64,000 nt of DNA. Source: an uncultured Cryomorphaceae bacterium (GTDB lineage Bacteria; Bacteroidota; Bacteroidia; Flavobacteriales; Schleiferiaceae). The first letter of the stretch is position 1. Every line of letters starts with the position of its first letter. The DNA is taken from NCBI GenBank assembly GCA_913009655.1, contig CAJVWI010000008.1:1-64000 (forward strand). The letters are read 5' to 3'. Positions 1 through 64,000 of this stretch are shown here, in pieces. The notes under the pieces are model-generated. The model saw nothing but the letters and a program-made list of their open reading frames with translations, searched no databases and was not told the DNA's origin. The translations under genes and the position numbers were made by a program.

Positions 1-953
1 CCTGTGATAACATTAAAATTATTATCTAAGCTGGTATCGCGCATGACCTCAGGGAGGGAAAGTAAACCGTTGACACTATCTGAAGCAGCTACGTTAACTT
101 GAGTGAGGTAAGTGAAACCGGAATGCATTTTTTTTCCTCCGATAAAATTAAATTCAAATGATCCTATTCCGGTATTAATGGGTTTATTTGATTCTATTGT
201 GAAGTGATTAATTCCTGGAGCATTCTCAGTCATTACTAATCCCGAATATCGACCTGGGCCCCAAAAAATATTTTCACTTGAAACTCCAAATGAAACTGAT
301 CCTAGATTTAACTTGACATATGATTGGCCAATATAATTTCTTCTATAAGAATCTGTTCCAAATCTATCGGGATTATCATATGGACCCGAATTGGCAATAT
401 TTCTAACACCTGGAGGAGGAACACTATCGTTTAATGCATACACAATCTCAGGGGCATACTGAAATTCAATAGGACCAATATTACCATACACTCCGGCATT
501 GAGATAATATTGCATTCCCTTATTTGGAATCATGGGACCATCCTGCCAACCATAGTCATGATGCCCATTGTACTGAACACGAGTCGTAATTGGAGTTGCT
601 CTTAAATAAAATAATTGATTTGGGGATATTTTATTGACAAGAAATTTTGTTAAAGAGTCTGATATTTTTTCAGTTAACCTGGAAATTGGAATTGAAAATT
701 TAGATAAAATTCCTTTTTTTATTTTATCATCTAAAACAAAATCATATTTGGCATCTAATGCATATGGATCTTCGAACCCTAAGGCTTTGACTGCATCGAC
801 GGGTCTAACGCAAAAACTAGAAGCAATAGGGACATCACCCCATAACTGCGCCCTTCGAATCGCATCATTTAGAGGTTTATTAAGCAATGACACAGATTGT
901 GCTCCAAGACTCAAAACACTGACAAAAACCAATAAAAATGAAACTCTCTTCAA
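1..953 (-). CDS. Capsule assembly Wzi-family outer membrane protein (3' part cut by window edge)
   Basis: Manual reverse translation gives an uninterrupted frame from a TTG at 953: LKRVSFLLVFVSVLSLGAQSVSLLNKPLNDAIRRAQLWGDVPIAS...NYIGQSYVKLNLGSVSFGVSSENIFWGPGRYSGLVMTENAPGINHF. The WGPGR region and the EPS-locus context fit Wzi. Start codon uncertain. Confidence 0.75.
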   Translation of the reverse strand, partial: MKRVSFLLVFVSVLSLGAQSVSLLNKPLNDAIRRAQLWGDVPIASSFCVRPVDAVKALGFEDPYALDAKYDFVLDDKIKKGILSKFSIPISRLTEKISDSLTKFLVNKISPNQLFYLRATPITTRVQYNGHHDYGWQDGPMIPNKGMQYYLNAGVYGNIGPIEFQYAPEIVYALNDSVPPPGVRNIANSGPYDNPDRFGTDSYRRNYIGQSYVKLNLGSVSFGVSSENIFWGPGRYSGLVMTENAPGINHFTIESNKPINTGIGSFEFNFIGGKKMHSGFTYLTQVNVAASDSVNGLLSLPEVMRDTSLDNNFNVIT

Positions 954-961
954 AATATAAT

Positions 962-2194
962 CTAATTCAGTTCTAATTCCGATCGTTTAAATTTTGTGGT
1001 CGCAAGATACGCCATAGATAGGCCAATGTATGGAAGTGGATCTCCAATGGTACCCACTAATAAAAAACTAAATAGAAACAAATTGAAAACAGCTCTCCAA
1101 AAAGGGTCTGTCAAATAGGGTAACTTCCAAAGGTGTCGAAAAATTGAAAAGCAGAACGCAACTGTTCCTAAAAGACCTACTTCAAGAAATAAACCAGCTG
1201 CAAATGCTGTAGGGCGAATCCCCTTAAAATATCCGTCATTGAACTCAAGGAAATAGTAAATCTCAAAAGATTCTAAACCCATGGCCTCCATCGCATTAAC
1301 ACTTGTTACCGGCCATGAACCGATACCTCCACCCAATAAATTCTCAAGACCATATTTGTATGCAGACAGAATGGAAATCAATCTATGGCCGGATTCATTC
1401 ATAAGGGTTAAATAAATATCATCAGTATCCCAGGTGAAAAGTAGATTATTGACCAATTCAAGAGCACGGGGAGGCTCCTCGACATACTCTGATACCCAAA
1501 GAACTAAACCAAAAAAGGCAAGACTGGCCAAGGCGAATTTTCCAATGGTTTTTCGGTCAAGGAAAGAAATGAACAAAACCACTAAAAAAGCTGTACCCGT
1601 TGCAGATTTATTTACGAAAATATCAAAAGTCAACATCAAAAGAAATGCGATTGCCCCTCGACGGTGAAAAGGATTCAAACGCCACCATAAAATCATAAAA
1701 GCAAACATGAAATGCATGGCATAACTAGAATACGCGGGCTCAGCATATAACCCCCCAACACCCCTTCCTCCAGTTAAAGATTCAGGGGTAAACCTTGGGA
1801 CAAATAATTTGTAATATGGCTCTATGAAATCTGGAAACCAACCTACCAACTGAATTACTGAAACGAAAGCATTAATTCCAAAAACAACGATCAAAGCTTT
1901 AATAATCGTTAGAAACTCCTCCTTAGAAGCTCCCATAATCCTAAAAAAGATCAAACTACCATTTAGGATGGCAAAATATGATCTGACAACTGCTAATGAA
2001 TTGCCATACATAGCAAGTGTGATCCCCGCACTTAATGCAAAAGCAAGCATCAGATAAACGTAGACTCTATCAACAATAAGTTTCGGACTAAGGCAAAATA
2101 GCAACGCCCAGGGAAAAGTTTCAATAGTCCCTAGACCCAATGGAATATTTATACTGGGAGTAAATATTAAATGTGCAAGAATTCCCTGAATCAT
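962..2194 (-). CDS. O-antigen polymerase/ligase-like multi-pass membrane protein (Wzy candidate)
   Basis: 410 aa, many hydrophobic segments, GGRGVGGLYAEPAYSSYAMHFMFAF loop region, located inside the EPS locus. Confidence 0.65.
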   Translation of the reverse strand: MIQGILAHLIFTPSINIPLGLGTIETFPWALLFCLSPKLIVDRVYVYLMLAFALSAGITLAMYGNSLAVVRSYFAILNGSLIFFRIMGASKEEFLTIIKALIVVFGINAFVSVIQLVGWFPDFIEPYYKLFVPRFTPESLTGGRGVGGLYAEPAYSSYAMHFMFAFMILWWRLNPFHRRGAIAFLLMLTFDIFVNKSATGTAFLVVLFISFLDRKTIGKFALASLAFFGLVLWVSEYVEEPPRALELVNNLLFTWDTDDIYLTLMNESGHRLISILSAYKYGLENLLGGGIGSWPVTSVNAMEAMGLESFEIYYFLEFNDGYFKGIRPTAFAAGLFLEVGLLGTVAFCFSIFRHLWKLPYLTDPFWRAVFNLFLFSFLLVGTIGDPLPYIGLSMAYLATTKFKRSELELN

Positions 2195-2922
2195 GATCTA
2201 AATCGGCTTTTAAAACGGCGCCTAAAAGACAATAATCGGTCAATAATATGAATAAATTCATAACGCCATCCGGAGTAAGGAATCATCATCTCACTGTTGT
2301 CTAAAACCCTTCCTAGTCGGTGCTCTGTATCAATACATTTGATTTTCCTCTCAGTCTCTTCCTTAGAATCAAGATCTCCAGAGAGAGAGTATCCGCTAAA
2401 AACCCCACCAGATAAATACCTTTCTCGATATGTTTTGTACTCATCATCTATGACCAAAGGCGTATCAAAATCCAAAAGAACTTCTCTTAAAGTTTTATCA
2501 AAAACATCAATCGCTACTTTCCCTTGTAACAAAAAATGCCAAGAAGCCAATATTTTCAAGGGTTTTGAGTCCCAAATTACCGGTTCGATTCTACTGTCTC
2601 CATATATTCCATCTGCTAAAGGCTTTTTATCTCGGATATAATCTGCCCACATATTTGTAGCATGGTGTTCAAATAAAGTATCATTAAATATATATATCTG
2701 ATCCAAATCGTGAAAGCCGATTTTTTCTAGCCCTTCTAAATACCCAGAAAATTCAAAATAAGCATTGCTTCCTTTTTCCGCCTTGGAGTTTTTATGAAAA
2801 GAATTATCGATTACAACGATCCTTGCATTATTCAAACTTGAACGATCGAGAAATTTATTCCAAAGCATTTGCTTTCGATCGTCATAATCAAAAGCAACAA
2901 GAATACATCCCGCAGAAATCAT
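2191..2922 (-). CDS. Unassigned EPS-locus protein, possible divergent glycosyltransferase
   Basis: 243 aa, no signal peptide, Rossmann-like start (GCILVAFDYDDR...ARIVVIDNS) and 'IYIFNDTLFEHHATNMW'. Overlaps the Wzy-like start by 4 nt. Confidence 0.45.
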   Translation of the reverse strand: MISAGCILVAFDYDDRKQMLWNKFLDRSSLNNARIVVIDNSFHKNSKAEKGSNAYFEFSGYLEGLEKIGFHDLDQIYIFNDTLFEHHATNMWADYIRDKKPLADGIYGDSRIEPVIWDSKPLKILASWHFLLQGKVAIDVFDKTLREVLLDFDTPLVIDDEYKTYRERYLSGGVFSGYSLSGDLDSKEETERKIKCIDTEHRLGRVLDNSEMMIPYSGWRYEFIHIIDRLLSFRRRFKSRFRS

Positions 2923-2925
2923 GAT

Positions 2926-3966
2926 TTAACTATTCTCCTCTTCAGGCAAGAGTGATATGAACAAAACAAAAGCAATGGAAAAGCCTAAACCAAAGACCAG
3001 CATCCATTGCCATATTTTCAATCCGACTTTTGGAAGAGGAAATTGTGGAATATCCACAATCTGTATGATTGGTGTCTGTTTTCTAAGACCTATCTCTGCC
3101 AGCTTTAGGTTCTTTATGATTTCCCCGTAGAGAGAAACACTAATTTGAAGGTCCACTAAAGATCTATTTTGATCTACCCTTAAAGATGCCCGATTGGGAT
3201 TTATATTTAAATCTGATGAATTTGCTGAAGATGCCATACTGGTTTGCATCATCATTTGAACTGAATCCGCCTCTTTCTGCAGAACATGAAGATTTAGCCG
3301 TGCTTTTTTGGTCAAAAGCTCAATATAATATTTTGATGTTTCGTCGATTAGCTCACTGGTTAGGGCTTTTGCAAGATATTTATCGCCATGAACAGCACTT
3401 AGTTGTATCAGACTCAGTTTCTTTTCTGGTTTCTGAGCAGAAATAACCTCATCAATAACATATTTGTATGTTAGAAACATAGCAGAATCTTCAATGCTAT
3501 TGTAATCTGACCTATTTCTCTTAAATGTTAAATTCTGAAATATCTTTTTCTTACTGTGTGAAGTACTTCTCCAAACTCGATTGGCCAACAGGTCTTTGGT
3601 GTTGTCTTCAAATTCAACTTCCCTTAGCAACGTCTTCTCCACTTGGTTTCGCGTTGCAAAGAGCTTTAAAAGTGACTCACCTTTGAATATCCCCCCGGGA
3701 TTATTGCCCCCAACATCAATTCCAAACTGTTGAAGGATCATTTGCCATCCGTTGGAGTCGTCATCTTCAACAGCAATCAATAACTCCGCTTTATGTTTTT
3801 GAGGATGAAAATACCCGTATGCCCCACCGATAAAGAGACCTAAAAACGTTATTAAGAGCCATGCTCTCCATCTTTTAATGAGTAAGTCACGAACACCAAT
3901 TATTGATAGAACCCAATCTCCAAGGGTAACCTTGCCTCCTATAAAATCTTTAAATGATGCACTCAT
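2926..3966 (-). CDS. Wzz-type polysaccharide chain-length determinant protein (no kinase domain)
   Basis: 346 aa, N-terminal TM (LLITFLGLFIGGAYGYF), long helical middle, C-terminal P-rich segment plus TM (FPLPKVGLKIWQWMLVFGLGFSIAFVLFISLLP). No Walker motifs. Confidence 0.8.
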   Translation of the reverse strand: MSASFKDFIGGKVTLGDWVLSIIGVRDLLIKRWRAWLLITFLGLFIGGAYGYFHPQKHKAELLIAVEDDDSNGWQMILQQFGIDVGGNNPGGIFKGESLLKLFATRNQVEKTLLREVEFEDNTKDLLANRVWRSTSHSKKKIFQNLTFKRNRSDYNSIEDSAMFLTYKYVIDEVISAQKPEKKLSLIQLSAVHGDKYLAKALTSELIDETSKYYIELLTKKARLNLHVLQKEADSVQMMMQTSMASSANSSDLNINPNRASLRVDQNRSLVDLQISVSLYGEIIKNLKLAEIGLRKQTPIIQIVDIPQFPLPKVGLKIWQWMLVFGLGFSIAFVLFISLLPEEENS

Positions 3967-6335
3967 GGTCTTAAAAGTTGGACTACCGCTATTGCCATAG
4001 TACTAATTGATGCTAAAGTTCCAGAAACGGCGGCTAACTCGGCAGGGCTAACTTTTCTGCTATTGTCATATGATTTCTGTGGGACAATAATTTTTGAGCC
4101 CGGCACTACTCTTGGACGATATTTCCGGCCCAAGATCCTCCTGGTAGATCTTGTAGAACCATTGGGGTAAACAACAAACGCTTTGGCGCTTATACCTTCT
4201 TCTGAGACTCCTCCCGCCATTCGCAAGTACTCATTGAACGATTTTAGTAGTTCATATGAAACTGTTTTTGGAGCATTAACTTGGCCCTCAATTCTAATAA
4301 TTGTACTGCGTCCAGGAATATGAATTTCGTCAAGGTTTTGAACAATAAATTCTGTTCTGCCCAATAAGGCCCTTGAAGATATTGATATCGTGTCCAGTTG
4401 AAAGTATTTACCATCAACAAATTCAAGATTATTTAAGGTCAATGAGGAAGAGTCAGACTTAGAAATTTCAGATCTGCGAATCAAATAAGATCCATAAACA
4501 TCCGCAAAACTTGTTAACCCTCCTGTCCGAGAAATTATGTTAAAAAGATTTTCGTATGGCCTTTGCAAGCCAAAAGAACCTTGACTCATAACTTCTCCAT
4601 TAATATTTACAGATGCCACATTGTCACGAATACGAATCTTTTTTATAGAAACTAAATCTCCAGGTCTTAAAGCACTGAGCTTCGAGTTTTCCAACGTTAA
4701 TGATATAGTTTCATACTTTCTTAAACCACTTTTTTTCGTTGTCAACTCAATATTCGCCATATCAGCGTCGCTGGTAAATCCATTGGATAAGATTATCGCA
4801 TCGTATGCTGTAATTCCCGCACCCCATGGAATAATACCTGGGGAGACTACCTCTCCAGAAACTGTAAAAAATTCATCCCTTTGAAAAAATTGATTAAATG
4901 GTATCAATACTGAATCCCCTTGATGTATGATATGAGATGCAAACAAGGAGGCTGGAATATTTTTATAGGTTCTTACTCCCAATGTGTCTTTACTAGATAT
5001 TACAACTAAATCTCTAATGGCATCCTCTTTGTATCCGCCAGCAATATCTATCAAGCCACTTATTGTTAAACCTTCATATGAACCGTAGTAGCCAGACATT
5101 TGAATCCCCCCACCAATTGCAATTCGATTTCGATAACGGTCATTTAGAGTGTCTGCAATTATATGGTCACCGCCTTTTAAGACAAAAGAATCAAAATCAG
5201 ATTTAGCAATAGAGTATGAAACAAATCCATGCTCACCAATACGCTCTAAATATATTTTCTCCTTAAAAGCTTGTTCGGCAAACCCACCCGAAAGTGTCAG
5301 TATTGAACTAAGTAATTCACCTTCAATAATTTCGTAAGTCATGGGATTTCTGAACTCTCCGTCTAAAATGACTCTTCCATCATAAGTTGGGATAAAGACA
5401 ACGTCACCATCCTCGAGCCTTAGATCATCAGACTTCTTTCCGCTACCTAAGAGATCATACAAGTCTATTTCACCGACAATTTCGCCGTTTCTAATCTGCA
5501 AAATAGCTCTGTAGCTTCCTTTTGAAGCTGGACCCCCTGCCAAATGAAGAACATGATAGGGAGATGCTATACCTGGAACAGAGTAACGCCCAGGGACCTT
5601 GGCTCCAACAACCGTTATATCTACATTTCGAATCTGTTTGAGTGTTATCGAAAGCTCTGACTTTCCATTCTTGAGCGTGTTGTATCCATTCTTGCTCAGG
5701 CGCTGGAATATTTTCGCCTTTGCCTCCCTAAGGGTCAACCCTGAGATATTCACCACTCCAGAATAAGGGATATTTAGCGTACCGTCAACCCCTACTGGAA
5801 CATCGACATTTAATTCCTGATACCCATATATCGTCAATGAAAGAACATCGCCATTCCCCACTATATAAGTAGGGGGCGTCGCAATGGTAAGGTTTGGGGC
5901 AAAATCTAAATTTTTATTTCGAAACAAGCTCGCACCAAAAACATTTGAATCCAATGCGTACAGACGCTCTAGACCAATGAGCTGGCCAGATTCTTTTTGA
6001 TGGTCTTTTAATGAATCTTGAAGCCGTAATAATTTCATCGTCAATATTTGGGCCTGCTCCCCTGGGTCAATCTCCCCTGACTCTGCCAATCTTAATCTTA
6101 GCTTTCGTATCTCAGACTCTGACATACCTTTCTTTTCCAGATTTTTAAAAGCCTGAGAAGATGTCATGTTTTTCGATTCAAAACTTTGCTTAAATAGTAT
6201 TATCTCATCCTCTCCGAGCTGGTCAATACTGACAGAAGTAAGATTTTTTCTAGCAAATACGTTTTGAGCAGAAACAACTTCTGGCAGCAGAAAAAGTATT
6301 GCTATTAAGACTATAATTTTAGTTTTCATTTTCAA
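3963..6335 (-). CDS. Wza-like polysaccharide export protein with about six SLBB-like repeats
   Basis: 790 aa, signal peptide, Poly_export-like YIVGNGDVLSLTIYGYQELNVDVPVGVDGTLNIPYSG, then repeated 'v.Gev..PG.y' SLBB-type segments. Confidence 0.88.
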   Translation of the reverse strand: MKMKTKIIVLIAILFLLPEVVSAQNVFARKNLTSVSIDQLGEDEIILFKQSFESKNMTSSQAFKNLEKKGMSESEIRKLRLRLAESGEIDPGEQAQILTMKLLRLQDSLKDHQKESGQLIGLERLYALDSNVFGASLFRNKNLDFAPNLTIATPPTYIVGNGDVLSLTIYGYQELNVDVPVGVDGTLNIPYSGVVNISGLTLREAKAKIFQRLSKNGYNTLKNGKSELSITLKQIRNVDITVVGAKVPGRYSVPGIASPYHVLHLAGGPASKGSYRAILQIRNGEIVGEIDLYDLLGSGKKSDDLRLEDGDVVFIPTYDGRVILDGEFRNPMTYEIIEGELLSSILTLSGGFAEQAFKEKIYLERIGEHGFVSYSIAKSDFDSFVLKGGDHIIADTLNDRYRNRIAIGGGIQMSGYYGSYEGLTISGLIDIAGGYKEDAIRDLVVISSKDTLGVRTYKNIPASLFASHIIHQGDSVLIPFNQFFQRDEFFTVSGEVVSPGIIPWGAGITAYDAIILSNGFTSDADMANIELTTKKSGLRKYETISLTLENSKLSALRPGDLVSIKKIRIRDNVASVNINGEVMSQGSFGLQRPYENLFNIISRTGGLTSFADVYGSYLIRRSEISKSDSSSLTLNNLEFVDGKYFQLDTISISSRALLGRTEFIVQNLDEIHIPGRSTIIRIEGQVNAPKTVSYELLKSFNEYLRMAGGVSEEGISAKAFVVYPNGSTRSTRRILGRKYRPRVVPGSKIIVPQKSYDNSRKVSPAELAAVSGTLASISTMAIAVVQLLRP

Positions 6336-7188
6336 TTTTTTGTAAAATAGTTTGAAGATTTCCAGGGATTCCTTGTCCTTTGTTCCTTCTAAAATTTGAA
6401 TAAATGTAGGAATTCCATTTCAGTGGAAGCCTCCTAACAATTTGTTTGGCAACAACATGATAAATAAATTGACCATAATTAAAGAGACCTATTTGCCTTA
6501 GATAGTTCAATGCCTGAAGTTCTCCTCTTCTGTAACGGCTGGAACTCCTTCTGCTTACCAAGTCCTTTCCTCCGCGCATAAAAACATAAACGTTGGAGCT
6601 ATTGGATACATCAAGGCCATTAACCAGGAAAAGGCCCACAAGACAGTAGTCTTCATTGGCTTCAACTTGAGGGAAACCACCTAAACTGATAAATGCCGAC
6701 TTTTTAAAAGCAATACTCGGACCATTAAATGGATTTCTAGATGCGGAGAAACTTAATATTTCTGATTTTTTCAGTGGAACAGAACGAAGACCAAAATTTT
6801 TTTTAAAATCTATAGAAAATTCTTGTGCTTGCCCCCCGTGTAAATCCAAAGATTCCTGATTTTTAAAAGCAGACTCAGTAGATTCTATCCTATCTGAGGG
6901 ATACAAATCATCGGTATCAATTTTTAATACAATGTCAGTATTTATACTCTCTACTGCTTGGTTTAAAGCGTTTGGTAAGCCAAAAACATTTGATTCCTTG
7001 ACATGCAACCATTTAACTTTTGAAAAAGAATCACATACTTCAGATAGCTCCTTACCGATTTCCCCTTCTATGACAGCAACACATTCATCTAGAGGTCTCG
7101 TCTGGTTTATTAAAATACTATCGAGAGCTTCTCGCAAAAAAGTGGGATTGTCTCCTTTGTAGACTGAAAATACGCCGCCAATTCGCAT
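6319..7188 (-). CDS. Family 2 glycosyltransferase
   Basis: 289 aa, GVFSVYKGDNPTFLREALDSILINQTRPLDECVAVIEG...DIVLKIDTDDLYPSDR; GT-A fold DxD. Confidence 0.9.
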   Translation of the reverse strand: MRIGGVFSVYKGDNPTFLREALDSILINQTRPLDECVAVIEGEIGKELSEVCDSFSKVKWLHVKESNVFGLPNALNQAVESINTDIVLKIDTDDLYPSDRIESTESAFKNQESLDLHGGQAQEFSIDFKKNFGLRSVPLKKSEILSFSASRNPFNGPSIAFKKSAFISLGGFPQVEANEDYCLVGLFLVNGLDVSNSSNVYVFMRGGKDLVSRRSSSRYRRGELQALNYLRQIGLFNYGQFIYHVVAKQIVRRLPLKWNSYIYSNFRRNKGQGIPGNLQTILQKIENEN

Positions 7189-7194
7189 GGGGGG

Positions 7195-7767
7195 TTAACC
7201 TATTGCTTGGATTGTCTTCAACAAGATTTTCAAATCCATGAAAAAATTTGCCTTGCCCACATACTCAATATCGAAAGGTAATTTCTTTGCGGTATCATTG
7301 GGAGTTGCATCGGGTAAATTAATTTGAGCCAATCCTGTAATCCCTGGTAAGGCCTGATGTCTTATCTGATAATCCTTGTGCAGTGTTCCAAAACTCTTTA
7401 CCAAATGAGGCCTCTCAGGCCTTGGCCCTACCCAGCTCATATCTCCGGAGATAATATTAAATATCTGGGGTAATTCATCTATCCTCCATCTTCTTAGATA
7501 ACGACCAATCCAAAAGATCTGAGGGTCATTCTTCGTCATGCCTGCAAGGTCTCCACTGGCATCCTTAACCAGTGTTCGAAGTTTAAAAATTTTAAATTCC
7601 ACTCCCCCCTTACCTATTCTATTTTGGCTATATAAAATGCTCCCACCAGTTGTTATTAAGATAAGAATACCACCAAAGCAAATTAGCACCATCGCAAAAG
7701 GTAAAACCATTATTGAAATGAGCATGTCGAATGACCTTTTTAGACTGCTCGATAGATAGCTATTCAT
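7195..7767 (-). CDS. Initiating sugar transferase (monotopic phosphoglycosyl transferase, PglC/WcaJ-type catalytic domain)
   Basis: 190 aa, KRSFDMLISIMVLPFAM...GGSILYSQNRIGKGGVEFKIFKLRTL...RRWRIDELPQIFNIISGDMSWVGPRPERP; catalytic DE present. Confidence 0.93.
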   Translation of the reverse strand: MNSYLSSSLKRSFDMLISIMVLPFAMVLICFGGILILITTGGSILYSQNRIGKGGVEFKIFKLRTLVKDASGDLAGMTKNDPQIFWIGRYLRRWRIDELPQIFNIISGDMSWVGPRPERPHLVKSFGTLHKDYQIRHQALPGITGLAQINLPDATPNDTAKKLPFDIEYVGKANFFMDLKILLKTIQAIG

Positions 7768-7951
7768 AGGAAACGCAAAAGTAAGCTTCTCGGAGTATTT
7801 GAGCGCAAGGTTTGAGAAAAAAAATTAATGTAGCGCATAGTAAACATCGAGCAACCTTATGAATAACAAAAATAAGACAATTGTATCTCATATGTTATTA
7901 CTTGTATTGTAAAGCAAGTATTGTTTTTAGTTTTTTTTACTTAATTGAGTA

Positions 7952-9262
7952 TCATTTAAAATAATTTTTAACTAAAATCCATTTCCATTCATTGATATTC
8001 CAAAACTTTAGACCACGACTCTTACATGTTACACTGTAAAGGGTTAGCAAAATTATTTCTGTCAGTATTAAAGATATTATCGCTCCATGTAAGCCATATA
8101 ATGATATTAGCAATAGATTGAGAGCTATCGCTATAATCGAAGCAATTATAGTCACCCTAAGAACATCATTGTCATAGCCCAAATTCAGTAAGAATGATGA
8201 TCCTATCAGATGATTCAAAACTGAAATCAAGGGCACAAATGCAATAAGCTGATATACGCCTGAAGCATCTATAAATTCACTCCCAAAAAAGAAATCAATG
8301 AGCCAGGGAGAAATAAACCATAACGAGCCACTGGCTACAGCAATAATAACAAGGAGTAACGGTATCGATTGGTTTAACAATTTAGTTCCTTCTTTAATGT
8401 CAGACCTCAACTGCACTCCTAGTACAGGAAAAAGAGCCTGAAGTATTGGGACCGAAATGAGAACTTGAATAACATTCATCATCCTCCAACCAAGTGAAAA
8501 AATACCCACTTGAGTGTATGATACAAATGACGCGAGAATAATAATGCTAATAGTTTGATTGAGATTATTAACAAGGCTTGACAGAAAAACCAAGCGCTCA
8601 CTCCAGAGTCTTTCAAGCATTGACCGATTAAAAATAATTCTCATGGGCATTTTTAGCCTTATCCTCAAATACAATAAACTCAGTAATGCGGAAAAAATAG
8701 TAGAAAGGGATATAAAAAGAGGATACAAGTAACTATCATTTACTGAACGTATCAATAGAAATACAAGTATTAAAAAAAAAGTCTTTGGAATGATATTTAA
8801 CCATACCAGCTCCTTCATCCTTCTTATGCCCTGAACAAACCAATTTGGCATTATCGCCCAGCCTGCTGCTACTGCAAATGTTGACCAAGCAACTTTATAA
8901 TGCTCAATGCTATCCGGAATCAAAAAGAGGAAGATAGAATATATGAATCCAGCAAATAACAGCAGTAGAATCTTAGATGATTGAATTTCTACAAAAAAAA
9001 TCTTTAGCGCCGCGTCATTATTTTCTAAATCAGGAACTTTGCGTGTAGCTGAAGCGTCAAATCCGTAGATGACAAACAGAGTAAAGTAACCTACCAAGAC
9101 AGAGTAAAAATTAATGACACCAAACTCTTCAGTACCGATAACTCTACCAACAAAAGGAAGAGTGATAATGGGAAAGGCATAATTGAGAAATTGAAGAACA
9201 CCGTTAGATATGACATTGCTTCCAACACCATAACCACCTTTACCTTCTTTTCCTTTAACCAT
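7952..9262 (-). CDS. Oligosaccharide flippase (Wzx, MOP superfamily)
   Basis: 436 aa multi-pass protein: NVISNGVLQFLNYAFPIITLPFVGRVIGTEEFGVINFYSVLVGYFTLFVIYGFDASATRKV. Confidence 0.9.
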   Translation of the reverse strand: MVKGKEGKGGYGVGSNVISNGVLQFLNYAFPIITLPFVGRVIGTEEFGVINFYSVLVGYFTLFVIYGFDASATRKVPDLENNDAALKIFFVEIQSSKILLLLFAGFIYSIFLFLIPDSIEHYKVAWSTFAVAAGWAIMPNWFVQGIRRMKELVWLNIIPKTFFLILVFLLIRSVNDSYLYPLFISLSTIFSALLSLLYLRIRLKMPMRIIFNRSMLERLWSERLVFLSSLVNNLNQTISIIILASFVSYTQVGIFSLGWRMMNVIQVLISVPILQALFPVLGVQLRSDIKEGTKLLNQSIPLLLVIIAVASGSLWFISPWLIDFFFGSEFIDASGVYQLIAFVPLISVLNHLIGSSFLLNLGYDNDVLRVTIIASIIAIALNLLLISLYGLHGAIISLILTEIILLTLYSVTCKSRGLKFWNINEWKWILVKNYFK

Positions 9263-9998
9263 TGGTTAATTTTTTTTTCATCCAATCATAAATATCATTG
9301 GATAATTTCTCACCATCGTGACCATAAAAAGCATGGCCAATTGTTATATCCACGTGCCATTTGGGGCGCATGAACATTCTGAGCAAATGAGGAATGAATT
9401 TCTCTTTCCCTACCCAAGCCATTTCAGGGTCCGAATATTCAATGAAAAATGGAACAATAGGTACTTGCATCTCTGCCGCTGTGTAGAACATTCCAGGGTT
9501 AAAAGGTAAAAGGCCGCTGTATGAGGTTGTTCCTTCTGGAAAAACCACAGGACTTAATCCTTTTGATATACTTTTCGCTAACTCTTTTCTTGCATCAGAG
9601 CGAGACTCCTTATCATTTCTCTGAACAAAGACAGTATCTAAAGCTTGTGCTGCTTGATATATAATGGGCCATTTTTTTATTTCTGCTTTACTCAAAAAAA
9701 CAGTAGGTGTTCCGCTTAGAATAAACAATACATCCGCATAAGATCTATGGTTCCCCATTAAAACAGCGGCAAAACTAGGTTTGAAACCACTTTTAATATT
9801 TATTTTGATACCGAGTAACCAAAGAAATGTTTTACGCCAGATTGAGTAAATACCGTGCCGGATCTTTATTGATGCGCCAAGCAACTTAGCGAAAAAAGCC
9901 AGACCAATAGCAAAAAGACATGAGATTAAAAAAACAGGAACCCGGTAAAGAAGCCTAAGAACAATCATAGAAGAACTATGTTTTACGCGTCCGAGCAC
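9255..9998 (-). CDS. 1-acyl-sn-glycerol-3-phosphate acyltransferase (PlsC-like)
   Basis: 247 aa, GNHRSYADVLFI (variant HX4D box NHRSYAD) and VVFPEGTTSYSGLL. Confidence 0.88.
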   Translation of the reverse strand: MLGRVKHSSSMIVLRLLYRVPVFLISCLFAIGLAFFAKLLGASIKIRHGIYSIWRKTFLWLLGIKINIKSGFKPSFAAVLMGNHRSYADVLFILSGTPTVFLSKAEIKKWPIIYQAAQALDTVFVQRNDKESRSDARKELAKSISKGLSPVVFPEGTTSYSGLLPFNPGMFYTAAEMQVPIVPFFIEYSDPEMAWVGKEKFIPHLLRMFMRPKWHVDITIGHAFYGHDGEKLSNDIYDWMKKKLTNG

Positions 9999-10707
9999 GC
10001 ATATTTATTAACTCTACAAGCAATGAAAAGCCAACCGCTGCATAGATATATGACTTTGACACGTGCATTTCAAATGCCTCAAAGATTAATACGAATCCAA
10101 TAAGAATCAAAAATGTCAAAGCTAATATTTGCAATGAAGGGAATCTTTCCACCAATCGAGAGATCACCCCGCTAAAGCCGAGCATTACAATCATTGCAAC
10201 AACTATTGCTGCTATCATAATAGGTAAATTATCAGTCATGCCAATAGCTGTAAGAATGCTATCAAAACTAAAAACAATATCCAATAAGGCCACCTGAAGT
10301 ATGATCCCGATAAAGCTTTTTCGGGCATTTATTTTAGATCCCATTTCGGGATTTTTATTTTCAACAAAAACAAAAAGCTCTTTGACAGATTTGATCAACA
10401 AGAAAACACCCCCAGAAAACAATATCAATCCCCTGCCCGTAAGTTCAAATGTTCCAATCGCAGAGAATGGCTCTGTTAATCCCATTATCCATTTTATGCT
10501 GAGTAACATTAATATTCTTGTTATTAATGCCAAACCAATACCAAAAGACCTTGCGCGAGCTCTGATCTCTTTGGGTAATTTATTGGTAAGAATACTAATG
10601 AAAATGATATTATCAATACCAAGTATAACTTCCATCAAAGAGAGAGTTAAAAAAGCAAAAAGCATATCAAGGGTTAAGAGATGTTCCATCTTAATTAATT
10701 CCAACAT
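9976..10707 (-). CDS. TerC family integral membrane protein
   Basis: 243 aa, LMEVILGIDNIIFISILTNKLPKE and LLDIVFSFDSILTAIGMT; TerC signature with paired Asp in TM helices. Confidence 0.9.
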   Translation of the reverse strand: MLELIKMEHLLTLDMLFAFLTLSLMEVILGIDNIIFISILTNKLPKEIRARARSFGIGLALITRILMLLSIKWIMGLTEPFSAIGTFELTGRGLILFSGGVFLLIKSVKELFVFVENKNPEMGSKINARKSFIGIILQVALLDIVFSFDSILTAIGMTDNLPIMIAAIVVAMIVMLGFSGVISRLVERFPSLQILALTFLILIGFVLIFEAFEMHVSKSYIYAAVGFSLLVELINMRARTRKT

Positions 10708-10754
10708 TTGTTCTTAAGACGATAAAAGTAACGCTTATCAAACTCTTAAACTAA

Positions 10755-10791
10755 GAATCCCCTTGGTTATAAGTTATAATCAAGGGGATTC
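10755..10791 (-). terminator. Near-perfect hairpin downstream of the 2117-aa gene
   Basis: GAATCCCCTTGGTTATAA-G-TTATAATCAAGGGGATTC; 11-bp outer stem continuing as an AT stem. Lies 20 nt past the stop at 10811. Confidence 0.7.
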
Positions 10792-10810
10792 AAATGATAA
10801 ATTAATTGGG

Positions 10811-13800
10811 TTACTGGATTATGGCGACATTAAAATTCTGTCTATAATCTTCTCCTATTAATCTTATGCTGTATATACCCGCCGGCAGATCAAAATTAGG
10901 AAGACTAGCATCTCCAATAGAATTGGTATTTATCTCTCCTTGATACAAAACTCTACCAAATCCGTCCACTACCTCATATTGAGCCGATGAGTTCGAAGAC
11001 CAACCCGAGACATTAAAAATCTGGGAGCCCCCTTTAGGATTTGGATAGATCTTTGCCTGAGTCCCAAATGCTGATTCATCAATATTGGTTTCATTTAATG
11101 TATGAACTGATGTATCTCCCAGTGCACATTGGTTTGATATAATCAATGTAACCGTGTAGTTCAATGAAGGTACTGAGTACAAATGCTGAATGAAATTAGC
11201 ACCCGTTGATGATGTTCCATCCCCCCAATACCATGTAAAAGTATTGGCATTTACTGAAGATGTAGCATCAAACTGGACTAACATTCCACTTGCAGTTGAG
11301 GAAACAATAAACCATGTGAACTCCGCAATTGGCTTAGTACATATTTCCAATGTATCTCCAACGGTGAGTGTATCTCCACAAATATTAAGGGCAGATAAAC
11401 TAACATAGTAGCTACCTCCAACCACATAAGTATTGGTTGGGTTAGCAAGACTACTTGTTTGCCCATCACCAAAGTCCCAGCTGATATTTGGGTAAACAGT
11501 GGAATCGAGACCACTTGTAAAGTCAGCCTGAAACTGATTCAAAGTATAAGCAAAAGGAGATATCATCGTATCACAAACGGTTACAACCTGATTGGCTGAA
11601 TCTATCTGTCCGCATTGATCAATAACAAGAAGCTTCACGGTATACATACCGTCATTGACATAATTATGAGTAGTTACAGGGCCAGAGCCACTGTTTCCAT
11701 CACCAAAAGTCCAGATATGATTCAATGAAGTTCCAGTACTAGCCGATCCATCTAGGTCTATGGCAAGGCCATTCTGCACTAGATTGAAAGATGCCACAGG
11801 CGGAGGACAAGTATTCGTACAAACCGCACTTCCTTCGAATTTATAGCCAGTTGTGAGATTCCCACCAGGTATATGGCTGGTAACTGTATCTCCAGAAGAA
11901 TTCATCAGATACCATCCTACTTGATTAGAGGCAAACCCAGTGTTAATAAACCTAACTCTAATAGTATCTCCATCACATACATTCATAGAGAATAATGCAG
12001 ACCCGCCAGATGTTAATGTGTAAGGAGTTATTATCGATCCTGTTGTGATACTTAGCTCATGGAAGGTCGTTCCTTGCCAATTGCTTACCCATCCATTTGA
12101 GTTTGCATCATTAAGCTCTAATGTATACTGACAACCGTTTGTACAGGTGAATAACTGAACAGCGATAGGCCCAACAGAATTAGAATAATCATTGGCACCG
12201 CACGAATCTTGAACATATATATCATATGCTGCGCCAGGATTCAAACCGGTCAAAGTATATGGATTAGAGGTTGTCGTAACCGTAGATCCTGAACCCGGAG
12301 TAAATCCTGAAAGTCCATATTCAATAATAGCAGTTCCTGAACCTCCACCTGTCCATGTGACAAGTGTGGAAGTAGCATTAAGAGGTGTCGCAACTATGTT
12401 ACTTGGATCTGGACATGTCGGCGCACTTGAAATACTAAAATCATCAATTGCAATATCACTGGATTGCGATGCATTGACATTTTGCTTTCTTGCCTTGAAC
12501 CTAACTTTCATGACCGGGCCGTAGCTCTGAGGTATAGTAATAACTCGCTCCTGCCAGCTATTTCCTTGTGCTCCCACTAGAGAATCTACAGATACCCATG
12601 AACCATTGACATTTTGGAAATCTATTCTCAATGAATTGATTGTAGTTCCATCCATATGATACCAAAAGCGTAGCTCTGGAAATGCTAGAGATGATATATC
12701 AATGGCAGGAGAAACTAGATATGCTATTTGCTCAAACGGTGTATAGGAAGCTTCAGTCAGGGCATAGTTTCCAAATCCTGAAGTGTGATCTGCACTCGGT
12801 CCAGTATTGCCCGTTGGCGTACCTCCCGTGCTGCCACCCCAATGATAGACTGCTGTTGCTGCAGTAGTACCTCCACTTGCAGGTGTTCTTGTCCAGCATG
12901 CTCCTATCGTTGAACCACCATTGTATCCTCCTGCATTATTTGCATTTGGTCCCGGGCTCCAATTAATATCAAAGTTCTCGGTATGCGGAGCAACTATTGT
13001 TGCGCAAAGAGTTGTTAGGGTATCTGCCTGACTCCAAGAACCAAAAGAGCTTGAAGAAGGACATGTCCGCCGTACCGATACAAAATATGTTGTTCCTGGA
13101 TTCAGTCCCGTCAACACATATGGAGATGACGTAACTGGAACCGTGGTTCCTGATCCCGGAACACCTCCCCAAAGTCCATAATTTAACTCAACACTGCCAG
13201 AAAAACTTGAAGTCCAACTTATCGTTCCTGTTGTTGTAGTGGTGGTCGTAACCTGCAAAGAAGGCACTCCAGAACATGGAGGAGCATTGTCAATTGTAAC
13301 ATCATCTATTGATATATCAGCTCTGTTATTGAAGCCTAGAGTCCGGTAACCAATCCAGTGGATTCTAACCTCATCTCCAACATAACTAGATAAGTCAATT
13401 ACCGCTTCCAACCATGCCGCATTTGAATTGGCCTGTTGTTGTCCTGTAAGACTCCATAAATGGGTGATGGCTCCATTGACCTCAGCCTTAACCGCCATGG
13501 AGTCTAATAAACTTCCATACATATGGTACCAAAAACGCAACTCGGGATTAGACAACGTATCTAAGTCTATAGTTGGCGAAATTAAGGTAGTATTTGCTGC
13601 TCCACTATAAGATTCGGTATACATATACTTTCCATTTCCAGAAGTATGGTCTCCAGATGGTCCAGTTTGTGTTGTTGGGGTTGTGCCTGTTCCCGGCCTC
13701 CACCAGTATGTAAGACTTGATGAAGAAATATTACTTCTATTCCAGCATGTGTCAATCGATCCATAAGTAAAACCTCCTGGGTCGTCATACCATTGAGAAG

Positions 13801-16800
13801 ATTCGAAGTCTTCAGCATACGGCGCAGTCAAGGTTCCACAGAGTGTCAATGCAGAAGCAGGTCCTTCCCATGCAGAAGTTGAAGATGCTGAGCAAGAATC
13901 CTTGACATAAAAATCATAACCTGTTTGAGAAGTAAGACCCGTTACGGTATAAGGGTTAGTTGCAGCAGCAACAAAAGTTCCAGCACCTTGAGTAAACCCT
14001 GCTGGTCCGTATTCTATCATCCAATTTGTCGCACCTCCAGTTGTCCAGGCAAGTTGAATAGAAGTTCCCGATAATGATGTCGCTGAGAGTAATGTAGGCG
14101 CAGGACATGCCGGAGCGTTATCAATCGTTACGTCATCTATCGCTATATCACCTCTACCCGCTCCCCCGCCTGTTGGCTTTTCACCACGGAAGCGAAGTTG
14201 AATACTGTCTCCCAGTAATGTTGTTGTCAAAGGTACTTTGACCTGCAGCCAGCTATTGCCCTGGTCGCCAGAGGAAGTATGTATTGTACTGTAAGATCCA
14301 CCGTTTATAGATATCGCTACACTGAAAGTTCCCATTTGATTTCCATATTGATGCTTCCAAAAAACCAATTCAGGATTACTAAGGGTATCCAAGTCAATTA
14401 TTGGAGTAAATAAATCTGCACTATTGCCATTGTTTCCGCTGGCCTCTATATAGGCGTAAGATCCACTTCCTGATGTGTGGTCAGAAGAAGGCCCAGTATT
14501 TCCTGAGGGAGTAGTTCCTGTACCTCCACCCCAATGGTAAGGCTGATTGAACCATGGTGTTCCGGTACCAGTAGAAGGATTGCGATTCCAGCATATATCT
14601 ATTGTTGATCCTGAATTTGAAAAGCCATTGCCTTCATCAAAGTTTAAATCAAAATCTTCTAAATATGGAGCAGTAATTGTTGCGCATGGTGTATTGAAAG
14701 TTACTGGACCTACCCAATCAGAAACATCTCCCAAACCACAACTGTCTCGAACATAAAATTCGTAAGAGGTGCCTGGAGTTAGACCTGTAATAGTAAATGG
14801 GTTTGTATTCGCTGAAGCAAAAGGCAGATAGGTTACTGCCCCCGTTTGACCGAAAGCAATATTCCAATTAGTAGCACCTCCAGAGGTCCATGATAGTGTA
14901 ACCGATGTTGCCGAACCTGAACTCACAGTCAGACCATAAGGATCTGGACAAGTAGGAGCCTCAATAATTCCAACCTCATCAATAGCTAAGTCACTCTGAT
15001 TGCCATTTCCTCTAACTGCTTTAAAACGAACCATTATGGTATCGGAAGTTGCGGCTAGAGTGAACGTAGTATCCTTCCATGCTGCATTCGCGGCAGTTTG
15101 CTGAGCTCCAGAAAATACCAGCGTGGGAGATCCCCACCCATTGGAAGGAGTCCAAATTTCAAAGCTTAAGGATCCCATAGAATTACCAAATGCATGATAA
15201 CTAAAAGTCAATGCAGGAATAGTAAGCGAAGACACATCAACAGGAGGCATTCTCAAATATGCAATTTGCCCTGTTAAACCACTGGATGACTCTGTGTAGG
15301 CGAAATTTCCTGAACCACTGACATCTTGGGAAGGGCTTTGGTATGTGGTTGGTGGGTCGCTTCGAATATTCCAAGAATAGGGATCCGCTGCACTTGTACA
15401 TCCCTCAGGATCTCTGAACCAGCAGGTGGCCAGTGCATCACCAGTATTGTATATGCCCGTACCGTCTGACCAGGCTGTTCCATCAAAATTTTCTGTAAAC
15501 GGAACCACTGGGGCACACAAGGTTTGAACAGTTATTGGACCGTACCATGAACTTGTGTCTCCGGGTCCACATATTGACCTTACAAAGACGTCATATGTTT
15601 GTCCTGGTGATGCACCAGTCAATGTACCTGACGTTCCTGAAAAAGGAGTTCCAATTAAAGAATTTGTACCTAAGGTTCCTTTTAACTGATAGTCATTAGA
15701 TGTACCCGTCACTACAAAAGCTGCCTCAGTAAAGCCAACATTAGTCGATACTAATCCCGTTGGAGCAGGACATGTTGGACCATTTTCAAAAGTAATATCG
15801 TCGATAGCGATATCTCCTGTATTTCCAAAAGAACGAACGCCTTTAAATCTTATTCGAATAGTATCATTAGAGAGTCCAGCTAGTGAGACATTAATGCTAT
15901 CCCAAGCAACAGTGGAAGACGTTTGCACTGCACCTGAATGAGTCCATACACTATTTTGCCAACCACTAGAAGGAGTCCAGACATCCAAAGAAAGAGTACC
16001 TGTATTGTTTCCGTACATGTGTCTCCAAAAAGTAACACTTGGACTTGTCAAAGCACTGATATCTATTAATGGAGAAGTTACAAGAGCAATATCCTGATAA
16101 CCTCCTCCACTAGCTTCTGTGTATAAATATTTTCCAGCTGCAGTTCCCGAAGTGTGGTCTGAACTAGGTCCTGTATTATTTGTTGGCGTTCCGCCATCTT
16201 GCGTACCCCAGGCAAAAGGCTGGCCTCCTCCTGTTCCTGTAGGAGCTTGAGGGTCTCTAGACCAGCAAGAATCTATGGTATTACCGGCATTGCTAAATCC
16301 TGTACCAGGATCCCATGCCGTGCCTGAAAAGGATTCCATGTATGGTGCGGCAATTGGATTGCAAAGCGTAGTTACAGTTAGCGGCCCAGCCCAAAGCGAA
16401 GAATTCCCTACTCCACAACTGTCACGTACATAGATATCATAGCTCGAAGCTGACATCAAACCTGTGACAGTAAGAGATGGTGAGGATGCTGAAATCCAAG
16501 GGGATGAGGTATTTGTTGGACTAAAACCTACCGTATCGTAACGGACTTGCCAATTTGAAGCACCTCCTGTTGTCCAGGATATATTTACAGAATTAGATAA
16601 TATTGTTGAGGCACTAAAAGCCGTCGGTAAAAAGCAAGTAGGAGCTGGTCCGTAACTCACTGTTATGGACCAAGATCCCGAATCTACTCTGTTTGTGTTG
16701 GAATCACATGCGCCACCTCCCCAGGACCTGAAAGCGTGCATATCAAAAATTATTTCACCCGTTACGGATAGCCCATTAGCAATTGAGACACTTGTTCGAT

Positions 16801-17164
16801 TGTATGTTTGCGTGCCAGAAGAGTTACCTGTCCCCTGTGAGATAACTGTTTCTGATAATCCTGTGGTGCGGCATGTAACATAACTATATTGCTCGCTCAT
16901 CCATCCATTTCCCGCAGCTGGTGCAGTCATGGCATATGAAATATCTACACCATACACCCAATTGTTGGCTGGAATTTGGGCGACAATAGAGTCAGGACAT
17001 GACGATACGCTCGATATTGTTGGACCAACTCCACCTATGTACAGTGTTGAAATTGATGGCCCTACATGGGAAAATGTAGAATCAACATTTTGTGCCTTTA
17101 GCCCAGAGCTAAAAACAAAAATCCCTAAAACTAAAATACTTTTTAAAAAACTCTTTGCCATCAT
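10811..17164 (-). CDS. Giant secreted multidomain protein: FN3-(MAM-FN3)x5, further domain, PKD domains, T9SS type A sorting domain
   Basis: 2117 aa, N-terminal signal peptide; repeats with TGPSSDHTSGxGxYxYTEAS...ELRFWYHMYG...GDIAIDDVTI (MAM-like) alternating with FN3-like LSWTTGGATNWxIEYGPxGFTPG...TGLTPGTxYDFYVRDSCG; C-terminal IYPNPKGG...LPAGIYSIRLIGEDYRQNFNVAIIQ. Confidence 0.88.
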   Translation of the reverse strand: MMAKSFLKSILVLGIFVFSSGLKAQNVDSTFSHVGPSISTLYIGGVGPTISSVSSCPDSIVAQIPANNWVYGVDISYAMTAPAAGNGWMSEQYSYVTCRTTGLSETVISQGTGNSSGTQTYNRTSVSIANGLSVTGEIIFDMHAFRSWGGGACDSNTNRVDSGSWSITVSYGPAPTCFLPTAFSASTILSNSVNISWTTGGASNWQVRYDTVGFSPTNTSSPWISASSPSLTVTGLMSASSYDIYVRDSCGVGNSSLWAGPLTVTTLCNPIAAPYMESFSGTAWDPGTGFSNAGNTIDSCWSRDPQAPTGTGGGQPFAWGTQDGGTPTNNTGPSSDHTSGTAAGKYLYTEASGGGYQDIALVTSPLIDISALTSPSVTFWRHMYGNNTGTLSLDVWTPSSGWQNSVWTHSGAVQTSSTVAWDSINVSLAGLSNDTIRIRFKGVRSFGNTGDIAIDDITFENGPTCPAPTGLVSTNVGFTEAAFVVTGTSNDYQLKGTLGTNSLIGTPFSGTSGTLTGASPGQTYDVFVRSICGPGDTSSWYGPITVQTLCAPVVPFTENFDGTAWSDGTGIYNTGDALATCWFRDPEGCTSAADPYSWNIRSDPPTTYQSPSQDVSGSGNFAYTESSSGLTGQIAYLRMPPVDVSSLTIPALTFSYHAFGNSMGSLSFEIWTPSNGWGSPTLVFSGAQQTAANAAWKDTTFTLAATSDTIMVRFKAVRGNGNQSDLAIDEVGIIEAPTCPDPYGLTVSSGSATSVTLSWTSGGATNWNIAFGQTGAVTYLPFASANTNPFTITGLTPGTSYEFYVRDSCGLGDVSDWVGPVTFNTPCATITAPYLEDFDLNFDEGNGFSNSGSTIDICWNRNPSTGTGTPWFNQPYHWGGGTGTTPSGNTGPSSDHTSGSGSYAYIEASGNNGNSADLFTPIIDLDTLSNPELVFWKHQYGNQMGTFSVAISINGGSYSTIHTSSGDQGNSWLQVKVPLTTTLLGDSIQLRFRGEKPTGGGAGRGDIAIDDVTIDNAPACPAPTLLSATSLSGTSIQLAWTTGGATNWMIEYGPAGFTQGAGTFVAAATNPYTVTGLTSQTGYDFYVKDSCSASSTSAWEGPASALTLCGTLTAPYAEDFESSQWYDDPGGFTYGSIDTCWNRSNISSSSLTYWWRPGTGTTPTTQTGPSGDHTSGNGKYMYTESYSGAANTTLISPTIDLDTLSNPELRFWYHMYGSLLDSMAVKAEVNGAITHLWSLTGQQQANSNAAWLEAVIDLSSYVGDEVRIHWIGYRTLGFNNRADISIDDVTIDNAPPCSGVPSLQVTTTTTTTGTISWTSSFSGSVELNYGLWGGVPGSGTTVPVTSSPYVLTGLNPGTTYFVSVRRTCPSSSSFGSWSQADTLTTLCATIVAPHTENFDINWSPGPNANNAGGYNGGSTIGACWTRTPASGGTTAATAVYHWGGSTGGTPTGNTGPSADHTSGFGNYALTEASYTPFEQIAYLVSPAIDISSLAFPELRFWYHMDGTTINSLRIDFQNVNGSWVSVDSLVGAQGNSWQERVITIPQSYGPVMKVRFKARKQNVNASQSSDIAIDDFSISSAPTCPDPSNIVATPLNATSTLVTWTGGGSGTAIIEYGLSGFTPGSGSTVTTTSNPYTLTGLNPGAAYDIYVQDSCGANDYSNSVGPIAVQLFTCTNGCQYTLELNDANSNGWVSNWQGTTFHELSITTGSIITPYTLTSGGSALFSMNVCDGDTIRVRFINTGFASNQVGWYLMNSSGDTVTSHIPGGNLTTGYKFEGSAVCTNTCPPPVASFNLVQNGLAIDLDGSASTGTSLNHIWTFGDGNSGSGPVTTHNYVNDGMYTVKLLVIDQCGQIDSANQVVTVCDTMISPFAYTLNQFQADFTSGLDSTVYPNISWDFGDGQTSSLANPTNTYVVGGSYYVSLSALNICGDTLTVGDTLEICTKPIAEFTWFIVSSTASGMLVQFDATSSVNANTFTWYWGDGTSSTGANFIQHLYSVPSLNYTVTLIISNQCALGDTSVHTLNETNIDESAFGTQAKIYPNPKGGSQIFNVSGWSSNSSAQYEVVDGFGRVLYQGEINTNSIGDASLPNFDLPAGIYSIRLIGEDYRQNFNVAIIQ
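12420..16370 (-). repeat. Five in-frame coding repeats (about 830-860 bp period), each a MAM-like plus FN3-like module
   Basis: The GPSxDHTSG signature (or its degenerate version) recurs in the reverse strand near 16150, 15320, 14476, 13645 and 12783. Boundaries approximate. Confidence 0.8.
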
Positions 17165-17269
17165 TTATAATATTTTGATACGTAAATTTACATCTACTTT
17201 CCATACCCACAGCGCAATTGACGTGCCAAAATGTCAAAAAGAATTATTTTATTCCTTTAATTATATTTT

Positions 17270-18457
17270 ATGATCAGCTTGTTAAAGTTTCCTGAACAGA
17301 ATGAAATAGATGAGTTTATCGAGATAAATAAAGGCTTGAAGGTTGAAGACTTAAGATTAAAATACGACTTGAGAAGCGGTTTTCATGTGCACATAGACCA
17401 AATGGAAGTTCGTCAAAAAATGAGTCATAGATTTCCACTACTTAGCAAGCGAAAAAATTATATTTTCCCTAAACCTTCGCTACTATCTCAAGCAAGCTCT
17501 GAGGCAACATCCCTTTGGCGAGCAAATCAAATGTCTTTAATTGAGCCACTTACAAATGTTTTAGAAGTAACTGGCGGTTCAGGAATTGATACTTGGGGAC
17601 TTGAAAAAATAGGCGCGCAAAAAATTGATGTCTTGGAAACAAATAAAATGCTGTGCAACATACTCAATCACAATGCAGATATAATGGGAGGTGTAAGAAA
17701 TATATTCAGTACAAATGCAGATGATTTTACACCAAAAAAAAAATACAATTGGCTTTATGCAGACCCATCAAGAATTGACTCCAGCGGAAACAAGGTTTTT
17801 CATCCTGAAAAATGTTCTCCAAACTCATTAAAATTAATTAATAAATGGGAAAAATGGGCTGCTTATGTTGCTATTAAACTTTCTCCAATGCTGGATCCAC
17901 AAGAAGTCCTTAGGTGGTTTCCAAATTGTAAATTCCTTATAACTTTAAGCGTTGGAAAGGAGGTTAAAGAATTGATCATGATTTCTTCTCTAACTAATAA
18001 AACCGTCACTCAAAGATTAGCGGTAGACCTAAGTAATGACGGAAACGAAAATTATAGGCTTTTATTAGATACAGGTTTAAAATATGAAATCTCATCTAAC
18101 CCCCTGACATACATATATGATCCAGATCCGGCAATAGTAGCATCTAATGGGGTATCTTTTGTTTGCAACAAATGGAATTTAAAAACACTTAATATCAACA
18201 GTAGAATTCTTACTTCATCGGAATTTCATTCCAATTTTCCAGGAAGAATATTTACTGTTATGAAAAAAGAAAAACCCTATGAATTCTATTGGCCATATGG
18301 TGCGTCCGTTGTCTCGAGAAATTTCCCGTCTAAAGCAGAAGAAATAAAAAAACGTTTGAAATGCAAAGAAAATAAGGAACACTTTTTGTTTGCATATACT
18401 GATACATCAGCAAAGAAGTGGTTTCTTAGATGTAAAAGAATTTTCATAACGAAATGA
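17270..18457 (+). CDS. Class I SAM-dependent methyltransferase with THUMP-like domain
   Basis: 395 aa, EVTGGSGIDTWGLEKIGAQKIDVLETNKMLCNILNHNA, WLYADPSRIDSSGNKVF; C-terminal FPSKAEEIKKRLKCKENKEHFLFAYTD. Confidence 0.8.
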   Translation: MISLLKFPEQNEIDEFIEINKGLKVEDLRLKYDLRSGFHVHIDQMEVRQKMSHRFPLLSKRKNYIFPKPSLLSQASSEATSLWRANQMSLIEPLTNVLEVTGGSGIDTWGLEKIGAQKIDVLETNKMLCNILNHNADIMGGVRNIFSTNADDFTPKKKYNWLYADPSRIDSSGNKVFHPEKCSPNSLKLINKWEKWAAYVAIKLSPMLDPQEVLRWFPNCKFLITLSVGKEVKELIMISSLTNKTVTQRLAVDLSNDGNENYRLLLDTGLKYEISSNPLTYIYDPDPAIVASNGVSFVCNKWNLKTLNINSRILTSSEFHSNFPGRIFTVMKKEKPYEFYWPYGASVVSRNFPSKAEEIKKRLKCKENKEHFLFAYTDTSAKKWFLRCKRIFITK

Positions 18458-18458
18458 T

Positions 18459-21400
18459 TTGTTTGTAAAAATGTACCGGGTTCTGAAATACATATTATTT
18501 CTTTCTAGCTTCTACCTTGAAGCCCAGCCGTTATTTATTCCAAACATGGGCCAATGGGAAGACCCTTTTATTGCAAAGATGGATCTTCGCTTTGGAGCCT
18601 TTTTTTATGAAAAAAACGGTTATCGCGCCATCATCTACGATCCTGAAGAACTTCCAAGCCATCATAATCATTCTCCTGAAAAAGCAGTTTCACAGGTCAG
18701 AGCCCACTCCTTTTCCTGCCAATATCTTGGCTCAAACGAAAACCCAAAATTCATAGGGCTCCTGGAAAGTGAATCGAAACGAAATTATTTTTTAGGAGCA
18801 GACCCCTCACGTTGGAAATCTGAAGTCCCAGAATATTCCGGATTTCAGTTAAAAAATATTTATAATAACATTGACTATGAAATAAAAGATGAAAATGGCA
18901 ATGCAAAATCACTTTGGAAGATTTATCCAGGTGGTGATCCTTTGGATATTAAAATGACCTTCAAAGGTTTGAGCCCAAGAATTAACAAGGAGGGTCAATT
19001 GGTCCTAATGACTGAATTTGGAGAAATTATAGAAACTGCTCCGGTTGCATATTCATTGCCCAAAATGAAAAAAATAAAATGCTCATTTCAAATTCATGGT
19101 GATGTTGTTTCATTCAAACTAGGGAGATACAATAAAAGAGACTCGATCGTGATTGATCCCACTCTAGTATTTGCATCTTTTTCAGGAAGCACGGCTGACA
19201 ATTGGGGATATACAGCAACATATGATGCTTCTGGTAATTTATATGGCGGCGGAATCGTATTTAATCCTGGCTACCCAACGACTATTGGAGTACTGGATCC
19301 AACTTATAATTCTTTAACCACAGGTGGTGGAAATTACTCAAATATGGATATTGGGTTGACGAAGTTTTCCGGTAATGGAACTCAAAGAATCTATTCCACC
19401 TACATCGGTGGAGATCTTCCAGATCAAGCACACTCGATGATTGTTAATAATGCTGGAGAACTGCTGATCTTTGGGACCACAGGTTCTTCAGACTTCCCTA
19501 TCAATGGAATGGCCATAGCCGGTTATGATAAAACATTTAATGGAGGACCATCTTACGGTCCGAGTCAAGGTTCTAATCTTCCGTTCCAATTCAACGCTGG
19601 AATCGATACATATGTCCTAAAACTAAATTCATCTGGAACAGCGATTACTGGTGGCTCTTTTGTTGGAAGCACTTCGAATGAAGGTCTAAATCTAAGTCTT
19701 GCCAAAAATTACGGAGACCAAGCACGAGGAGAGATAGTGGTCGATCAAAATGATAATATTTTTGTTGTAACAACCTCTGGAGCATCAAGTTTCCCAGGAG
19801 CCGGAACCTCTGGAGGACAATCGGACGCAATTGTTTTTTCAATGAATCCAAACTTGCAAAATTTAAGGTGGTCAAGATTTCTGGGAGGGAGCGGAAAAGA
19901 AGCAGGGTCAGGCATTAAGGTTGCAAATAATGGCAAAGTTTATGTTACTGGATCTACAACATCTAATAATTTTCCGAATACGACGGGAGGCAAGAACCCC
20001 AATGCTTTCGGAAGTATTGATGGTTTTATTTCTCGTCTCTCAGCGACAGGGGTGATAGAACAAAGCACCTATTTAGGCACGAATTCAATTGATCAAAGTT
20101 TCTTTATTGATATTGATAAATATGGAGCAGTCTATGTCTTTGGTCAAACTTTTGGGTTGTGGCCAGTATTTCCATCTAATACATGGAGCACGCCCTCTGG
20201 AGGTCAATTTATTCAGAAATACAATAGCCTTCTCACAAGCACCATTTTTAGCACAAAATATGGAACAGCTAACAATAGCATTAACATTGTTCCTACAGCT
20301 TTTAATGTTGATGAATGCTTGAATATTTTGATGTCAGGATGGGGCGGCGAAACAAATGCTGGAAGCTCAGGTTCTGGGGGGTCCACTAATGGTTTATTTA
20401 CAACTACAGATGCAATCCAAAGAACCACAGATGGAAATGATTTCTATTTTTTAGTTATGGAACGTAATGCATCAGCTGTGCTTTACGCTTCTTTTTTTGG
20501 AGGGTCAGGCAATGAACATGTAGATGGAGGCACATCGCGTTTTGCTCCAGATGGCACGATTTACCAGGCAGTTTGTGCCGCATGTTCAAATGGTAGCTTT
20601 CCTACAACACCGGGGGTGGTTTCCCCGATTAACTTATCTCCTAATTGTAATCTTGGAGTTATAAAAATTGATTTTGAAACATCAGTGACAGCAGATGCAT
20701 CTGTTGACTACGAAGCTGACGTTGACACAATCTGTGATAATTTGAGAGTTTCTTTTACTAATAAATCCTTGAATGCAAATCAATTTTTTTGGGATTTCGG
20801 CAATGGTCAAACTTCTTCTGCAAAAGAACCAACAGTGGTCTTCACCAAAGGAGTTTATACAATCAAATTGATCGCCACAGATACTGTTTGCGATATTTCC
20901 GACAGTACATCTTTGACAATTGACCATGACCAAGGTCTGTTCCCTACAGCTGATTTCTCAACAGAGTATTTTGCATGTGACCGCGATTTTAAAGTTACAT
21001 TTTACAACAAAAGTGATGGTTCGCAGAGACATGAATGGCGTTTTATAGGTGGGTCAATACAATTCGGAGATACTGTTAATTTTTATTTCAGTAACCCTGG
21101 AACTTTTGAAACTCAACTAATTGCCTATGACACAACCTGCGGTACTTCTGACACTATATTTAAGAGTATCACCTTTGATCCAGATTGGCCCGGTCCAGAT
21201 GTTACAGTCTCCCCTGATTCGTGTAAAGATGGAAGGATAAGAGTCAATGTTGAATATGGCTCTGATACTTCAATCTATATTTACAAATGGACCTTTGAGA
21301 ATGGTATAACAGATACAGGTCGAGTTACAACATACAGGCTCCCTGCAAGCGGAACATATACTGTCCATTTAGACTTAATAGATACGATCTGTAACGCTGT

Positions 21401-21704
21401 ATACGGGTATGACTTTACCTCTACAATCCTAAGATTGGATCAAAGACTCTTTATCCCTAATGCTTTTACGCCTAATGGCGACGGAACTAATGAAGAACTT
21501 AGGATTGGAGGAAATGACTGTTTTTTAAACGATCGTTTTGTAATACTGAACTCAATTGGAACTGTTGTTTTTGAAACCTCTGAACCCTTCAAGGAGTTTT
21601 GGGACGGAAAAATTAACGGAAAGCCTGCTCAACAAGACACTTATGTCTATCGCTTTGAGACCGAAGATGGATGGGTTTATGGATATGTCAGTCTAATCTA
21701 TTGA
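18459..21704 (+). CDS. Secreted SBBP-repeat/PKD protein with gliding-motility-type (T9SS type B, CHU_C-like) C-terminal domain
   Basis: 1081 aa; repeated 'STYIGG..DQ...I' and 'FLGGSGKEAG' beta-propeller-like units, PKD-like FFWDFGNGQTSSAKEPTVVF, C-term FIPNAFTPNGDGTNEELRIGG...DTYVYRFETEDG. Confidence 0.88.
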   Translation: MFVKMYRVLKYILFLSSFYLEAQPLFIPNMGQWEDPFIAKMDLRFGAFFYEKNGYRAIIYDPEELPSHHNHSPEKAVSQVRAHSFSCQYLGSNENPKFIGLLESESKRNYFLGADPSRWKSEVPEYSGFQLKNIYNNIDYEIKDENGNAKSLWKIYPGGDPLDIKMTFKGLSPRINKEGQLVLMTEFGEIIETAPVAYSLPKMKKIKCSFQIHGDVVSFKLGRYNKRDSIVIDPTLVFASFSGSTADNWGYTATYDASGNLYGGGIVFNPGYPTTIGVLDPTYNSLTTGGGNYSNMDIGLTKFSGNGTQRIYSTYIGGDLPDQAHSMIVNNAGELLIFGTTGSSDFPINGMAIAGYDKTFNGGPSYGPSQGSNLPFQFNAGIDTYVLKLNSSGTAITGGSFVGSTSNEGLNLSLAKNYGDQARGEIVVDQNDNIFVVTTSGASSFPGAGTSGGQSDAIVFSMNPNLQNLRWSRFLGGSGKEAGSGIKVANNGKVYVTGSTTSNNFPNTTGGKNPNAFGSIDGFISRLSATGVIEQSTYLGTNSIDQSFFIDIDKYGAVYVFGQTFGLWPVFPSNTWSTPSGGQFIQKYNSLLTSTIFSTKYGTANNSINIVPTAFNVDECLNILMSGWGGETNAGSSGSGGSTNGLFTTTDAIQRTTDGNDFYFLVMERNASAVLYASFFGGSGNEHVDGGTSRFAPDGTIYQAVCAACSNGSFPTTPGVVSPINLSPNCNLGVIKIDFETSVTADASVDYEADVDTICDNLRVSFTNKSLNANQFFWDFGNGQTSSAKEPTVVFTKGVYTIKLIATDTVCDISDSTSLTIDHDQGLFPTADFSTEYFACDRDFKVTFYNKSDGSQRHEWRFIGGSIQFGDTVNFYFSNPGTFETQLIAYDTTCGTSDTIFKSITFDPDWPGPDVTVSPDSCKDGRIRVNVEYGSDTSIYIYKWTFENGITDTGRVTTYRLPASGTYTVHLDLIDTICNAVYGYDFTSTILRLDQRLFIPNAFTPNGDGTNEELRIGGNDCFLNDRFVILNSIGTVVFETSEPFKEFWDGKINGKPAQQDTYVYRFETEDGWVYGYVSLIY

Positions 21705-21723
21705 ACACCCATTAGACTTGATA

Positions 21724-22860
21724 TCAACTTTGTGATTCTGATTTTATTTTTTGAAGGATAGTTATAAAAGAATCCACCTCTTGTTTAGTACTATACCGGG
21801 AAAAAGAAATACGAGTTCCTCCTTGTGAATTCAAAGCATTTAAAACATGGGAGCCGCCTGTTGCTCCGCTGCTGCATGCACTACCACCAGAACATTGAAC
21901 TCCATTTATATCTAATTGAAAGTTGAGCATTCCATTTTTATGAAGTTCCTGATGATAAAAATTTAAAACAGTGTAAAGACTATTTTCTATTTCACCTGAA
22001 AGGCCATTAAATTGAACTTCGGGGAATTCAGATTTTAGCCTAATAATTGCATATTTTTTCACTTCCGAAACTTTTGCAATGTCAGCGACCATATCATCAA
22101 AGCATAAGTTAAATGCTGCACCTAACCCGGCAATCCCTAGCACATTTTCAGTTCCTGCTCTATGGCCCCTTTCCTGGGCGCCGCCTAGAATAAAAGGCTT
22201 ACAGATCACTCCTTGCCGGACAAAAGCAAAACCAACTCCCTTTGGACCGTGGAATTTATGACCGCTGCATGCAGCAAAATCGACTTTAATCTTCGAGAAA
22301 TCTATTGGTAAATGTGCCATTGTTTGAACAGTATCACTGTGAAGATAAGCTCCGTACTTCTTGCACAATTCGGATAAACCTTGCAAGTCAATAAGGTTAC
22401 CTATTTCATTATTTGCATGCATCAAGGAAACCATTACATTTTCTCCTGTCTTTGACTCTAACTCTTTACTTAACCACCCAAAATCATGAACTCCACTATT
22501 ATCATGAGGTATATAATGAACCTCACATAATTTATTTTCTTTAATATGTTCTGCAACATGGGCAACCGCATGATGCTCAATTTTGGATGTATAAAGATGC
22601 TTAATATCACAGTTCTTGATGCCTGAAATTAACGCCCAATTATCTGCTTCAGTCCCCCCACAGGTGAAAACAATTTCTGATGGCTTACAATGTAGTCTTG
22701 ATGCAATGTCTTTACGAACGGTTTCTATTATTGCCTTCGCCTTTCTCCCCTCACTGTGAGTACTACTTGGGTTTCCAAAATTATCCATCGCATTAGCCAT
22801 AGCCAATTTGGCCTCTTCGGATAATGGCGTTGTTGCTGCGTTGTCGAAGTATATACTCAT
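21724..22860 (-). CDS. Cysteine desulfurase (NifS/IscS family)
   Basis: 378 aa, IYFDNAATTPLSEEAK, CSGHKFHGPKGVGF (PLP lysine), GGSACSSG. Confidence 0.95.
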   Translation of the reverse strand: MSIYFDNAATTPLSEEAKLAMANAMDNFGNPSSTHSEGRKAKAIIETVRKDIASRLHCKPSEIVFTCGGTEADNWALISGIKNCDIKHLYTSKIEHHAVAHVAEHIKENKLCEVHYIPHDNSGVHDFGWLSKELESKTGENVMVSLMHANNEIGNLIDLQGLSELCKKYGAYLHSDTVQTMAHLPIDFSKIKVDFAACSGHKFHGPKGVGFAFVRQGVICKPFILGGAQERGHRAGTENVLGIAGLGAAFNLCFDDMVADIAKVSEVKKYAIIRLKSEFPEVQFNGLSGEIENSLYTVLNFYHQELHKNGMLNFQLDINGVQCSGGSACSSGATGGSHVLNALNSQGGTRISFSRYSTKQEVDSFITILQKIKSESQS

Positions 22861-22880
22861 AAATACGAAAATAGAATAAT

Positions 22881-22888
22881 CAAAAGTA
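22881..22888 (-). promoter_or_regulatory. Candidate Bacteroidota -7 element TACTTTTG upstream of the cysteine desulfurase
   Basis: Reverse strand TACTTTTG matches TAnnTTTG, 20 nt upstream of the ATG; no clear -33 TTG. Confidence 0.35.
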
Positions 22889-22918
22889 AAATATACTTTC
22901 TAAATTCTTGAATTAAAA

Positions 22919-24331
22919 TTATTGACCCAAGTCGTTTATTTGATTGACAAACTTTAGTGCAAGAGTCTCTGCTTCCAATTTACTCTTTGCTTCTGTGTAA
23001 ATTCTTACAATTGGTTCGGTATTAGACTTTCGCATGTGAACCCAACTTTCCTTGAAATCTATCTTGACTCCATCTATGCGACTAACCTTTTCATTTTTAA
23101 ATTGACTTGCCACTTTATCCATTATTTTTTCTAAATCCACTGATGAAGAAAGAGAGATTTTTTCTTTTGCCATATAGTAACTTGGATAAGATGAACGTAA
23201 AGCAGATACGGTCAATCCTTCATCTAAACTCTTTAGATTAGCTAAATGAGTTAGAAACAATGCTATACCCACTAAAGAATCCCGACCATGATGAAGAGGT
23301 GGGTAAATAATTCCACCATTACCTTCTCCACCAATAATGGCATCACATTCTTTCATTTTTTCAACTACGTTCACCTCTCCCACTGCAGAGGTAAAATACT
23401 TTGAATTATGTCTTATTGCGATATCATTCAAAGCCCTAGAGCTTGAAAGATTACTGACGCAATTACCGCTAGACTTTGATAGAAGATAATCAGCAACTGC
23501 AACAAGAGTATATTCTTCTCCAAAAAGTTCTCCATCTTCAGATACAAATACCAATCGATCAACATCGGGATCAACCACAATACCTAGGTCACAATTTGAA
23601 TTAGAGACCAAATTACAGATATCATCAAGATGCTTTCTTAGAGGTTCCGGGTTATGGGGAAATTGGCCATTAGGTTCGCAATATAAAAGTTCCTGATTTT
23701 TGACACCTAAAGCACTTAATAATATAGGCACAGATATGCCACCTGTTGAGTTTACGGCATCCACAGCTACCTTAAAATTAGAATTTCGAATCGCTGCAAC
23801 ATCAACATCATCGAGATCAAGAATGGCATCAATATGCTCTCTGATTCCCCCATCAAAAGAAATTATCTTACCAATTTGATGGACATCTGCATAATTGAAC
23901 TCTTTTGACCTTGAATAATCCAATATTTTCTCACCATCACTTGCTGAAAGAAATTCACCTTGAACATTTAATAATTTCAAAGCATTCCATTCAACGGGGT
24001 TGTGAGAAGCTGTAATTACTATGCCACCATCACAGTTTTTCATTACAACCATCATTTCTACTGTAGGAGTTGTCGATAATCCTAAATCTAAAACATCAAT
24101 GCCCATAGAAATCATAACAGAAGAGACTAAATTATGCACTAAAAGGCCAGAGGGTCGAGCATCTCTTCCAATAGCAATTTTTAGTTTAGTTTTTCCAAGT
24201 TTTTTATTTTGATCTTTGAGCCATGCAGCATAAGCAGAGCTGAAGGAAACAACATCAATTGGTGTAAAATTCTCTCCAGGTTTACCACCTATAGTTCCTC
24301 GAATTCCGGAAATTGAAGTAATCAATGACAT
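22919..24331 (-). CDS. glmM: Phosphoglucosamine mutase
   Basis: 470 aa, SGIRGTIGGKPGENFTP, GIVITASHNPVEWNALKLLN, DPDVDRLVF, RKSNTEPIVRIYTEA. Confidence 0.9.
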   Translation of the reverse strand: MSLITSISGIRGTIGGKPGENFTPIDVVSFSSAYAAWLKDQNKKLGKTKLKIAIGRDARPSGLLVHNLVSSVMISMGIDVLDLGLSTTPTVEMMVVMKNCDGGIVITASHNPVEWNALKLLNVQGEFLSASDGEKILDYSRSKEFNYADVHQIGKIISFDGGIREHIDAILDLDDVDVAAIRNSNFKVAVDAVNSTGGISVPILLSALGVKNQELLYCEPNGQFPHNPEPLRKHLDDICNLVSNSNCDLGIVVDPDVDRLVFVSEDGELFGEEYTLVAVADYLLSKSSGNCVSNLSSSRALNDIAIRHNSKYFTSAVGEVNVVEKMKECDAIIGGEGNGGIIYPPLHHGRDSLVGIALFLTHLANLKSLDEGLTVSALRSSYPSYYMAKEKISLSSSVDLEKIMDKVASQFKNEKVSRIDGVKIDFKESWVHMRKSNTEPIVRIYTEAKSKLEAETLALKFVNQINDLGQ

Positions 24332-24356
24332 ATGGCCTTGTTTTTGATTAAGAACA

Positions 24357-24364
24357 CAAAATTA
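24357..24364 (-). promoter_or_regulatory. Candidate -7 element TAATTTTG upstream of glmM
   Basis: Reverse strand TAATTTTG matches TAnnTTTG, 25 nt upstream of the ATG. Confidence 0.35.
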
Positions 24365-24484
24365 GTGTATAAATGAAGCACAGAAAATTAGAGACAATAA
24401 ATGTTAAAAAGTGTTGGAAAACCAAAGAATAATGGGTATAAATAAAAGAAAGTTTCTAACTAGATTGTACTTGTAATTATATCT

Positions 24485-25852
24485 ATGGGAAATTTAGAAT
24501 CTGATCACCTAATTCTGAAATTTGAAAAAGCGTTAAAAGAAAAGTTTTCACTTTTTTTTGATGTTGATGAATTTGAACAAATTGCAGATTATTACTTAGA
24601 GACGGGTCAGTTGCATCATGCCCTTATTGCCATTGACATGGGGGGAGAACAACATCCCCACGCAATAACCTTTGCTGTGAAAAGAGCTCGATATTATGTT
24701 GCAGCACATCAACTTGATCAGGCAGAAGAAGCTATAGAATCGGCAGAGAATATCGCTCCCAACCATCCTGATTTGGATTGGGCACGTGGCCAACTATTCA
24801 TGCGTCAAGGCAAGCACCAAAAGGCAATAAAAGCCTTGAAGAACGCACTCCAAAATACTGAAGATCAGTTTCCTATCCAAGGCCACCTAGCAAGTCTATA
24901 TACCGCTATTGGAGAATTTAGCCATGCTATTAAAGTTCTAAAAGCAATGCTCCGAGAAGAGCCAAAAGATGATCATCTGTTGTACATGTTAGCAGCTAAT
25001 TTTGACATGGATAATAAAGATGAAAAATCGACTGAATGGTTTCGTACCTACCTCGACCAATACCCATACAGTGAAACTGGATGGTACCACCTTGGAGCCG
25101 CACTTTTTAGACTTGAAAGCTTTGACAAAGCACTAGAAGCATTTGAATACGCTCTTTTGATTGATGAAAAATTTACTGCTGCACATTTTGATACTGGTAG
25201 AATTCTTGAAGAATTAAGGCAATACCCCGAGTCCATAAAGTCATACAAAAACGCATTAAAGTCAGAACAAAATGGCTATACATTTTACCGATTGGGAATA
25301 TGTTACCAATTAAATAGTCAAATCCCCGAAGCTACAGAGGCTCTAAAACTTGCAATAAAACAAGATGAAGACCTAGATGAAGCATGGATAGAATTGGCAA
25401 TAATTTATGGGGAAGGGCAACGGCTTTTTGAAGCCATTGAACATGTGAAAAAAGCTCTCTCATTAGATCCAGAAAACCCAGATTACTATCTCATTGCATA
25501 CGATTTATACCACAGACTAGGGTTGTTTATTGAAGCTGAAAAAATGCTTAGAATGATCCTGAAATCTCTAAGAACAGAGGAACCCAAGGGATTATTTGAA
25601 TATGTAAAAACTCTGCAAAAAATCAATCAAGACTCTGCTGCAAAAGAAGTGATAAAAATGGGTTTAGAACGTTACCCTGAAAGTATCGATATGTCAGTAA
25701 TTGAGTGTGGATTCATAATGGGGTTAGAAAATGAGAATAAACTAGCAGCAGAGCTTATATCCAACGGTCAATTGCAATATTCAAAAGAATTTAAAGAGAT
25801 ATTACTTCGATATTACCCAGGGCTAGAATCTGACCCTCGCCTAAGTCATTAA
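24485..25852 (+). CDS. Tetratricopeptide repeat protein
   Basis: 455 aa, many TPR-like repeats (e.g. AWYHLGAALFRLESFDKALEAFEYALLID type). Confidence 0.92.
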   Translation: MGNLESDHLILKFEKALKEKFSLFFDVDEFEQIADYYLETGQLHHALIAIDMGGEQHPHAITFAVKRARYYVAAHQLDQAEEAIESAENIAPNHPDLDWARGQLFMRQGKHQKAIKALKNALQNTEDQFPIQGHLASLYTAIGEFSHAIKVLKAMLREEPKDDHLLYMLAANFDMDNKDEKSTEWFRTYLDQYPYSETGWYHLGAALFRLESFDKALEAFEYALLIDEKFTAAHFDTGRILEELRQYPESIKSYKNALKSEQNGYTFYRLGICYQLNSQIPEATEALKLAIKQDEDLDEAWIELAIIYGEGQRLFEAIEHVKKALSLDPENPDYYLIAYDLYHRLGLFIEAEKMLRMILKSLRTEEPKGLFEYVKTLQKINQDSAAKEVIKMGLERYPESIDMSVIECGFIMGLENENKLAAELISNGQLQYSKEFKEILLRYYPGLESDPRLSH

Positions 25853-25854
25853 TC

Positions 25855-26772
25855 ATGAATGCAAAAACTTATGATAGGAATCACGAGCGTTCAAAGTCCT
25901 ACTTACTGATATTTTTAAAAGGATTGGCCATGGGCGCCGCAGATGTTGTCCCTGGAGTCTCTGGGGGGACAATAGCATTTATAACTGGCATTTACAAAAG
26001 ACTGCTAAACGCAATTAGCTCATTAAATTTAGATTTATTTAGATCCTTAATAAAGTTAGGAATAAGTTCAGCTTGGACTAAAATTGATGGTAATTTTTTA
26101 TTAGCACTTTTTTCAGGAATACTAGTTTCAATATTAAGTTTATCCAAACTGGTTCTTTGGGGTTTAAAAAACTATAATGAGATTGTTTGGAGCTTCTTTT
26201 TTGGACTTATTCTGGCGAGTCTACCTTTGATTTTTTCCAAGCTAATCAAAAGTGTGCACTGGAGTAAATGGCTACCGTATAGTTTCATTGGAATATGCAT
26301 AGGTTCTGTAATTACTTTTTTACCATTAGCTAACCCCGAACTGACATTATGGTATGTATTTCTTTCTGGGTTTGTAGCAATATGTGCAATGATTTTACCT
26401 GGAATTAGCGGTTCTTTTATCCTTATACTCTTAGGTTCATATGAAGGTATTTTAAATGGTTTAAATAGCGCAAACTGGTCACTCATTATAGTTTTTACCA
26501 TAGGAGCAGCCTCAGGCTTAATATCGTTTGGACGAGGCCTCAGATATTTATTTGATAAAATCCCAAATATTATGACAGCACTGATGGGAGGCTTCATCAT
26601 TGGGTCGCTAGTAAAAATTTATCCTTTCAAAATTATAAGCCCAAATGGAATGGAATATCCCAGATTCATAAATTCTGAAGACTCGATATTAATATGCTCA
26701 TTGGCCTTTTCGTTAGGGTTTATTTTTATTTCTGCTCTGAACTTATTGGGGAATAAAAATAACCTTAAATAA
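25855..26772 (+). CDS. DUF368 family membrane protein (proposed polyprenyl-phosphate translocase family)
   Basis: 305 aa, KGLAMGAADVVPGVSGGTIAFITGIYKRLL and ICAMILPGISGSFILILLGSYEGIL; both PGxSG motifs. Confidence 0.92.
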   Translation: MNAKTYDRNHERSKSYLLIFLKGLAMGAADVVPGVSGGTIAFITGIYKRLLNAISSLNLDLFRSLIKLGISSAWTKIDGNFLLALFSGILVSILSLSKLVLWGLKNYNEIVWSFFFGLILASLPLIFSKLIKSVHWSKWLPYSFIGICIGSVITFLPLANPELTLWYVFLSGFVAICAMILPGISGSFILILLGSYEGILNGLNSANWSLIIVFTIGAASGLISFGRGLRYLFDKIPNIMTALMGGFIIGSLVKIYPFKIISPNGMEYPRFINSEDSILICSLAFSLGFIFISALNLLGNKNNLK

Positions 26773-26785
26773 CAACTCCAAAAAG

Positions 26786-27547
26786 ATGAGTTACAATTTT
26801 GCTGTTATTGGCGACCCGATTGACAAATCCCAATCCCCTTCATTATTTCGAAAAATATGGAGCAATAATCCATTAAAAACCAAACTAAATTATTCTTCAA
26901 TAAATCTTAATGAATTTCAACTTGAAGAGTTTTTAGCAACAACTGATTTAAATGGATTTAATGTAACTGCGCCTCTTAAAGAGACTATAATTCCACATCT
27001 CTCAAGACTAACTACAATAGCAGAGGAAATAAAAGCAGTTAACACGGTAGCTAGAGTAAATGATGAATGGATTGGCCACAATACTGATGGAGACGGATTT
27101 TGGGAAATGTGTAAGAATCAACTGCCAACTCCAGAGAAAAGTCAAGATATATGTATTTTGGGCAATGGTGGTGCTGCAAGGGCGATTGTTTACATTTTAA
27201 ATAGTTTAGGCTATCATGGCCTTATTCTATGCAGAACGCCTAAAGGAAATTTTAATTGGCCGGAAATTAAATTTAACACGATTAAGGAATTAAAAGCTAC
27301 CGCAGTAATTCAATGCACAACATTAGGAATGACCCCAAATATTAATAGTAGCCCTCCCCTACCAATTTGGCTAGGCAAAAATAAGCCCGTCGCATTTGAT
27401 TTAATTTATGAACCTACTGAAACAAAATTCCTAAAAGAAATGGAATTTCAAGGCTGTAAAACTATAGGAGGATCACAAATGTTAATATTTCAAGCAAAAA
27501 AAGCATGGAGGTATTGGGTAGATGTCCTCAATATTCCTCAAATTTGA
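26786..27547 (+). CDS. aroE: Shikimate dehydrogenase
   Basis: 253 aa, FAVIGDPIDKSQSPSLF, GFNVTAPLKETI, NTVARVNDEWIGHNTDGDGF, ILGNGGAARAIVY. Confidence 0.95.
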   Translation: MSYNFAVIGDPIDKSQSPSLFRKIWSNNPLKTKLNYSSINLNEFQLEEFLATTDLNGFNVTAPLKETIIPHLSRLTTIAEEIKAVNTVARVNDEWIGHNTDGDGFWEMCKNQLPTPEKSQDICILGNGGAARAIVYILNSLGYHGLILCRTPKGNFNWPEIKFNTIKELKATAVIQCTTLGMTPNINSSPPLPIWLGKNKPVAFDLIYEPTETKFLKEMEFQGCKTIGGSQMLIFQAKKAWRYWVDVLNIPQI

Positions 27548-27574
27548 ACAGAAATTCATTAAATACCACCAGCT

Positions 27575-29431
27575 ATGGCTGAGAAAGACTTACTTCCCGA
27601 AGAAGGGAATACGATTGCAGAGAATGCGAAAAATATTGAATCCATTGACAATAAGAAGGATTCCGTAGATAAAAAAGAGCTCAAAAATAATGAGCTAAAA
27701 GCCGCCCACCCAGAAATTAAAAAGGTTTCAGGGTCTGAAAAAGAAACTCAAGAGTCCATAGTTAAAGACCCACCTAACTCAGATGCAACTGACGCAGACT
27801 CAGGTGAGACTGATGCAGACTTAGGTGGAACTGATGCAGACTTAGGTGGAACTGATGCAGAAGTGGTAGAAGAAAAAAATAAAGAGGATAAAGAAGAGCA
27901 TGACGACCATACTTCTGATTACAATGAGAAATCAGACGAAGAACTGTTAATCGAAGCTAAGAAAGTTCTAAAAAATATCCCTATCAAGGATGCTAGGATA
28001 CCTATTTTAGCGATAAAGTCGGTTCTCTCGCCGAGATGGGATAACGAAAGATCTGAGGCTCAAGAAAAATATATTGAAAGTGGAGGTAACATAATTGATT
28101 TTCACTTTGATCAAAAAAATAAAGAGGATTTTTACAAAGTCTTTAATGATTTCAAAAAATTATATTCTGAATACCGCGCGCAGCTGCAAGGTAAAATGGC
28201 AATTAATCTTGAACTCAAGAAAAACTTGCTTTCAGAAATAAAAAAATTGGCGGAAAGTGATGATTTACCTACCGGCCACACTTACAAAGAATTTAAACGC
28301 ATTAATGATAAATGGAAAGAAATAGGTCATGTACCAAATGAGGCGACACGAGACTTGTATGCGTCATATAGATTTTTTGTAGATCGATTCTATGATAATC
28401 TAAGACTATCTCAGGATTTACGGGACTTAGATCATAAGCACAATAAAGAAGCGAAACAAAACCTAATTGCAGAGATCAAATCTCTATCAGAGAAAGATTG
28501 GACTGCTGCACTTGGTAAAGATCTACAGAGATTACATGCATCCTGGAAAGAAGTAGGTCCCGTTTCTGTTGAAGACAAAGAGACTCTATGGGCCTCATTT
28601 CAAGAAAATTCAAATATTTTACATGAAAAGCGAAGGTTAAAACAAGAAGCTGCAGCTGAAAATAATAAAACAAAATTAGGCTTAAAAGAAAAAATAGTAG
28701 AGGAATTAGAAAGCCTTTGCTCCTCGGAGTATAGCGATCATAAACAATGGCAAAACTCGACAGATAAAGCCAAAGAGCTCAGAGAATCAATGTCTAAAAT
28801 AGGAAGGACATTTAGCACTGCAAGTGATCTGCTATGGGACCGATTTAAAAAATCTGAGAAACTTTTTTTTAAAAATCGGAATCAATTCTATAAAGGAAGA
28901 AAGACCCTACTCAAGGTTGCTCTAGATGCCAAATATGAACTGGTGTTAAAGGCAGAAGAACTTTCAGTTCGGACGGATTGGTCTGTTGCCGTAAAAGAGG
29001 TGAAAAAACTACAAGAAGATTGGAAAAAAACAGGATTTGTCCCTCGAAAAGACTCAGATAAGGCATGGCTCAAATTTAAATCTGCCTGTAATAAATTTTT
29101 TGATTCTATGCGATCCGCCAATGGAGAAATGCGAATTATTCAAAGGAAAGAGGACGACCGTAGTAATAAACTTTCTAATGCTTTATCTAATGTGGAAAAG
29201 GCCAAAAGGGATCTTTCTCAATTAGAAAATAATATGGGATTTTTTCAATTTGCCAATGAAAATAGTCCGATAGTAAAAGATGCTCAGAAAAAAGTTGACG
29301 ATGCCAAAAAAATTGTAGAGAAAGCTGAAAAAAATTTAAAAGAAATTCGAATTGCTCAAAGAAAAGAAGATAACGAAAAATCAATCGTGGATAAACCTTC
29401 AGAAACCGAAGAAAATAGCAACGAAAAATAA
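27575..29431 (+). CDS. DUF349 domain-containing protein with acidic N-terminal linker
   Basis: 618 aa, recurring 'W..(I/V)G.VP...(K/R)...W..F......F(Y/F)' units such as NDKWKEIGHVPNEATRDLYASYRFFVDRFY and EDWKKTGFVPRKDSDKAWLKFKSACNKFF. Confidence 0.92.
   Translation: MAEKDLLPEEGNTIAENAKNIESIDNKKDSVDKKELKNNELKAAHPEIKKVSGSEKETQESIVKDPPNSDATDADSGETDADLGGTDADLGGTDAEVVEEKNKEDKEEHDDHTSDYNEKSDEELLIEAKKVLKNIPIKDARIPILAIKSVLSPRWDNERSEAQEKYIESGGNIIDFHFDQKNKEDFYKVFNDFKKLYSEYRAQLQGKMAINLELKKNLLSEIKKLAESDDLPTGHTYKEFKRINDKWKEIGHVPNEATRDLYASYRFFVDRFYDNLRLSQDLRDLDHKHNKEAKQNLIAEIKSLSEKDWTAALGKDLQRLHASWKEVGPVSVEDKETLWASFQENSNILHEKRRLKQEAAAENNKTKLGLKEKIVEELESLCSSEYSDHKQWQNSTDKAKELRESMSKIGRTFSTASDLLWDRFKKSEKLFFKNRNQFYKGRKTLLKVALDAKYELVLKAEELSVRTDWSVAVKEVKKLQEDWKKTGFVPRKDSDKAWLKFKSACNKFFDSMRSANGEMRIIQRKEDDRSNKLSNALSNVEKAKRDLSQLENNMGFFQFANENSPIVKDAQKKVDDAKKIVEKAEKNLKEIRIAQRKEDNEKSIVDKPSETEENSNEK
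27788..27861 (+). repeat. 21-bp in-frame tandem repeat (7-aa unit TDADLGG)
   Basis: actgacgcagactcaggtgag / actgatgcagacttaggtgga / actgatgcagacttaggtgga / actgatgcaga...; units 2 and 3 identical. Confidence 0.9.
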
Positions 29432-29434
29432 AAT

Positions 29435-31429
29435 ATGGATTTTCAAATAGAAAGTCCTTTTCAGCCTACTGGCGATCAGCCTCAAGCTATAGAAAAACTA
29501 ACTGATGGGATTTTAAATGGTGAGTCCCACCAATCATTATTGGGAGTAACGGGTTCAGGCAAAACATTTACTGTTGCAAACGTTATAAACAGAGTTCAAC
29601 GTCCAACATTAGTTTTATCACATAATAAAACTCTAGCTGCACAACTATATCAAGAATTTAAATCATTTTTCCCAAATAATGCAGTTGAATACTTTGTATC
29701 CTATTATGACTATTATCAGCCCGAAGCATTTATGCCGAGCAGTGGGACTTATATCGAGAAAGACCTTAGCATAAATGATGAAATAGAAAAAATGAGGCTG
29801 AGCGCGACTTCCTCTCTCTTAAGTGGAAGGAAAGATGTGATAGTTGTAGCATCTGTCTCCTGCCTTTATGGAATGGGGAACCCCGATGCTTTTAATTCGC
29901 AAACTATTGAGATATCAAAAGGTCAAATTATTTCAAGACAAAAGCTTTTACTAAAATTTGTTAGTGCTCTTTATAGCAGAACAACAGGAGACTTTAAAAG
30001 AGGTAATTTTCGCGTCAAAGGAGACACTGTAGATGTATTTCCGGCTTATGGTGAGCTATTTCATAGAATACTATTTTGGGGCGATGAAATTGAATCAATA
30101 GAGGTCTGGGATCCAACTGAAATGAAGAAAAAAGAAGACATTGAAGACCTAAGACTATTTCCTGCAAATTTATTTGTAACAACTCCTGATCAGCTCAATA
30201 ATGCAATTAAAGATATTGAGCTTGACCTTGGTTTACAGGTTGAACATTTTATAAAAACAGATAGACCCCTCGAAGCAAAGCGCATTAAAGAGCGAACAAC
30301 GTTTGATCTTGAGATGATCAGAGAACTAGGCTATTGTTCTGGAATAGAGAACTACAGTAGATATTTAGATGGACGAAAGCCAAATACACGGCCTTATTGC
30401 CTAGTAGACTATTTCGCAAAAGATTTTTTACTTGTCGTTGATGAAAGCCATGTTAGTCTCCCACAAGTAAGGGCGATGTATGGGGGTGATCGTTCGCGAA
30501 AAGAAAATCTTGTAGAATATGGATTTCGTCTTCCTGCAGCAATGGATAACAGGCCCCTTAAATTTGATGAATTTGAAGCACTTCAAAATCAAGTCATTTA
30601 TGTTTCCGCAACTCCTGCAGATCATGAACTAGAAAAATCTGAAGGAGTTATTGTTGAACAAATTATTCGTCCTACTGGACTACTTGACCCAATAATCGAG
30701 GTTCGACCTAGTGAAAACCAAGTTGATGATCTAATGGAAGAGATTCGTATCAGGTCTGAAAAAAATGAAAGAATATTAGTAACTACTCTAACAAAGCGCA
30801 TGGCTGAGGAATTGACTAAGTATTTTTTACGCTATGGAGTACGCTGCCGCTATATTCATTCAGATGTTGAAACGTTAGATAGAATACAAATAATGGAAGA
30901 TTTGCGCAAAGGTCTATTCGACGTATTGATTGGAGTAAATCTATTAAGAGAAGGTCTTGATTTCCCGCAAGTTTCCCTTGTTGCAATTATTGATGCTGAT
31001 AAAGAAGGATTTCTAAGATCTGAAAGATCACTAGTCCAAACTATTGGACGCGCCGCAAGAAATATCAATGGTATGGCTATTTTTTATGCCGATAAAATAA
31101 CTTCTTCAATGCAAAAAACAATGTCAGAGACAACACGCCGTAGAAAAATTCAGTCGGAATATAATACTGCTCACAACATAATACCAAAAGCGATAATTAA
31201 AGAAGAGTCTCACGCTTTCCAGGATAAGTATGAAGAAACCCTGCGAATAGATACTGCAAAAAGAAAATTAGATGAGACAAGAGTTGGCTTACTAACTGCC
31301 AGTCAATTGGAGGATCGGATTATCAAAACAAGAAAAGAGATGGAAAAATCGGCAAAAAATCTAGATTTTCTTGAGGCTGCTAAATACAGGGATCTTTTAG
31401 CTCAATTACAAAAAGCCAAGAAGAGCTAA
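29435..31429 (+). CDS. uvrB: Excinuclease ABC subunit B
   Basis: 664 aa, FQPTGDQPQAIEKL, GVTGSGKTFTVANV, FVSYYDYYQPEAFMP, GVNLLREGLDFPQVSLVAIIDADKEGFLRS. Confidence 0.98.
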   Translation: MDFQIESPFQPTGDQPQAIEKLTDGILNGESHQSLLGVTGSGKTFTVANVINRVQRPTLVLSHNKTLAAQLYQEFKSFFPNNAVEYFVSYYDYYQPEAFMPSSGTYIEKDLSINDEIEKMRLSATSSLLSGRKDVIVVASVSCLYGMGNPDAFNSQTIEISKGQIISRQKLLLKFVSALYSRTTGDFKRGNFRVKGDTVDVFPAYGELFHRILFWGDEIESIEVWDPTEMKKKEDIEDLRLFPANLFVTTPDQLNNAIKDIELDLGLQVEHFIKTDRPLEAKRIKERTTFDLEMIRELGYCSGIENYSRYLDGRKPNTRPYCLVDYFAKDFLLVVDESHVSLPQVRAMYGGDRSRKENLVEYGFRLPAAMDNRPLKFDEFEALQNQVIYVSATPADHELEKSEGVIVEQIIRPTGLLDPIIEVRPSENQVDDLMEEIRIRSEKNERILVTTLTKRMAEELTKYFLRYGVRCRYIHSDVETLDRIQIMEDLRKGLFDVLIGVNLLREGLDFPQVSLVAIIDADKEGFLRSERSLVQTIGRAARNINGMAIFYADKITSSMQKTMSETTRRRKIQSEYNTAHNIIPKAIIKEESHAFQDKYEETLRIDTAKRKLDETRVGLLTASQLEDRIIKTRKEMEKSAKNLDFLEAAKYRDLLAQLQKAKKS

Positions 31430-31447
31430 AAATATTTTCTTAATTAT

Positions 31448-31693
31448 TTATCCATTTTTAATTTTTGCCCTTAAAATGATAACAGCAAGAACCAGTGTTG
31501 TAACATTAGCAAAAGTCATTGGGCCATTTCTCATCATTACCCCATAAACCAACCAAAACAATATCCCCACAGTAAAGAGTGAATACATCCATAAACTTAT
31601 AGAAGCAGTGTCTTTTGTGCGAATAACTTTAATTGCTTGCGGGACAAAGGAAAAAGTGGTCAAGACAGAAGCTAACCATCCAATAGTCTCCAT
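31448..31693 (-). CDS. SemiSWEET-type PQ-loop sugar transporter
   Basis: 81 aa, three TM segments, IGWLASVLTTFSFVPQAIKVIRTKDTASIS...WLVYGVMM. Confidence 0.9.
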   Translation of the reverse strand: METIGWLASVLTTFSFVPQAIKVIRTKDTASISLWMYSLFTVGILFWLVYGVMMRNGPMTFANVTTLVLAVIILRAKIKNG

Positions 31694-31696
31694 CTA

Positions 31697-32629
31697 CTAA
31701 ACTACTTTAACTAATTCAACATCGAAAATTAATGTTGCGTTAGGTGGAATTACTCCACCTGCGCCTTGAGAACCGTAACCCAATTCAGATGGAATAACAA
31801 AACGAGCTTTACCACCCTCCTTGAGAAGCATAATACCTTCATCCCATCCAGGAATTACTCTACCAACTCCAATAGGTATATCTATAGGCTCACCCCGCTG
31901 AATACTTGAATCAAAAGTAGAGCCATCAATTAGGCTTCCTGTATAATGAACTTTCACAGTTTGCCCGGAATTTGGAGCTTTACCTGTTCCCTCTAACTCC
32001 ATTTTGTAATATAAACCTGAATCTGTCTTAGTCATACCTTCTGTAACCGACTCAATAGCTTTCAACTGCGAAGCTTTACCCTCAGACTCAATTTCATTTT
32101 GAGCCTCAATACCTTTTTCAAAAGCTTCATGAGCATTGAATGATTCTGCCTCTGAGCCGATTGCCAAAATCTCTACATTATTTAATTTATCATTCTCCGA
32201 TACCTTGTCAACAACTTCCTGACCTTCAACAACCTGGCCAAAAACTGTATGCTTGCCGTCAAGCCATGAAGTCTCAACATGAGTGATAAAAAACTGAGAA
32301 CCATTTGTTCCAGGACCTGAATTTGCCATTGATAACACTCCAGGGCCTGAATGCTTTAAGTTAGAAACGATTTCATCTGGAAAGTTATAACCGGGACCGC
32401 CAGTTCCCTTTCCTTGAGGGCATCCACCTTGAATCATAAAGTCAGGAATCACCCTATGGAAAGAAAGTCCATCATAATACTTTTGACCATCAGGGAATGC
32501 TGAGTTTTTTTGAATTCCAGTTGCTAAACCCACAAAATTACCAACAGTCATGGGCGTCTGCTTATGATGGAGTAAAACTGTGATTGTTCCTTTTGAAGTA
32601 TTGAAACGAGCATACAAGCCGTCATTCAT
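31697..32629 (-). CDS. Cyclophilin-FKBP fusion peptidyl-prolyl isomerase (no signal peptide)
   Basis: 310 aa, N-term cyclophilin ([40 protein letters not shown]), C-term FKBP ([45 protein letters not shown]). Confidence 0.95.
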
Positions 32630-32683
32630 AATTATGTTATTTAAAGAATATTATTAAGAAAATAAGAATGATTTAAGAAGTAA

Positions 32684-33871
32684 TCAATTAGATGGTAAAA
32701 CATCTTCAATCCAAACGTCAAAAACCAAAGAGCTATTCGGAGGAATAACCTGTCCTGCTCCGCTTTCTCCGTAACCAAGATCAGAAGGAATTAACAACTT
32801 TGCATGACTGCCTTTTTTTAAACCGATTATACCTCTCTTCCATCCTTCAATAACACGACCTGAAGGCCCGGCAACTAATGGAAATGGTCCGTAAGGCTCC
32901 CGTTGAGGATTGTAATTATTCATTTGCATCGCCACTTCTTTTACACTACTGTCAAAAGGCTTTCCGGATGATAGATACCCTGCATAGTGAACAAAAACTT
33001 GATCGCCTGCTTTAATAGGTTCACCTTCTCCCACTGTTACATCAAAAACCTTTAACCCGTCTGCTAGTTGGCGAGCTTTAGCATTCCAAAATTTATATTC
33101 TGGCTCATATAAATCTGAATCAACCATTCCCCCATCCATTAACCAATGAAATTGAGCAGATCTTTCAAGACCTTTTTTCGCACTTTCTTTTTTCTTGTCC
33201 TCAACAGCTAAAATTATTTCGTTTTTTTTGGTCGAGAATCTTTCTGGAGCAGAAAAGGATTTCGCTGTTTTGCCTACTCTTATGATCTCAATTGTCATGG
33301 TTATGTCTTCATTTGGTACGTTGGACGCACTTTTTTCAACTCCAGAAATTTCAACGATTTTTTCAATTCCTTTTATGGTTTTCCCAAAGATTGAATGTTT
33401 GTTATCTAACCAAGCTGTTGGTACTTCAGTAATAAAAAACTGAGAACCATTAGTGTTTGGACCGCTGTTGGCCATTGACAATATGCCTGGAGAAGAATGC
33501 TTGAGGTCTGGATGAAATTCATCTGGAAAGCTGTACCCAGGACCACCCTGCCCTGTTCCTTGAGGGTCCCCCCCTTGAATCATGAATTGAGAAATGACGC
33601 GATGAAACTTAAGTCCATCAAAAAACGGCTCTCCGGACTTAGAAGCTACTTCTGGATGATTTCCTTCTGCAAGAGCTACAAAGTTTGCAACTGTCATTGG
33701 CGCCTTTTCCATTTCTAACTCGATCAGTAAATCTCCTTTTGAAGATTTAATTAAAGCAAAAAGACCGTCTTGAAGTTTTACTTTTTCACCATTTACCTCG
33801 ACGCCACTTGGCTTAGCTGCGCAGGACATTATAAAAATTGCTACCAGAGCAAGAGCTGCAAATCGTTTCAT
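32684..33871 (-). CDS. Cyclophilin-FKBP fusion peptidyl-prolyl isomerase, predicted lipoprotein
   Basis: 395 aa, lipobox-like MKRFAALALVAIFIMSC, cyclophilin FHRVISQFMIQGGDPQGTGQGGPGYSF, FKBP QVFVHYAGYLSSGKPFDSS...GWKRGIIGLKKGSHAKLLIPSDLGYG. Confidence 0.95.
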   Translation of the reverse strand: MKRFAALALVAIFIMSCAAKPSGVEVNGEKVKLQDGLFALIKSSKGDLLIELEMEKAPMTVANFVALAEGNHPEVASKSGEPFFDGLKFHRVISQFMIQGGDPQGTGQGGPGYSFPDEFHPDLKHSSPGILSMANSGPNTNGSQFFITEVPTAWLDNKHSIFGKTIKGIEKIVEISGVEKSASNVPNEDITMTIEIIRVGKTAKSFSAPERFSTKKNEIILAVEDKKKESAKKGLERSAQFHWLMDGGMVDSDLYEPEYKFWNAKARQLADGLKVFDVTVGEGEPIKAGDQVFVHYAGYLSSGKPFDSSVKEVAMQMNNYNPQREPYGPFPLVAGPSGRVIEGWKRGIIGLKKGSHAKLLIPSDLGYGESGAGQVIPPNSSLVFDVWIEDVLPSN

Positions 33872-33902
33872 AATTCTATACTTAGATAATTTATCATTTT
33901 AT

Positions 33903-34415
33903 TTAGAGAATGCGAAGGTAATAAACAAGGGGTGTAAGAGGAGGTATTGTCTTTAAATCTCCTGCAAGCCCATGTGCAAGATGCGCAGGGATGATTAATA
34001 TTAAACTATCTCCACGTCTAGAACCCAAAGATGCCTCTTGAACTCCCCAAATCGTCTCGTTATCTCGAAGTATTAAAAATTCTGAAATTTTAGATTGACT
34101 AAAATCATAGCCTTTGAGGCTAGTAACTCTTGAGTTAACCCTTGCCAAATCTCCAGTATCCAAAACAACTCCATTACCGCGCTCAATTAAGGAAATATGC
34201 ATTCCCAATCCATTTCTAAGAAATTTGTGACTCGAGGAATCGATGAATAATTCTATGTCTTTACGTTCCGCTTCTAAAACTGCCCTATTTTGAGCAATCA
34301 TTCTCTCAAATTTCTCATATTCAGTCAATTTGAATTCCTTATTTTCTTCTACTTGAGTCAAACATGAGGTTGAAAAAAATAAAGGAAGCATAAAACTCAA
34401 AGCGGTTAATTTCAT
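33903..34415 (-). CDS. GldI-like FKBP-fold lipoprotein
   Basis: ORF 33903..34508 re-trimmed to the internal Met giving MKLTALSFMLPLFFSTSC. Degenerate FKBP region GNGVVLDTGDLARVNSRVTSLKGYDF...ETIWGVQEASLGSRRGDSLILIIPAHLAHGLAG; next to DHH phosphoesterase and ndk. Confidence 0.7.
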   Translation of the reverse strand: MKLTALSFMLPLFFSTSCLTQVEENKEFKLTEYEKFERMIAQNRAVLEAERKDIELFIDSSSHKFLRNGLGMHISLIERGNGVVLDTGDLARVNSRVTSLKGYDFSQSKISEFLILRDNETIWGVQEASLGSRRGDSLILIIPAHLAHGLAGDLKTIPPLTPLVYYLRIL

Positions 34416-34461
34416 GCTTGAAGAATATGGATAATCAGGATATGATTTTGTCCTAAATAAT

Positions 34462-35463
34462 CTAATCATTGAGAAAAGCTTCTTTGAAGGTAGACTTAAA
34501 CTTATCAATTGTTTCTGTAATACTCATGCTACTTGAACCTCCTGAGGCATTTTTATGACCACCACCTTCCCAATTCTTTCTGGCATATTTATTCACATCA
34601 ACATTGCCCTTACTTCTGAAAGATAGCTTCATATTGCTCTCTGAATCTTCACGAATAAAAATTGAAATCAAAACCCCAGCAACCCCAAGACCTTGATTCA
34701 CAAGGCCTTCTGTGTCTCCAGGTTGATATTCCAATTCTCTAAGATCGTTTTGTTTGATAAATACAATTGAAGCAAACCCATCGTCAGTAATAATAAGGTT
34801 CGATAAGGCGCGACCCCAAATCATTAATCGGCTCTTTGGATTATTATCAAATAAACGGTCGTGAATAACATGAGGAGCGGCTCCAGCTTCAATAAGTTTC
34901 CCCGCAATATGCATGGTCCTACCAGAAGTTATTGGAAATCTAAATGACCCAGTATCCGTAATTAGCCCCGTTAAAAGATTATCTGCACAAGCAAGGTCAA
35001 TATTACCTCCATCCTGTTCAATCAAATCATAAACCATCTCACATGTTGAACTTTTCGAAGTCATGGAAAACACTAAATCAAATGATATATCTGGACTTTC
35101 ATGATGATCAATAATGATTTTACTGCCAGAAAAGCCACTGATAATTGACTCCATTTGATCTCCAACTCTGCTTGCCACATTATAATCGAGGGAGAAAAGA
35201 ACATCAGCCCTTTTAATAATCTCTTTGGCCTTGCTGGAGTCCAAACTAAATATATGAACGAAATCTGATAAATAGCCCACACTTCCCTGTAGCGGTAAAG
35301 AGGGTGGATTTGGGAAAATGACATCAACAGCGAAGTTCTGGCTATGCAAATAGTGAGCTAACCCCAAAGCACTTCCTATTGCATCACCATCAGGATTCCA
35401 ATGACTCGTTAAAACAATCTTTCTCGGCTTTTCCCTTAAAAAAGTTATAATTTGATCAATCAT
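34462..35463 (-). CDS. DHH family phosphoesterase (NrnA/bifunctional oligoribonuclease-like)
   Basis: 333 aa, [45 protein letters not shown]. Confidence 0.93.
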
Positions 35464-35467
35464 TCTG

Positions 35468-35501
35468 TTGCATTAAAGTGAGTGTAAATTTCGTAATTTT
35501 G
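35468..35501 (+). promoter_or_regulatory. Bacteroidota-type promoter of ndk: TTG-N23-TAATTTTG
   Basis: TTG at 35468-35470, TAATTTTG (TAnnTTTG) at 35494-35501, ndk ATG at 35532. Confidence 0.6.
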
Positions 35502-35531
35502 CGGCCGAAAACTAGAAATAATTATACCAAG

Positions 35532-35945
35532 ATGAACCGCACCTTTACAATGATCAAACCAGATGCCGTAGAAAACGGCCATATTGGAGCAATATTAGAA
35601 AAAATTAACGCTGCAGGATTTAGCATAGCAGCAATGAAATTAACGAAACTGAGCAAAAGTGATGCTGAAAAGTTTTATGAAATTCACTCTGAGCGACCTT
35701 TTTATAGAGAACTTGTTAATTACATGTCCTCTGGACCAATAGTAGCTGCAATTCTTGAAAAAGATAATGCTGTAAATAATTTTCGAACCCTTATTGGATC
35801 CACAAATCCTGCAGAAGCAGCTGAAGGAACCATTAGAAAACTTTTCGCTACATCTATTTCAGCAAATGCAATTCACGGTTCGGATAGCGACGAAAATGCC
35901 AATTTAGAAGGAGAATTCTTTTTTTCTCTTGATGAGAGGTTCTAA
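35532..35945 (+). CDS. ndk: Nucleoside-diphosphate kinase
   Basis: [30 protein letters not shown]...[20 protein letters not shown]; catalytic His in NAIHGSD. ORF-track start at 35478 trimmed to 35532. Confidence 0.95.
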
Positions 35946-35952
35946 ATAAAAT

Positions 35953-35980
35953 AAAGAAGGCCTTTAATTAGGGCTTCTTT
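35953..35980 (+). terminator. Hairpin terminator downstream of ndk, possibly bidirectional
   Basis: AAAGAAGGCC-tttaatta-GGGCTTCTTT, 10-bp arms with one mismatch, between the convergent ndk and DUF721 genes. Confidence 0.7.
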
Positions 35981-36272
35981 AATTCAGTATTATCTCAGAA
36001 ATAACAATTTCTTGATCAATTTTTTCATTCAAAGCATTCAATAACCTTTTTTTTTGCATGCTTAGCTCGTGTCTTAAGGAATTTGAATCACAAGAAACGT
36101 AAAGAGTCTCCTTTTTAATTGAGAATTTTCGAACTTTTTGATAGGCCTGCTCTCCTAATATTTCAATCCAAGCATTCTCTATCAATCCCAATTTATAGGA
36201 GTTTTTATGCTGAAAAGGTTCCTTAATTGAACTTATAACTTCAGCTATCGATTTTAGATCGGGTCTTAACAT
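35979..36272 (-). CDS. DUF721 (DciA-like) family protein
   Basis: 97 aa, WIEILGEQAYQKVRKFSIKKETLYVSCDSNSLRHELSMQKKRLLNALNEKI; immediately follows recF. Confidence 0.85.
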   Translation of the reverse strand: MLRPDLKSIAEVISSIKEPFQHKNSYKLGLIENAWIEILGEQAYQKVRKFSIKKETLYVSCDSNSLRHELSMQKKRLLNALNEKIDQEIVISEIILN

Positions 36273-37366
36273 TAGCTACTTAAATCTATTACTTTAGCCT
36301 CTTCATTTACTGATTTAATCATAAACTCTGTTCTTTCAGTGTGGGTATCGGTAATGAAAATTTGGCCAAAATGGTGCTCATTTACTAAACGAATTAAACC
36401 TTCAACCCTCAGAGCATCTAACTTATCAAATATATCGTCTAACAATAAAATTGGTTTGACCCCCAAAGCATTTTTCAAAGAATCAAATACCGCCAGTTTT
36501 AGAGCTACAACAAATGATTTTTGCTGCCCCTGGGAACCGACTCGGTTTAATTGCTCCCCATGCAGTTTAAACAATAAGTCTTCTCTGTGAATTCCCTTAG
36601 AAGTATACTGCAAAACACGATCTTTATCTAAATTTTCATTTAGTAAAACATCTAAATCTTTTTCATGTAACGAAGATTTATATTCAATTGCCACAATTTC
36701 TTTATCACCTGCCATCCAGCCATAGTACTTTTTTAAGACTGGTTCAAAATACTCAACAAATGTTTGTCTAGCTGAATAAATTATTTTACTATTCAAAACA
36801 AGCTGATCATTATATAAACCAAGCATAGACTCATCAAAAGTTCTATTAGCAGCAAAGTATTTTAAAAGCGCATTTCTTTGTGACAAAGCTCGATTATATG
36901 ATAAAAGAGCTTCTAAATACTTCTTATCTGATTGCGCGATGACAGAATTCATGAATTTACGTCTAGCCTCGCTTCCATCGGTAATAAGATTCCTATCATA
37001 GGGACTAATCATAACTACTGGAAATCTACCTAGGTGGTCTGAAAGCTTTGTGTATTCGGCGTCATCAGTCTTGAAAACTTTTTTTTCAGCTTTTTTAAGA
37101 CCGCAATAAATTGGAGTCACAATCTGATTCGCTTGCATTTTTCCTTCAAGCACAAAAAATGGAGCGTTGAACTGAATGTTGTGAAAGTCAGAGTTGTGAA
37201 AATAACTCTTTGTCATGCACAAGACATGTATTGCATCTAAAATAGTAGTCTTTCCAGCACCATTGATTCCAACTATAGCATTTAGTTTAGGTGAAAAAGT
37301 GAAATCAATTGAAGTATGGTTTTTAAAATGAACCATACGCAATTCTGTTAGTGTCAAATCATGCAT
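36272..37366 (-). CDS. recF: DNA replication and repair protein RecF
   Basis: 364 aa, MVHFKNHTSIDFTFSPKLNAIVGINGAGKTTILDAIHVLC, GSQGQQKSFVVALKLA, ILLLDDIFDKLD. Confidence 0.97.
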   Translation of the reverse strand: MHDLTLTELRMVHFKNHTSIDFTFSPKLNAIVGINGAGKTTILDAIHVLCMTKSYFHNSDFHNIQFNAPFFVLEGKMQANQIVTPIYCGLKKAEKKVFKTDDAEYTKLSDHLGRFPVVMISPYDRNLITDGSEARRKFMNSVIAQSDKKYLEALLSYNRALSQRNALLKYFAANRTFDESMLGLYNDQLVLNSKIIYSARQTFVEYFEPVLKKYYGWMAGDKEIVAIEYKSSLHEKDLDVLLNENLDKDRVLQYTSKGIHREDLLFKLHGEQLNRVGSQGQQKSFVVALKLAVFDSLKNALGVKPILLLDDIFDKLDALRVEGLIRLVNEHHFGQIFITDTHTERTEFMIKSVNEEAKVIDLSS

Positions 37367-37443
37367 ATGCCAAAAGTAGCTCCAATCGACGGTTTTGGCT
37401 ATCTTTGCCGCCCTTAATCTACAGATCTTCTATTTAAGACGTT

Positions 37444-38142
37444 ATGGCAAAGAAAAAAGAATTTGATCTTATTGAAAATCCTGAAGCAGCAGTTGAAGCA
37501 GGATTGAACAAAGTAGAAACGTTTGTTCAGAAACACAAAGAAAAGATTATTACCGTGGTTGCAGCGGCAGTAGTAGGAGTTGCTGGAATTTGGGCCTACA
37601 ATCAATTCATAAGTATTCCGAATGAGGAAAAAGCTCAAGTCGCAATCTATCCTGCACAACAGGCCTTTGCCAAAGATTCTCTGAAATTAGCGCTTAACGG
37701 CAACGGACTTACTCTTGGTTTTTTAGACATTATAGACGAATATGGAGCTACAAAAGCTGCAAACCTAGCCAATTATTATGCTGGACTATGTTATTTAAGC
37801 CTGGGACAACCTGAAGACGCAATTGAATACTTAGATAATTTTAAAGGAAATGATCCAGTTTTGAGTATTGTTGCAAAGGGTGCAATTGGAGATGCCTTCG
37901 CGGACTTAAATCAGCCAAATGAAGCATTAGAATATTATATCAAAGCTTCAAATGGCAATGCGAACAATTTTTTAACCCCAATATTTTTAAAGAAAGCTGG
38001 AACTGCTGCTGAAATGGTAGAAAATTATAAGGTGGCATTGAAAGTCTACAAGCGTTTAAAATCTGATTTTTCCAATTCGAATGAGTCCCAAGACATAGAG
38101 GCCTTAATTTCTTTTTGTGAAGCTAAAATTAGCAATTCTTAA
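37444..38142 (+). CDS. TPR-containing membrane-anchored protein
   Basis: 232 aa, single TM (IITVVAAAVVGVAGIWAY), TPR-like NYYAGLCYLSLGQPEDAIEYLDNF. Confidence 0.85.
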   Translation: MAKKKEFDLIENPEAAVEAGLNKVETFVQKHKEKIITVVAAAVVGVAGIWAYNQFISIPNEEKAQVAIYPAQQAFAKDSLKLALNGNGLTLGFLDIIDEYGATKAANLANYYAGLCYLSLGQPEDAIEYLDNFKGNDPVLSIVAKGAIGDAFADLNQPNEALEYYIKASNGNANNFLTPIFLKKAGTAAEMVENYKVALKVYKRLKSDFSNSNESQDIEALISFCEAKISNS

Positions 38143-38613
38143 ATGTCGACTGCTCAACGCTCCAATGTTGATCTAAACAAGCTACCCTCGACAAAAGGAA
38201 AACGCTTTGCTCTCGTCGTTTCTGAATGGAATTCGGAAATTACTAACAACTTAAAGTCCGGAGCGCGAGAAACCTTGCTGTCATCGGGAGTGAAAACAAA
38301 AGACATTGAAGAATTTAATGTGCCAGGCAGTTTTGAACTAATCCATGCGTGTAAGGTTGTTTCAGAATCACTTGAATTTGATGCCGTTATTTCTATTGGC
38401 TCAATCATTCGAGGTGAAACTTCTCATTTTGATTTCGTATGCCATGGTGTATCGAGCGGAATAGCTCTCCTCAACGCCAATGGAAAAACTCCTATTATAT
38501 TCTGTGTGTTAACTGATGACAATAAACAGCAATCAATTAATCGGTCTGGTGGGAAGTATGGCAATAAAGGTATCGAAGCAGCAATTGCAGCGATAAAAAT
38601 GTCCAGCTTTTAA
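38143..38613 (+). CDS. ribH: 6,7-dimethyl-8-ribityllumazine synthase
   Basis: 156 aa, FALVVSEWNSEITNNL, NVPGSFELIHACK, IRGETSHFDFVC, VLTDDNKQQSINRSGG. Confidence 0.95.
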   Translation: MSTAQRSNVDLNKLPSTKGKRFALVVSEWNSEITNNLKSGARETLLSSGVKTKDIEEFNVPGSFELIHACKVVSESLEFDAVISIGSIIRGETSHFDFVCHGVSSGIALLNANGKTPIIFCVLTDDNKQQSINRSGGKYGNKGIEAAIAAIKMSSF

Positions 38614-38711
38614 AAATTCATCTAATATTTTTCTAGACCTCATTAATTAGGTTTTAACCGTTACAGTTGATATTGAGGCTTTTTAATTTAAACTTTCATA
38701 CATTGACCTAA

Positions 38712-40445
38712 ATGAGCGAAAAAATAGATATATCAGCTTACAATCGGGCATTAGATTGGATAGAAAGCTCAATTGACGATTCGGATAAACTAATTATCAA
38801 AGACTGGCTTGTTAGCGACCCTAAGACTCTAAACGAATCCTTCTATAAGGATCTAGAATTTGGAACTGGAGGGATTCGTGGTCTAATGCGTCTGGGATCA
38901 AACGGAGTCAATAAGTATACTTTAGGATTAGCTACTCAAGGACTATCAAATTATTTGAATCTCAAAATAAGTGAAAAACCTAAAGTTGCCATAGCTTATG
39001 ATTCAAGAAATAATAGTGAAACATTTGCTGACGAAGTATCCAAGGTTTTAAGAGCTAATAATATTGATGTTTTTCTATTCTCTGATTTGAGACCTACTCC
39101 TCAACTAAGCTATGCGGTAAGATCCTTATCATGCAATGCGGGAATAGTAATTACAGCATCTCACAATCCAAAAGAATACAATGGCTTTAAGGTTTATTGG
39201 TCTGATGGTGGACAACTAGTCGCTCCCCAGGATCAAGAAATTTTAACTTGTGTAAAGAATTTAAAAGTATCTGATATTAAATGGAATGGGGGAAATGGAG
39301 AAATTAATTATTTAGGTAAAGAGATCGACGATAGTTACCTTAAAAATATTGAAAAACTATCTCTAAACCCTGTATCTCACTCGAATATTAAGCTTGTTTT
39401 CACATCTCTCCACGGCACTGCCATTACACTGTTACCTCAAGTTCTCCAAAGTTTTGGTTTTAAAAATGTTCATATCCTTGAATCTCAAAAAAAACCTGAT
39501 GGGGACTTTCCTACAGTTATATCGCCAAACCCTGAGGAGGCCGAAGCTTTAGATCTTGCTTTACAAAAAGCTCGAGAAATTGATGCAGACATGGTAATTG
39601 GATGTGATCCTGATTCTGACCGAGTTGGTATAGCAGTAAGAGACCATCAAAATGAATTAATTCTCCTTAATGGAAATCAAACCGCAGCAGTTCTTTTTGA
39701 TTATATTTTAAAACAAAAAAGAATTTCAAACTCCCTGCCAAAAAACGGATTTGTAGCATCTACTGTCGTTACATCCGCTCTGCTTGGGGACATAGCAAAA
39801 TCTTACAGTATACCGGTTTATAATACCTTAACGGGCTTCAAATGGATAGCAGAATTAATCAACAAATTAGAAGGAGAAAAAGAATTTATCATTGGTGGTG
39901 AAGAATCTTACGGCTACTTAATTGGAAGCTTTGTTCGAGATAAAGATGCGATCTCAGCATCCGCTCTACTGGCAGAGGCGGCCTCATGGTATTTAGATCA
40001 AGGGTTAAGCTTTTACAGCCAGTTAATGAATATTTATGCAGTACATGGCACTCACGAAGACTCTCTTTTTAGTGTAATCAAAAAAGGCCAAAAAGGTGCA
40101 CAAGAAATTCAAGAAATCATGTCCAGACTGAGGGAAAACCCTCCTAAAGAAATAGGCACACATCTTGTCAATGAAATATCTGACTTTAAAACAAGTAAAT
40201 GCACAAATATCTCATTGGGTACTGATAAAATAATCGACCTACCAATATCTAATGTGCTGCAATTCAGGCTAAATAATGGAGATAGAATTACAGTACGCCC
40301 AAGTGGAACAGAACCCAAAATAAAATACTATTTTAATACAAAGGGAGCCCCACTAAATCTTACCGAGGAAAATAGCTATGAGATCATTCGTGCAGAGCTA
40401 AGGCATAGAATAGAATTATACAAATCAATCGTTGCGGATTTTTAA
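38712..40445 (+). CDS. Phospho-sugar mutase (phosphoglucomutase/phosphomannomutase)
   Basis: 577 aa, LEFGTGGIRGLMRLG, GIVITASHNPKEYNGFKVYW, IGCDPDSDRVGIAV, IGGEESYGY, VRPSGTEPKIKYYF. Confidence 0.95.
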   Translation: MSEKIDISAYNRALDWIESSIDDSDKLIIKDWLVSDPKTLNESFYKDLEFGTGGIRGLMRLGSNGVNKYTLGLATQGLSNYLNLKISEKPKVAIAYDSRNNSETFADEVSKVLRANNIDVFLFSDLRPTPQLSYAVRSLSCNAGIVITASHNPKEYNGFKVYWSDGGQLVAPQDQEILTCVKNLKVSDIKWNGGNGEINYLGKEIDDSYLKNIEKLSLNPVSHSNIKLVFTSLHGTAITLLPQVLQSFGFKNVHILESQKKPDGDFPTVISPNPEEAEALDLALQKAREIDADMVIGCDPDSDRVGIAVRDHQNELILLNGNQTAAVLFDYILKQKRISNSLPKNGFVASTVVTSALLGDIAKSYSIPVYNTLTGFKWIAELINKLEGEKEFIIGGEESYGYLIGSFVRDKDAISASALLAEAASWYLDQGLSFYSQLMNIYAVHGTHEDSLFSVIKKGQKGAQEIQEIMSRLRENPPKEIGTHLVNEISDFKTSKCTNISLGTDKIIDLPISNVLQFRLNNGDRITVRPSGTEPKIKYYFNTKGAPLNLTEENSYEIIRAELRHRIELYKSIVADF

Positions 40446-40454
40446 TTAACTAAG

Positions 40455-41768
40455 ATGAAAACATATCTAACCCATAAATTGCGGCGATATTTTTGGATAT
40501 CAATTGGATCAGCAATTATTCCGGGATTTTTTTATGTTTCTTATTTGAAAAAGATAAATGATTCATTGGATACGTTAAGCCTTCAGAGCAAAACTCAATT
40601 ATGGAATGCTGAAATCAAATTTAGTGATGAGCATAGCTTAAAATTTCAAGTTGAAACGGTAAAATCTGATACATCATCATACTTTAATGATATCATTATT
40701 GTAAATGGAGATGAAAGACTATTTCTTAAACACCATAAGCAAGTAGGAGATCTCGGGAAATCTATTTGGCAATTCCCATTCCAATCAGAATTGCATCTTG
40801 ATAACTCAAAAGAACTGAAAGGTTATTTTATTAATATTGAAACGAAGGAAAGCTATCCTTTTACTTCCTCATTAGCTATTATTTCAAAAGAAAATAAATT
40901 AGAAAAAGTAAATCGTTTTCCAGCAAATGAATTCAAGAAGAAATCAAACAAAAACATATTTCCTTTCGCCAAAAGGTTTGCAATAAAATTAAGATCAAAC
41001 TCAGAGAGTTCTAAATCAGCGATTGGTGAATTTATTAATAAACCAAATTCAAATGAATACTATGGATCTATACTGACCGAAACTGGAGATTATCGATACC
41101 TAGCTGGAAATCGATATGGAAATAAACTTTTCTTGAGCACATTTGATGGGGTTCATGCTTATACATTTTTCATTGACATCAAAGAAAATGGAAGTATTAC
41201 AGGAAGACATTTTAGTGGAGCTGGTTATTCAGAACCGTTTATTGGGATTAGTGATAGCGTGTCAAAACTTCGAAACCCTAATGGAATAACTTTAGGTAAA
41301 GAAAATTCAAAAGTTGATTTAAAGCTACCTGAATATAAAACGGGAGAAATTATGCACCTAATAACTGGGCGCGGCAATGTTACTTTAATCCAAGTAATGG
41401 GTAGCTGGTGTCCAAATTGTCTGGACGAATCAGCATTTTTTAAAGAGCTTACGGTTTATAATGACCTAGACATTTATGCATTGGCATTTGAAAAAAGTTC
41501 CGATCGTGAAGAATGTATTTCTGCAATTAAAAAAGTTGTAGATTATTTAGACCTAAACTACCCTATTCTTTTCGCGGGAAAGGCCGAAAGTGGTGCTGTA
41601 GAAGACATTCTACCGATAAAAAATTTCATTTCTTACCCAACATATCTTTTATATGATCGAAAAGGAAAGCTCATTGAGGTTCATGCTGGGTTTTCCGGAC
41701 CTGCAACTCAAGGATATAATGATTTCACCGAGAAACTTCGTTCAAAAATTCAAGACTTATTGGATTAA
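40455..41768 (+). CDS. Membrane-anchored TlpA/thioredoxin-like protein
   Basis: 437 aa, N-terminal hydrophobic anchor, C-terminal VTLIQVMGSWCPNCLDESAFFKEL thioredoxin-type CxxC. Confidence 0.85.
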   Translation: MKTYLTHKLRRYFWISIGSAIIPGFFYVSYLKKINDSLDTLSLQSKTQLWNAEIKFSDEHSLKFQVETVKSDTSSYFNDIIIVNGDERLFLKHHKQVGDLGKSIWQFPFQSELHLDNSKELKGYFINIETKESYPFTSSLAIISKENKLEKVNRFPANEFKKKSNKNIFPFAKRFAIKLRSNSESSKSAIGEFINKPNSNEYYGSILTETGDYRYLAGNRYGNKLFLSTFDGVHAYTFFIDIKENGSITGRHFSGAGYSEPFIGISDSVSKLRNPNGITLGKENSKVDLKLPEYKTGEIMHLITGRGNVTLIQVMGSWCPNCLDESAFFKELTVYNDLDIYALAFEKSSDREECISAIKKVVDYLDLNYPILFAGKAESGAVEDILPIKNFISYPTYLLYDRKGKLIEVHAGFSGPATQGYNDFTEKLRSKIQDLLD

Positions 41769-41773
41769 AAATT

Positions 41774-42271
41774 ATGAGTAGCCAGATTCAATCTAAAAAC
41801 AAGTTCTTCCAAAGTTTAAAAAATCAGAACACTAGAACGCTCGATAAGGTTATTCATGAATTACATGACGATGTTTTTAAAAAAATTGATTGTTTAAATT
41901 GCGCCAACTGCTGCAAGACAACTGGACCATTATGGACAGCTAAAGATCGAGATAGAGTAGCAAAACATCTAAAAGTAAAAACTACAGAATTTGAAAACTC
42001 CTACCTAAAAATAGATGAAGAAGGTGATTATGTTTTACAACAGCTTCCGTGTCCCTTTTTAGAGAATGATAATCGATGTGGTATTTATAAAATCAGACCC
42101 AAAGCATGTGCTGAATATCCCCATACCAAAAGACCTAAGCAAAAACAAATACTGCATTTAACCCAGATTAATCAAAGCATTTGTCCAGCAGTTGAGAGTA
42201 TCGTCGATCAGATGGAGTTTATATTTTCAAAAAACGCAAAGAAAGGATTGCAGAAAAGATTAAAACGATAA
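41774..42271 (+). CDS. YkgJ-type cysteine-cluster (putative zinc/iron chelating) protein
   Basis: 165 aa, KIDCLNCANCCKTTGPLWTAKDRDRVAKHL, CPFLENDNRCGIYKIRPKACAEYPHT. Confidence 0.9.
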   Translation: MSSQIQSKNKFFQSLKNQNTRTLDKVIHELHDDVFKKIDCLNCANCCKTTGPLWTAKDRDRVAKHLKVKTTEFENSYLKIDEEGDYVLQQLPCPFLENDNRCGIYKIRPKACAEYPHTKRPKQKQILHLTQINQSICPAVESIVDQMEFIFSKNAKKGLQKRLKR

Positions 42272-43916
42272 AACAACCGATTAGATTATACCATAAATAT
42301 CCTAATTGTATAAAATCATACTGATTCAATAAATGCAATAGCATAACTGAGAATTGTGCTATTATCCCTGCAATAAAAACTGCATTTTTTTTTAGTTTTG
42401 GAAAGATCCAAGCACAAGCAAACAATCCCAACATTGGACCATAAAAAAGAGATCCAATTATATTAACTAATTGAATTAAATTTTCCGATAAAGAGGCACT
42501 TAGAGCGACAATTAATGCAACAATACCCCAAAATGCTGTTAATATTCTTGAAGCATGAATCGTCGTTTCTTGGTGAAACCCAAACGCCTGTTTAAAATCA
42601 ACAATAGATGTTGCAGAAAGTGCATTTAATTCCGCACTGCAACTAGACATAGCTCCAGATAAAATAACTGCCAATAGTAGTCCCAAAATACCAACAGGGA
42701 GACTTTTTAGGGCCCACCCTAAAAACACATAATCTGTGTCTTTTGTCTCTATACCCGGGAAACGAGATCTAATAACAGATTCCGCACTAGTTTTTAGTGA
42801 GTCACGTCTTTGATCAAGCAGTATCAGATTATTTTGATATTGATTATTTGACCCAGATGCTTGCTTAGAAAAATCACTTGCATTTTTCTTTCTCAACAGA
42901 ATCATGTTTTCCCATGAAGCATTGATATTTTTAACCTCTGGAGAAGTAATCTGATTCCATTTTGATTTTACTGAGGGATTATGCCAGATAGGTTCTTGGG
43001 AAAAATGCATAGTGGTAAATAGAAGTAAACCTAAACCTAAAATAAACAATTGCATTGGGATTTTTATAATTGCTGTAAAACCTAGACCAATTCTTATTTC
43101 TCTCATACTCCTCCCACCCAGATACCTACCAACCTGACTTTGATCTGTGCCAAAATATGCCATTGCCAAAAAGAAACCACCAGCAAGGCCTGACCAAACG
43201 GTATATCTACTTGATGGATCTATAGACCAGTCTAAAATCTGAGTTCTATTATAAACTTCCATTAAATCCCATGATTCTGACAAACCTATATTAGTGGGCA
43301 ATTCATTTAGCAATACAAAACCAGCGGCGAAGAGTCCACAAAAAACTACAAGCATTTGAAAAGATTGCGTTACTCCAACTGCCTTGTAACCCCCAAAAAC
43401 AGTATATAAAATAACTATTGCGCCGGTAATTATAATTGTTAGATTTAAACTCCACCCAAATACAGCTGAAAGCACAATACCAGGAGCATATAATGTAATA
43501 CCTGCGGATAAACTTCTAGACAATAAGAATAGGCTTGCGGCCAACCACCGAACCCTATTCCCAAATACTTTTTCTAAAAACGAGTATGCAGTCATAACGC
43601 CTGACTTCATATATCTAGGAATTATAAAAAGTCCTATGATAAGCAGGGCTATGGGCATACCAAAATAAAACTGCACAAATCTAAGCCCATCAGAAAACCC
43701 TTGTCCAGGAGTAGAAATAAAAGTTATTGCTGATGCCTGAGTAGCTATTATGCCCAATCCGATGGTGATCCAATGACTTTCTTTTTTACCCACCAGAAAC
43801 TCGCTACCCGAAGCGTTCTTTCTAGTTTTCCAAACACCCATAAACACAATAGCCCCCAAAGTACCTATGAGTGTTATCCAGTCAAAATAAGTTATGCTAT
43901 TTCCCATGCCCAACAA
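42219..43916 (-). CDS. Sodium:solute symporter (SSS family) with long extramembrane insertion
   Basis: 565 aa multi-pass; SEFLVGKKESHWITIGLGIIATQASAITFISTPGQGFSDGLRFVQFYFG; FGTDQSQVGRYLGGRSMREIRIG. Confidence 0.93.
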   Translation of the reverse strand: MLGMGNSITYFDWITLIGTLGAIVFMGVWKTRKNASGSEFLVGKKESHWITIGLGIIATQASAITFISTPGQGFSDGLRFVQFYFGMPIALLIIGLFIIPRYMKSGVMTAYSFLEKVFGNRVRWLAASLFLLSRSLSAGITLYAPGIVLSAVFGWSLNLTIIITGAIVILYTVFGGYKAVGVTQSFQMLVVFCGLFAAGFVLLNELPTNIGLSESWDLMEVYNRTQILDWSIDPSSRYTVWSGLAGGFFLAMAYFGTDQSQVGRYLGGRSMREIRIGLGFTAIIKIPMQLFILGLGLLLFTTMHFSQEPIWHNPSVKSKWNQITSPEVKNINASWENMILLRKKNASDFSKQASGSNNQYQNNLILLDQRRDSLKTSAESVIRSRFPGIETKDTDYVFLGWALKSLPVGILGLLLAVILSGAMSSCSAELNALSATSIVDFKQAFGFHQETTIHASRILTAFWGIVALIVALSASLSENLIQLVNIIGSLFYGPMLGLFACAWIFPKLKKNAVFIAGIIAQFSVMLLHLLNQYDFIQLGYLWYNLIGCFIVLIFSAILSLRFLKI

Positions 43917-46101
43917 GGTTCGCTAAAATCCTGTATGCACCAGGAACGCCCTCTCTCCATTGGCGAAAAAGTGAAAGGCCGCAATAAGTAACAGTGCCTT
44001 CACCAAAGTCAGAAACAATCCAAGCACCTCTTTTGTCGACCTCTCCAGGGTCACTCCATGAAATTAATGGTTCAAATGAAGAATCCCAAGAACTAGCAAA
44101 GTATAAACCTCTCTCTTGAACCCAGCCTTCAAAATCTTTTCTATTTAATTCATTCGGGGAATTCATTTGTAAATGGCTTTTAACCAAAAACTCAGGATCA
44201 GCAGTCTCAATGGTCACTCTATCTCTACCTAAATCAAATTGGACAGGACCTATTTTCTTTAAAACTCTATCTCGACTTGCGGTATTATACTGAATAACTA
44301 AGCGACCACCTTTTGAAACATAGTCCTCAATGACATCCTGAGATGCCTTTAGGCCAACATTTACGTTATATGCCCTTATTCCAATAACTAACGCATCTAA
44401 GTCTTTTAATTTTCCCCAAGTTAGATGTGACGCTTCCAAATCAACAACTGACATACCCATTTGCCGCATGGCCATCGGTGCATCATCACCGACACCTTTT
44501 ATGTATCCGATTCTAAGTTCTGGCAATTCCATGGGAATATATCTTAACGGCAATGAACCATCAAGCCAGACCTCTTGGTTCGGAATATGGTTGTATCGAA
44601 GCTTTACGGCTCTTTGAATCACTTGACCATTATCTTTGTTACGGATAACCAGATCGCCTGATTGAGCATTGCTACTGGGCTCAAGATAAAATTGCAAATG
44701 ATAAACATTTTGTTCAGGGCGAAAACTAATAGAAGTAGATTCTTCATTTTTAGTTTTTACACTCCACCCTTTTGGCACTTCAAAATCAAGATTTAGGCTT
44801 TTCTTTTTACCCCATCGAAAAATAGAAAGATCAACTTTACGAATATTTTGGTTTACAAAAACAATGCAAGGCATATAATAATTAATACTAAATGAATTTG
44901 CCTTTTGGACTGGTCGCCTTAGCTCGCCTAAAACCCTATCAGAAGTAACATGATCCGGCCATAATTTTAATATACTCTCTTCTCCCGTTTGTTCATTTTT
45001 AAATAAAATACTCTTTTCTTCTAAAGATTTTAGTTCAAACGGTATGATAACTTTTGAGCGCGTTTCAAGTTTCTGCTGCTTCTCTAAATGAGGGTCATCA
45101 GAATTTAAAATTTTAAAACTAAAGTCTTTTTCTGACTCATGGTATATTTCAATTTCAGTATTCAGACTTTCTCCTTCAATGAAATTTGGACTTTCCGCTC
45201 TAAAGTCCACATAAATTCCTTGTAAATTAATAACATCTTTAGTTTTTGACTTCAAATATCTGTCAGTCCATTTGACCGATTCCCCGGATAATAGCTTTAG
45301 GTATTCTTTTCTAAACCCTCTATCGATTTTCCCAGCAAAACCCTGAGATTTATGCATTCCTCTGGCTTGGGTACCTATTTGTAGGGAGGATTTACCTATT
45401 TCTGGAATAAACCCTCCTATCTCAATCATTTGAATAGAGTCATTCAAGTAATAATCATCAAGATTCTTCAACCACCACGAAGAAGTATTCCAATAAACGG
45501 CTTTGGGATAATATCCCGTATCGTTTGCCCCTAACCGGACTTTATCAAATGCCTTTAAGGCCAGTACTGCAGAAGCTGAATGATGACCATGGCCTGCTCT
45601 CTTATCTGGCGGGAATCGAGTTACAATAACATCTGGCTTGAACTCCATTATAACAGATTCTATTCGATTTAATAATTCATCTTCGTTCCATTTATAAAGA
45701 GTTTCATCCGTGGACTTAGAGTATCCAAAATCCAAAGCCCCTCCAAAAAATTGTTTCGCTCCATCAATTTTTCTCGCAGCAAGAAGCTCATTAGACCTTA
45801 TTACACCTAGAGCTTCACCTAACTCGGGGCCAAGCATATTTTGGCCACCTTCTCCCCTGGTAAGACTTAAATACGCTACATCATACCCATTATATTTGGA
45901 CCAATGAGCAATTAATCTTGTATTCTCATCATCAGGATGTGCAGCGAGATACAAAATCCTATAATCCTGAGATCTCTCATTAAGCGCCAATTCACCATTA
46001 GATGGGGAGACATAATGTCCATAAGTTTGACATTGTAATGAACTTATGAGACCTATGGATGTTAAAAAATATATAATCAAATGCATATGGTTTTCTTTCA
46101 A
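43897..46101 (-). CDS. Exported PIG-L (LmbE-like) deacetylase with C-terminal GATase/ThuA-like domain
   Basis: 734 aa, signal sequence (MHLIIYFLTSIGLISSLQCQ), ILYLAAHPDDENTRLIAHWSKYNGYDVAYLSLTRGEGGQNMLGPELGEALGVIRSNELLAA, PDKRAGHGHHSAS; C-term DALVIGIRAYNVNVGLKASQDVIEDYVSKGGRLVIQYNT. Confidence 0.92.
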   Translation of the reverse strand: MKENHMHLIIYFLTSIGLISSLQCQTYGHYVSPSNGELALNERSQDYRILYLAAHPDDENTRLIAHWSKYNGYDVAYLSLTRGEGGQNMLGPELGEALGVIRSNELLAARKIDGAKQFFGGALDFGYSKSTDETLYKWNEDELLNRIESVIMEFKPDVIVTRFPPDKRAGHGHHSASAVLALKAFDKVRLGANDTGYYPKAVYWNTSSWWLKNLDDYYLNDSIQMIEIGGFIPEIGKSSLQIGTQARGMHKSQGFAGKIDRGFRKEYLKLLSGESVKWTDRYLKSKTKDVINLQGIYVDFRAESPNFIEGESLNTEIEIYHESEKDFSFKILNSDDPHLEKQQKLETRSKVIIPFELKSLEEKSILFKNEQTGEESILKLWPDHVTSDRVLGELRRPVQKANSFSINYYMPCIVFVNQNIRKVDLSIFRWGKKKSLNLDFEVPKGWSVKTKNEESTSISFRPEQNVYHLQFYLEPSSNAQSGDLVIRNKDNGQVIQRAVKLRYNHIPNQEVWLDGSLPLRYIPMELPELRIGYIKGVGDDAPMAMRQMGMSVVDLEASHLTWGKLKDLDALVIGIRAYNVNVGLKASQDVIEDYVSKGGRLVIQYNTASRDRVLKKIGPVQFDLGRDRVTIETADPEFLVKSHLQMNSPNELNRKDFEGWVQERGLYFASSWDSSFEPLISWSDPGEVDKRGAWIVSDFGEGTVTYCGLSLFRQWREGVPGAYRILANLVGHGK

Positions 46102-46189
46102 GTTTAAAATTAGATCAATGTAAAAAAAATCAATGTAGTTCGCATATATTAGTGGTCTCCATAACCTTGAATGTTATTTACTCTATACC

Positions 46190-49100
46190 GTGAAAAAAAT
46201 TTACACACTACTCTTACTTGCTTTTTCTTTTGTAAGTCAAGCACAGAATTCATCAGCATATCAATCAGTTGAGAACAATTCTCGTGTCATTTTTCAATCT
46301 GGAACTTATTCATTGCCTTTATTGTCCGAAATTACAATTAAGAGTTTTAATAAATCTGAAAGAAATTTAGATAAAGTTGTTAGAATTATATCTTCAAAAA
46401 AACCCTTGAGCAAAAAGGCTTGGATAGAGTTAGAAGAAATGGGAGTTAAAAATATTGGATATCTTCCAATAAGTTCATATTTGGTTTTAATGCCAAAAAC
46501 GAATAAAGAACTTCTTTTGGGGTTCAGGAAAAATGGTATTATCGGAATAGGTTCTCTCTTACCGGAAATGAAACTTTCAGAGCAGTTAGCTAGTGGGAAT
46601 GTTCCTGAATACATTTGGGTAGGATCAAAATGGGAACTTTATATCGAGGGAATACCCTCAATCGATTGGTCCAATGTTATTGATGATTTAAATAACCTTG
46701 ATATCGATATTTTAGGCACAGAATTCAAGGGGCTTAAAATTTTAATTTCACCAGAAGATGTTAATTCCCTAGCGAATCATCCTTTCATTACTTACATCCA
46801 ACAGAAAGAGGCTCCGGCTGAAACAGAGAATAAAATTGGAATTAAAAACCACAGATCAAATGCCTTAAGAGTTTCATACTTAGGAGGGCGGGATTACGAT
46901 GGAACTGGTGTTGTCGTAGGACACGGAGATGATGGAGATATTGTGCCTCATATTGACTTCACAGGTAGAATTCTAGCGAATAAATCCGGCCCCTCAAATG
47001 GGGCTCATGGTGACCATGTTGCAGGAACAATAATGGGAGGGGGCAATTTGGATCCTGATGGTGAAGGTCAAGCTCCTGGATCAAAATTGGTATACTATGA
47101 CTATCCTGACAACTTAAATGACATTGATGTAGATTATAATTTGTACGGAATAAGAGTTACTGCATCTTCGTACTCTAATGGTTGTAATGCTGGATATACA
47201 GCATTTACGCGTCAGGTGGACTTAGATGCTATTCAGCACCCAAGCTTAACTCACGTCTTTTCTGCTGGAAATAATGGTAATTCTAATTGTAATTATGGCG
47301 CAGGGTCTGGCTGGGGAAATATAACTGGCGGCCACAAGCAGGGCAAAAATGTTTTGGCTACAGCAAATGTTACAGGAGCTGATATTATTGCTGGATCAAG
47401 CAGTAGAGGACCAGCTCATGATGGACGTATCAAGCCGGATATCGCAGCCCTAGGAACGAACGTATTCTCTTGTCTCGCTCCAAATGACTATCGTTCCATC
47501 ACGGGAACATCTATGGCATGTCCAGGAATAGCGGGCGTGATGGCTCAGCTCTATGATGCTTATAGGCAAAACAATAATGGAACTGACCCTGAAGGAGGTT
47601 TAATGAGATCTCTATTGACCAACAATGCAGATGATCTGGGAAATCCAGGCCCGGACTTTAAATACGGTTATGGCAGAGTAAATGGACTTAGGGCCGCAAA
47701 AGTTATCGAAATGGGTTGGTTTCATAAGGACAGTGTTGCGCAAGGCGAAACAGATACTGTTAGCATAAACGTTCCCTTAGGCAGTGGTATTGGAGAACTT
47801 AGAGTGATGTTACATTGGACAGATCCTCAAGCTACTGTAAATGCTGGACGCGCATTGGTAAATGATTTAAATGCTACACTTAAATTAGATGCTGCAGCCT
47901 GGCTACCTTGGGTTTTAGACCCAACACCAAACGCAACGGCATTAAACTCAAATGCAGTTCGAGCCGTGGATAGTTTGAACAACTCTGAACAATTCACTTT
48001 ATCCCAGCCAACTGGAGGCACCTACAAATTATTAGTCAATGGAAATTCTATACCTGTTGGACCTCAAGAATACTGGGTTACTTGGACAATAGTAAATAAT
48101 GAAGTGGAGCTGACTTATCCAACTGGCGGAGAAGTAATACCCCCACTTACAACAATTCCTGTAAGATGGGATGCTCCGGATGGCACTGGGACTTTCAGTC
48201 TCGAATACAGCACTAATGGAGGAAATACTTTTACCCAATTTGCTACTGCATCTGCAACTAGCCGGCAGGCGAACTTTCTCACTCCCAACGGTGCAGGAGA
48301 TAGCCTGGTATTCAAAGTGCAAAGGGGAACTCAGCAAGATTTGAGTGATACTCCCATTGGGCTTATTGGATATCCTGGAAATCTTCAACTTAATTGGGCT
48401 TGTCCCGACTCGTTCAATGTGAGCTGGAATTCAGTTAATAATGCTTCAGGTTATGTCGTTTATATATTAGGTCAAGAATACATGGATCCTATCGATACAA
48501 CTGCTAGCAACTCTTATACATTTTACAATATGAATCCATCCAATACAATATGGTGGAGTGTCGCCGCCTTAACCCCTGGAGGAAAGGCAGGCAAAAGAGC
48601 AGTTGCGGTTGAAAAAATACCAGGACTGCAAGGCTGCTTATTAACAAATGATGTTGTCATGACGTCAGTTTTAAGCCCTTCAGACAATATTCCAGATTGT
48701 CAAAGTACCAGCAACTTACCAGTATCCATTTTAATTGAAAATGGTGGTTTAGACTCGGTATTTACTGTCCCAATGGCTTATCAGTTTGGTAGCAATCCAA
48801 TTGTCAGAGATACAGCCTATGTAAGCTTAGCATCAACAAATACTCATGTATTCACATTTGACACAGCAGTAAACGTTAGTTTGATAGGATCGTATTCAAT
48901 CAAAGTATGGATGGAGTCTTTAATTGATCAAAATAGATGGAATGATACATTGATTTCCTTCTTTGAAATAGTGCAATCTGACTCGACTTATGCAATGCCT
49001 TACGCTCAAAATTTTGATAGTTTTTCAACTTGCGCAACCAGTAATAACTGTGGTTCCACTATTTGTAATTTAAGTGGGCACATGACCAACTGGAACAATG

Positions 49101-51082
49101 GCTCGCAAGATGATATAGATTGGAGAACTAATTCGGGAGGAACGCCATCTTCAGGCACCGGTCCATCCTCTGGACATACAAGTGGCTCTGGAAATGATAG
49201 GTATTTATACCTCGAGGCCTCATCCTGTTATGAAAATACTGCAATTCTCACAACACCATGTATTGATATGACGCAGACAATAATTCCTGAATTAGAGTTC
49301 TGGTCTCACATGTCAGGAAATTCGGATGGTGAACTGCATATTGATGTTTTGAGCCAGGGACAATGGTATAATGATTTCGCCCCAGTTATTTCCACTGTAG
49401 CAGGATCCAATTGGACTCAACAAAATGTGTCTTTAGCTGCATTTGCTGGGGATGTTATTGTTGTCAGGTTCCGTGGGAAAACAGGTGATGCTTTTTCAAG
49501 TGACGTTGCAATTGACGATATCTCAATCACAGAAGTTACAAGTGCTCCAACGGCAAACTTCAGTATAAGCAATTCACTTCCATGCCTGAATCAAACAATT
49601 TTCTTCATTGACAACAGTTTAAATGGACCAAATCAATGGGTTTGGAATATTAGTCCTAGTTCAGGATATTCATATATGAATGGAACAGATTCAACAAGTC
49701 AGTATCCGCAAATTTCTTTTAACAATTTTGGCACTTACAGTATTAGTTTGACGGCTAGTAACAATTACGGATCAAACACCTCAAGTTCTTCTTCTATAAT
49801 AGTAAATGGTGGATCCAACTTACCGTTCAACCAAGGATTTAATAATTTTTTACCATCTGGTTGGGAGCTTGAAAACCCTGATAACTCTACAACTTGGGAT
49901 CAAAAAAATGCAATAGGAAGCAACGGACAAAATACCTCAACTGTATATGTGTCCAATGTCAACTACAATGCACCTCTTCAAGAGGATTATCTAATAACCC
50001 CAGGAATCGACTTAACAGGAGCCTCACAACCTGTTTTGATTTTTGATGTCGCTTATGCCACATATAGCTCAAATTATTCTGATGGACTTAGAGTTGATGT
50101 CTCTTCAAATTGTGGCAGTTCTTGGAGTCCTGCAGGATACCTCAAATCCGGAACTGTATTGGCTACAGTACCGGCCCAAACTTCTTCATTTACCCCGAAT
50201 AGTTCGGGTCAATGGCGTGAGGATACTGTTTTTCTTGCAACCTCATTATCTGGACCTAGCATCAAATTTAGATTTGCTGCAATAAATGGTTATGGCAATA
50301 ACTTATATATTGATAATGTTAGGGTTTATAATCTTGGAGCCAGTGCGCCAAATGCATCTATAAATAGCTCAGTATCCAGCGCGACATGTATTAATGATAC
50401 AGTTGTTTTCCAGGCTATGAATCCAGGGACGGCAATCGCTTCTTGGGACTTTGGTGCAGGCTCAATTCCAAGTAGCGCAAATGGTGCGGGACCCCATTCC
50501 ATTGTATATTTTTCAAGCGGACCAAAATCAGCGACTCTTTCTCTTACAAATTCCGGTGGGACAGATATCGATACGTTAGGATTTAATGTTGGTCAACCTG
50601 TCATTGCTGGATTTTCCTATAATACCAGTGGTCAAACCGTAAGTTTTACAGATAATTCAAATGGCATTGGGACCCAGTGGAATTGGGATTTTGGTGATGG
50701 ATCAATTAGCAGTCTTCAAAATCCAACACACTCCTACCCATCGACTGGTGGATCTTTTGATGTCTATTTTGCAACATACAATGACTGCGGTTGGGATACA
50801 ACAACCTCAACTCTTCAGATATCAGGAGTTGGAGCCGATGAACCTATCGCAATTGATTGGTCCTTATCGCCAAATCCCAGCAATGACAGGATTAATATAG
50901 TCAGTCCTTTTAATGATCATATTGACAATGTCCAAGTAATTGATGCTTTAGGTAGAGTGGTTTTCAACGGTAAGCTATCATCAGAGAACTCTTTAAATAT
51001 CGAGTCATTTGCCGCTGGGCAGTATTTAATACGGATTCATGCAAAGGGAACAAGAAAAGTGCTTCCTTTCATAAAAAAATAA
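46190..51082 (+). CDS. Secreted S8 (subtilisin-like) serine peptidase with MAM-like, PKD and T9SS type A sorting domains
   Basis: 1630 aa, GTG start; signal peptide; VVVGHGDDGDIVPHIDF, NGAHGDHVAGTIMGGG, ITGTSMACPGIAGVMAQ; GPSSGHTSGSGNDRYLYLEAS...SDVAIDDISI; C-term WSLSPNPSNDRINI...FAAGQYLIRIHAKGTRKVLPFIKK. Confidence 0.93.
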   Translation: MKKIYTLLLLAFSFVSQAQNSSAYQSVENNSRVIFQSGTYSLPLLSEITIKSFNKSERNLDKVVRIISSKKPLSKKAWIELEEMGVKNIGYLPISSYLVLMPKTNKELLLGFRKNGIIGIGSLLPEMKLSEQLASGNVPEYIWVGSKWELYIEGIPSIDWSNVIDDLNNLDIDILGTEFKGLKILISPEDVNSLANHPFITYIQQKEAPAETENKIGIKNHRSNALRVSYLGGRDYDGTGVVVGHGDDGDIVPHIDFTGRILANKSGPSNGAHGDHVAGTIMGGGNLDPDGEGQAPGSKLVYYDYPDNLNDIDVDYNLYGIRVTASSYSNGCNAGYTAFTRQVDLDAIQHPSLTHVFSAGNNGNSNCNYGAGSGWGNITGGHKQGKNVLATANVTGADIIAGSSSRGPAHDGRIKPDIAALGTNVFSCLAPNDYRSITGTSMACPGIAGVMAQLYDAYRQNNNGTDPEGGLMRSLLTNNADDLGNPGPDFKYGYGRVNGLRAAKVIEMGWFHKDSVAQGETDTVSINVPLGSGIGELRVMLHWTDPQATVNAGRALVNDLNATLKLDAAAWLPWVLDPTPNATALNSNAVRAVDSLNNSEQFTLSQPTGGTYKLLVNGNSIPVGPQEYWVTWTIVNNEVELTYPTGGEVIPPLTTIPVRWDAPDGTGTFSLEYSTNGGNTFTQFATASATSRQANFLTPNGAGDSLVFKVQRGTQQDLSDTPIGLIGYPGNLQLNWACPDSFNVSWNSVNNASGYVVYILGQEYMDPIDTTASNSYTFYNMNPSNTIWWSVAALTPGGKAGKRAVAVEKIPGLQGCLLTNDVVMTSVLSPSDNIPDCQSTSNLPVSILIENGGLDSVFTVPMAYQFGSNPIVRDTAYVSLASTNTHVFTFDTAVNVSLIGSYSIKVWMESLIDQNRWNDTLISFFEIVQSDSTYAMPYAQNFDSFSTCATSNNCGSTICNLSGHMTNWNNGSQDDIDWRTNSGGTPSSGTGPSSGHTSGSGNDRYLYLEASSCYENTAILTTPCIDMTQTIIPELEFWSHMSGNSDGELHIDVLSQGQWYNDFAPVISTVAGSNWTQQNVSLAAFAGDVIVVRFRGKTGDAFSSDVAIDDISITEVTSAPTANFSISNSLPCLNQTIFFIDNSLNGPNQWVWNISPSSGYSYMNGTDSTSQYPQISFNNFGTYSISLTASNNYGSNTSSSSSIIVNGGSNLPFNQGFNNFLPSGWELENPDNSTTWDQKNAIGSNGQNTSTVYVSNVNYNAPLQEDYLITPGIDLTGASQPVLIFDVAYATYSSNYSDGLRVDVSSNCGSSWSPAGYLKSGTVLATVPAQTSSFTPNSSGQWREDTVFLATSLSGPSIKFRFAAINGYGNNLYIDNVRVYNLGASAPNASINSSVSSATCINDTVVFQAMNPGTAIASWDFGAGSIPSSANGAGPHSIVYFSSGPKSATLSLTNSGGTDIDTLGFNVGQPVIAGFSYNTSGQTVSFTDNSNGIGTQWNWDFGDGSISSLQNPTHSYPSTGGSFDVYFATYNDCGWDTTTSTLQISGVGADEPIAIDWSLSPNPSNDRINIVSPFNDHIDNVQVIDALGRVVFNGKLSSENSLNIESFAAGQYLIRIHAKGTRKVLPFIKK

Positions 51083-51102
51083 TTCAGTTAAGACCAACTG
51101 GG

Positions 51103-51142
51103 AAACTCCAATTATTTAATAGTTAGATAATTGGGGTTTTTT
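51103..51142 (+). terminator. Rho-independent terminator downstream of the S8 peptidase gene
   Basis: AAACTCCAATTAT-...-ATAATTGGGGTTTTTT; 13-bp arms with one G-U pair, followed by a T-run. Confidence 0.85.
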
Positions 51143-51187
51143 ATGCAACGACTTTTATCTAAAAAAATGAAATTAGTTGATAATAGC

Positions 51188-51721
51188 TTACTTCGTTATT
51201 CGGAATAGTAACTCTTCCACCTTTTCATTTGGGAGTTTGATTAGGCCACAGGATTCAAAGCCTAATTTTTCTAAAAGCCTCTGAGAAGAAATATTTTGTT
51301 TTGACACAATTGCTTTAATTTCTTGAATATGAAATTCTTCAAATCCGGCTTTTATTAATCTTGATGATGCCTCATAGGCATAACCAAATCTTTCATATTT
51401 AGGAAGAAGGCCAAAACCAATGTCAACCCCATCTAATCCATCTCTATCGTAGATGCCGCAAATCCCTATCTTATCTCCACTTATCTTTTCAATCAGTGAA
51501 TAATTTGAATATCCAAGATTATATAATTGAGGTAGCATATTAGTTTGAATATATTTTAATGCATCCGGAATTGAATATATTCTTCTATCTCCCACAAACT
51601 TTAAAAATTTCGGTGCATTCATTAATTGAAATATTAAGTCAGCATCTTCTTCTGAAGTAGGTCTTATGAATAATCTCTGTGTTTCAAAATTTTGATGAAC
51701 TATTTTTTTCATTGGGCCCAT
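51188..51721 (-). CDS. GNAT family N-acetyltransferase (RimJ/RimL type)
   Basis: 177 aa, FETQRLFIRPTSEEDADLIFQLMNAPKFLKFVGDRR, DIGFGLLPKYERFGYAYEASSRLIKAGFEEFHIQEIKAIVSKQNISSQRLLEKLGFE. Confidence 0.93.
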   Translation of the reverse strand: MGPMKKIVHQNFETQRLFIRPTSEEDADLIFQLMNAPKFLKFVGDRRIYSIPDALKYIQTNMLPQLYNLGYSNYSLIEKISGDKIGICGIYDRDGLDGVDIGFGLLPKYERFGYAYEASSRLIKAGFEEFHIQEIKAIVSKQNISSQRLLEKLGFESCGLIKLPNEKVEELLFRITK

Positions 51722-51751
51722 TCCATTTCAGTATTTGTTCTAACATTTTAC

Positions 51752-53197
51752 TTAGGAAATGTTTTTGACTGATGAGGAGCTGAAATAAAGCATCATAGTC
51801 ATGAGTAATCCATTTAATATAATAATTTCAAAACCAAAAGTGTAATTAAAATACATTGGGGAGATCCAACCAATAAAATAAGTCAGAAGTGGACTCAATA
51901 TCGCAGCGAATGGAATAATCCATTTGTTAGGGATTTTAGCCTTAGAGAATATTCCAAAAGTAAAGAGCCCCAATAATGGCCCATAAGTATAGCCAGCTGC
52001 AGTAAAAATATTTTTGATTATGCTTGCATCAACAAAGGGGCGGGCTGCAATTATTAAAAGAGCAATCGCTAATGTCATTCCGACGTGAACCCTTTTTCTT
52101 ATTAATAACCCTCGAGACTCTTTCATTTTCTCGATACCAAGAATATCAACACAAAAAGATGTAGTGAGAGAAGTAAGAGCAGAGTCTGCCGATGAGTATG
52201 CTGCAGCTATAAGTCCAATGAAAAATAATAGCCCCACAATTATTGGAATCTCCGCATAACTTGCCACTGCTGGAAAAAGTTGATCCCCATGAGCTTCTAT
52301 ACCTTCTTGACGGGCATAGATTAACAAAAGAACTCCTAGAGATAAAAAAAGTGCGTTAACAAAAACAAGAACACCCGAGAGAGTTATCATATTCAATTGA
52401 GCCTCTTTTAGGTTTCTGCAAGTCAAGTTTTTTTGCATCATATCTTGATCTAGTCCTGTCATAGCAAGAGTGATAAATATTCCACCTAAAAACTGTTTCC
52501 AAAAATTCCTGCCATCAGTTGCGTCTGGGAAAAACCATTTAGATTCATCCTGAGAAAATATAGTATTAATAATTCCATTGGAATTATCCAAGGAATTATA
52601 GACATAATAAATAGTTAAACACATAGCTCCAAGCATAGCTATGGTTTGCAATGTATCAGTAAATATTACTGTACGGATACCTCCTCGATTGGTATAAACC
52701 CATATCAAAGCCAAAGTAATTAGTACAGTCCAAATAAAACTAACTCCAAGTTCATCAAAAACTAAAGACTGGAGAACCGATGCAACCAGATAAAGTCGAA
52801 AAGAAGCCCCTAACCACCTTGATATTATAAAAAAAGTGGCTCCGGTTGTATGGGCAACCTTTCCATACCGTTGAGCTAAAAATCCATAGATTGTGGTAGT
52901 GTTATGTTTATAATATATTGGCAATAATAAAAATGCAATACAGAAATAACCAACAACGTAGCCCAACACCATTTGTAAATAAGCCATACCAGAAGTTTCT
53001 ACCCAGCCTGGTACTGAAATAAATGTTACGCCACTTAGTGATGCCCCAATCATTCCAAAACTCACAAGCCACCAAGGTGATTGTCTGTTTCCAAGAAAAA
53101 ATGTCGAATTATCAGTTTTTTTTGTGCTTATTCTGGCAACAATAAGAAGCAGGCAAAAATACCCAACCATTAAGAGTAAAATATATTCTGGTTTCAT
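51752..53197 (-). CDS. Sodium:solute symporter (SSS family)
   Basis: 481 aa, STFFLGNRQSPWWLVSFGMIGASLSGVTFISVPGWVETSGMAYLQMVLGYVVGYF; MTGLDQDMMQKNLTCRNLKEAQLNM. Confidence 0.93.
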   Translation of the reverse strand: MKPEYILLLMVGYFCLLLIVARISTKKTDNSTFFLGNRQSPWWLVSFGMIGASLSGVTFISVPGWVETSGMAYLQMVLGYVVGYFCIAFLLLPIYYKHNTTTIYGFLAQRYGKVAHTTGATFFIISRWLGASFRLYLVASVLQSLVFDELGVSFIWTVLITLALIWVYTNRGGIRTVIFTDTLQTIAMLGAMCLTIYYVYNSLDNSNGIINTIFSQDESKWFFPDATDGRNFWKQFLGGIFITLAMTGLDQDMMQKNLTCRNLKEAQLNMITLSGVLVFVNALFLSLGVLLLIYARQEGIEAHGDQLFPAVASYAEIPIIVGLLFFIGLIAAAYSSADSALTSLTTSFCVDILGIEKMKESRGLLIRKRVHVGMTLAIALLIIAARPFVDASIIKNIFTAAGYTYGPLLGLFTFGIFSKAKIPNKWIIPFAAILSPLLTYFIGWISPMYFNYTFGFEIIILNGLLMTMMLYFSSSSVKNIS

Positions 53198-53226
53198 GCC
53201 TGTAAAGATGGCGTACTTTTACCATA

Positions 53227-53844
53227 ATGGAACTCCCGTCAAAATCAATGGAACGAGCGGTACAAGAATTGTCCAGACTACCAGGAATAGGTAGGCGTTC
53301 TGCACTTCGGTTAATTCTACATCTCCTTCGCCAAGGAAATGATAGAATGGAGAATTTAGCAACTTCAATACAAGATTTGAGCAGTAATTCCCAATTCTGC
53401 GAGAACTGTCATAGTATAAGCGATGTGGCATTGTGCAGCATATGCAATGACCCAAAAAGAGATGGTAAATCTATATGTGTAGTTGAAGATATTCGAGATG
53501 TTCTTGCTTTAGAGAATACTCATGCTTTTCGTGGGAAATACCATGTCCTTGGTGGACTAATATCTCCAATGGATGGTCTGGGGCCTGGGGATTTAACAAT
53601 TGATGAATTGATAGAAAAAATAAAAAGCAATGGGGCAGACGAGGTTATCATGGCTTTGAGCTCCACAATGGAAGGAGATACAACGGCTTTTTATATTTAC
53701 AGAAAGATAGGAGACCTTTCTTTGAAATTGACATCTATAGCACGGGGCCTGCCAATAGGTGATTCGCTTGAGTATGCTGATGAAGTAACGCTCAGTAGAT
53801 CATTACAGCAGCGTGTTCTATTTGAATCAACATTGAGTAAATAA
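53227..53844 (+). CDS. recR: Recombination protein RecR
   Basis: 205 aa, MERAVQELSRLPGIGRRSALRLILHLL, CENCHSISDVALCSIC zinc finger, CVVEDIRDVLALENTHAFRGKYHVLGGLISPMDGLGP TOPRIM. Confidence 0.97.
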   Translation: MELPSKSMERAVQELSRLPGIGRRSALRLILHLLRQGNDRMENLATSIQDLSSNSQFCENCHSISDVALCSICNDPKRDGKSICVVEDIRDVLALENTHAFRGKYHVLGGLISPMDGLGPGDLTIDELIEKIKSNGADEVIMALSSTMEGDTTAFYIYRKIGDLSLKLTSIARGLPIGDSLEYADEVTLSRSLQQRVLFESTLSK

Positions 53845-53848
53845 AAAG

Positions 53849-55681
53849 ATGGATTTATCTGTTATAATAGTCAGCTATAATGTAAAAACATACTTAGACC
53901 AGTGCTTAATATCAGTGGAACGGGCTTCAGGAAATTTGAATGTTGAGGTAATTGTTGTAGATAATTGCTCAAAAGACGATACTTTAAAACATATAAAAAA
54001 TAAATTTCCATGGGTTCATTGTATTGAAAACAAAGTAAATCTTGGATTTGGAAAGGCAAATAATTTAGGCGCAAAAAAAGCTATTGGGGATTATGTGCTT
54101 TATTTAAATCCTGACACTGTCGTTGCTGAAGATAATTTTAAGCTAGCAATAAGTCAATTCAAAGACCATAATAACTTGGGGTCTCTTGGATGTCGAATGA
54201 TTGATGGTAAAGGTGATTTTTTACCTGAATCTAAGCGAGGATTCCCTACACCTTCGGTTGCGCTTTATAGATTATTTGGATTAGCTAAGCTTTTTCCTAA
54301 AAGTAAAAGATGGGCTGGTTATTATGTCGGTCATATTGATGAAGCAGAAAATGCTGCTGTAGAAATTCACTGTGGAGCCTGGATGATGCTATCTAGAGAG
54401 GCCCTTATTAAAAGCGGTGGTTTCGATGAAGCCTTTTTTATGTATGGAGAAGACATAGACTTATCCCATAGAATAGGAGAATTAGGTTTTGAAACTCGAT
54501 ATTTTTCTAATAGCCCAGTAATTCACTACAAGGGAGAAAGTACCAAGCATGCATCATGGACGTATGTCAAAAACTTCCATAAGGCCATGGATATTTTTGC
54601 TAAAAAACACTTTACAAGCGGAGCCAAAGCATTCAGTCTTCTAATTCGCACAGGAATATACGCAAAGGCCTTTTCATCAATCCTGAAACGATCGATGGAA
54701 CTAATTATTCCTATGGTTTTTACAGCGGCCATAGGTTACTTTTTAGCAAATGAATTTACCAGTTACTGGGAAACGGTTCATCGCTATCCTAATGGAGGAG
54801 AATATCCGATTATTTATCGTCAAATAATTCTTCCAATATATTTAACAGTATGGATTCTATGTATGTTTATTAGCGGCGCCTATTCGATTAATTCTTCTAT
54901 TTTCAGGTATTTTTCAGGTTTCATTCTATCAACACTTACCCTACTCTCATTATATGCACTTCTTCCTTTAGATTTGCGATTTTCGAGAATATTAATTCTA
55001 ATTTCGTCACTTCTTTTTTTTATTTCATTTCTTAGCATCAAAGCATTTCTAAAGTCTAGATCAGCAGGAGGGATATTTGGGCTAGTTAATGAAACAATCG
55101 CGCATATTGACAGAGATGATAGCAGAAAACTACCCTTATCATCAAACTACGATATTTCAATTAATGAAATTGTTGAGCAATTGGATTACTTAAAACCCAC
55201 AGAAATTCATTTCTACCCGGTAAATATAAGTTTTGACAAGATCATTAGAACAATGATCCTGTTAAGAAAAAGAAACTTCAAGTATAGAATGGTTTATTCT
55301 TCGTGGACACTTGGGAGCGATAATTATCAAAGGTCGTCCGATTTAGCATTTCCTGCTCTCTCAAAGCCATCCTTGCGCAGAGCAAAATATTTACTAAGTG
55401 CATTTTTTACAGTTTTTATAATAATCACTCTTCCTATTTGCGCATGCTTCCCCAGAGGCAGGTATGCATTGAAAAACTTGCCTGCAATTCTTCTAGGGAA
55501 GAAAATATGGGTAGGTTACATAAGTATTGAATCAAGTGATTTACCATTCTTAAAAAAAGGTGTATTCCGCCATACTGATTCTTTGGGTGATAAAGAATTT
55601 CAAAAATTTGCAGATATAAGGTATGCTCATCACTGGAGACCAGAATTTGACATATTTGCTCTTTTTAACGGCTCGATTTAA
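53849..55681 (+). CDS. GT2 glycosyltransferase fused to a four-TM/Rossmann-like region and a truncated sugar-transferase-like C-terminus
   Basis: 610 aa, GT2 (SVIIVSYNVKTYLDQCLISVERAS...NVEVIVVDNCSKDDTL...GDYVLYLNPDTVV), then TM segments, Rossmann-like FGLVNETIAHIDRDD..., and RRAKYLLSAFFTVFIIITLPICACF...LKNLPAILLGKKIWVGYISIESSDLPFLKKGVF. Confidence 0.85.
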   Translation: MDLSVIIVSYNVKTYLDQCLISVERASGNLNVEVIVVDNCSKDDTLKHIKNKFPWVHCIENKVNLGFGKANNLGAKKAIGDYVLYLNPDTVVAEDNFKLAISQFKDHNNLGSLGCRMIDGKGDFLPESKRGFPTPSVALYRLFGLAKLFPKSKRWAGYYVGHIDEAENAAVEIHCGAWMMLSREALIKSGGFDEAFFMYGEDIDLSHRIGELGFETRYFSNSPVIHYKGESTKHASWTYVKNFHKAMDIFAKKHFTSGAKAFSLLIRTGIYAKAFSSILKRSMELIIPMVFTAAIGYFLANEFTSYWETVHRYPNGGEYPIIYRQIILPIYLTVWILCMFISGAYSINSSIFRYFSGFILSTLTLLSLYALLPLDLRFSRILILISSLLFFISFLSIKAFLKSRSAGGIFGLVNETIAHIDRDDSRKLPLSSNYDISINEIVEQLDYLKPTEIHFYPVNISFDKIIRTMILLRKRNFKYRMVYSSWTLGSDNYQRSSDLAFPALSKPSLRRAKYLLSAFFTVFIIITLPICACFPRGRYALKNLPAILLGKKIWVGYISIESSDLPFLKKGVFRHTDSLGDKEFQKFADIRYAHHWRPEFDIFALFNGSI

Positions 55682-55709
55682 CTTAAATTTGCAAGACAAT
55701 CCTTAGAAA

Positions 55710-57056
55710 ATGTTTGAATTAACAATGCCCAAAATGGGCGAATCTGTAGCTGAAGCAACCATCACTGAATGGTTAAAAAACGAAGGTGACTCTGTATCAA
55801 TGGATGAATCCTTATTAACCATTGCCACCGATAAAGTTGATAGTGATTTGCCATCTCCTGTATCTGGAGTTTTATCAAAAATTCTTTTCAAAGTAGATGA
55901 TGTAATTCAGGTAGGTCAGGTTATTGCTCATATTGCGACTGAAGGAGACACTATCACTACAATTGAAAAAATTGAAGTAAAAGATGATTTAAAAAAGTCT
56001 GAAGAGCACTTAGATTCATTGCCCTTAAAAAACAGGGAGAAAGAAGAAGTATCGACTGCAAATCTTGAATTCAAATCAAGTATTTCTAGAGAAAGTGCCG
56101 GTAGGTTTTACAGCCCATTGGTTCGAAGTATTGCCCAAGAAGAAGGGTTAAGTCAGCAAGAATTGGACAATATCAGAGGAAGCGGTAATGAAGGACGCGT
56201 AACAAAACACGATTTAATTGCTTTTTTAAATAAAAAGTTAACTGAAAAATTATCCAATCCTTCAATTACGAAAATAGATACTGAGAAAAAAATTGAAGCA
56301 AATGAAGCTCCGAAAAATCTATCAGCTAATTTAATTAGCAGTTTACCTGGTGATGAAATTGTAGAAATGGATAGAATGCGAAAACTCATTGCTGATCACA
56401 TGGTTATGAGTAAACATACATCTCCGCATGTGACATCATTCGTCGAAGCCGATGTAACCGCTTTGGTACTTTGGAGAAAAAAGGTAAAAAACAACTATGA
56501 AGATAGGGAAAACAGCAGATTGACTTTTACTCCCATATTTTTAGAAGCTGTTATTCGAGCAATTAAAGATTTTCCAAATATTAATGTTAGTGTTGATGGG
56601 AATAAAATCATTTCCCATAAACCAATTAATATTGGAATGGCAACTGCATTGCCTAATGGTAATTTAATTGTTCCAGTTATCAAAAATGCAGATAGATTTA
56701 ATCTTTCAGGTCTAGCCAAAGAGGTTAATGAACTTGCCGATAATGCGCGGAATAACAAGCTTAAACCGGATGATATAAAAGGAGGAACGTATACTGTAAC
56801 AAATGTTGGGACTTTTGGCAATGTTATGGGAACGCCCATAATTAACCAGCCGCAAGTTGCGATTTTAGCCTTAGGGGCTATTCGAAAAATGCCCGCAGTA
56901 ATTGAAACTCCTGATGGAGATGCAATAGCAATTCGTCATAAAATGTTTTTATCACATTCTTATGACCATAGAGTTGTCGACGGTGCCTTGGGAGGAATGT
57001 TTGTTAAAAGAGTTGCCGACTATTTAGAAAATTGGGATAGTGAACGCGAAATATGA
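55710..57056 (+). CDS. 2-oxo acid dehydrogenase E2 component (dihydrolipoamide acyltransferase)
   Basis: 448 aa, lipoyl domain (LLTIATDKVDSDLPSPVSGVL), E3-binding region (SPLVRSIAQEEGLSQQELDNIRGSGNEGRVTKHDLIAFL), catalytic LSHSYDHRVVDGALGG. Confidence 0.95.
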   Translation: MFELTMPKMGESVAEATITEWLKNEGDSVSMDESLLTIATDKVDSDLPSPVSGVLSKILFKVDDVIQVGQVIAHIATEGDTITTIEKIEVKDDLKKSEEHLDSLPLKNREKEEVSTANLEFKSSISRESAGRFYSPLVRSIAQEEGLSQQELDNIRGSGNEGRVTKHDLIAFLNKKLTEKLSNPSITKIDTEKKIEANEAPKNLSANLISSLPGDEIVEMDRMRKLIADHMVMSKHTSPHVTSFVEADVTALVLWRKKVKNNYEDRENSRLTFTPIFLEAVIRAIKDFPNINVSVDGNKIISHKPINIGMATALPNGNLIVPVIKNADRFNLSGLAKEVNELADNARNNKLKPDDIKGGTYTVTNVGTFGNVMGTPIINQPQVAILALGAIRKMPAVIETPDGDAIAIRHKMFLSHSYDHRVVDGALGGMFVKRVADYLENWDSEREI

Positions 57057-57811
57057 TTAGTTTAACTAGACCCTTATGTGTATTTGATTTAGAGACTACG
57101 GGAATTAATGTAGTTCATGACCGAATTGTGGAAATATGTATTATTAAGGTAAATATCGATGCTAGTGAGATTACAAAAGTATGGAGAGTGAATCCTACCG
57201 TCCCCATACCAGCAGTAACTACGGCAATTCATGGAATAACCGATGAAATGGTTAAAGACTGTCCGACGTTTAAAGGTTTAGCATCCGAAATTTCATCTTT
57301 TATTAAAAATTGCGATTTAGCAGGATTCAATAGCAATAAATTTGATATTCCATTACTAGCTGAGGAATTTTTAAGAGCAGATATTGAAATTGACATGCAT
57401 AAAGTATATGCCGTTGATGTCCAAAATATTTTTCATCAAAAAGAGCAAAGAAACCTTAGCGCTGCATTAAAATTTTATTGTGATACTGAACTAATAAATG
57501 CTCACAATGCAGAGGCTGATGTTAGAGCAACCTTGAATGTACTCAAGGCGCAGTTGGAACGATATGATGACCTTCCTAAAAACATCCGCGATCTTGCAGA
57601 ATACAGTAAGAGACATAAAGCTGCGGATTTCGCTGGCTTCATAACTTTCAATGAAAAAAATGAAGAACAATTTTCTTTTGGAAAATATAAAAATCAAACA
57701 GTTATATCCGTTTTATTAAAGGATCCTGGATACTACTCCTGGATTCAAAATGCAGACTTCCCTCTGTATACAAAAAACATTCTTACTGCAATTAGACTCA
57801 AAAACAGATGA
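57053..57811 (+). CDS. DnaQ-like 3'-5' exonuclease
   Basis: 252 aa, LCVFDLETTGINVVHDRIVEI, HGITDEMVKDCPTF, LAGFNSNKFDIPLLAEEF, AHNAEADVRATLNVL. Confidence 0.92.
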   Translation: MISLTRPLCVFDLETTGINVVHDRIVEICIIKVNIDASEITKVWRVNPTVPIPAVTTAIHGITDEMVKDCPTFKGLASEISSFIKNCDLAGFNSNKFDIPLLAEEFLRADIEIDMHKVYAVDVQNIFHQKEQRNLSAALKFYCDTELINAHNAEADVRATLNVLKAQLERYDDLPKNIRDLAEYSKRHKAADFAGFITFNEKNEEQFSFGKYKNQTVISVLLKDPGYYSWIQNADFPLYTKNILTAIRLKNR

Positions 57812-58413
57812 AAATAATTTGCATTGGGAGAAATTACGCCGACCATGCTGAAGAATTAGGAAATCAAATACCCGATGACCCCGTTGTTTTTTGTAAACCT
57901 GACTCATCAATCCTTCAGCCGAGAAATCCATTTGTTATTCCTCCTTGGAGCAAGGAAATTCATCATGAGATTGAATTACTATTAAGAATAGGAAGAGTTG
58001 GTAAATACATAGATAAAAAACATGCTTTATCCTATATTGATGCTATAACTGTAGGTATAGACTTTACTGCCAGAGACCTCCAAAAAAAATTAAAAGAAAA
58101 GGGTTTGCCATGGGAAAAATCTAAAGGATTTGACGGGTCTGCAGCCATTGGTAAATGGGTTCCTGGAAGTCTGAAAAAAAAAAATTATCAAATCACATTA
58201 CTAAAAAATAATTTGATCATACAAAACGGCAACACTTCTCAATTTATATTTTCAATAGAGGAAATCATTTCTCACATTAGTAAGTTTTTCACACTAAAAA
58301 CAGGTGATGTTATTTTTACGGGAACGCCTCCTGGAGTTGGCCCAATCACTGCTGGTGACCAATTAGAAGGCCATTTAGATGGTAAAAGCTTACTCTCGCT
58401 GAATATACGCTAA
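57808..58413 (+). CDS. Fumarylacetoacetate hydrolase family protein
   Basis: 201 aa, MKIICIGRNYADHAEELGN, FCKPDSSI, IHHEIELLLRIGRVGK, GDVIFTGTPPGVGPITAGD. Confidence 0.94.
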   Translation: MKIICIGRNYADHAEELGNQIPDDPVVFCKPDSSILQPRNPFVIPPWSKEIHHEIELLLRIGRVGKYIDKKHALSYIDAITVGIDFTARDLQKKLKEKGLPWEKSKGFDGSAAIGKWVPGSLKKKNYQITLLKNNLIIQNGNTSQFIFSIEEIISHISKFFTLKTGDVIFTGTPPGVGPITAGDQLEGHLDGKSLLSLNIR

Positions 58414-58416
58414 GGA

Positions 58417-58442
58417 TTGAAGGCCTTAAAATTGTATATTTG
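58417..58442 (+). promoter_or_regulatory. Candidate Bacteroidota promoter TTG-N15-TATATTTG upstream of the 1602-aa secreted protein
   Basis: TTG at 58417-58419; TATATTTG (TAnnTTTG) at 58435-58442; ATG at 58479. Spacer is short. Confidence 0.4.
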
Positions 58443-58478
58443 GTAGCAGGAGATTTTCCATAGCACTTTGAAAAAATT

Positions 58479-61400
58479 ATGAAATACAGTATTCGAATAA
58501 TATCTACACTCGTAGTCTTCTTGTTTTCTTTCTCTGGCTTTGCTCAGACAAGCCCTATTACCGTTGTATTTGAGGAGAAATTCGACCCGCCATCTGGCCC
58601 TGATTCTGTGACGACTTTTCATACGACGCCAGGAACTAATGTTCCATACTGGAATGACACATCAGCCTTTTCTATTTCAGCACCAAACTCTTATCATGCC
58701 AAAATAATCCCATTTGACTCAATTATTTTTCAAACTGATACATTTTCTACTGTAGGCAATGTTTTCGTTAGTTTAACTTTTGCCCAAATATGTAAGGTCC
58801 ATTTTGGCCAGCATGCATACATAAGAGTTTCTAATGATAACGGGGCAACTTGGACACGTCTGAATGGATCCCACTACAGTGGTGCCTCGCCAGCTTTTCC
58901 CACTGCTGGTTATTTTAATGAACTATCATATGCCAATCCTAATGCATCTCCTTACTGGGGTGGTCTTACAACCGTAGGCACGGGTAACTCACCGTCTCAG
59001 TCCTGGTGGGTGGGTGAAACCTTTGACATTTCTAGCATCATAGGAAATGGACCCAATGGAACAGGTAATGGATATTCTAATTGTATGATTCAATTTGTTT
59101 TAGAATACAGAAGCCCATTTGGAACTGCAGACCCAGCAGGGTGGTTTATTGATAATCTCAAAGTTGAAGCGGCTCCGTGTGAATTAGTTCCTCCAACTTT
59201 AACTTTTAATCTCAACCCTAAAAGGGAACCGATTGGCCCAAGATATCAAAGCAACCAAGAGATAAGGTTAAAAGCGACAGATTTAGGTTCTGGGATTGAT
59301 TCTGTAGTACTTTTTCATAGATTAAATAGTGGCCCATGGGATACAGTTCAAATGTCTAGTAGCATGAGTGGAGCGTGCCCAGATTCCGCTCAATATTTTC
59401 ATACATTGACTAGTTTAATTGTTGGAGATTCAGTGGATTGGTTCGTTGAGGTTTATGATTGTGCCTGTCCCAATATGGTTCGCTCCCCTTCTTTAAATTC
59501 AGCCTCGCAATACAATACATTTTGGATAGATCCCTCTCCTCCTGCTATATGCGGAATAACTACACCAACTAGCTTCCCGTATCTAGTAACAAGTTTTCCT
59601 TGGGTCGAGAATTTCTCATCTATAGATTGGATTCAAGGCTCTGGTGTTGGTGGAATTGGAACCTCACACAGAGGAGTTTTTCCTCAAGGGAATCCTCCTT
59701 CAGGAAAAAATTGGCAAGTATCGCCAAATACAAGTAATACAGGCTTCGCTTGGTCTGTTAGATTAGGTCAAACTGGAACTTTCAATACTGGTCCAAGTGG
59801 AGATCACACTACTGGAGGCGGTAAATATCTTTATACCGAGGCCTCACAGGGTAATGCCAACAATAATACCACAGTTATAACCCCGTGCATCAAATTAACC
59901 GGATTAAATCATGCTGTTTTAGAATTTTGGTATCATAAGTTTGGACAACACATGGGTAACATGCGAGTGGATATTGATACTGGGTCTGCTTCACCCTCAT
60001 GGGTTAATGCAATCGCTGTTATTCCTGGACAATTTCAGACTTCCCAAACACAACCCTGGGAAAAAATGCTAGTAAATCTTGATCCTTATTTGGGAAAAAT
60101 AATAAGGGTTCGATTTTTAGGGAATAAAAATAATTCGTCTTCTAATGATCTTGGAGATATGGCTTTGGATGATATTAGCATTTATGAACCAGATCCAGCG
60201 GATATCGAAATGCTTGCTGTTTACAAACCGCAAAATGGATTCTGCCAATATACGACAAGCGAAGATGTTCGAGTTCATATAAGATCTGAAGGCTTCTTCC
60301 CGATCGATACAATACCATTAGCCTATTCGGTAACAAATTTAACTACCAATACTACGGTGATAGGCAGAGACACCTTATACCAAGCTCTAGGGTTGGGAGA
60401 TACAGCTTCTTACACTTTTATTCCAAAAGCTGATCTTAGTGCTTTTGCCAATTACGATGTATATGCTTGGTCTGAAGCTCCAGGAGATCCAAATACTTCC
60501 AATGATAGCATCGGACCAATTTTTATAGAACACAAAGCTCCGATAAATCAGTTTCCGCATATCCAAGATTTTGATGGACCGGGTTGGTCACCAGGAAATG
60601 GAACTTCTGCAAACCCCGGGACCTTCAACACCTCAGACTGGGAAGTATTACCGGCATCAAATTCAGGAAACTATGCTTTCATGATAGGAAATGATCTAAC
60701 ATCTTCTTTTTCAACTGGACCTCGTTGGTCTAGAGGTCGAAAAGGCAATTACATGTATGCTGAAGGTTCTTATGGCAGCAATGGCCCCGCTACAATATTT
60801 GCAACTACCAAATGTGTTGATCTTTCATCCCTAACAAATCCGGTATTAACATTTTGGTATCACATGTACGGCTCTGATATAAACTTGTTAAATGTCCAAG
60901 TCATCCCAAATGGCAGCAATACATGGCAAACAGTTACTGGGGCACCGATTATAAATCAACAGCAATCAAAAGAAGTTGATGATTGGAAATTCAAAATAGT
61001 AGACTTAGCAGCTTACGCTGGTGATATTGTTAATATAAGAATCCTTGCAAGAAAATCAGGTTCAGGCGCTTCGGCAGACATTGCATTAGATGATTTGTAT
61101 ATATATGACCAACCAGCATCTGATGTTGGAGTAAGTGTAGTTTCATCGCCGCTTAATTCAGTCAATTTACTCAATCCCCAAAATGTAATATTTAAGGTTT
61201 ATAATTATGGAACTGTAACCCAATCTAATATTCCCATTACATACACAATACAAGATTTATGTACTCCCTCTAATTCTGGAACATATACCACCACGTATTC
61301 AGGAACTCTAGCCCCAGGGTCAGAAACAACAATAACCGTTGCTTCATTTCCAACTTATTACAATGGTGATTTTGAAGTGAAAGCATGGACAACATTAACA

Positions 61401-63287
61401 GGAGATGGATTTGCTATCAATGATACCGCTTCAAAAATATCTTCTGGAGCCACTTCATACCCGATTGCATTTGGGCCAGTTGATTTTGATAATTGCGTCG
61501 GTGACGAGTTTAGTTTCTTTGGCCAAGGAGGTTCTGGTACTCTTCAAATGTGGGAATTTGGGACACCCGCAAAAGGTAGTGGATGGAATAGCGCTGCATC
61601 AGGAACTAATTGTTGGATCACAGGAATAAAAGATAACTATCAACCAGGAATGACTGAAATCCTAAGAATTCCAACACTTACAGAATTTGACACAACGGTT
61701 GCAGCAGAATTACGATTCAAACATAAATTTGAATTTGCGCCGAGCGATGGAGGTGTAATTGAATATTTTCAAAATGGTAACTGGAACGCCCTAGGAAATG
61801 CATCTATGTCGGTAGGATATAATTGGTATGGTTCGATTTATGGATCTGCTGCTGTCCCTTCTTTAAATAGCCCAGGTTGGCTTGGAAACAGTGGAGGCCA
61901 ATGGATTACCTCTTCAATCCCTTTAAGCGTTTGGGACTATTCGACAAATCCAATTCAATTAAGAGCCCGTATGGTTTCATCTGCTGGAAGTAGTGCCAAA
62001 GGATGGGCAATTGATGACTTTGAAGTCTATGTGCCGCCTCAAAACTCAGCAGCTCCTGTCGAAATTGAAACTTTAGAATACCTAATCATTCCAGGAGATA
62101 CATCTCATTTGAGAGTTCGTATAGAAAATTCGGGAGCAAAACTTCTAGACTCATGTAAAGTGAGATATAAAGTCAATGGAGGTGCATGGACAAGTTTTGA
62201 AACGGTTGTCTTCAAAAATAAAGCTGGTGCAACTGCCCCTATGATGCGTGGACAACGTCAATGGTATAATTTAGATCAGGTTTGGGTCAACAACGGTGCA
62301 GGCGCATATAATATATGTGTTGAAACCTCCAGACCAAATGCTAAAGGAGACAATCTGGTTTCTGATGATTCTCTTTGCTTGTCTTTTACAACATTAGATA
62401 GAATCAATATTGATTTGTCTAACCCATATTGTAACGACTTTGAAGATCCAACAATTGCTTCATGGCTTCCTCTTCACCCTTCTGTTAAAACATTACAACA
62501 TGATTGGGAATTTGGAACTCCGAACCAAACTGATATTACAGGAGCTTCCAGTGGAACAAAGGCTTGGATGACCCGCCTTGATAGTAATTATAATCATATG
62601 GGGCAAAGTGCTCTGCATACTCCATTTTTTGTTTTAGACACATTTAAAGTATATGACCTAAGTTTCGATCACAGTATGATTACTGAACTATATCATGATG
62701 GAGGAAATGTAGATTGGTCTTATGATGGTGGTATTACATGGCATACTCTAGGGAGCACCTTAACAAATGGACTCTGGTTCAATACTACGAACGTAACATC
62801 ATTAGACATTATCCGCCCAGGTTGGTCTGGAAACACAAATGGATATATTACTTCAACAATTAAGTTTACAGTTGATAAGCCAGGAACTTTAGTTTTACGA
62901 TTTAGGTTTGGATCAGATTATACCTATCATGATCAGGGTTGGGCAATTGATAACTTCTGTCTTGAAGAGACGCCCGCTGGAACACCTGCAGACATTGTTG
63001 GAATAGGGATTCCGGAAATAGTGATTCCAGGATTTTTCTTGGGTCATATTTCTCCAAATCCCTTATCCAAACAGGGCTTTCTTAATTTTAACGCATCAAG
63101 ACAATTAAATGTTGACTTCTCTATCTCTAACATGAATGGTCAAACCATCATGAAGAAATACATCAACGGAGAAGAAGGCTACAATAAGGTACTTTTTGAT
63201 GCAAGTGAATGGCCTAATGGCTTATACTTTATTGAGGCTCTAGTTGAAGGAAAGTCCGTCGTAAGAAAGTTTATAGTGCAGCACTAA
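58479..63287 (+). CDS. Secreted multidomain protein with MAM-like modules and T9SS type A sorting domain
   Basis: 1602 aa, signal peptide; NTGPSGDHTTGGGKYLYTEAS...VLEFWYHKFGQHMGNMRVDI...LGDMALDDISIYEP; repeated GWAIDDFEVY/GWAIDNFCLE; C-term ISPNPLSKQGFLNF...WPNGLYFIEALVEGKSVVRKFIVQH. Confidence 0.9.
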   Translation: MKYSIRIISTLVVFLFSFSGFAQTSPITVVFEEKFDPPSGPDSVTTFHTTPGTNVPYWNDTSAFSISAPNSYHAKIIPFDSIIFQTDTFSTVGNVFVSLTFAQICKVHFGQHAYIRVSNDNGATWTRLNGSHYSGASPAFPTAGYFNELSYANPNASPYWGGLTTVGTGNSPSQSWWVGETFDISSIIGNGPNGTGNGYSNCMIQFVLEYRSPFGTADPAGWFIDNLKVEAAPCELVPPTLTFNLNPKREPIGPRYQSNQEIRLKATDLGSGIDSVVLFHRLNSGPWDTVQMSSSMSGACPDSAQYFHTLTSLIVGDSVDWFVEVYDCACPNMVRSPSLNSASQYNTFWIDPSPPAICGITTPTSFPYLVTSFPWVENFSSIDWIQGSGVGGIGTSHRGVFPQGNPPSGKNWQVSPNTSNTGFAWSVRLGQTGTFNTGPSGDHTTGGGKYLYTEASQGNANNNTTVITPCIKLTGLNHAVLEFWYHKFGQHMGNMRVDIDTGSASPSWVNAIAVIPGQFQTSQTQPWEKMLVNLDPYLGKIIRVRFLGNKNNSSSNDLGDMALDDISIYEPDPADIEMLAVYKPQNGFCQYTTSEDVRVHIRSEGFFPIDTIPLAYSVTNLTTNTTVIGRDTLYQALGLGDTASYTFIPKADLSAFANYDVYAWSEAPGDPNTSNDSIGPIFIEHKAPINQFPHIQDFDGPGWSPGNGTSANPGTFNTSDWEVLPASNSGNYAFMIGNDLTSSFSTGPRWSRGRKGNYMYAEGSYGSNGPATIFATTKCVDLSSLTNPVLTFWYHMYGSDINLLNVQVIPNGSNTWQTVTGAPIINQQQSKEVDDWKFKIVDLAAYAGDIVNIRILARKSGSGASADIALDDLYIYDQPASDVGVSVVSSPLNSVNLLNPQNVIFKVYNYGTVTQSNIPITYTIQDLCTPSNSGTYTTTYSGTLAPGSETTITVASFPTYYNGDFEVKAWTTLTGDGFAINDTASKISSGATSYPIAFGPVDFDNCVGDEFSFFGQGGSGTLQMWEFGTPAKGSGWNSAASGTNCWITGIKDNYQPGMTEILRIPTLTEFDTTVAAELRFKHKFEFAPSDGGVIEYFQNGNWNALGNASMSVGYNWYGSIYGSAAVPSLNSPGWLGNSGGQWITSSIPLSVWDYSTNPIQLRARMVSSAGSSAKGWAIDDFEVYVPPQNSAAPVEIETLEYLIIPGDTSHLRVRIENSGAKLLDSCKVRYKVNGGAWTSFETVVFKNKAGATAPMMRGQRQWYNLDQVWVNNGAGAYNICVETSRPNAKGDNLVSDDSLCLSFTTLDRINIDLSNPYCNDFEDPTIASWLPLHPSVKTLQHDWEFGTPNQTDITGASSGTKAWMTRLDSNYNHMGQSALHTPFFVLDTFKVYDLSFDHSMITELYHDGGNVDWSYDGGITWHTLGSTLTNGLWFNTTNVTSLDIIRPGWSGNTNGYITSTIKFTVDKPGTLVLRFRFGSDYTYHDQGWAIDNFCLEETPAGTPADIVGIGIPEIVIPGFFLGHISPNPLSKQGFLNFNASRQLNVDFSISNMNGQTIMKKYINGEEGYNKVLFDASEWPNGLYFIEALVEGKSVVRKFIVQH

Positions 63288-63331
63288 AAGTCAGAATATA
63301 GCTTTTCAAACAGGCTTTTTTCTTTACTATT

Positions 63332-63373
63332 GCCAAAATGACATTATTCTGATTCGAATACTGTCATTTTGGC
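63332..63373. promoter_or_regulatory. Perfect 12-bp inverted repeat upstream of clpB (candidate operator or hairpin)
   Basis: GCCAAAATGACA (63332-63343) - N18 - TGTCATTTTGGC (63362-63373); clpB ATG at 63429. Confidence 0.65.
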
Positions 63374-63428
63374 CCTTAAAACCTTTCGGCATTCCATTTG
63401 AACACTTTCTGTATGAAAACCACTGATA

Positions 63429-64000
63429 ATGGAAAACTTTACGTTAAAAACTCAAGATGCAATTCAATTTGCTCAAAAACTTGCCATTAAAAATGGACAC
63501 CAAGCTATAGATCCTATTCATATTTTCTTAGGTTGTCTAAACACTGAGCCTATCTTTTGTGAATCATTAATTCAAAGATCCAGTGTCAATTTTAAAAAAC
63601 TGCGTGATTCAGCAAATCAAGAATTAAAGAATATCCCTTCAAAAAAAAATACGAAGTCTTTTATGTCAATAAAAGCTCAACAAGTAATTGAGACTGGGAT
63701 CGGCAATGCGCAAAAAAACGGAAATGGATTTTTAAGTCTTGATTATCTAGTCTTAGCAATTGCTTTGAGTAAAAGTCTAATCGGTAAACTATTTCAAAGG
63801 AATGGTTTTAATATAACCGAATTTGAAAAAACTATGCAAGATTTAAGACGAGAAATTAGATCATCAGAATCAAATTTAGATTCTAATTATTATTCTTTAG
63901 ACCAGTTTGCAACCAATCTAAATAAGCTTGCCGAACAAGGTAAGCTTGATCCTGTTATCGGACGAGAAGAGGAAATAAGAAGAATTCTTCAGATTCTTAG
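63429..64000 (+). CDS. clpB: ATP-dependent chaperone ClpB (5' part, cut by window edge)
   Basis: MENFTLKTQDAIQFAQKLAIKNGHQAIDPIHIFLGCL...YYSLDQFATNLNKLAEQGKLDPVIGREEEIRRILQIL; Clp_N plus start of AAA domain. Confidence 0.9.
   Translation, partial: MENFTLKTQDAIQFAQKLAIKNGHQAIDPIHIFLGCLNTEPIFCESLIQRSSVNFKKLRDSANQELKNIPSKKNTKSFMSIKAQQVIETGIGNAQKNGNGFLSLDYLVLAIALSKSLIGKLFQRNGFNITEFEKTMQDLRREIRSSESNLDSNYYSLDQFATNLNKLAEQGKLDPVIGREEEIRRILQIL

Follow-up and report, generated by a model that had tools for sequence, protein, structure and literature searches.

A family 2 glycosyltransferase domain fused to a phosphoglycosyl transferase scaffold without its catalytic core in Bacteroidota

RESULTS

Gene and domain layout of the fusion protein

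The window analyzed here is a 64,000-nucleotide stretch of DNA from an uncultured Cryomorphaceae bacterium (contig CAJVWI010000008.1). An open reading frame that starts with an ATG at position 53849 and ends with a stop codon at 55681 encodes a protein of 610 amino acids, with full-length orthologues of up to 84% identity. A sequence-only reading of the window had described the product as a family 2 glycosyltransferase (GT2) fused to a gutted phosphoglycosyl transferase (PGT) scaffold. The features of the locus, together with a PGT gene used for comparison, are as follows.

53849 to 55681, plus strand: fusion protein of 610 amino acids, GT2, four membrane helices, Rossmann-like region and core-less PGT (open reading frame, full-length orthologues, AlphaFold2 mean pLDDT of 85)
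53849 to 54622, plus strand: GT2 catalytic domain, residues 1 to 258 (PF00535, residue counts, Foldseek matches to GT2 structures)
54623 to 55063, plus strand: four-helix membrane bundle preceded by a juxtamembrane helix, residues 259 to 405 (AlphaFold2 helices, alignment, hhalign)
55064 to 55357, plus strand: Rossmann-like region of the CoA_binding_3/PF13727 type, residues 406 to 503, eroded in the window's genus (hhalign, PF13727 in relatives, full domain in the L222 model)
55358 to 55447, plus strand: re-entrant-type PGT membrane helix with a Pro hinge, residues 504 to 533 (hhalign, helix break at 526/528 in the model, P529)
55448 to 55465, plus strand: junction that lacks about 60 residues of the PGT catalytic core, the Asp-Glu dyad among them
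55466 to 55678, plus strand: remnant of the PGT C-terminal tail (hhalign, PF02397 in L139)
53227 to 53844, plus strand: recR, upstream neighbor (orthologue beside the fusion gene at most loci of the same genus and in many Bacteroidia)
55710 to 57056, plus strand: E2 (2-oxoacid dehydrogenase acyltransferase) gene, downstream neighbor (family identity from sequence)
7195 to 7767, minus strand: intact small PGT, for comparison (PF02397, E = 7e-52)

The small PGT belongs to an exopolysaccharide-type cluster (2926 to 9262) with a Wzz-like protein, an SLBB/export protein, a GT2 and a flippase. Elsewhere in the window, the C termini of two long proteins (46190 to 51082, 1630 aa, subtilase-like; 58479 to 63287, 1602 aa) resembled, by eye, Bacteroidota secretion sorting tails.

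The N-terminal half is a GT2 domain

A Pfam scan of the single sequence matched residues 4 to 186 to PF00535 (E = 8.8e-24), which bore out the GT2 assignment. When both full-length structural models were compared with the PDB using Foldseek, the matches listed were all GT2-type folds, a result that speaks neither for nor against the PGT part. The protein shares the GT-A fold and the catalytic residues of this family, the nearest solved folds including RmlT, TarS, WrtF and GalNAc-T enzymes, but differs in that its C-terminal half is a degenerate PGT instead of a carbohydrate-binding, lectin or GT2-type membrane module. D38, D89, E201, D202 and H226 were conserved in 100% of the 193 homologues, which points to a catalytic role. 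By these sequence criteria the protein is a member of the GT2 family and apparently an active glycosyltransferase.

The C-terminal half is homologous to Lg-PGTs

In single-sequence scans, residues 280 to 610 alone gave no Pfam match and no relevant NCBIfam match. We therefore rely on profiles. We built a profile from 58 fusion proteins, starting at residue 280, and used hhalign to compare it with 27 intact large monotopic PGTs (Lg-PGTs) from the window's relatives. The match had a probability of 99.8% (E = 2e-28) and covered the entire C-terminal half; it began at the first membrane helix, reached the final helix and contained a single large gap. The gap corresponded to intact sequence from just past the re-entrant helix to DELPQ, and pairing restarted at NVL.GDMS.VGPRP. 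When segments were aligned separately, the probabilities were 90.6% for the membrane bundle (E = 1e-6; decoy, 0.6%), 98.6% for the Rossmann region (E = 9e-16), 96.1% for the membrane helix and 97.2% for the tail (E = 4e-11), versus 0.6 to 1.6% for reversed decoys (all valid ones below 2%). Thus, every part named by the sequence-only reading was recovered, namely, a four-helix and Rossmann-like region as in WbaP-type enzymes, a PGT-like membrane helix and a tail like the GDMSWVGPRP end, and the gap fell exactly where it had placed the loss of the catalytic core with its DE motif.

More of the PGT survives than that reading had noted. In the tail, AILLGKKIWVGY corresponds to NVL.GDMS.VGPRP of intact Lg-PGTs, LPFLKKGVF corresponds to the KPG(I/L)TG-like strand (KPGITG), and DIRYAHHWRPEFDIFAL corresponds to YY.EN.S...D.KIL of the intact enzymes; the terminal helices of PGTs (YY..N.S...D..IL) read IRYAHHWRPEFDIFAL in the window protein. 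The deletion that it had seen by comparison with the small PGT is real, although the proper comparison is with Lg-PGTs, of which this genome has two (L031 and L032). The bundle is homologous to that of Lg-PGTs and contains a conserved YWE..HR..GG.YP loop and an RFSR motif. This loop (residues 304 to 320, about 54758 to 54808), between membrane helices 1 and 2, was nearly invariant in Bacteroidia fusions; it is periplasmic by the model topology and was absent from the intact Lg-PGTs compared.

Among relatives, the Pfam models expected of an Lg-PGT did give matches, although the window protein itself, with its eroded Rossmann domain, had no single-sequence match to PF13727. This family matched 43 of the 44 distant homologues and 20 of the 30 nearer ones, and PF02397 matched 38 of the 44 homologues from the deeper classes (model positions 103 to 178 in L139). 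TIGR03025 (EPS_sugtrans) was found in all 44 distant and in 28 of the 30 nearer members. A profile of the deeper-class proteins hit WbaP structures (8t53 and others) among PDB sequences; the lowest E value was 1e-32, and the aligned blocks were separate and left out the core. On the basis of these profile comparisons, the C-terminal half is derived from an Lg-PGT.

The catalytic core is absent from fusion homologues across Bacteroidota

The helix K and the W of WVG were separated by a median of 42 residues in the 193 fusions versus 103 in intact enzymes. No core motif was found in any of the 193 homologues, close or distant, from across Bacteroidota, whereas all 27 intact Lg-PGT controls carried it; the truncated architecture is therefore conserved in the phylum. 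Apparent DE motifs in L203 and L230 were placed in the Rossmann domain, and DE pairs in L153 and L232 were chance occurrences outside any DELPQ context. A longer span from the helix start to WVG, 63 to 77 residues instead of about 42, was seen in L102, L103, L106 to L108, L136, L141, L145, L146 and L149, also with no core motif.

Orthologues were found in genomes of the same genus, the same family and the same order, as well as in the named genomes of Prolixibacter, Aureispira, Flavisolibacter and Acidiluteibacter. In a sample of the phylum, the C-terminal profile matched 226 of 396 genomes, a count that includes intact PGTs and truncated Flavobacteriaceae-like forms. A tree of 111 sequences, built by a quick method with a midpoint root, separated core-less from intact proteins by one branch (SH-aLRT of 100), a pattern compatible with a single ancient loss of the core.

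For seven close pairs, dN/dS was 0.02 to 0.28 in the dead PGT segment versus 0.02 to 0.12 in GT2, so purifying selection acts on the dead segment, which is not drifting freely. Within the helix and tail, Y592 was invariant, D601 was conserved in 192 and P529 in 172 of the 193 homologues, and K513 was near-invariant.

The dead module has eroded in some lineages

In the window's genus, the Rossmann domain has lost its first half, whereas relatives keep the whole domain, and in the window's clade the motif at the helix start (KR..D) is eroded. Flavobacterium-like genomes encode only GT2 and a Rossmann remnant, ending at FIIGSNSKNERGE. Their orthologues L093 (5185 to 6351) and L094 (8448 to 9611), of 387 to 388 aa, have lost the PGT helix and the tail; an intact Lg-PGT gene lies about 4 to 5 kb away. 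Another Flavobacteriales genome has GT2 alone at the recR-E2 locus (L095, 7049 to 7912). L095 and the truncated L093 share this locus position and an orthologous GT2, but the dead PGT has been lost wholly or partly. The presence of such forms at the same locus shows that the dead module is dispensable in those Flavobacteriales, and in view of its erosion along lineages we regard it as useful but replaceable. The apparent loss of the gene in two genomes of the same genus (G020 and G021) is uninformative because recR is missing too, and the locus may be unassembled.

Predicted structure and topology

AlphaFold models had a mean pLDDT of 85.4 for the window protein and 90.4 for the Acidiluteibacter homologue. 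In both, the GT2 fold was accompanied by a long juxtamembrane helix, a set of four membrane helices and a Rossmann-like region, and further by a helix that breaks at the Pro hinge, a short strand and the terminal helices. The PGT-like helix is thus predicted for the window protein itself, and the Rossmann-like region is complete only in the model of its relative; in the window protein, pLDDT was below 50 at residues 406 to 435. Given four membrane passes, GT2 and the PGT remnant would both lie on the cytoplasmic side. Since charge counts agree only partly with this placement, we treat the topology as inferred.

In deeper-branching classes, the fusion gene is often in an operon with an intact Lg-PGT gene

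In Bacteroidia, the fusion gene often adjoins recR and/or an E2 acyltransferase gene, and no PGT gene lies beside it, the window included. In some Bacteroidia, a GT-C-like multimembrane protein of about 450 to 490 aa is encoded directly 5' of it (L026, 3 to 1478; L180, 1571 to 3001), with a weak or absent GT87 match.

For the deeper-branching classes, 101 genomes were checkable, having both the fusion and an intact Lg-PGT listed; in 77 of them the two genes lay no more than 10 kb apart. They were then always on the same strand, and the PGT gene was a median of 1.8 kb from the C-terminal match. By a rough estimate assuming three PGT genes in 3.5 Mb, about 2% would be expected by chance. The typical operon order was PGT, (DegT), DPM-like GT2, fusion and accA. 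The DPM1-like GT2 (L238, 5374 to 6093) and accA, a fatty-acid gene, flank the fusion gene in many deeper-branching genomes. In L238, the intact Lg-PGT and the fusion form an operon pair at 3963 to 5363 and 6103 to 8091. A double-PGT protein of 827 to 831 aa, in which a polytopic PGT (PF00953, MraY/WecA type) is joined to an intact Lg-PGT (PF13727 plus PF02397), was also encoded in an operon with the core-less fusion (L235, 5526 to 8009; also L236 and L237).

The operon with an intact Lg-PGT is the strongest functional clue. It suggests that the fusion acts together with the priming enzyme, the simplest role being that of a glycosyltransferase for an early subsequent step, and it makes docking on a lipid-linked acceptor, as the sequence-only reading had proposed, more plausible.

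DISCUSSION

The protein is not a PGT, because the defining catalytic core was tested for and is absent. It shares with WbaP and other Lg-PGTs (PF13727 plus PF02397; TIGR03025, TIGR03022 and TIGR03023) the four-helix bundle, the Rossmann-like domain, the re-entrant-type helix with a Pro hinge and the C-terminal strand and helices, but it is without the core of about 60 residues and its Asp-Glu dyad, and a GT2 domain has been added in front. To our knowledge, no core-less monotopic PGT has been described. No account of a core-less, inactive or pseudo PGT was found in the open-access literature searched; the sequence-similarity-network survey that defined bifunctional monoPGTs (Bi-PGTs) may mention such proteins. 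A catalytic core bearing an Asp-Glu dyad is described as a constant feature of monotopic PGTs (PMC10519829). Like Bi-PGTs (PMC10942596), the fusion has a second functional domain joined to a monoPGT; however, that class is defined around the catalytic core, which was absent from all of the fusion homologues examined, so membership was rejected.

We consider that the protein is probably an active GT2 carried on a catalytically dead Lg-PGT, whose remains would serve as a membrane and assembly scaffold for an enzyme acting early on polyprenyl-PP-sugar. The four-helix bundle, the re-entrant helix and the tail would hold GT2 at the inner membrane, on its cytoplasmic face, where the Lg-PGT releases undecaprenyl-PP-sugar, and GT2 would add the next sugar. 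By pairing with an intact PGT, or by self-pairing, the dead module may allow the primed lipid to be passed on; mixed dimers or shared membrane sites would bring GT2 next to the PGT product. WbaP dimerizes through a swapped hairpin of its Rossmann-like domain (DUF) and helix 3 of the bundle (PMC10942596), and these dimerizing parts are the ones kept, which is why pairing can be envisaged. MonoPGTs recruit UndP near the re-entrant helix, which in PglC runs along bound undecaprenyl phosphate, and Arg88 and Arg145 of PglC are basic residues important for UndP binding (PMC10519829). These two positions are in or near the parts lost from the fusion, making specific polyprenol binding by the remnant uncertain and speaking against a complete lipid site. 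Both the binding of an acceptor and the pairing with a partner are features that we infer. The recurrence of the core-less form, often beside a working PGT, suggests that the dead part has been retained to serve as a platform for docking or assembly. A more specific version, which we put forward tentatively as a possibility, is that these proteins are phylum-wide pseudo-PGT subunits whose mixed dimers with intact Lg-PGTs would feed undecaprenyl-PP-sugar straight to GT2 and couple the first two steps of glycan assembly.

The dead PGT part could instead do no more than anchor GT2 in the membrane and let it self-associate, without helping it to find either the PGT product or a PGT partner. We regard this as rather unlikely, although what survives is the membrane-binding and dimerizing parts of WbaP, GT2-only forms remain at the same locus in some Flavobacteriales, and Bacteroidia have no PGT neighbor. 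A generic anchor needs neither a Rossmann domain nor tail motifs, yet both are kept phylum-wide, and strong clustering with intact PGT genes is not expected of one. It is improbable that the fusion is chiefly a regulatory pseudosubunit, controlling priming through mixed dimers with the intact Lg-PGT, e.g., by nucleotide sensing in the Rossmann domain. The shared operon would fit, as would the binding of uridine nucleotides by the WbaP DUF and the inhibition of WbaP by UMP (PMC10942596), but the invariant GT2 residues point to catalysis and the window's genus has an eroded Rossmann domain. It is very improbable that the C-terminal half is a mere vestige, left to decay neutrally after the PGT activity of an ancestral bifunctional GT2-PGT had been lost; the lineages do form a stepwise series (full remnant, eroded Rossmann domain, Rossmann remnant only, GT2 only), but the low dN/dS of the dead segment and the near-invariance of Y592, D601, K513 and P529 speak against it. 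A local deletion, frameshift or assembly artifact, for which no supporting evidence was found, is scarcely credible, since the core-less form recurs in independently assembled genomes, including those of cultured strains.

The fusions represent an old and widespread lineage in Bacteroidota, in which the Lg-PGT scaffold was kept, the core was dropped and a GT2 with intact catalytic residues was attached. The fusion offers a separation-of-function tool for the role of the noncatalytic parts of Lg-PGTs. Should the scaffold form pairs with intact PGTs, the fusion would be a natural and testable example of a substrate being passed between the enzymes of the first two steps in lipid-linked glycan assembly, as well as an example of pseudoenzyme use in the monotopic PGT superfamily.
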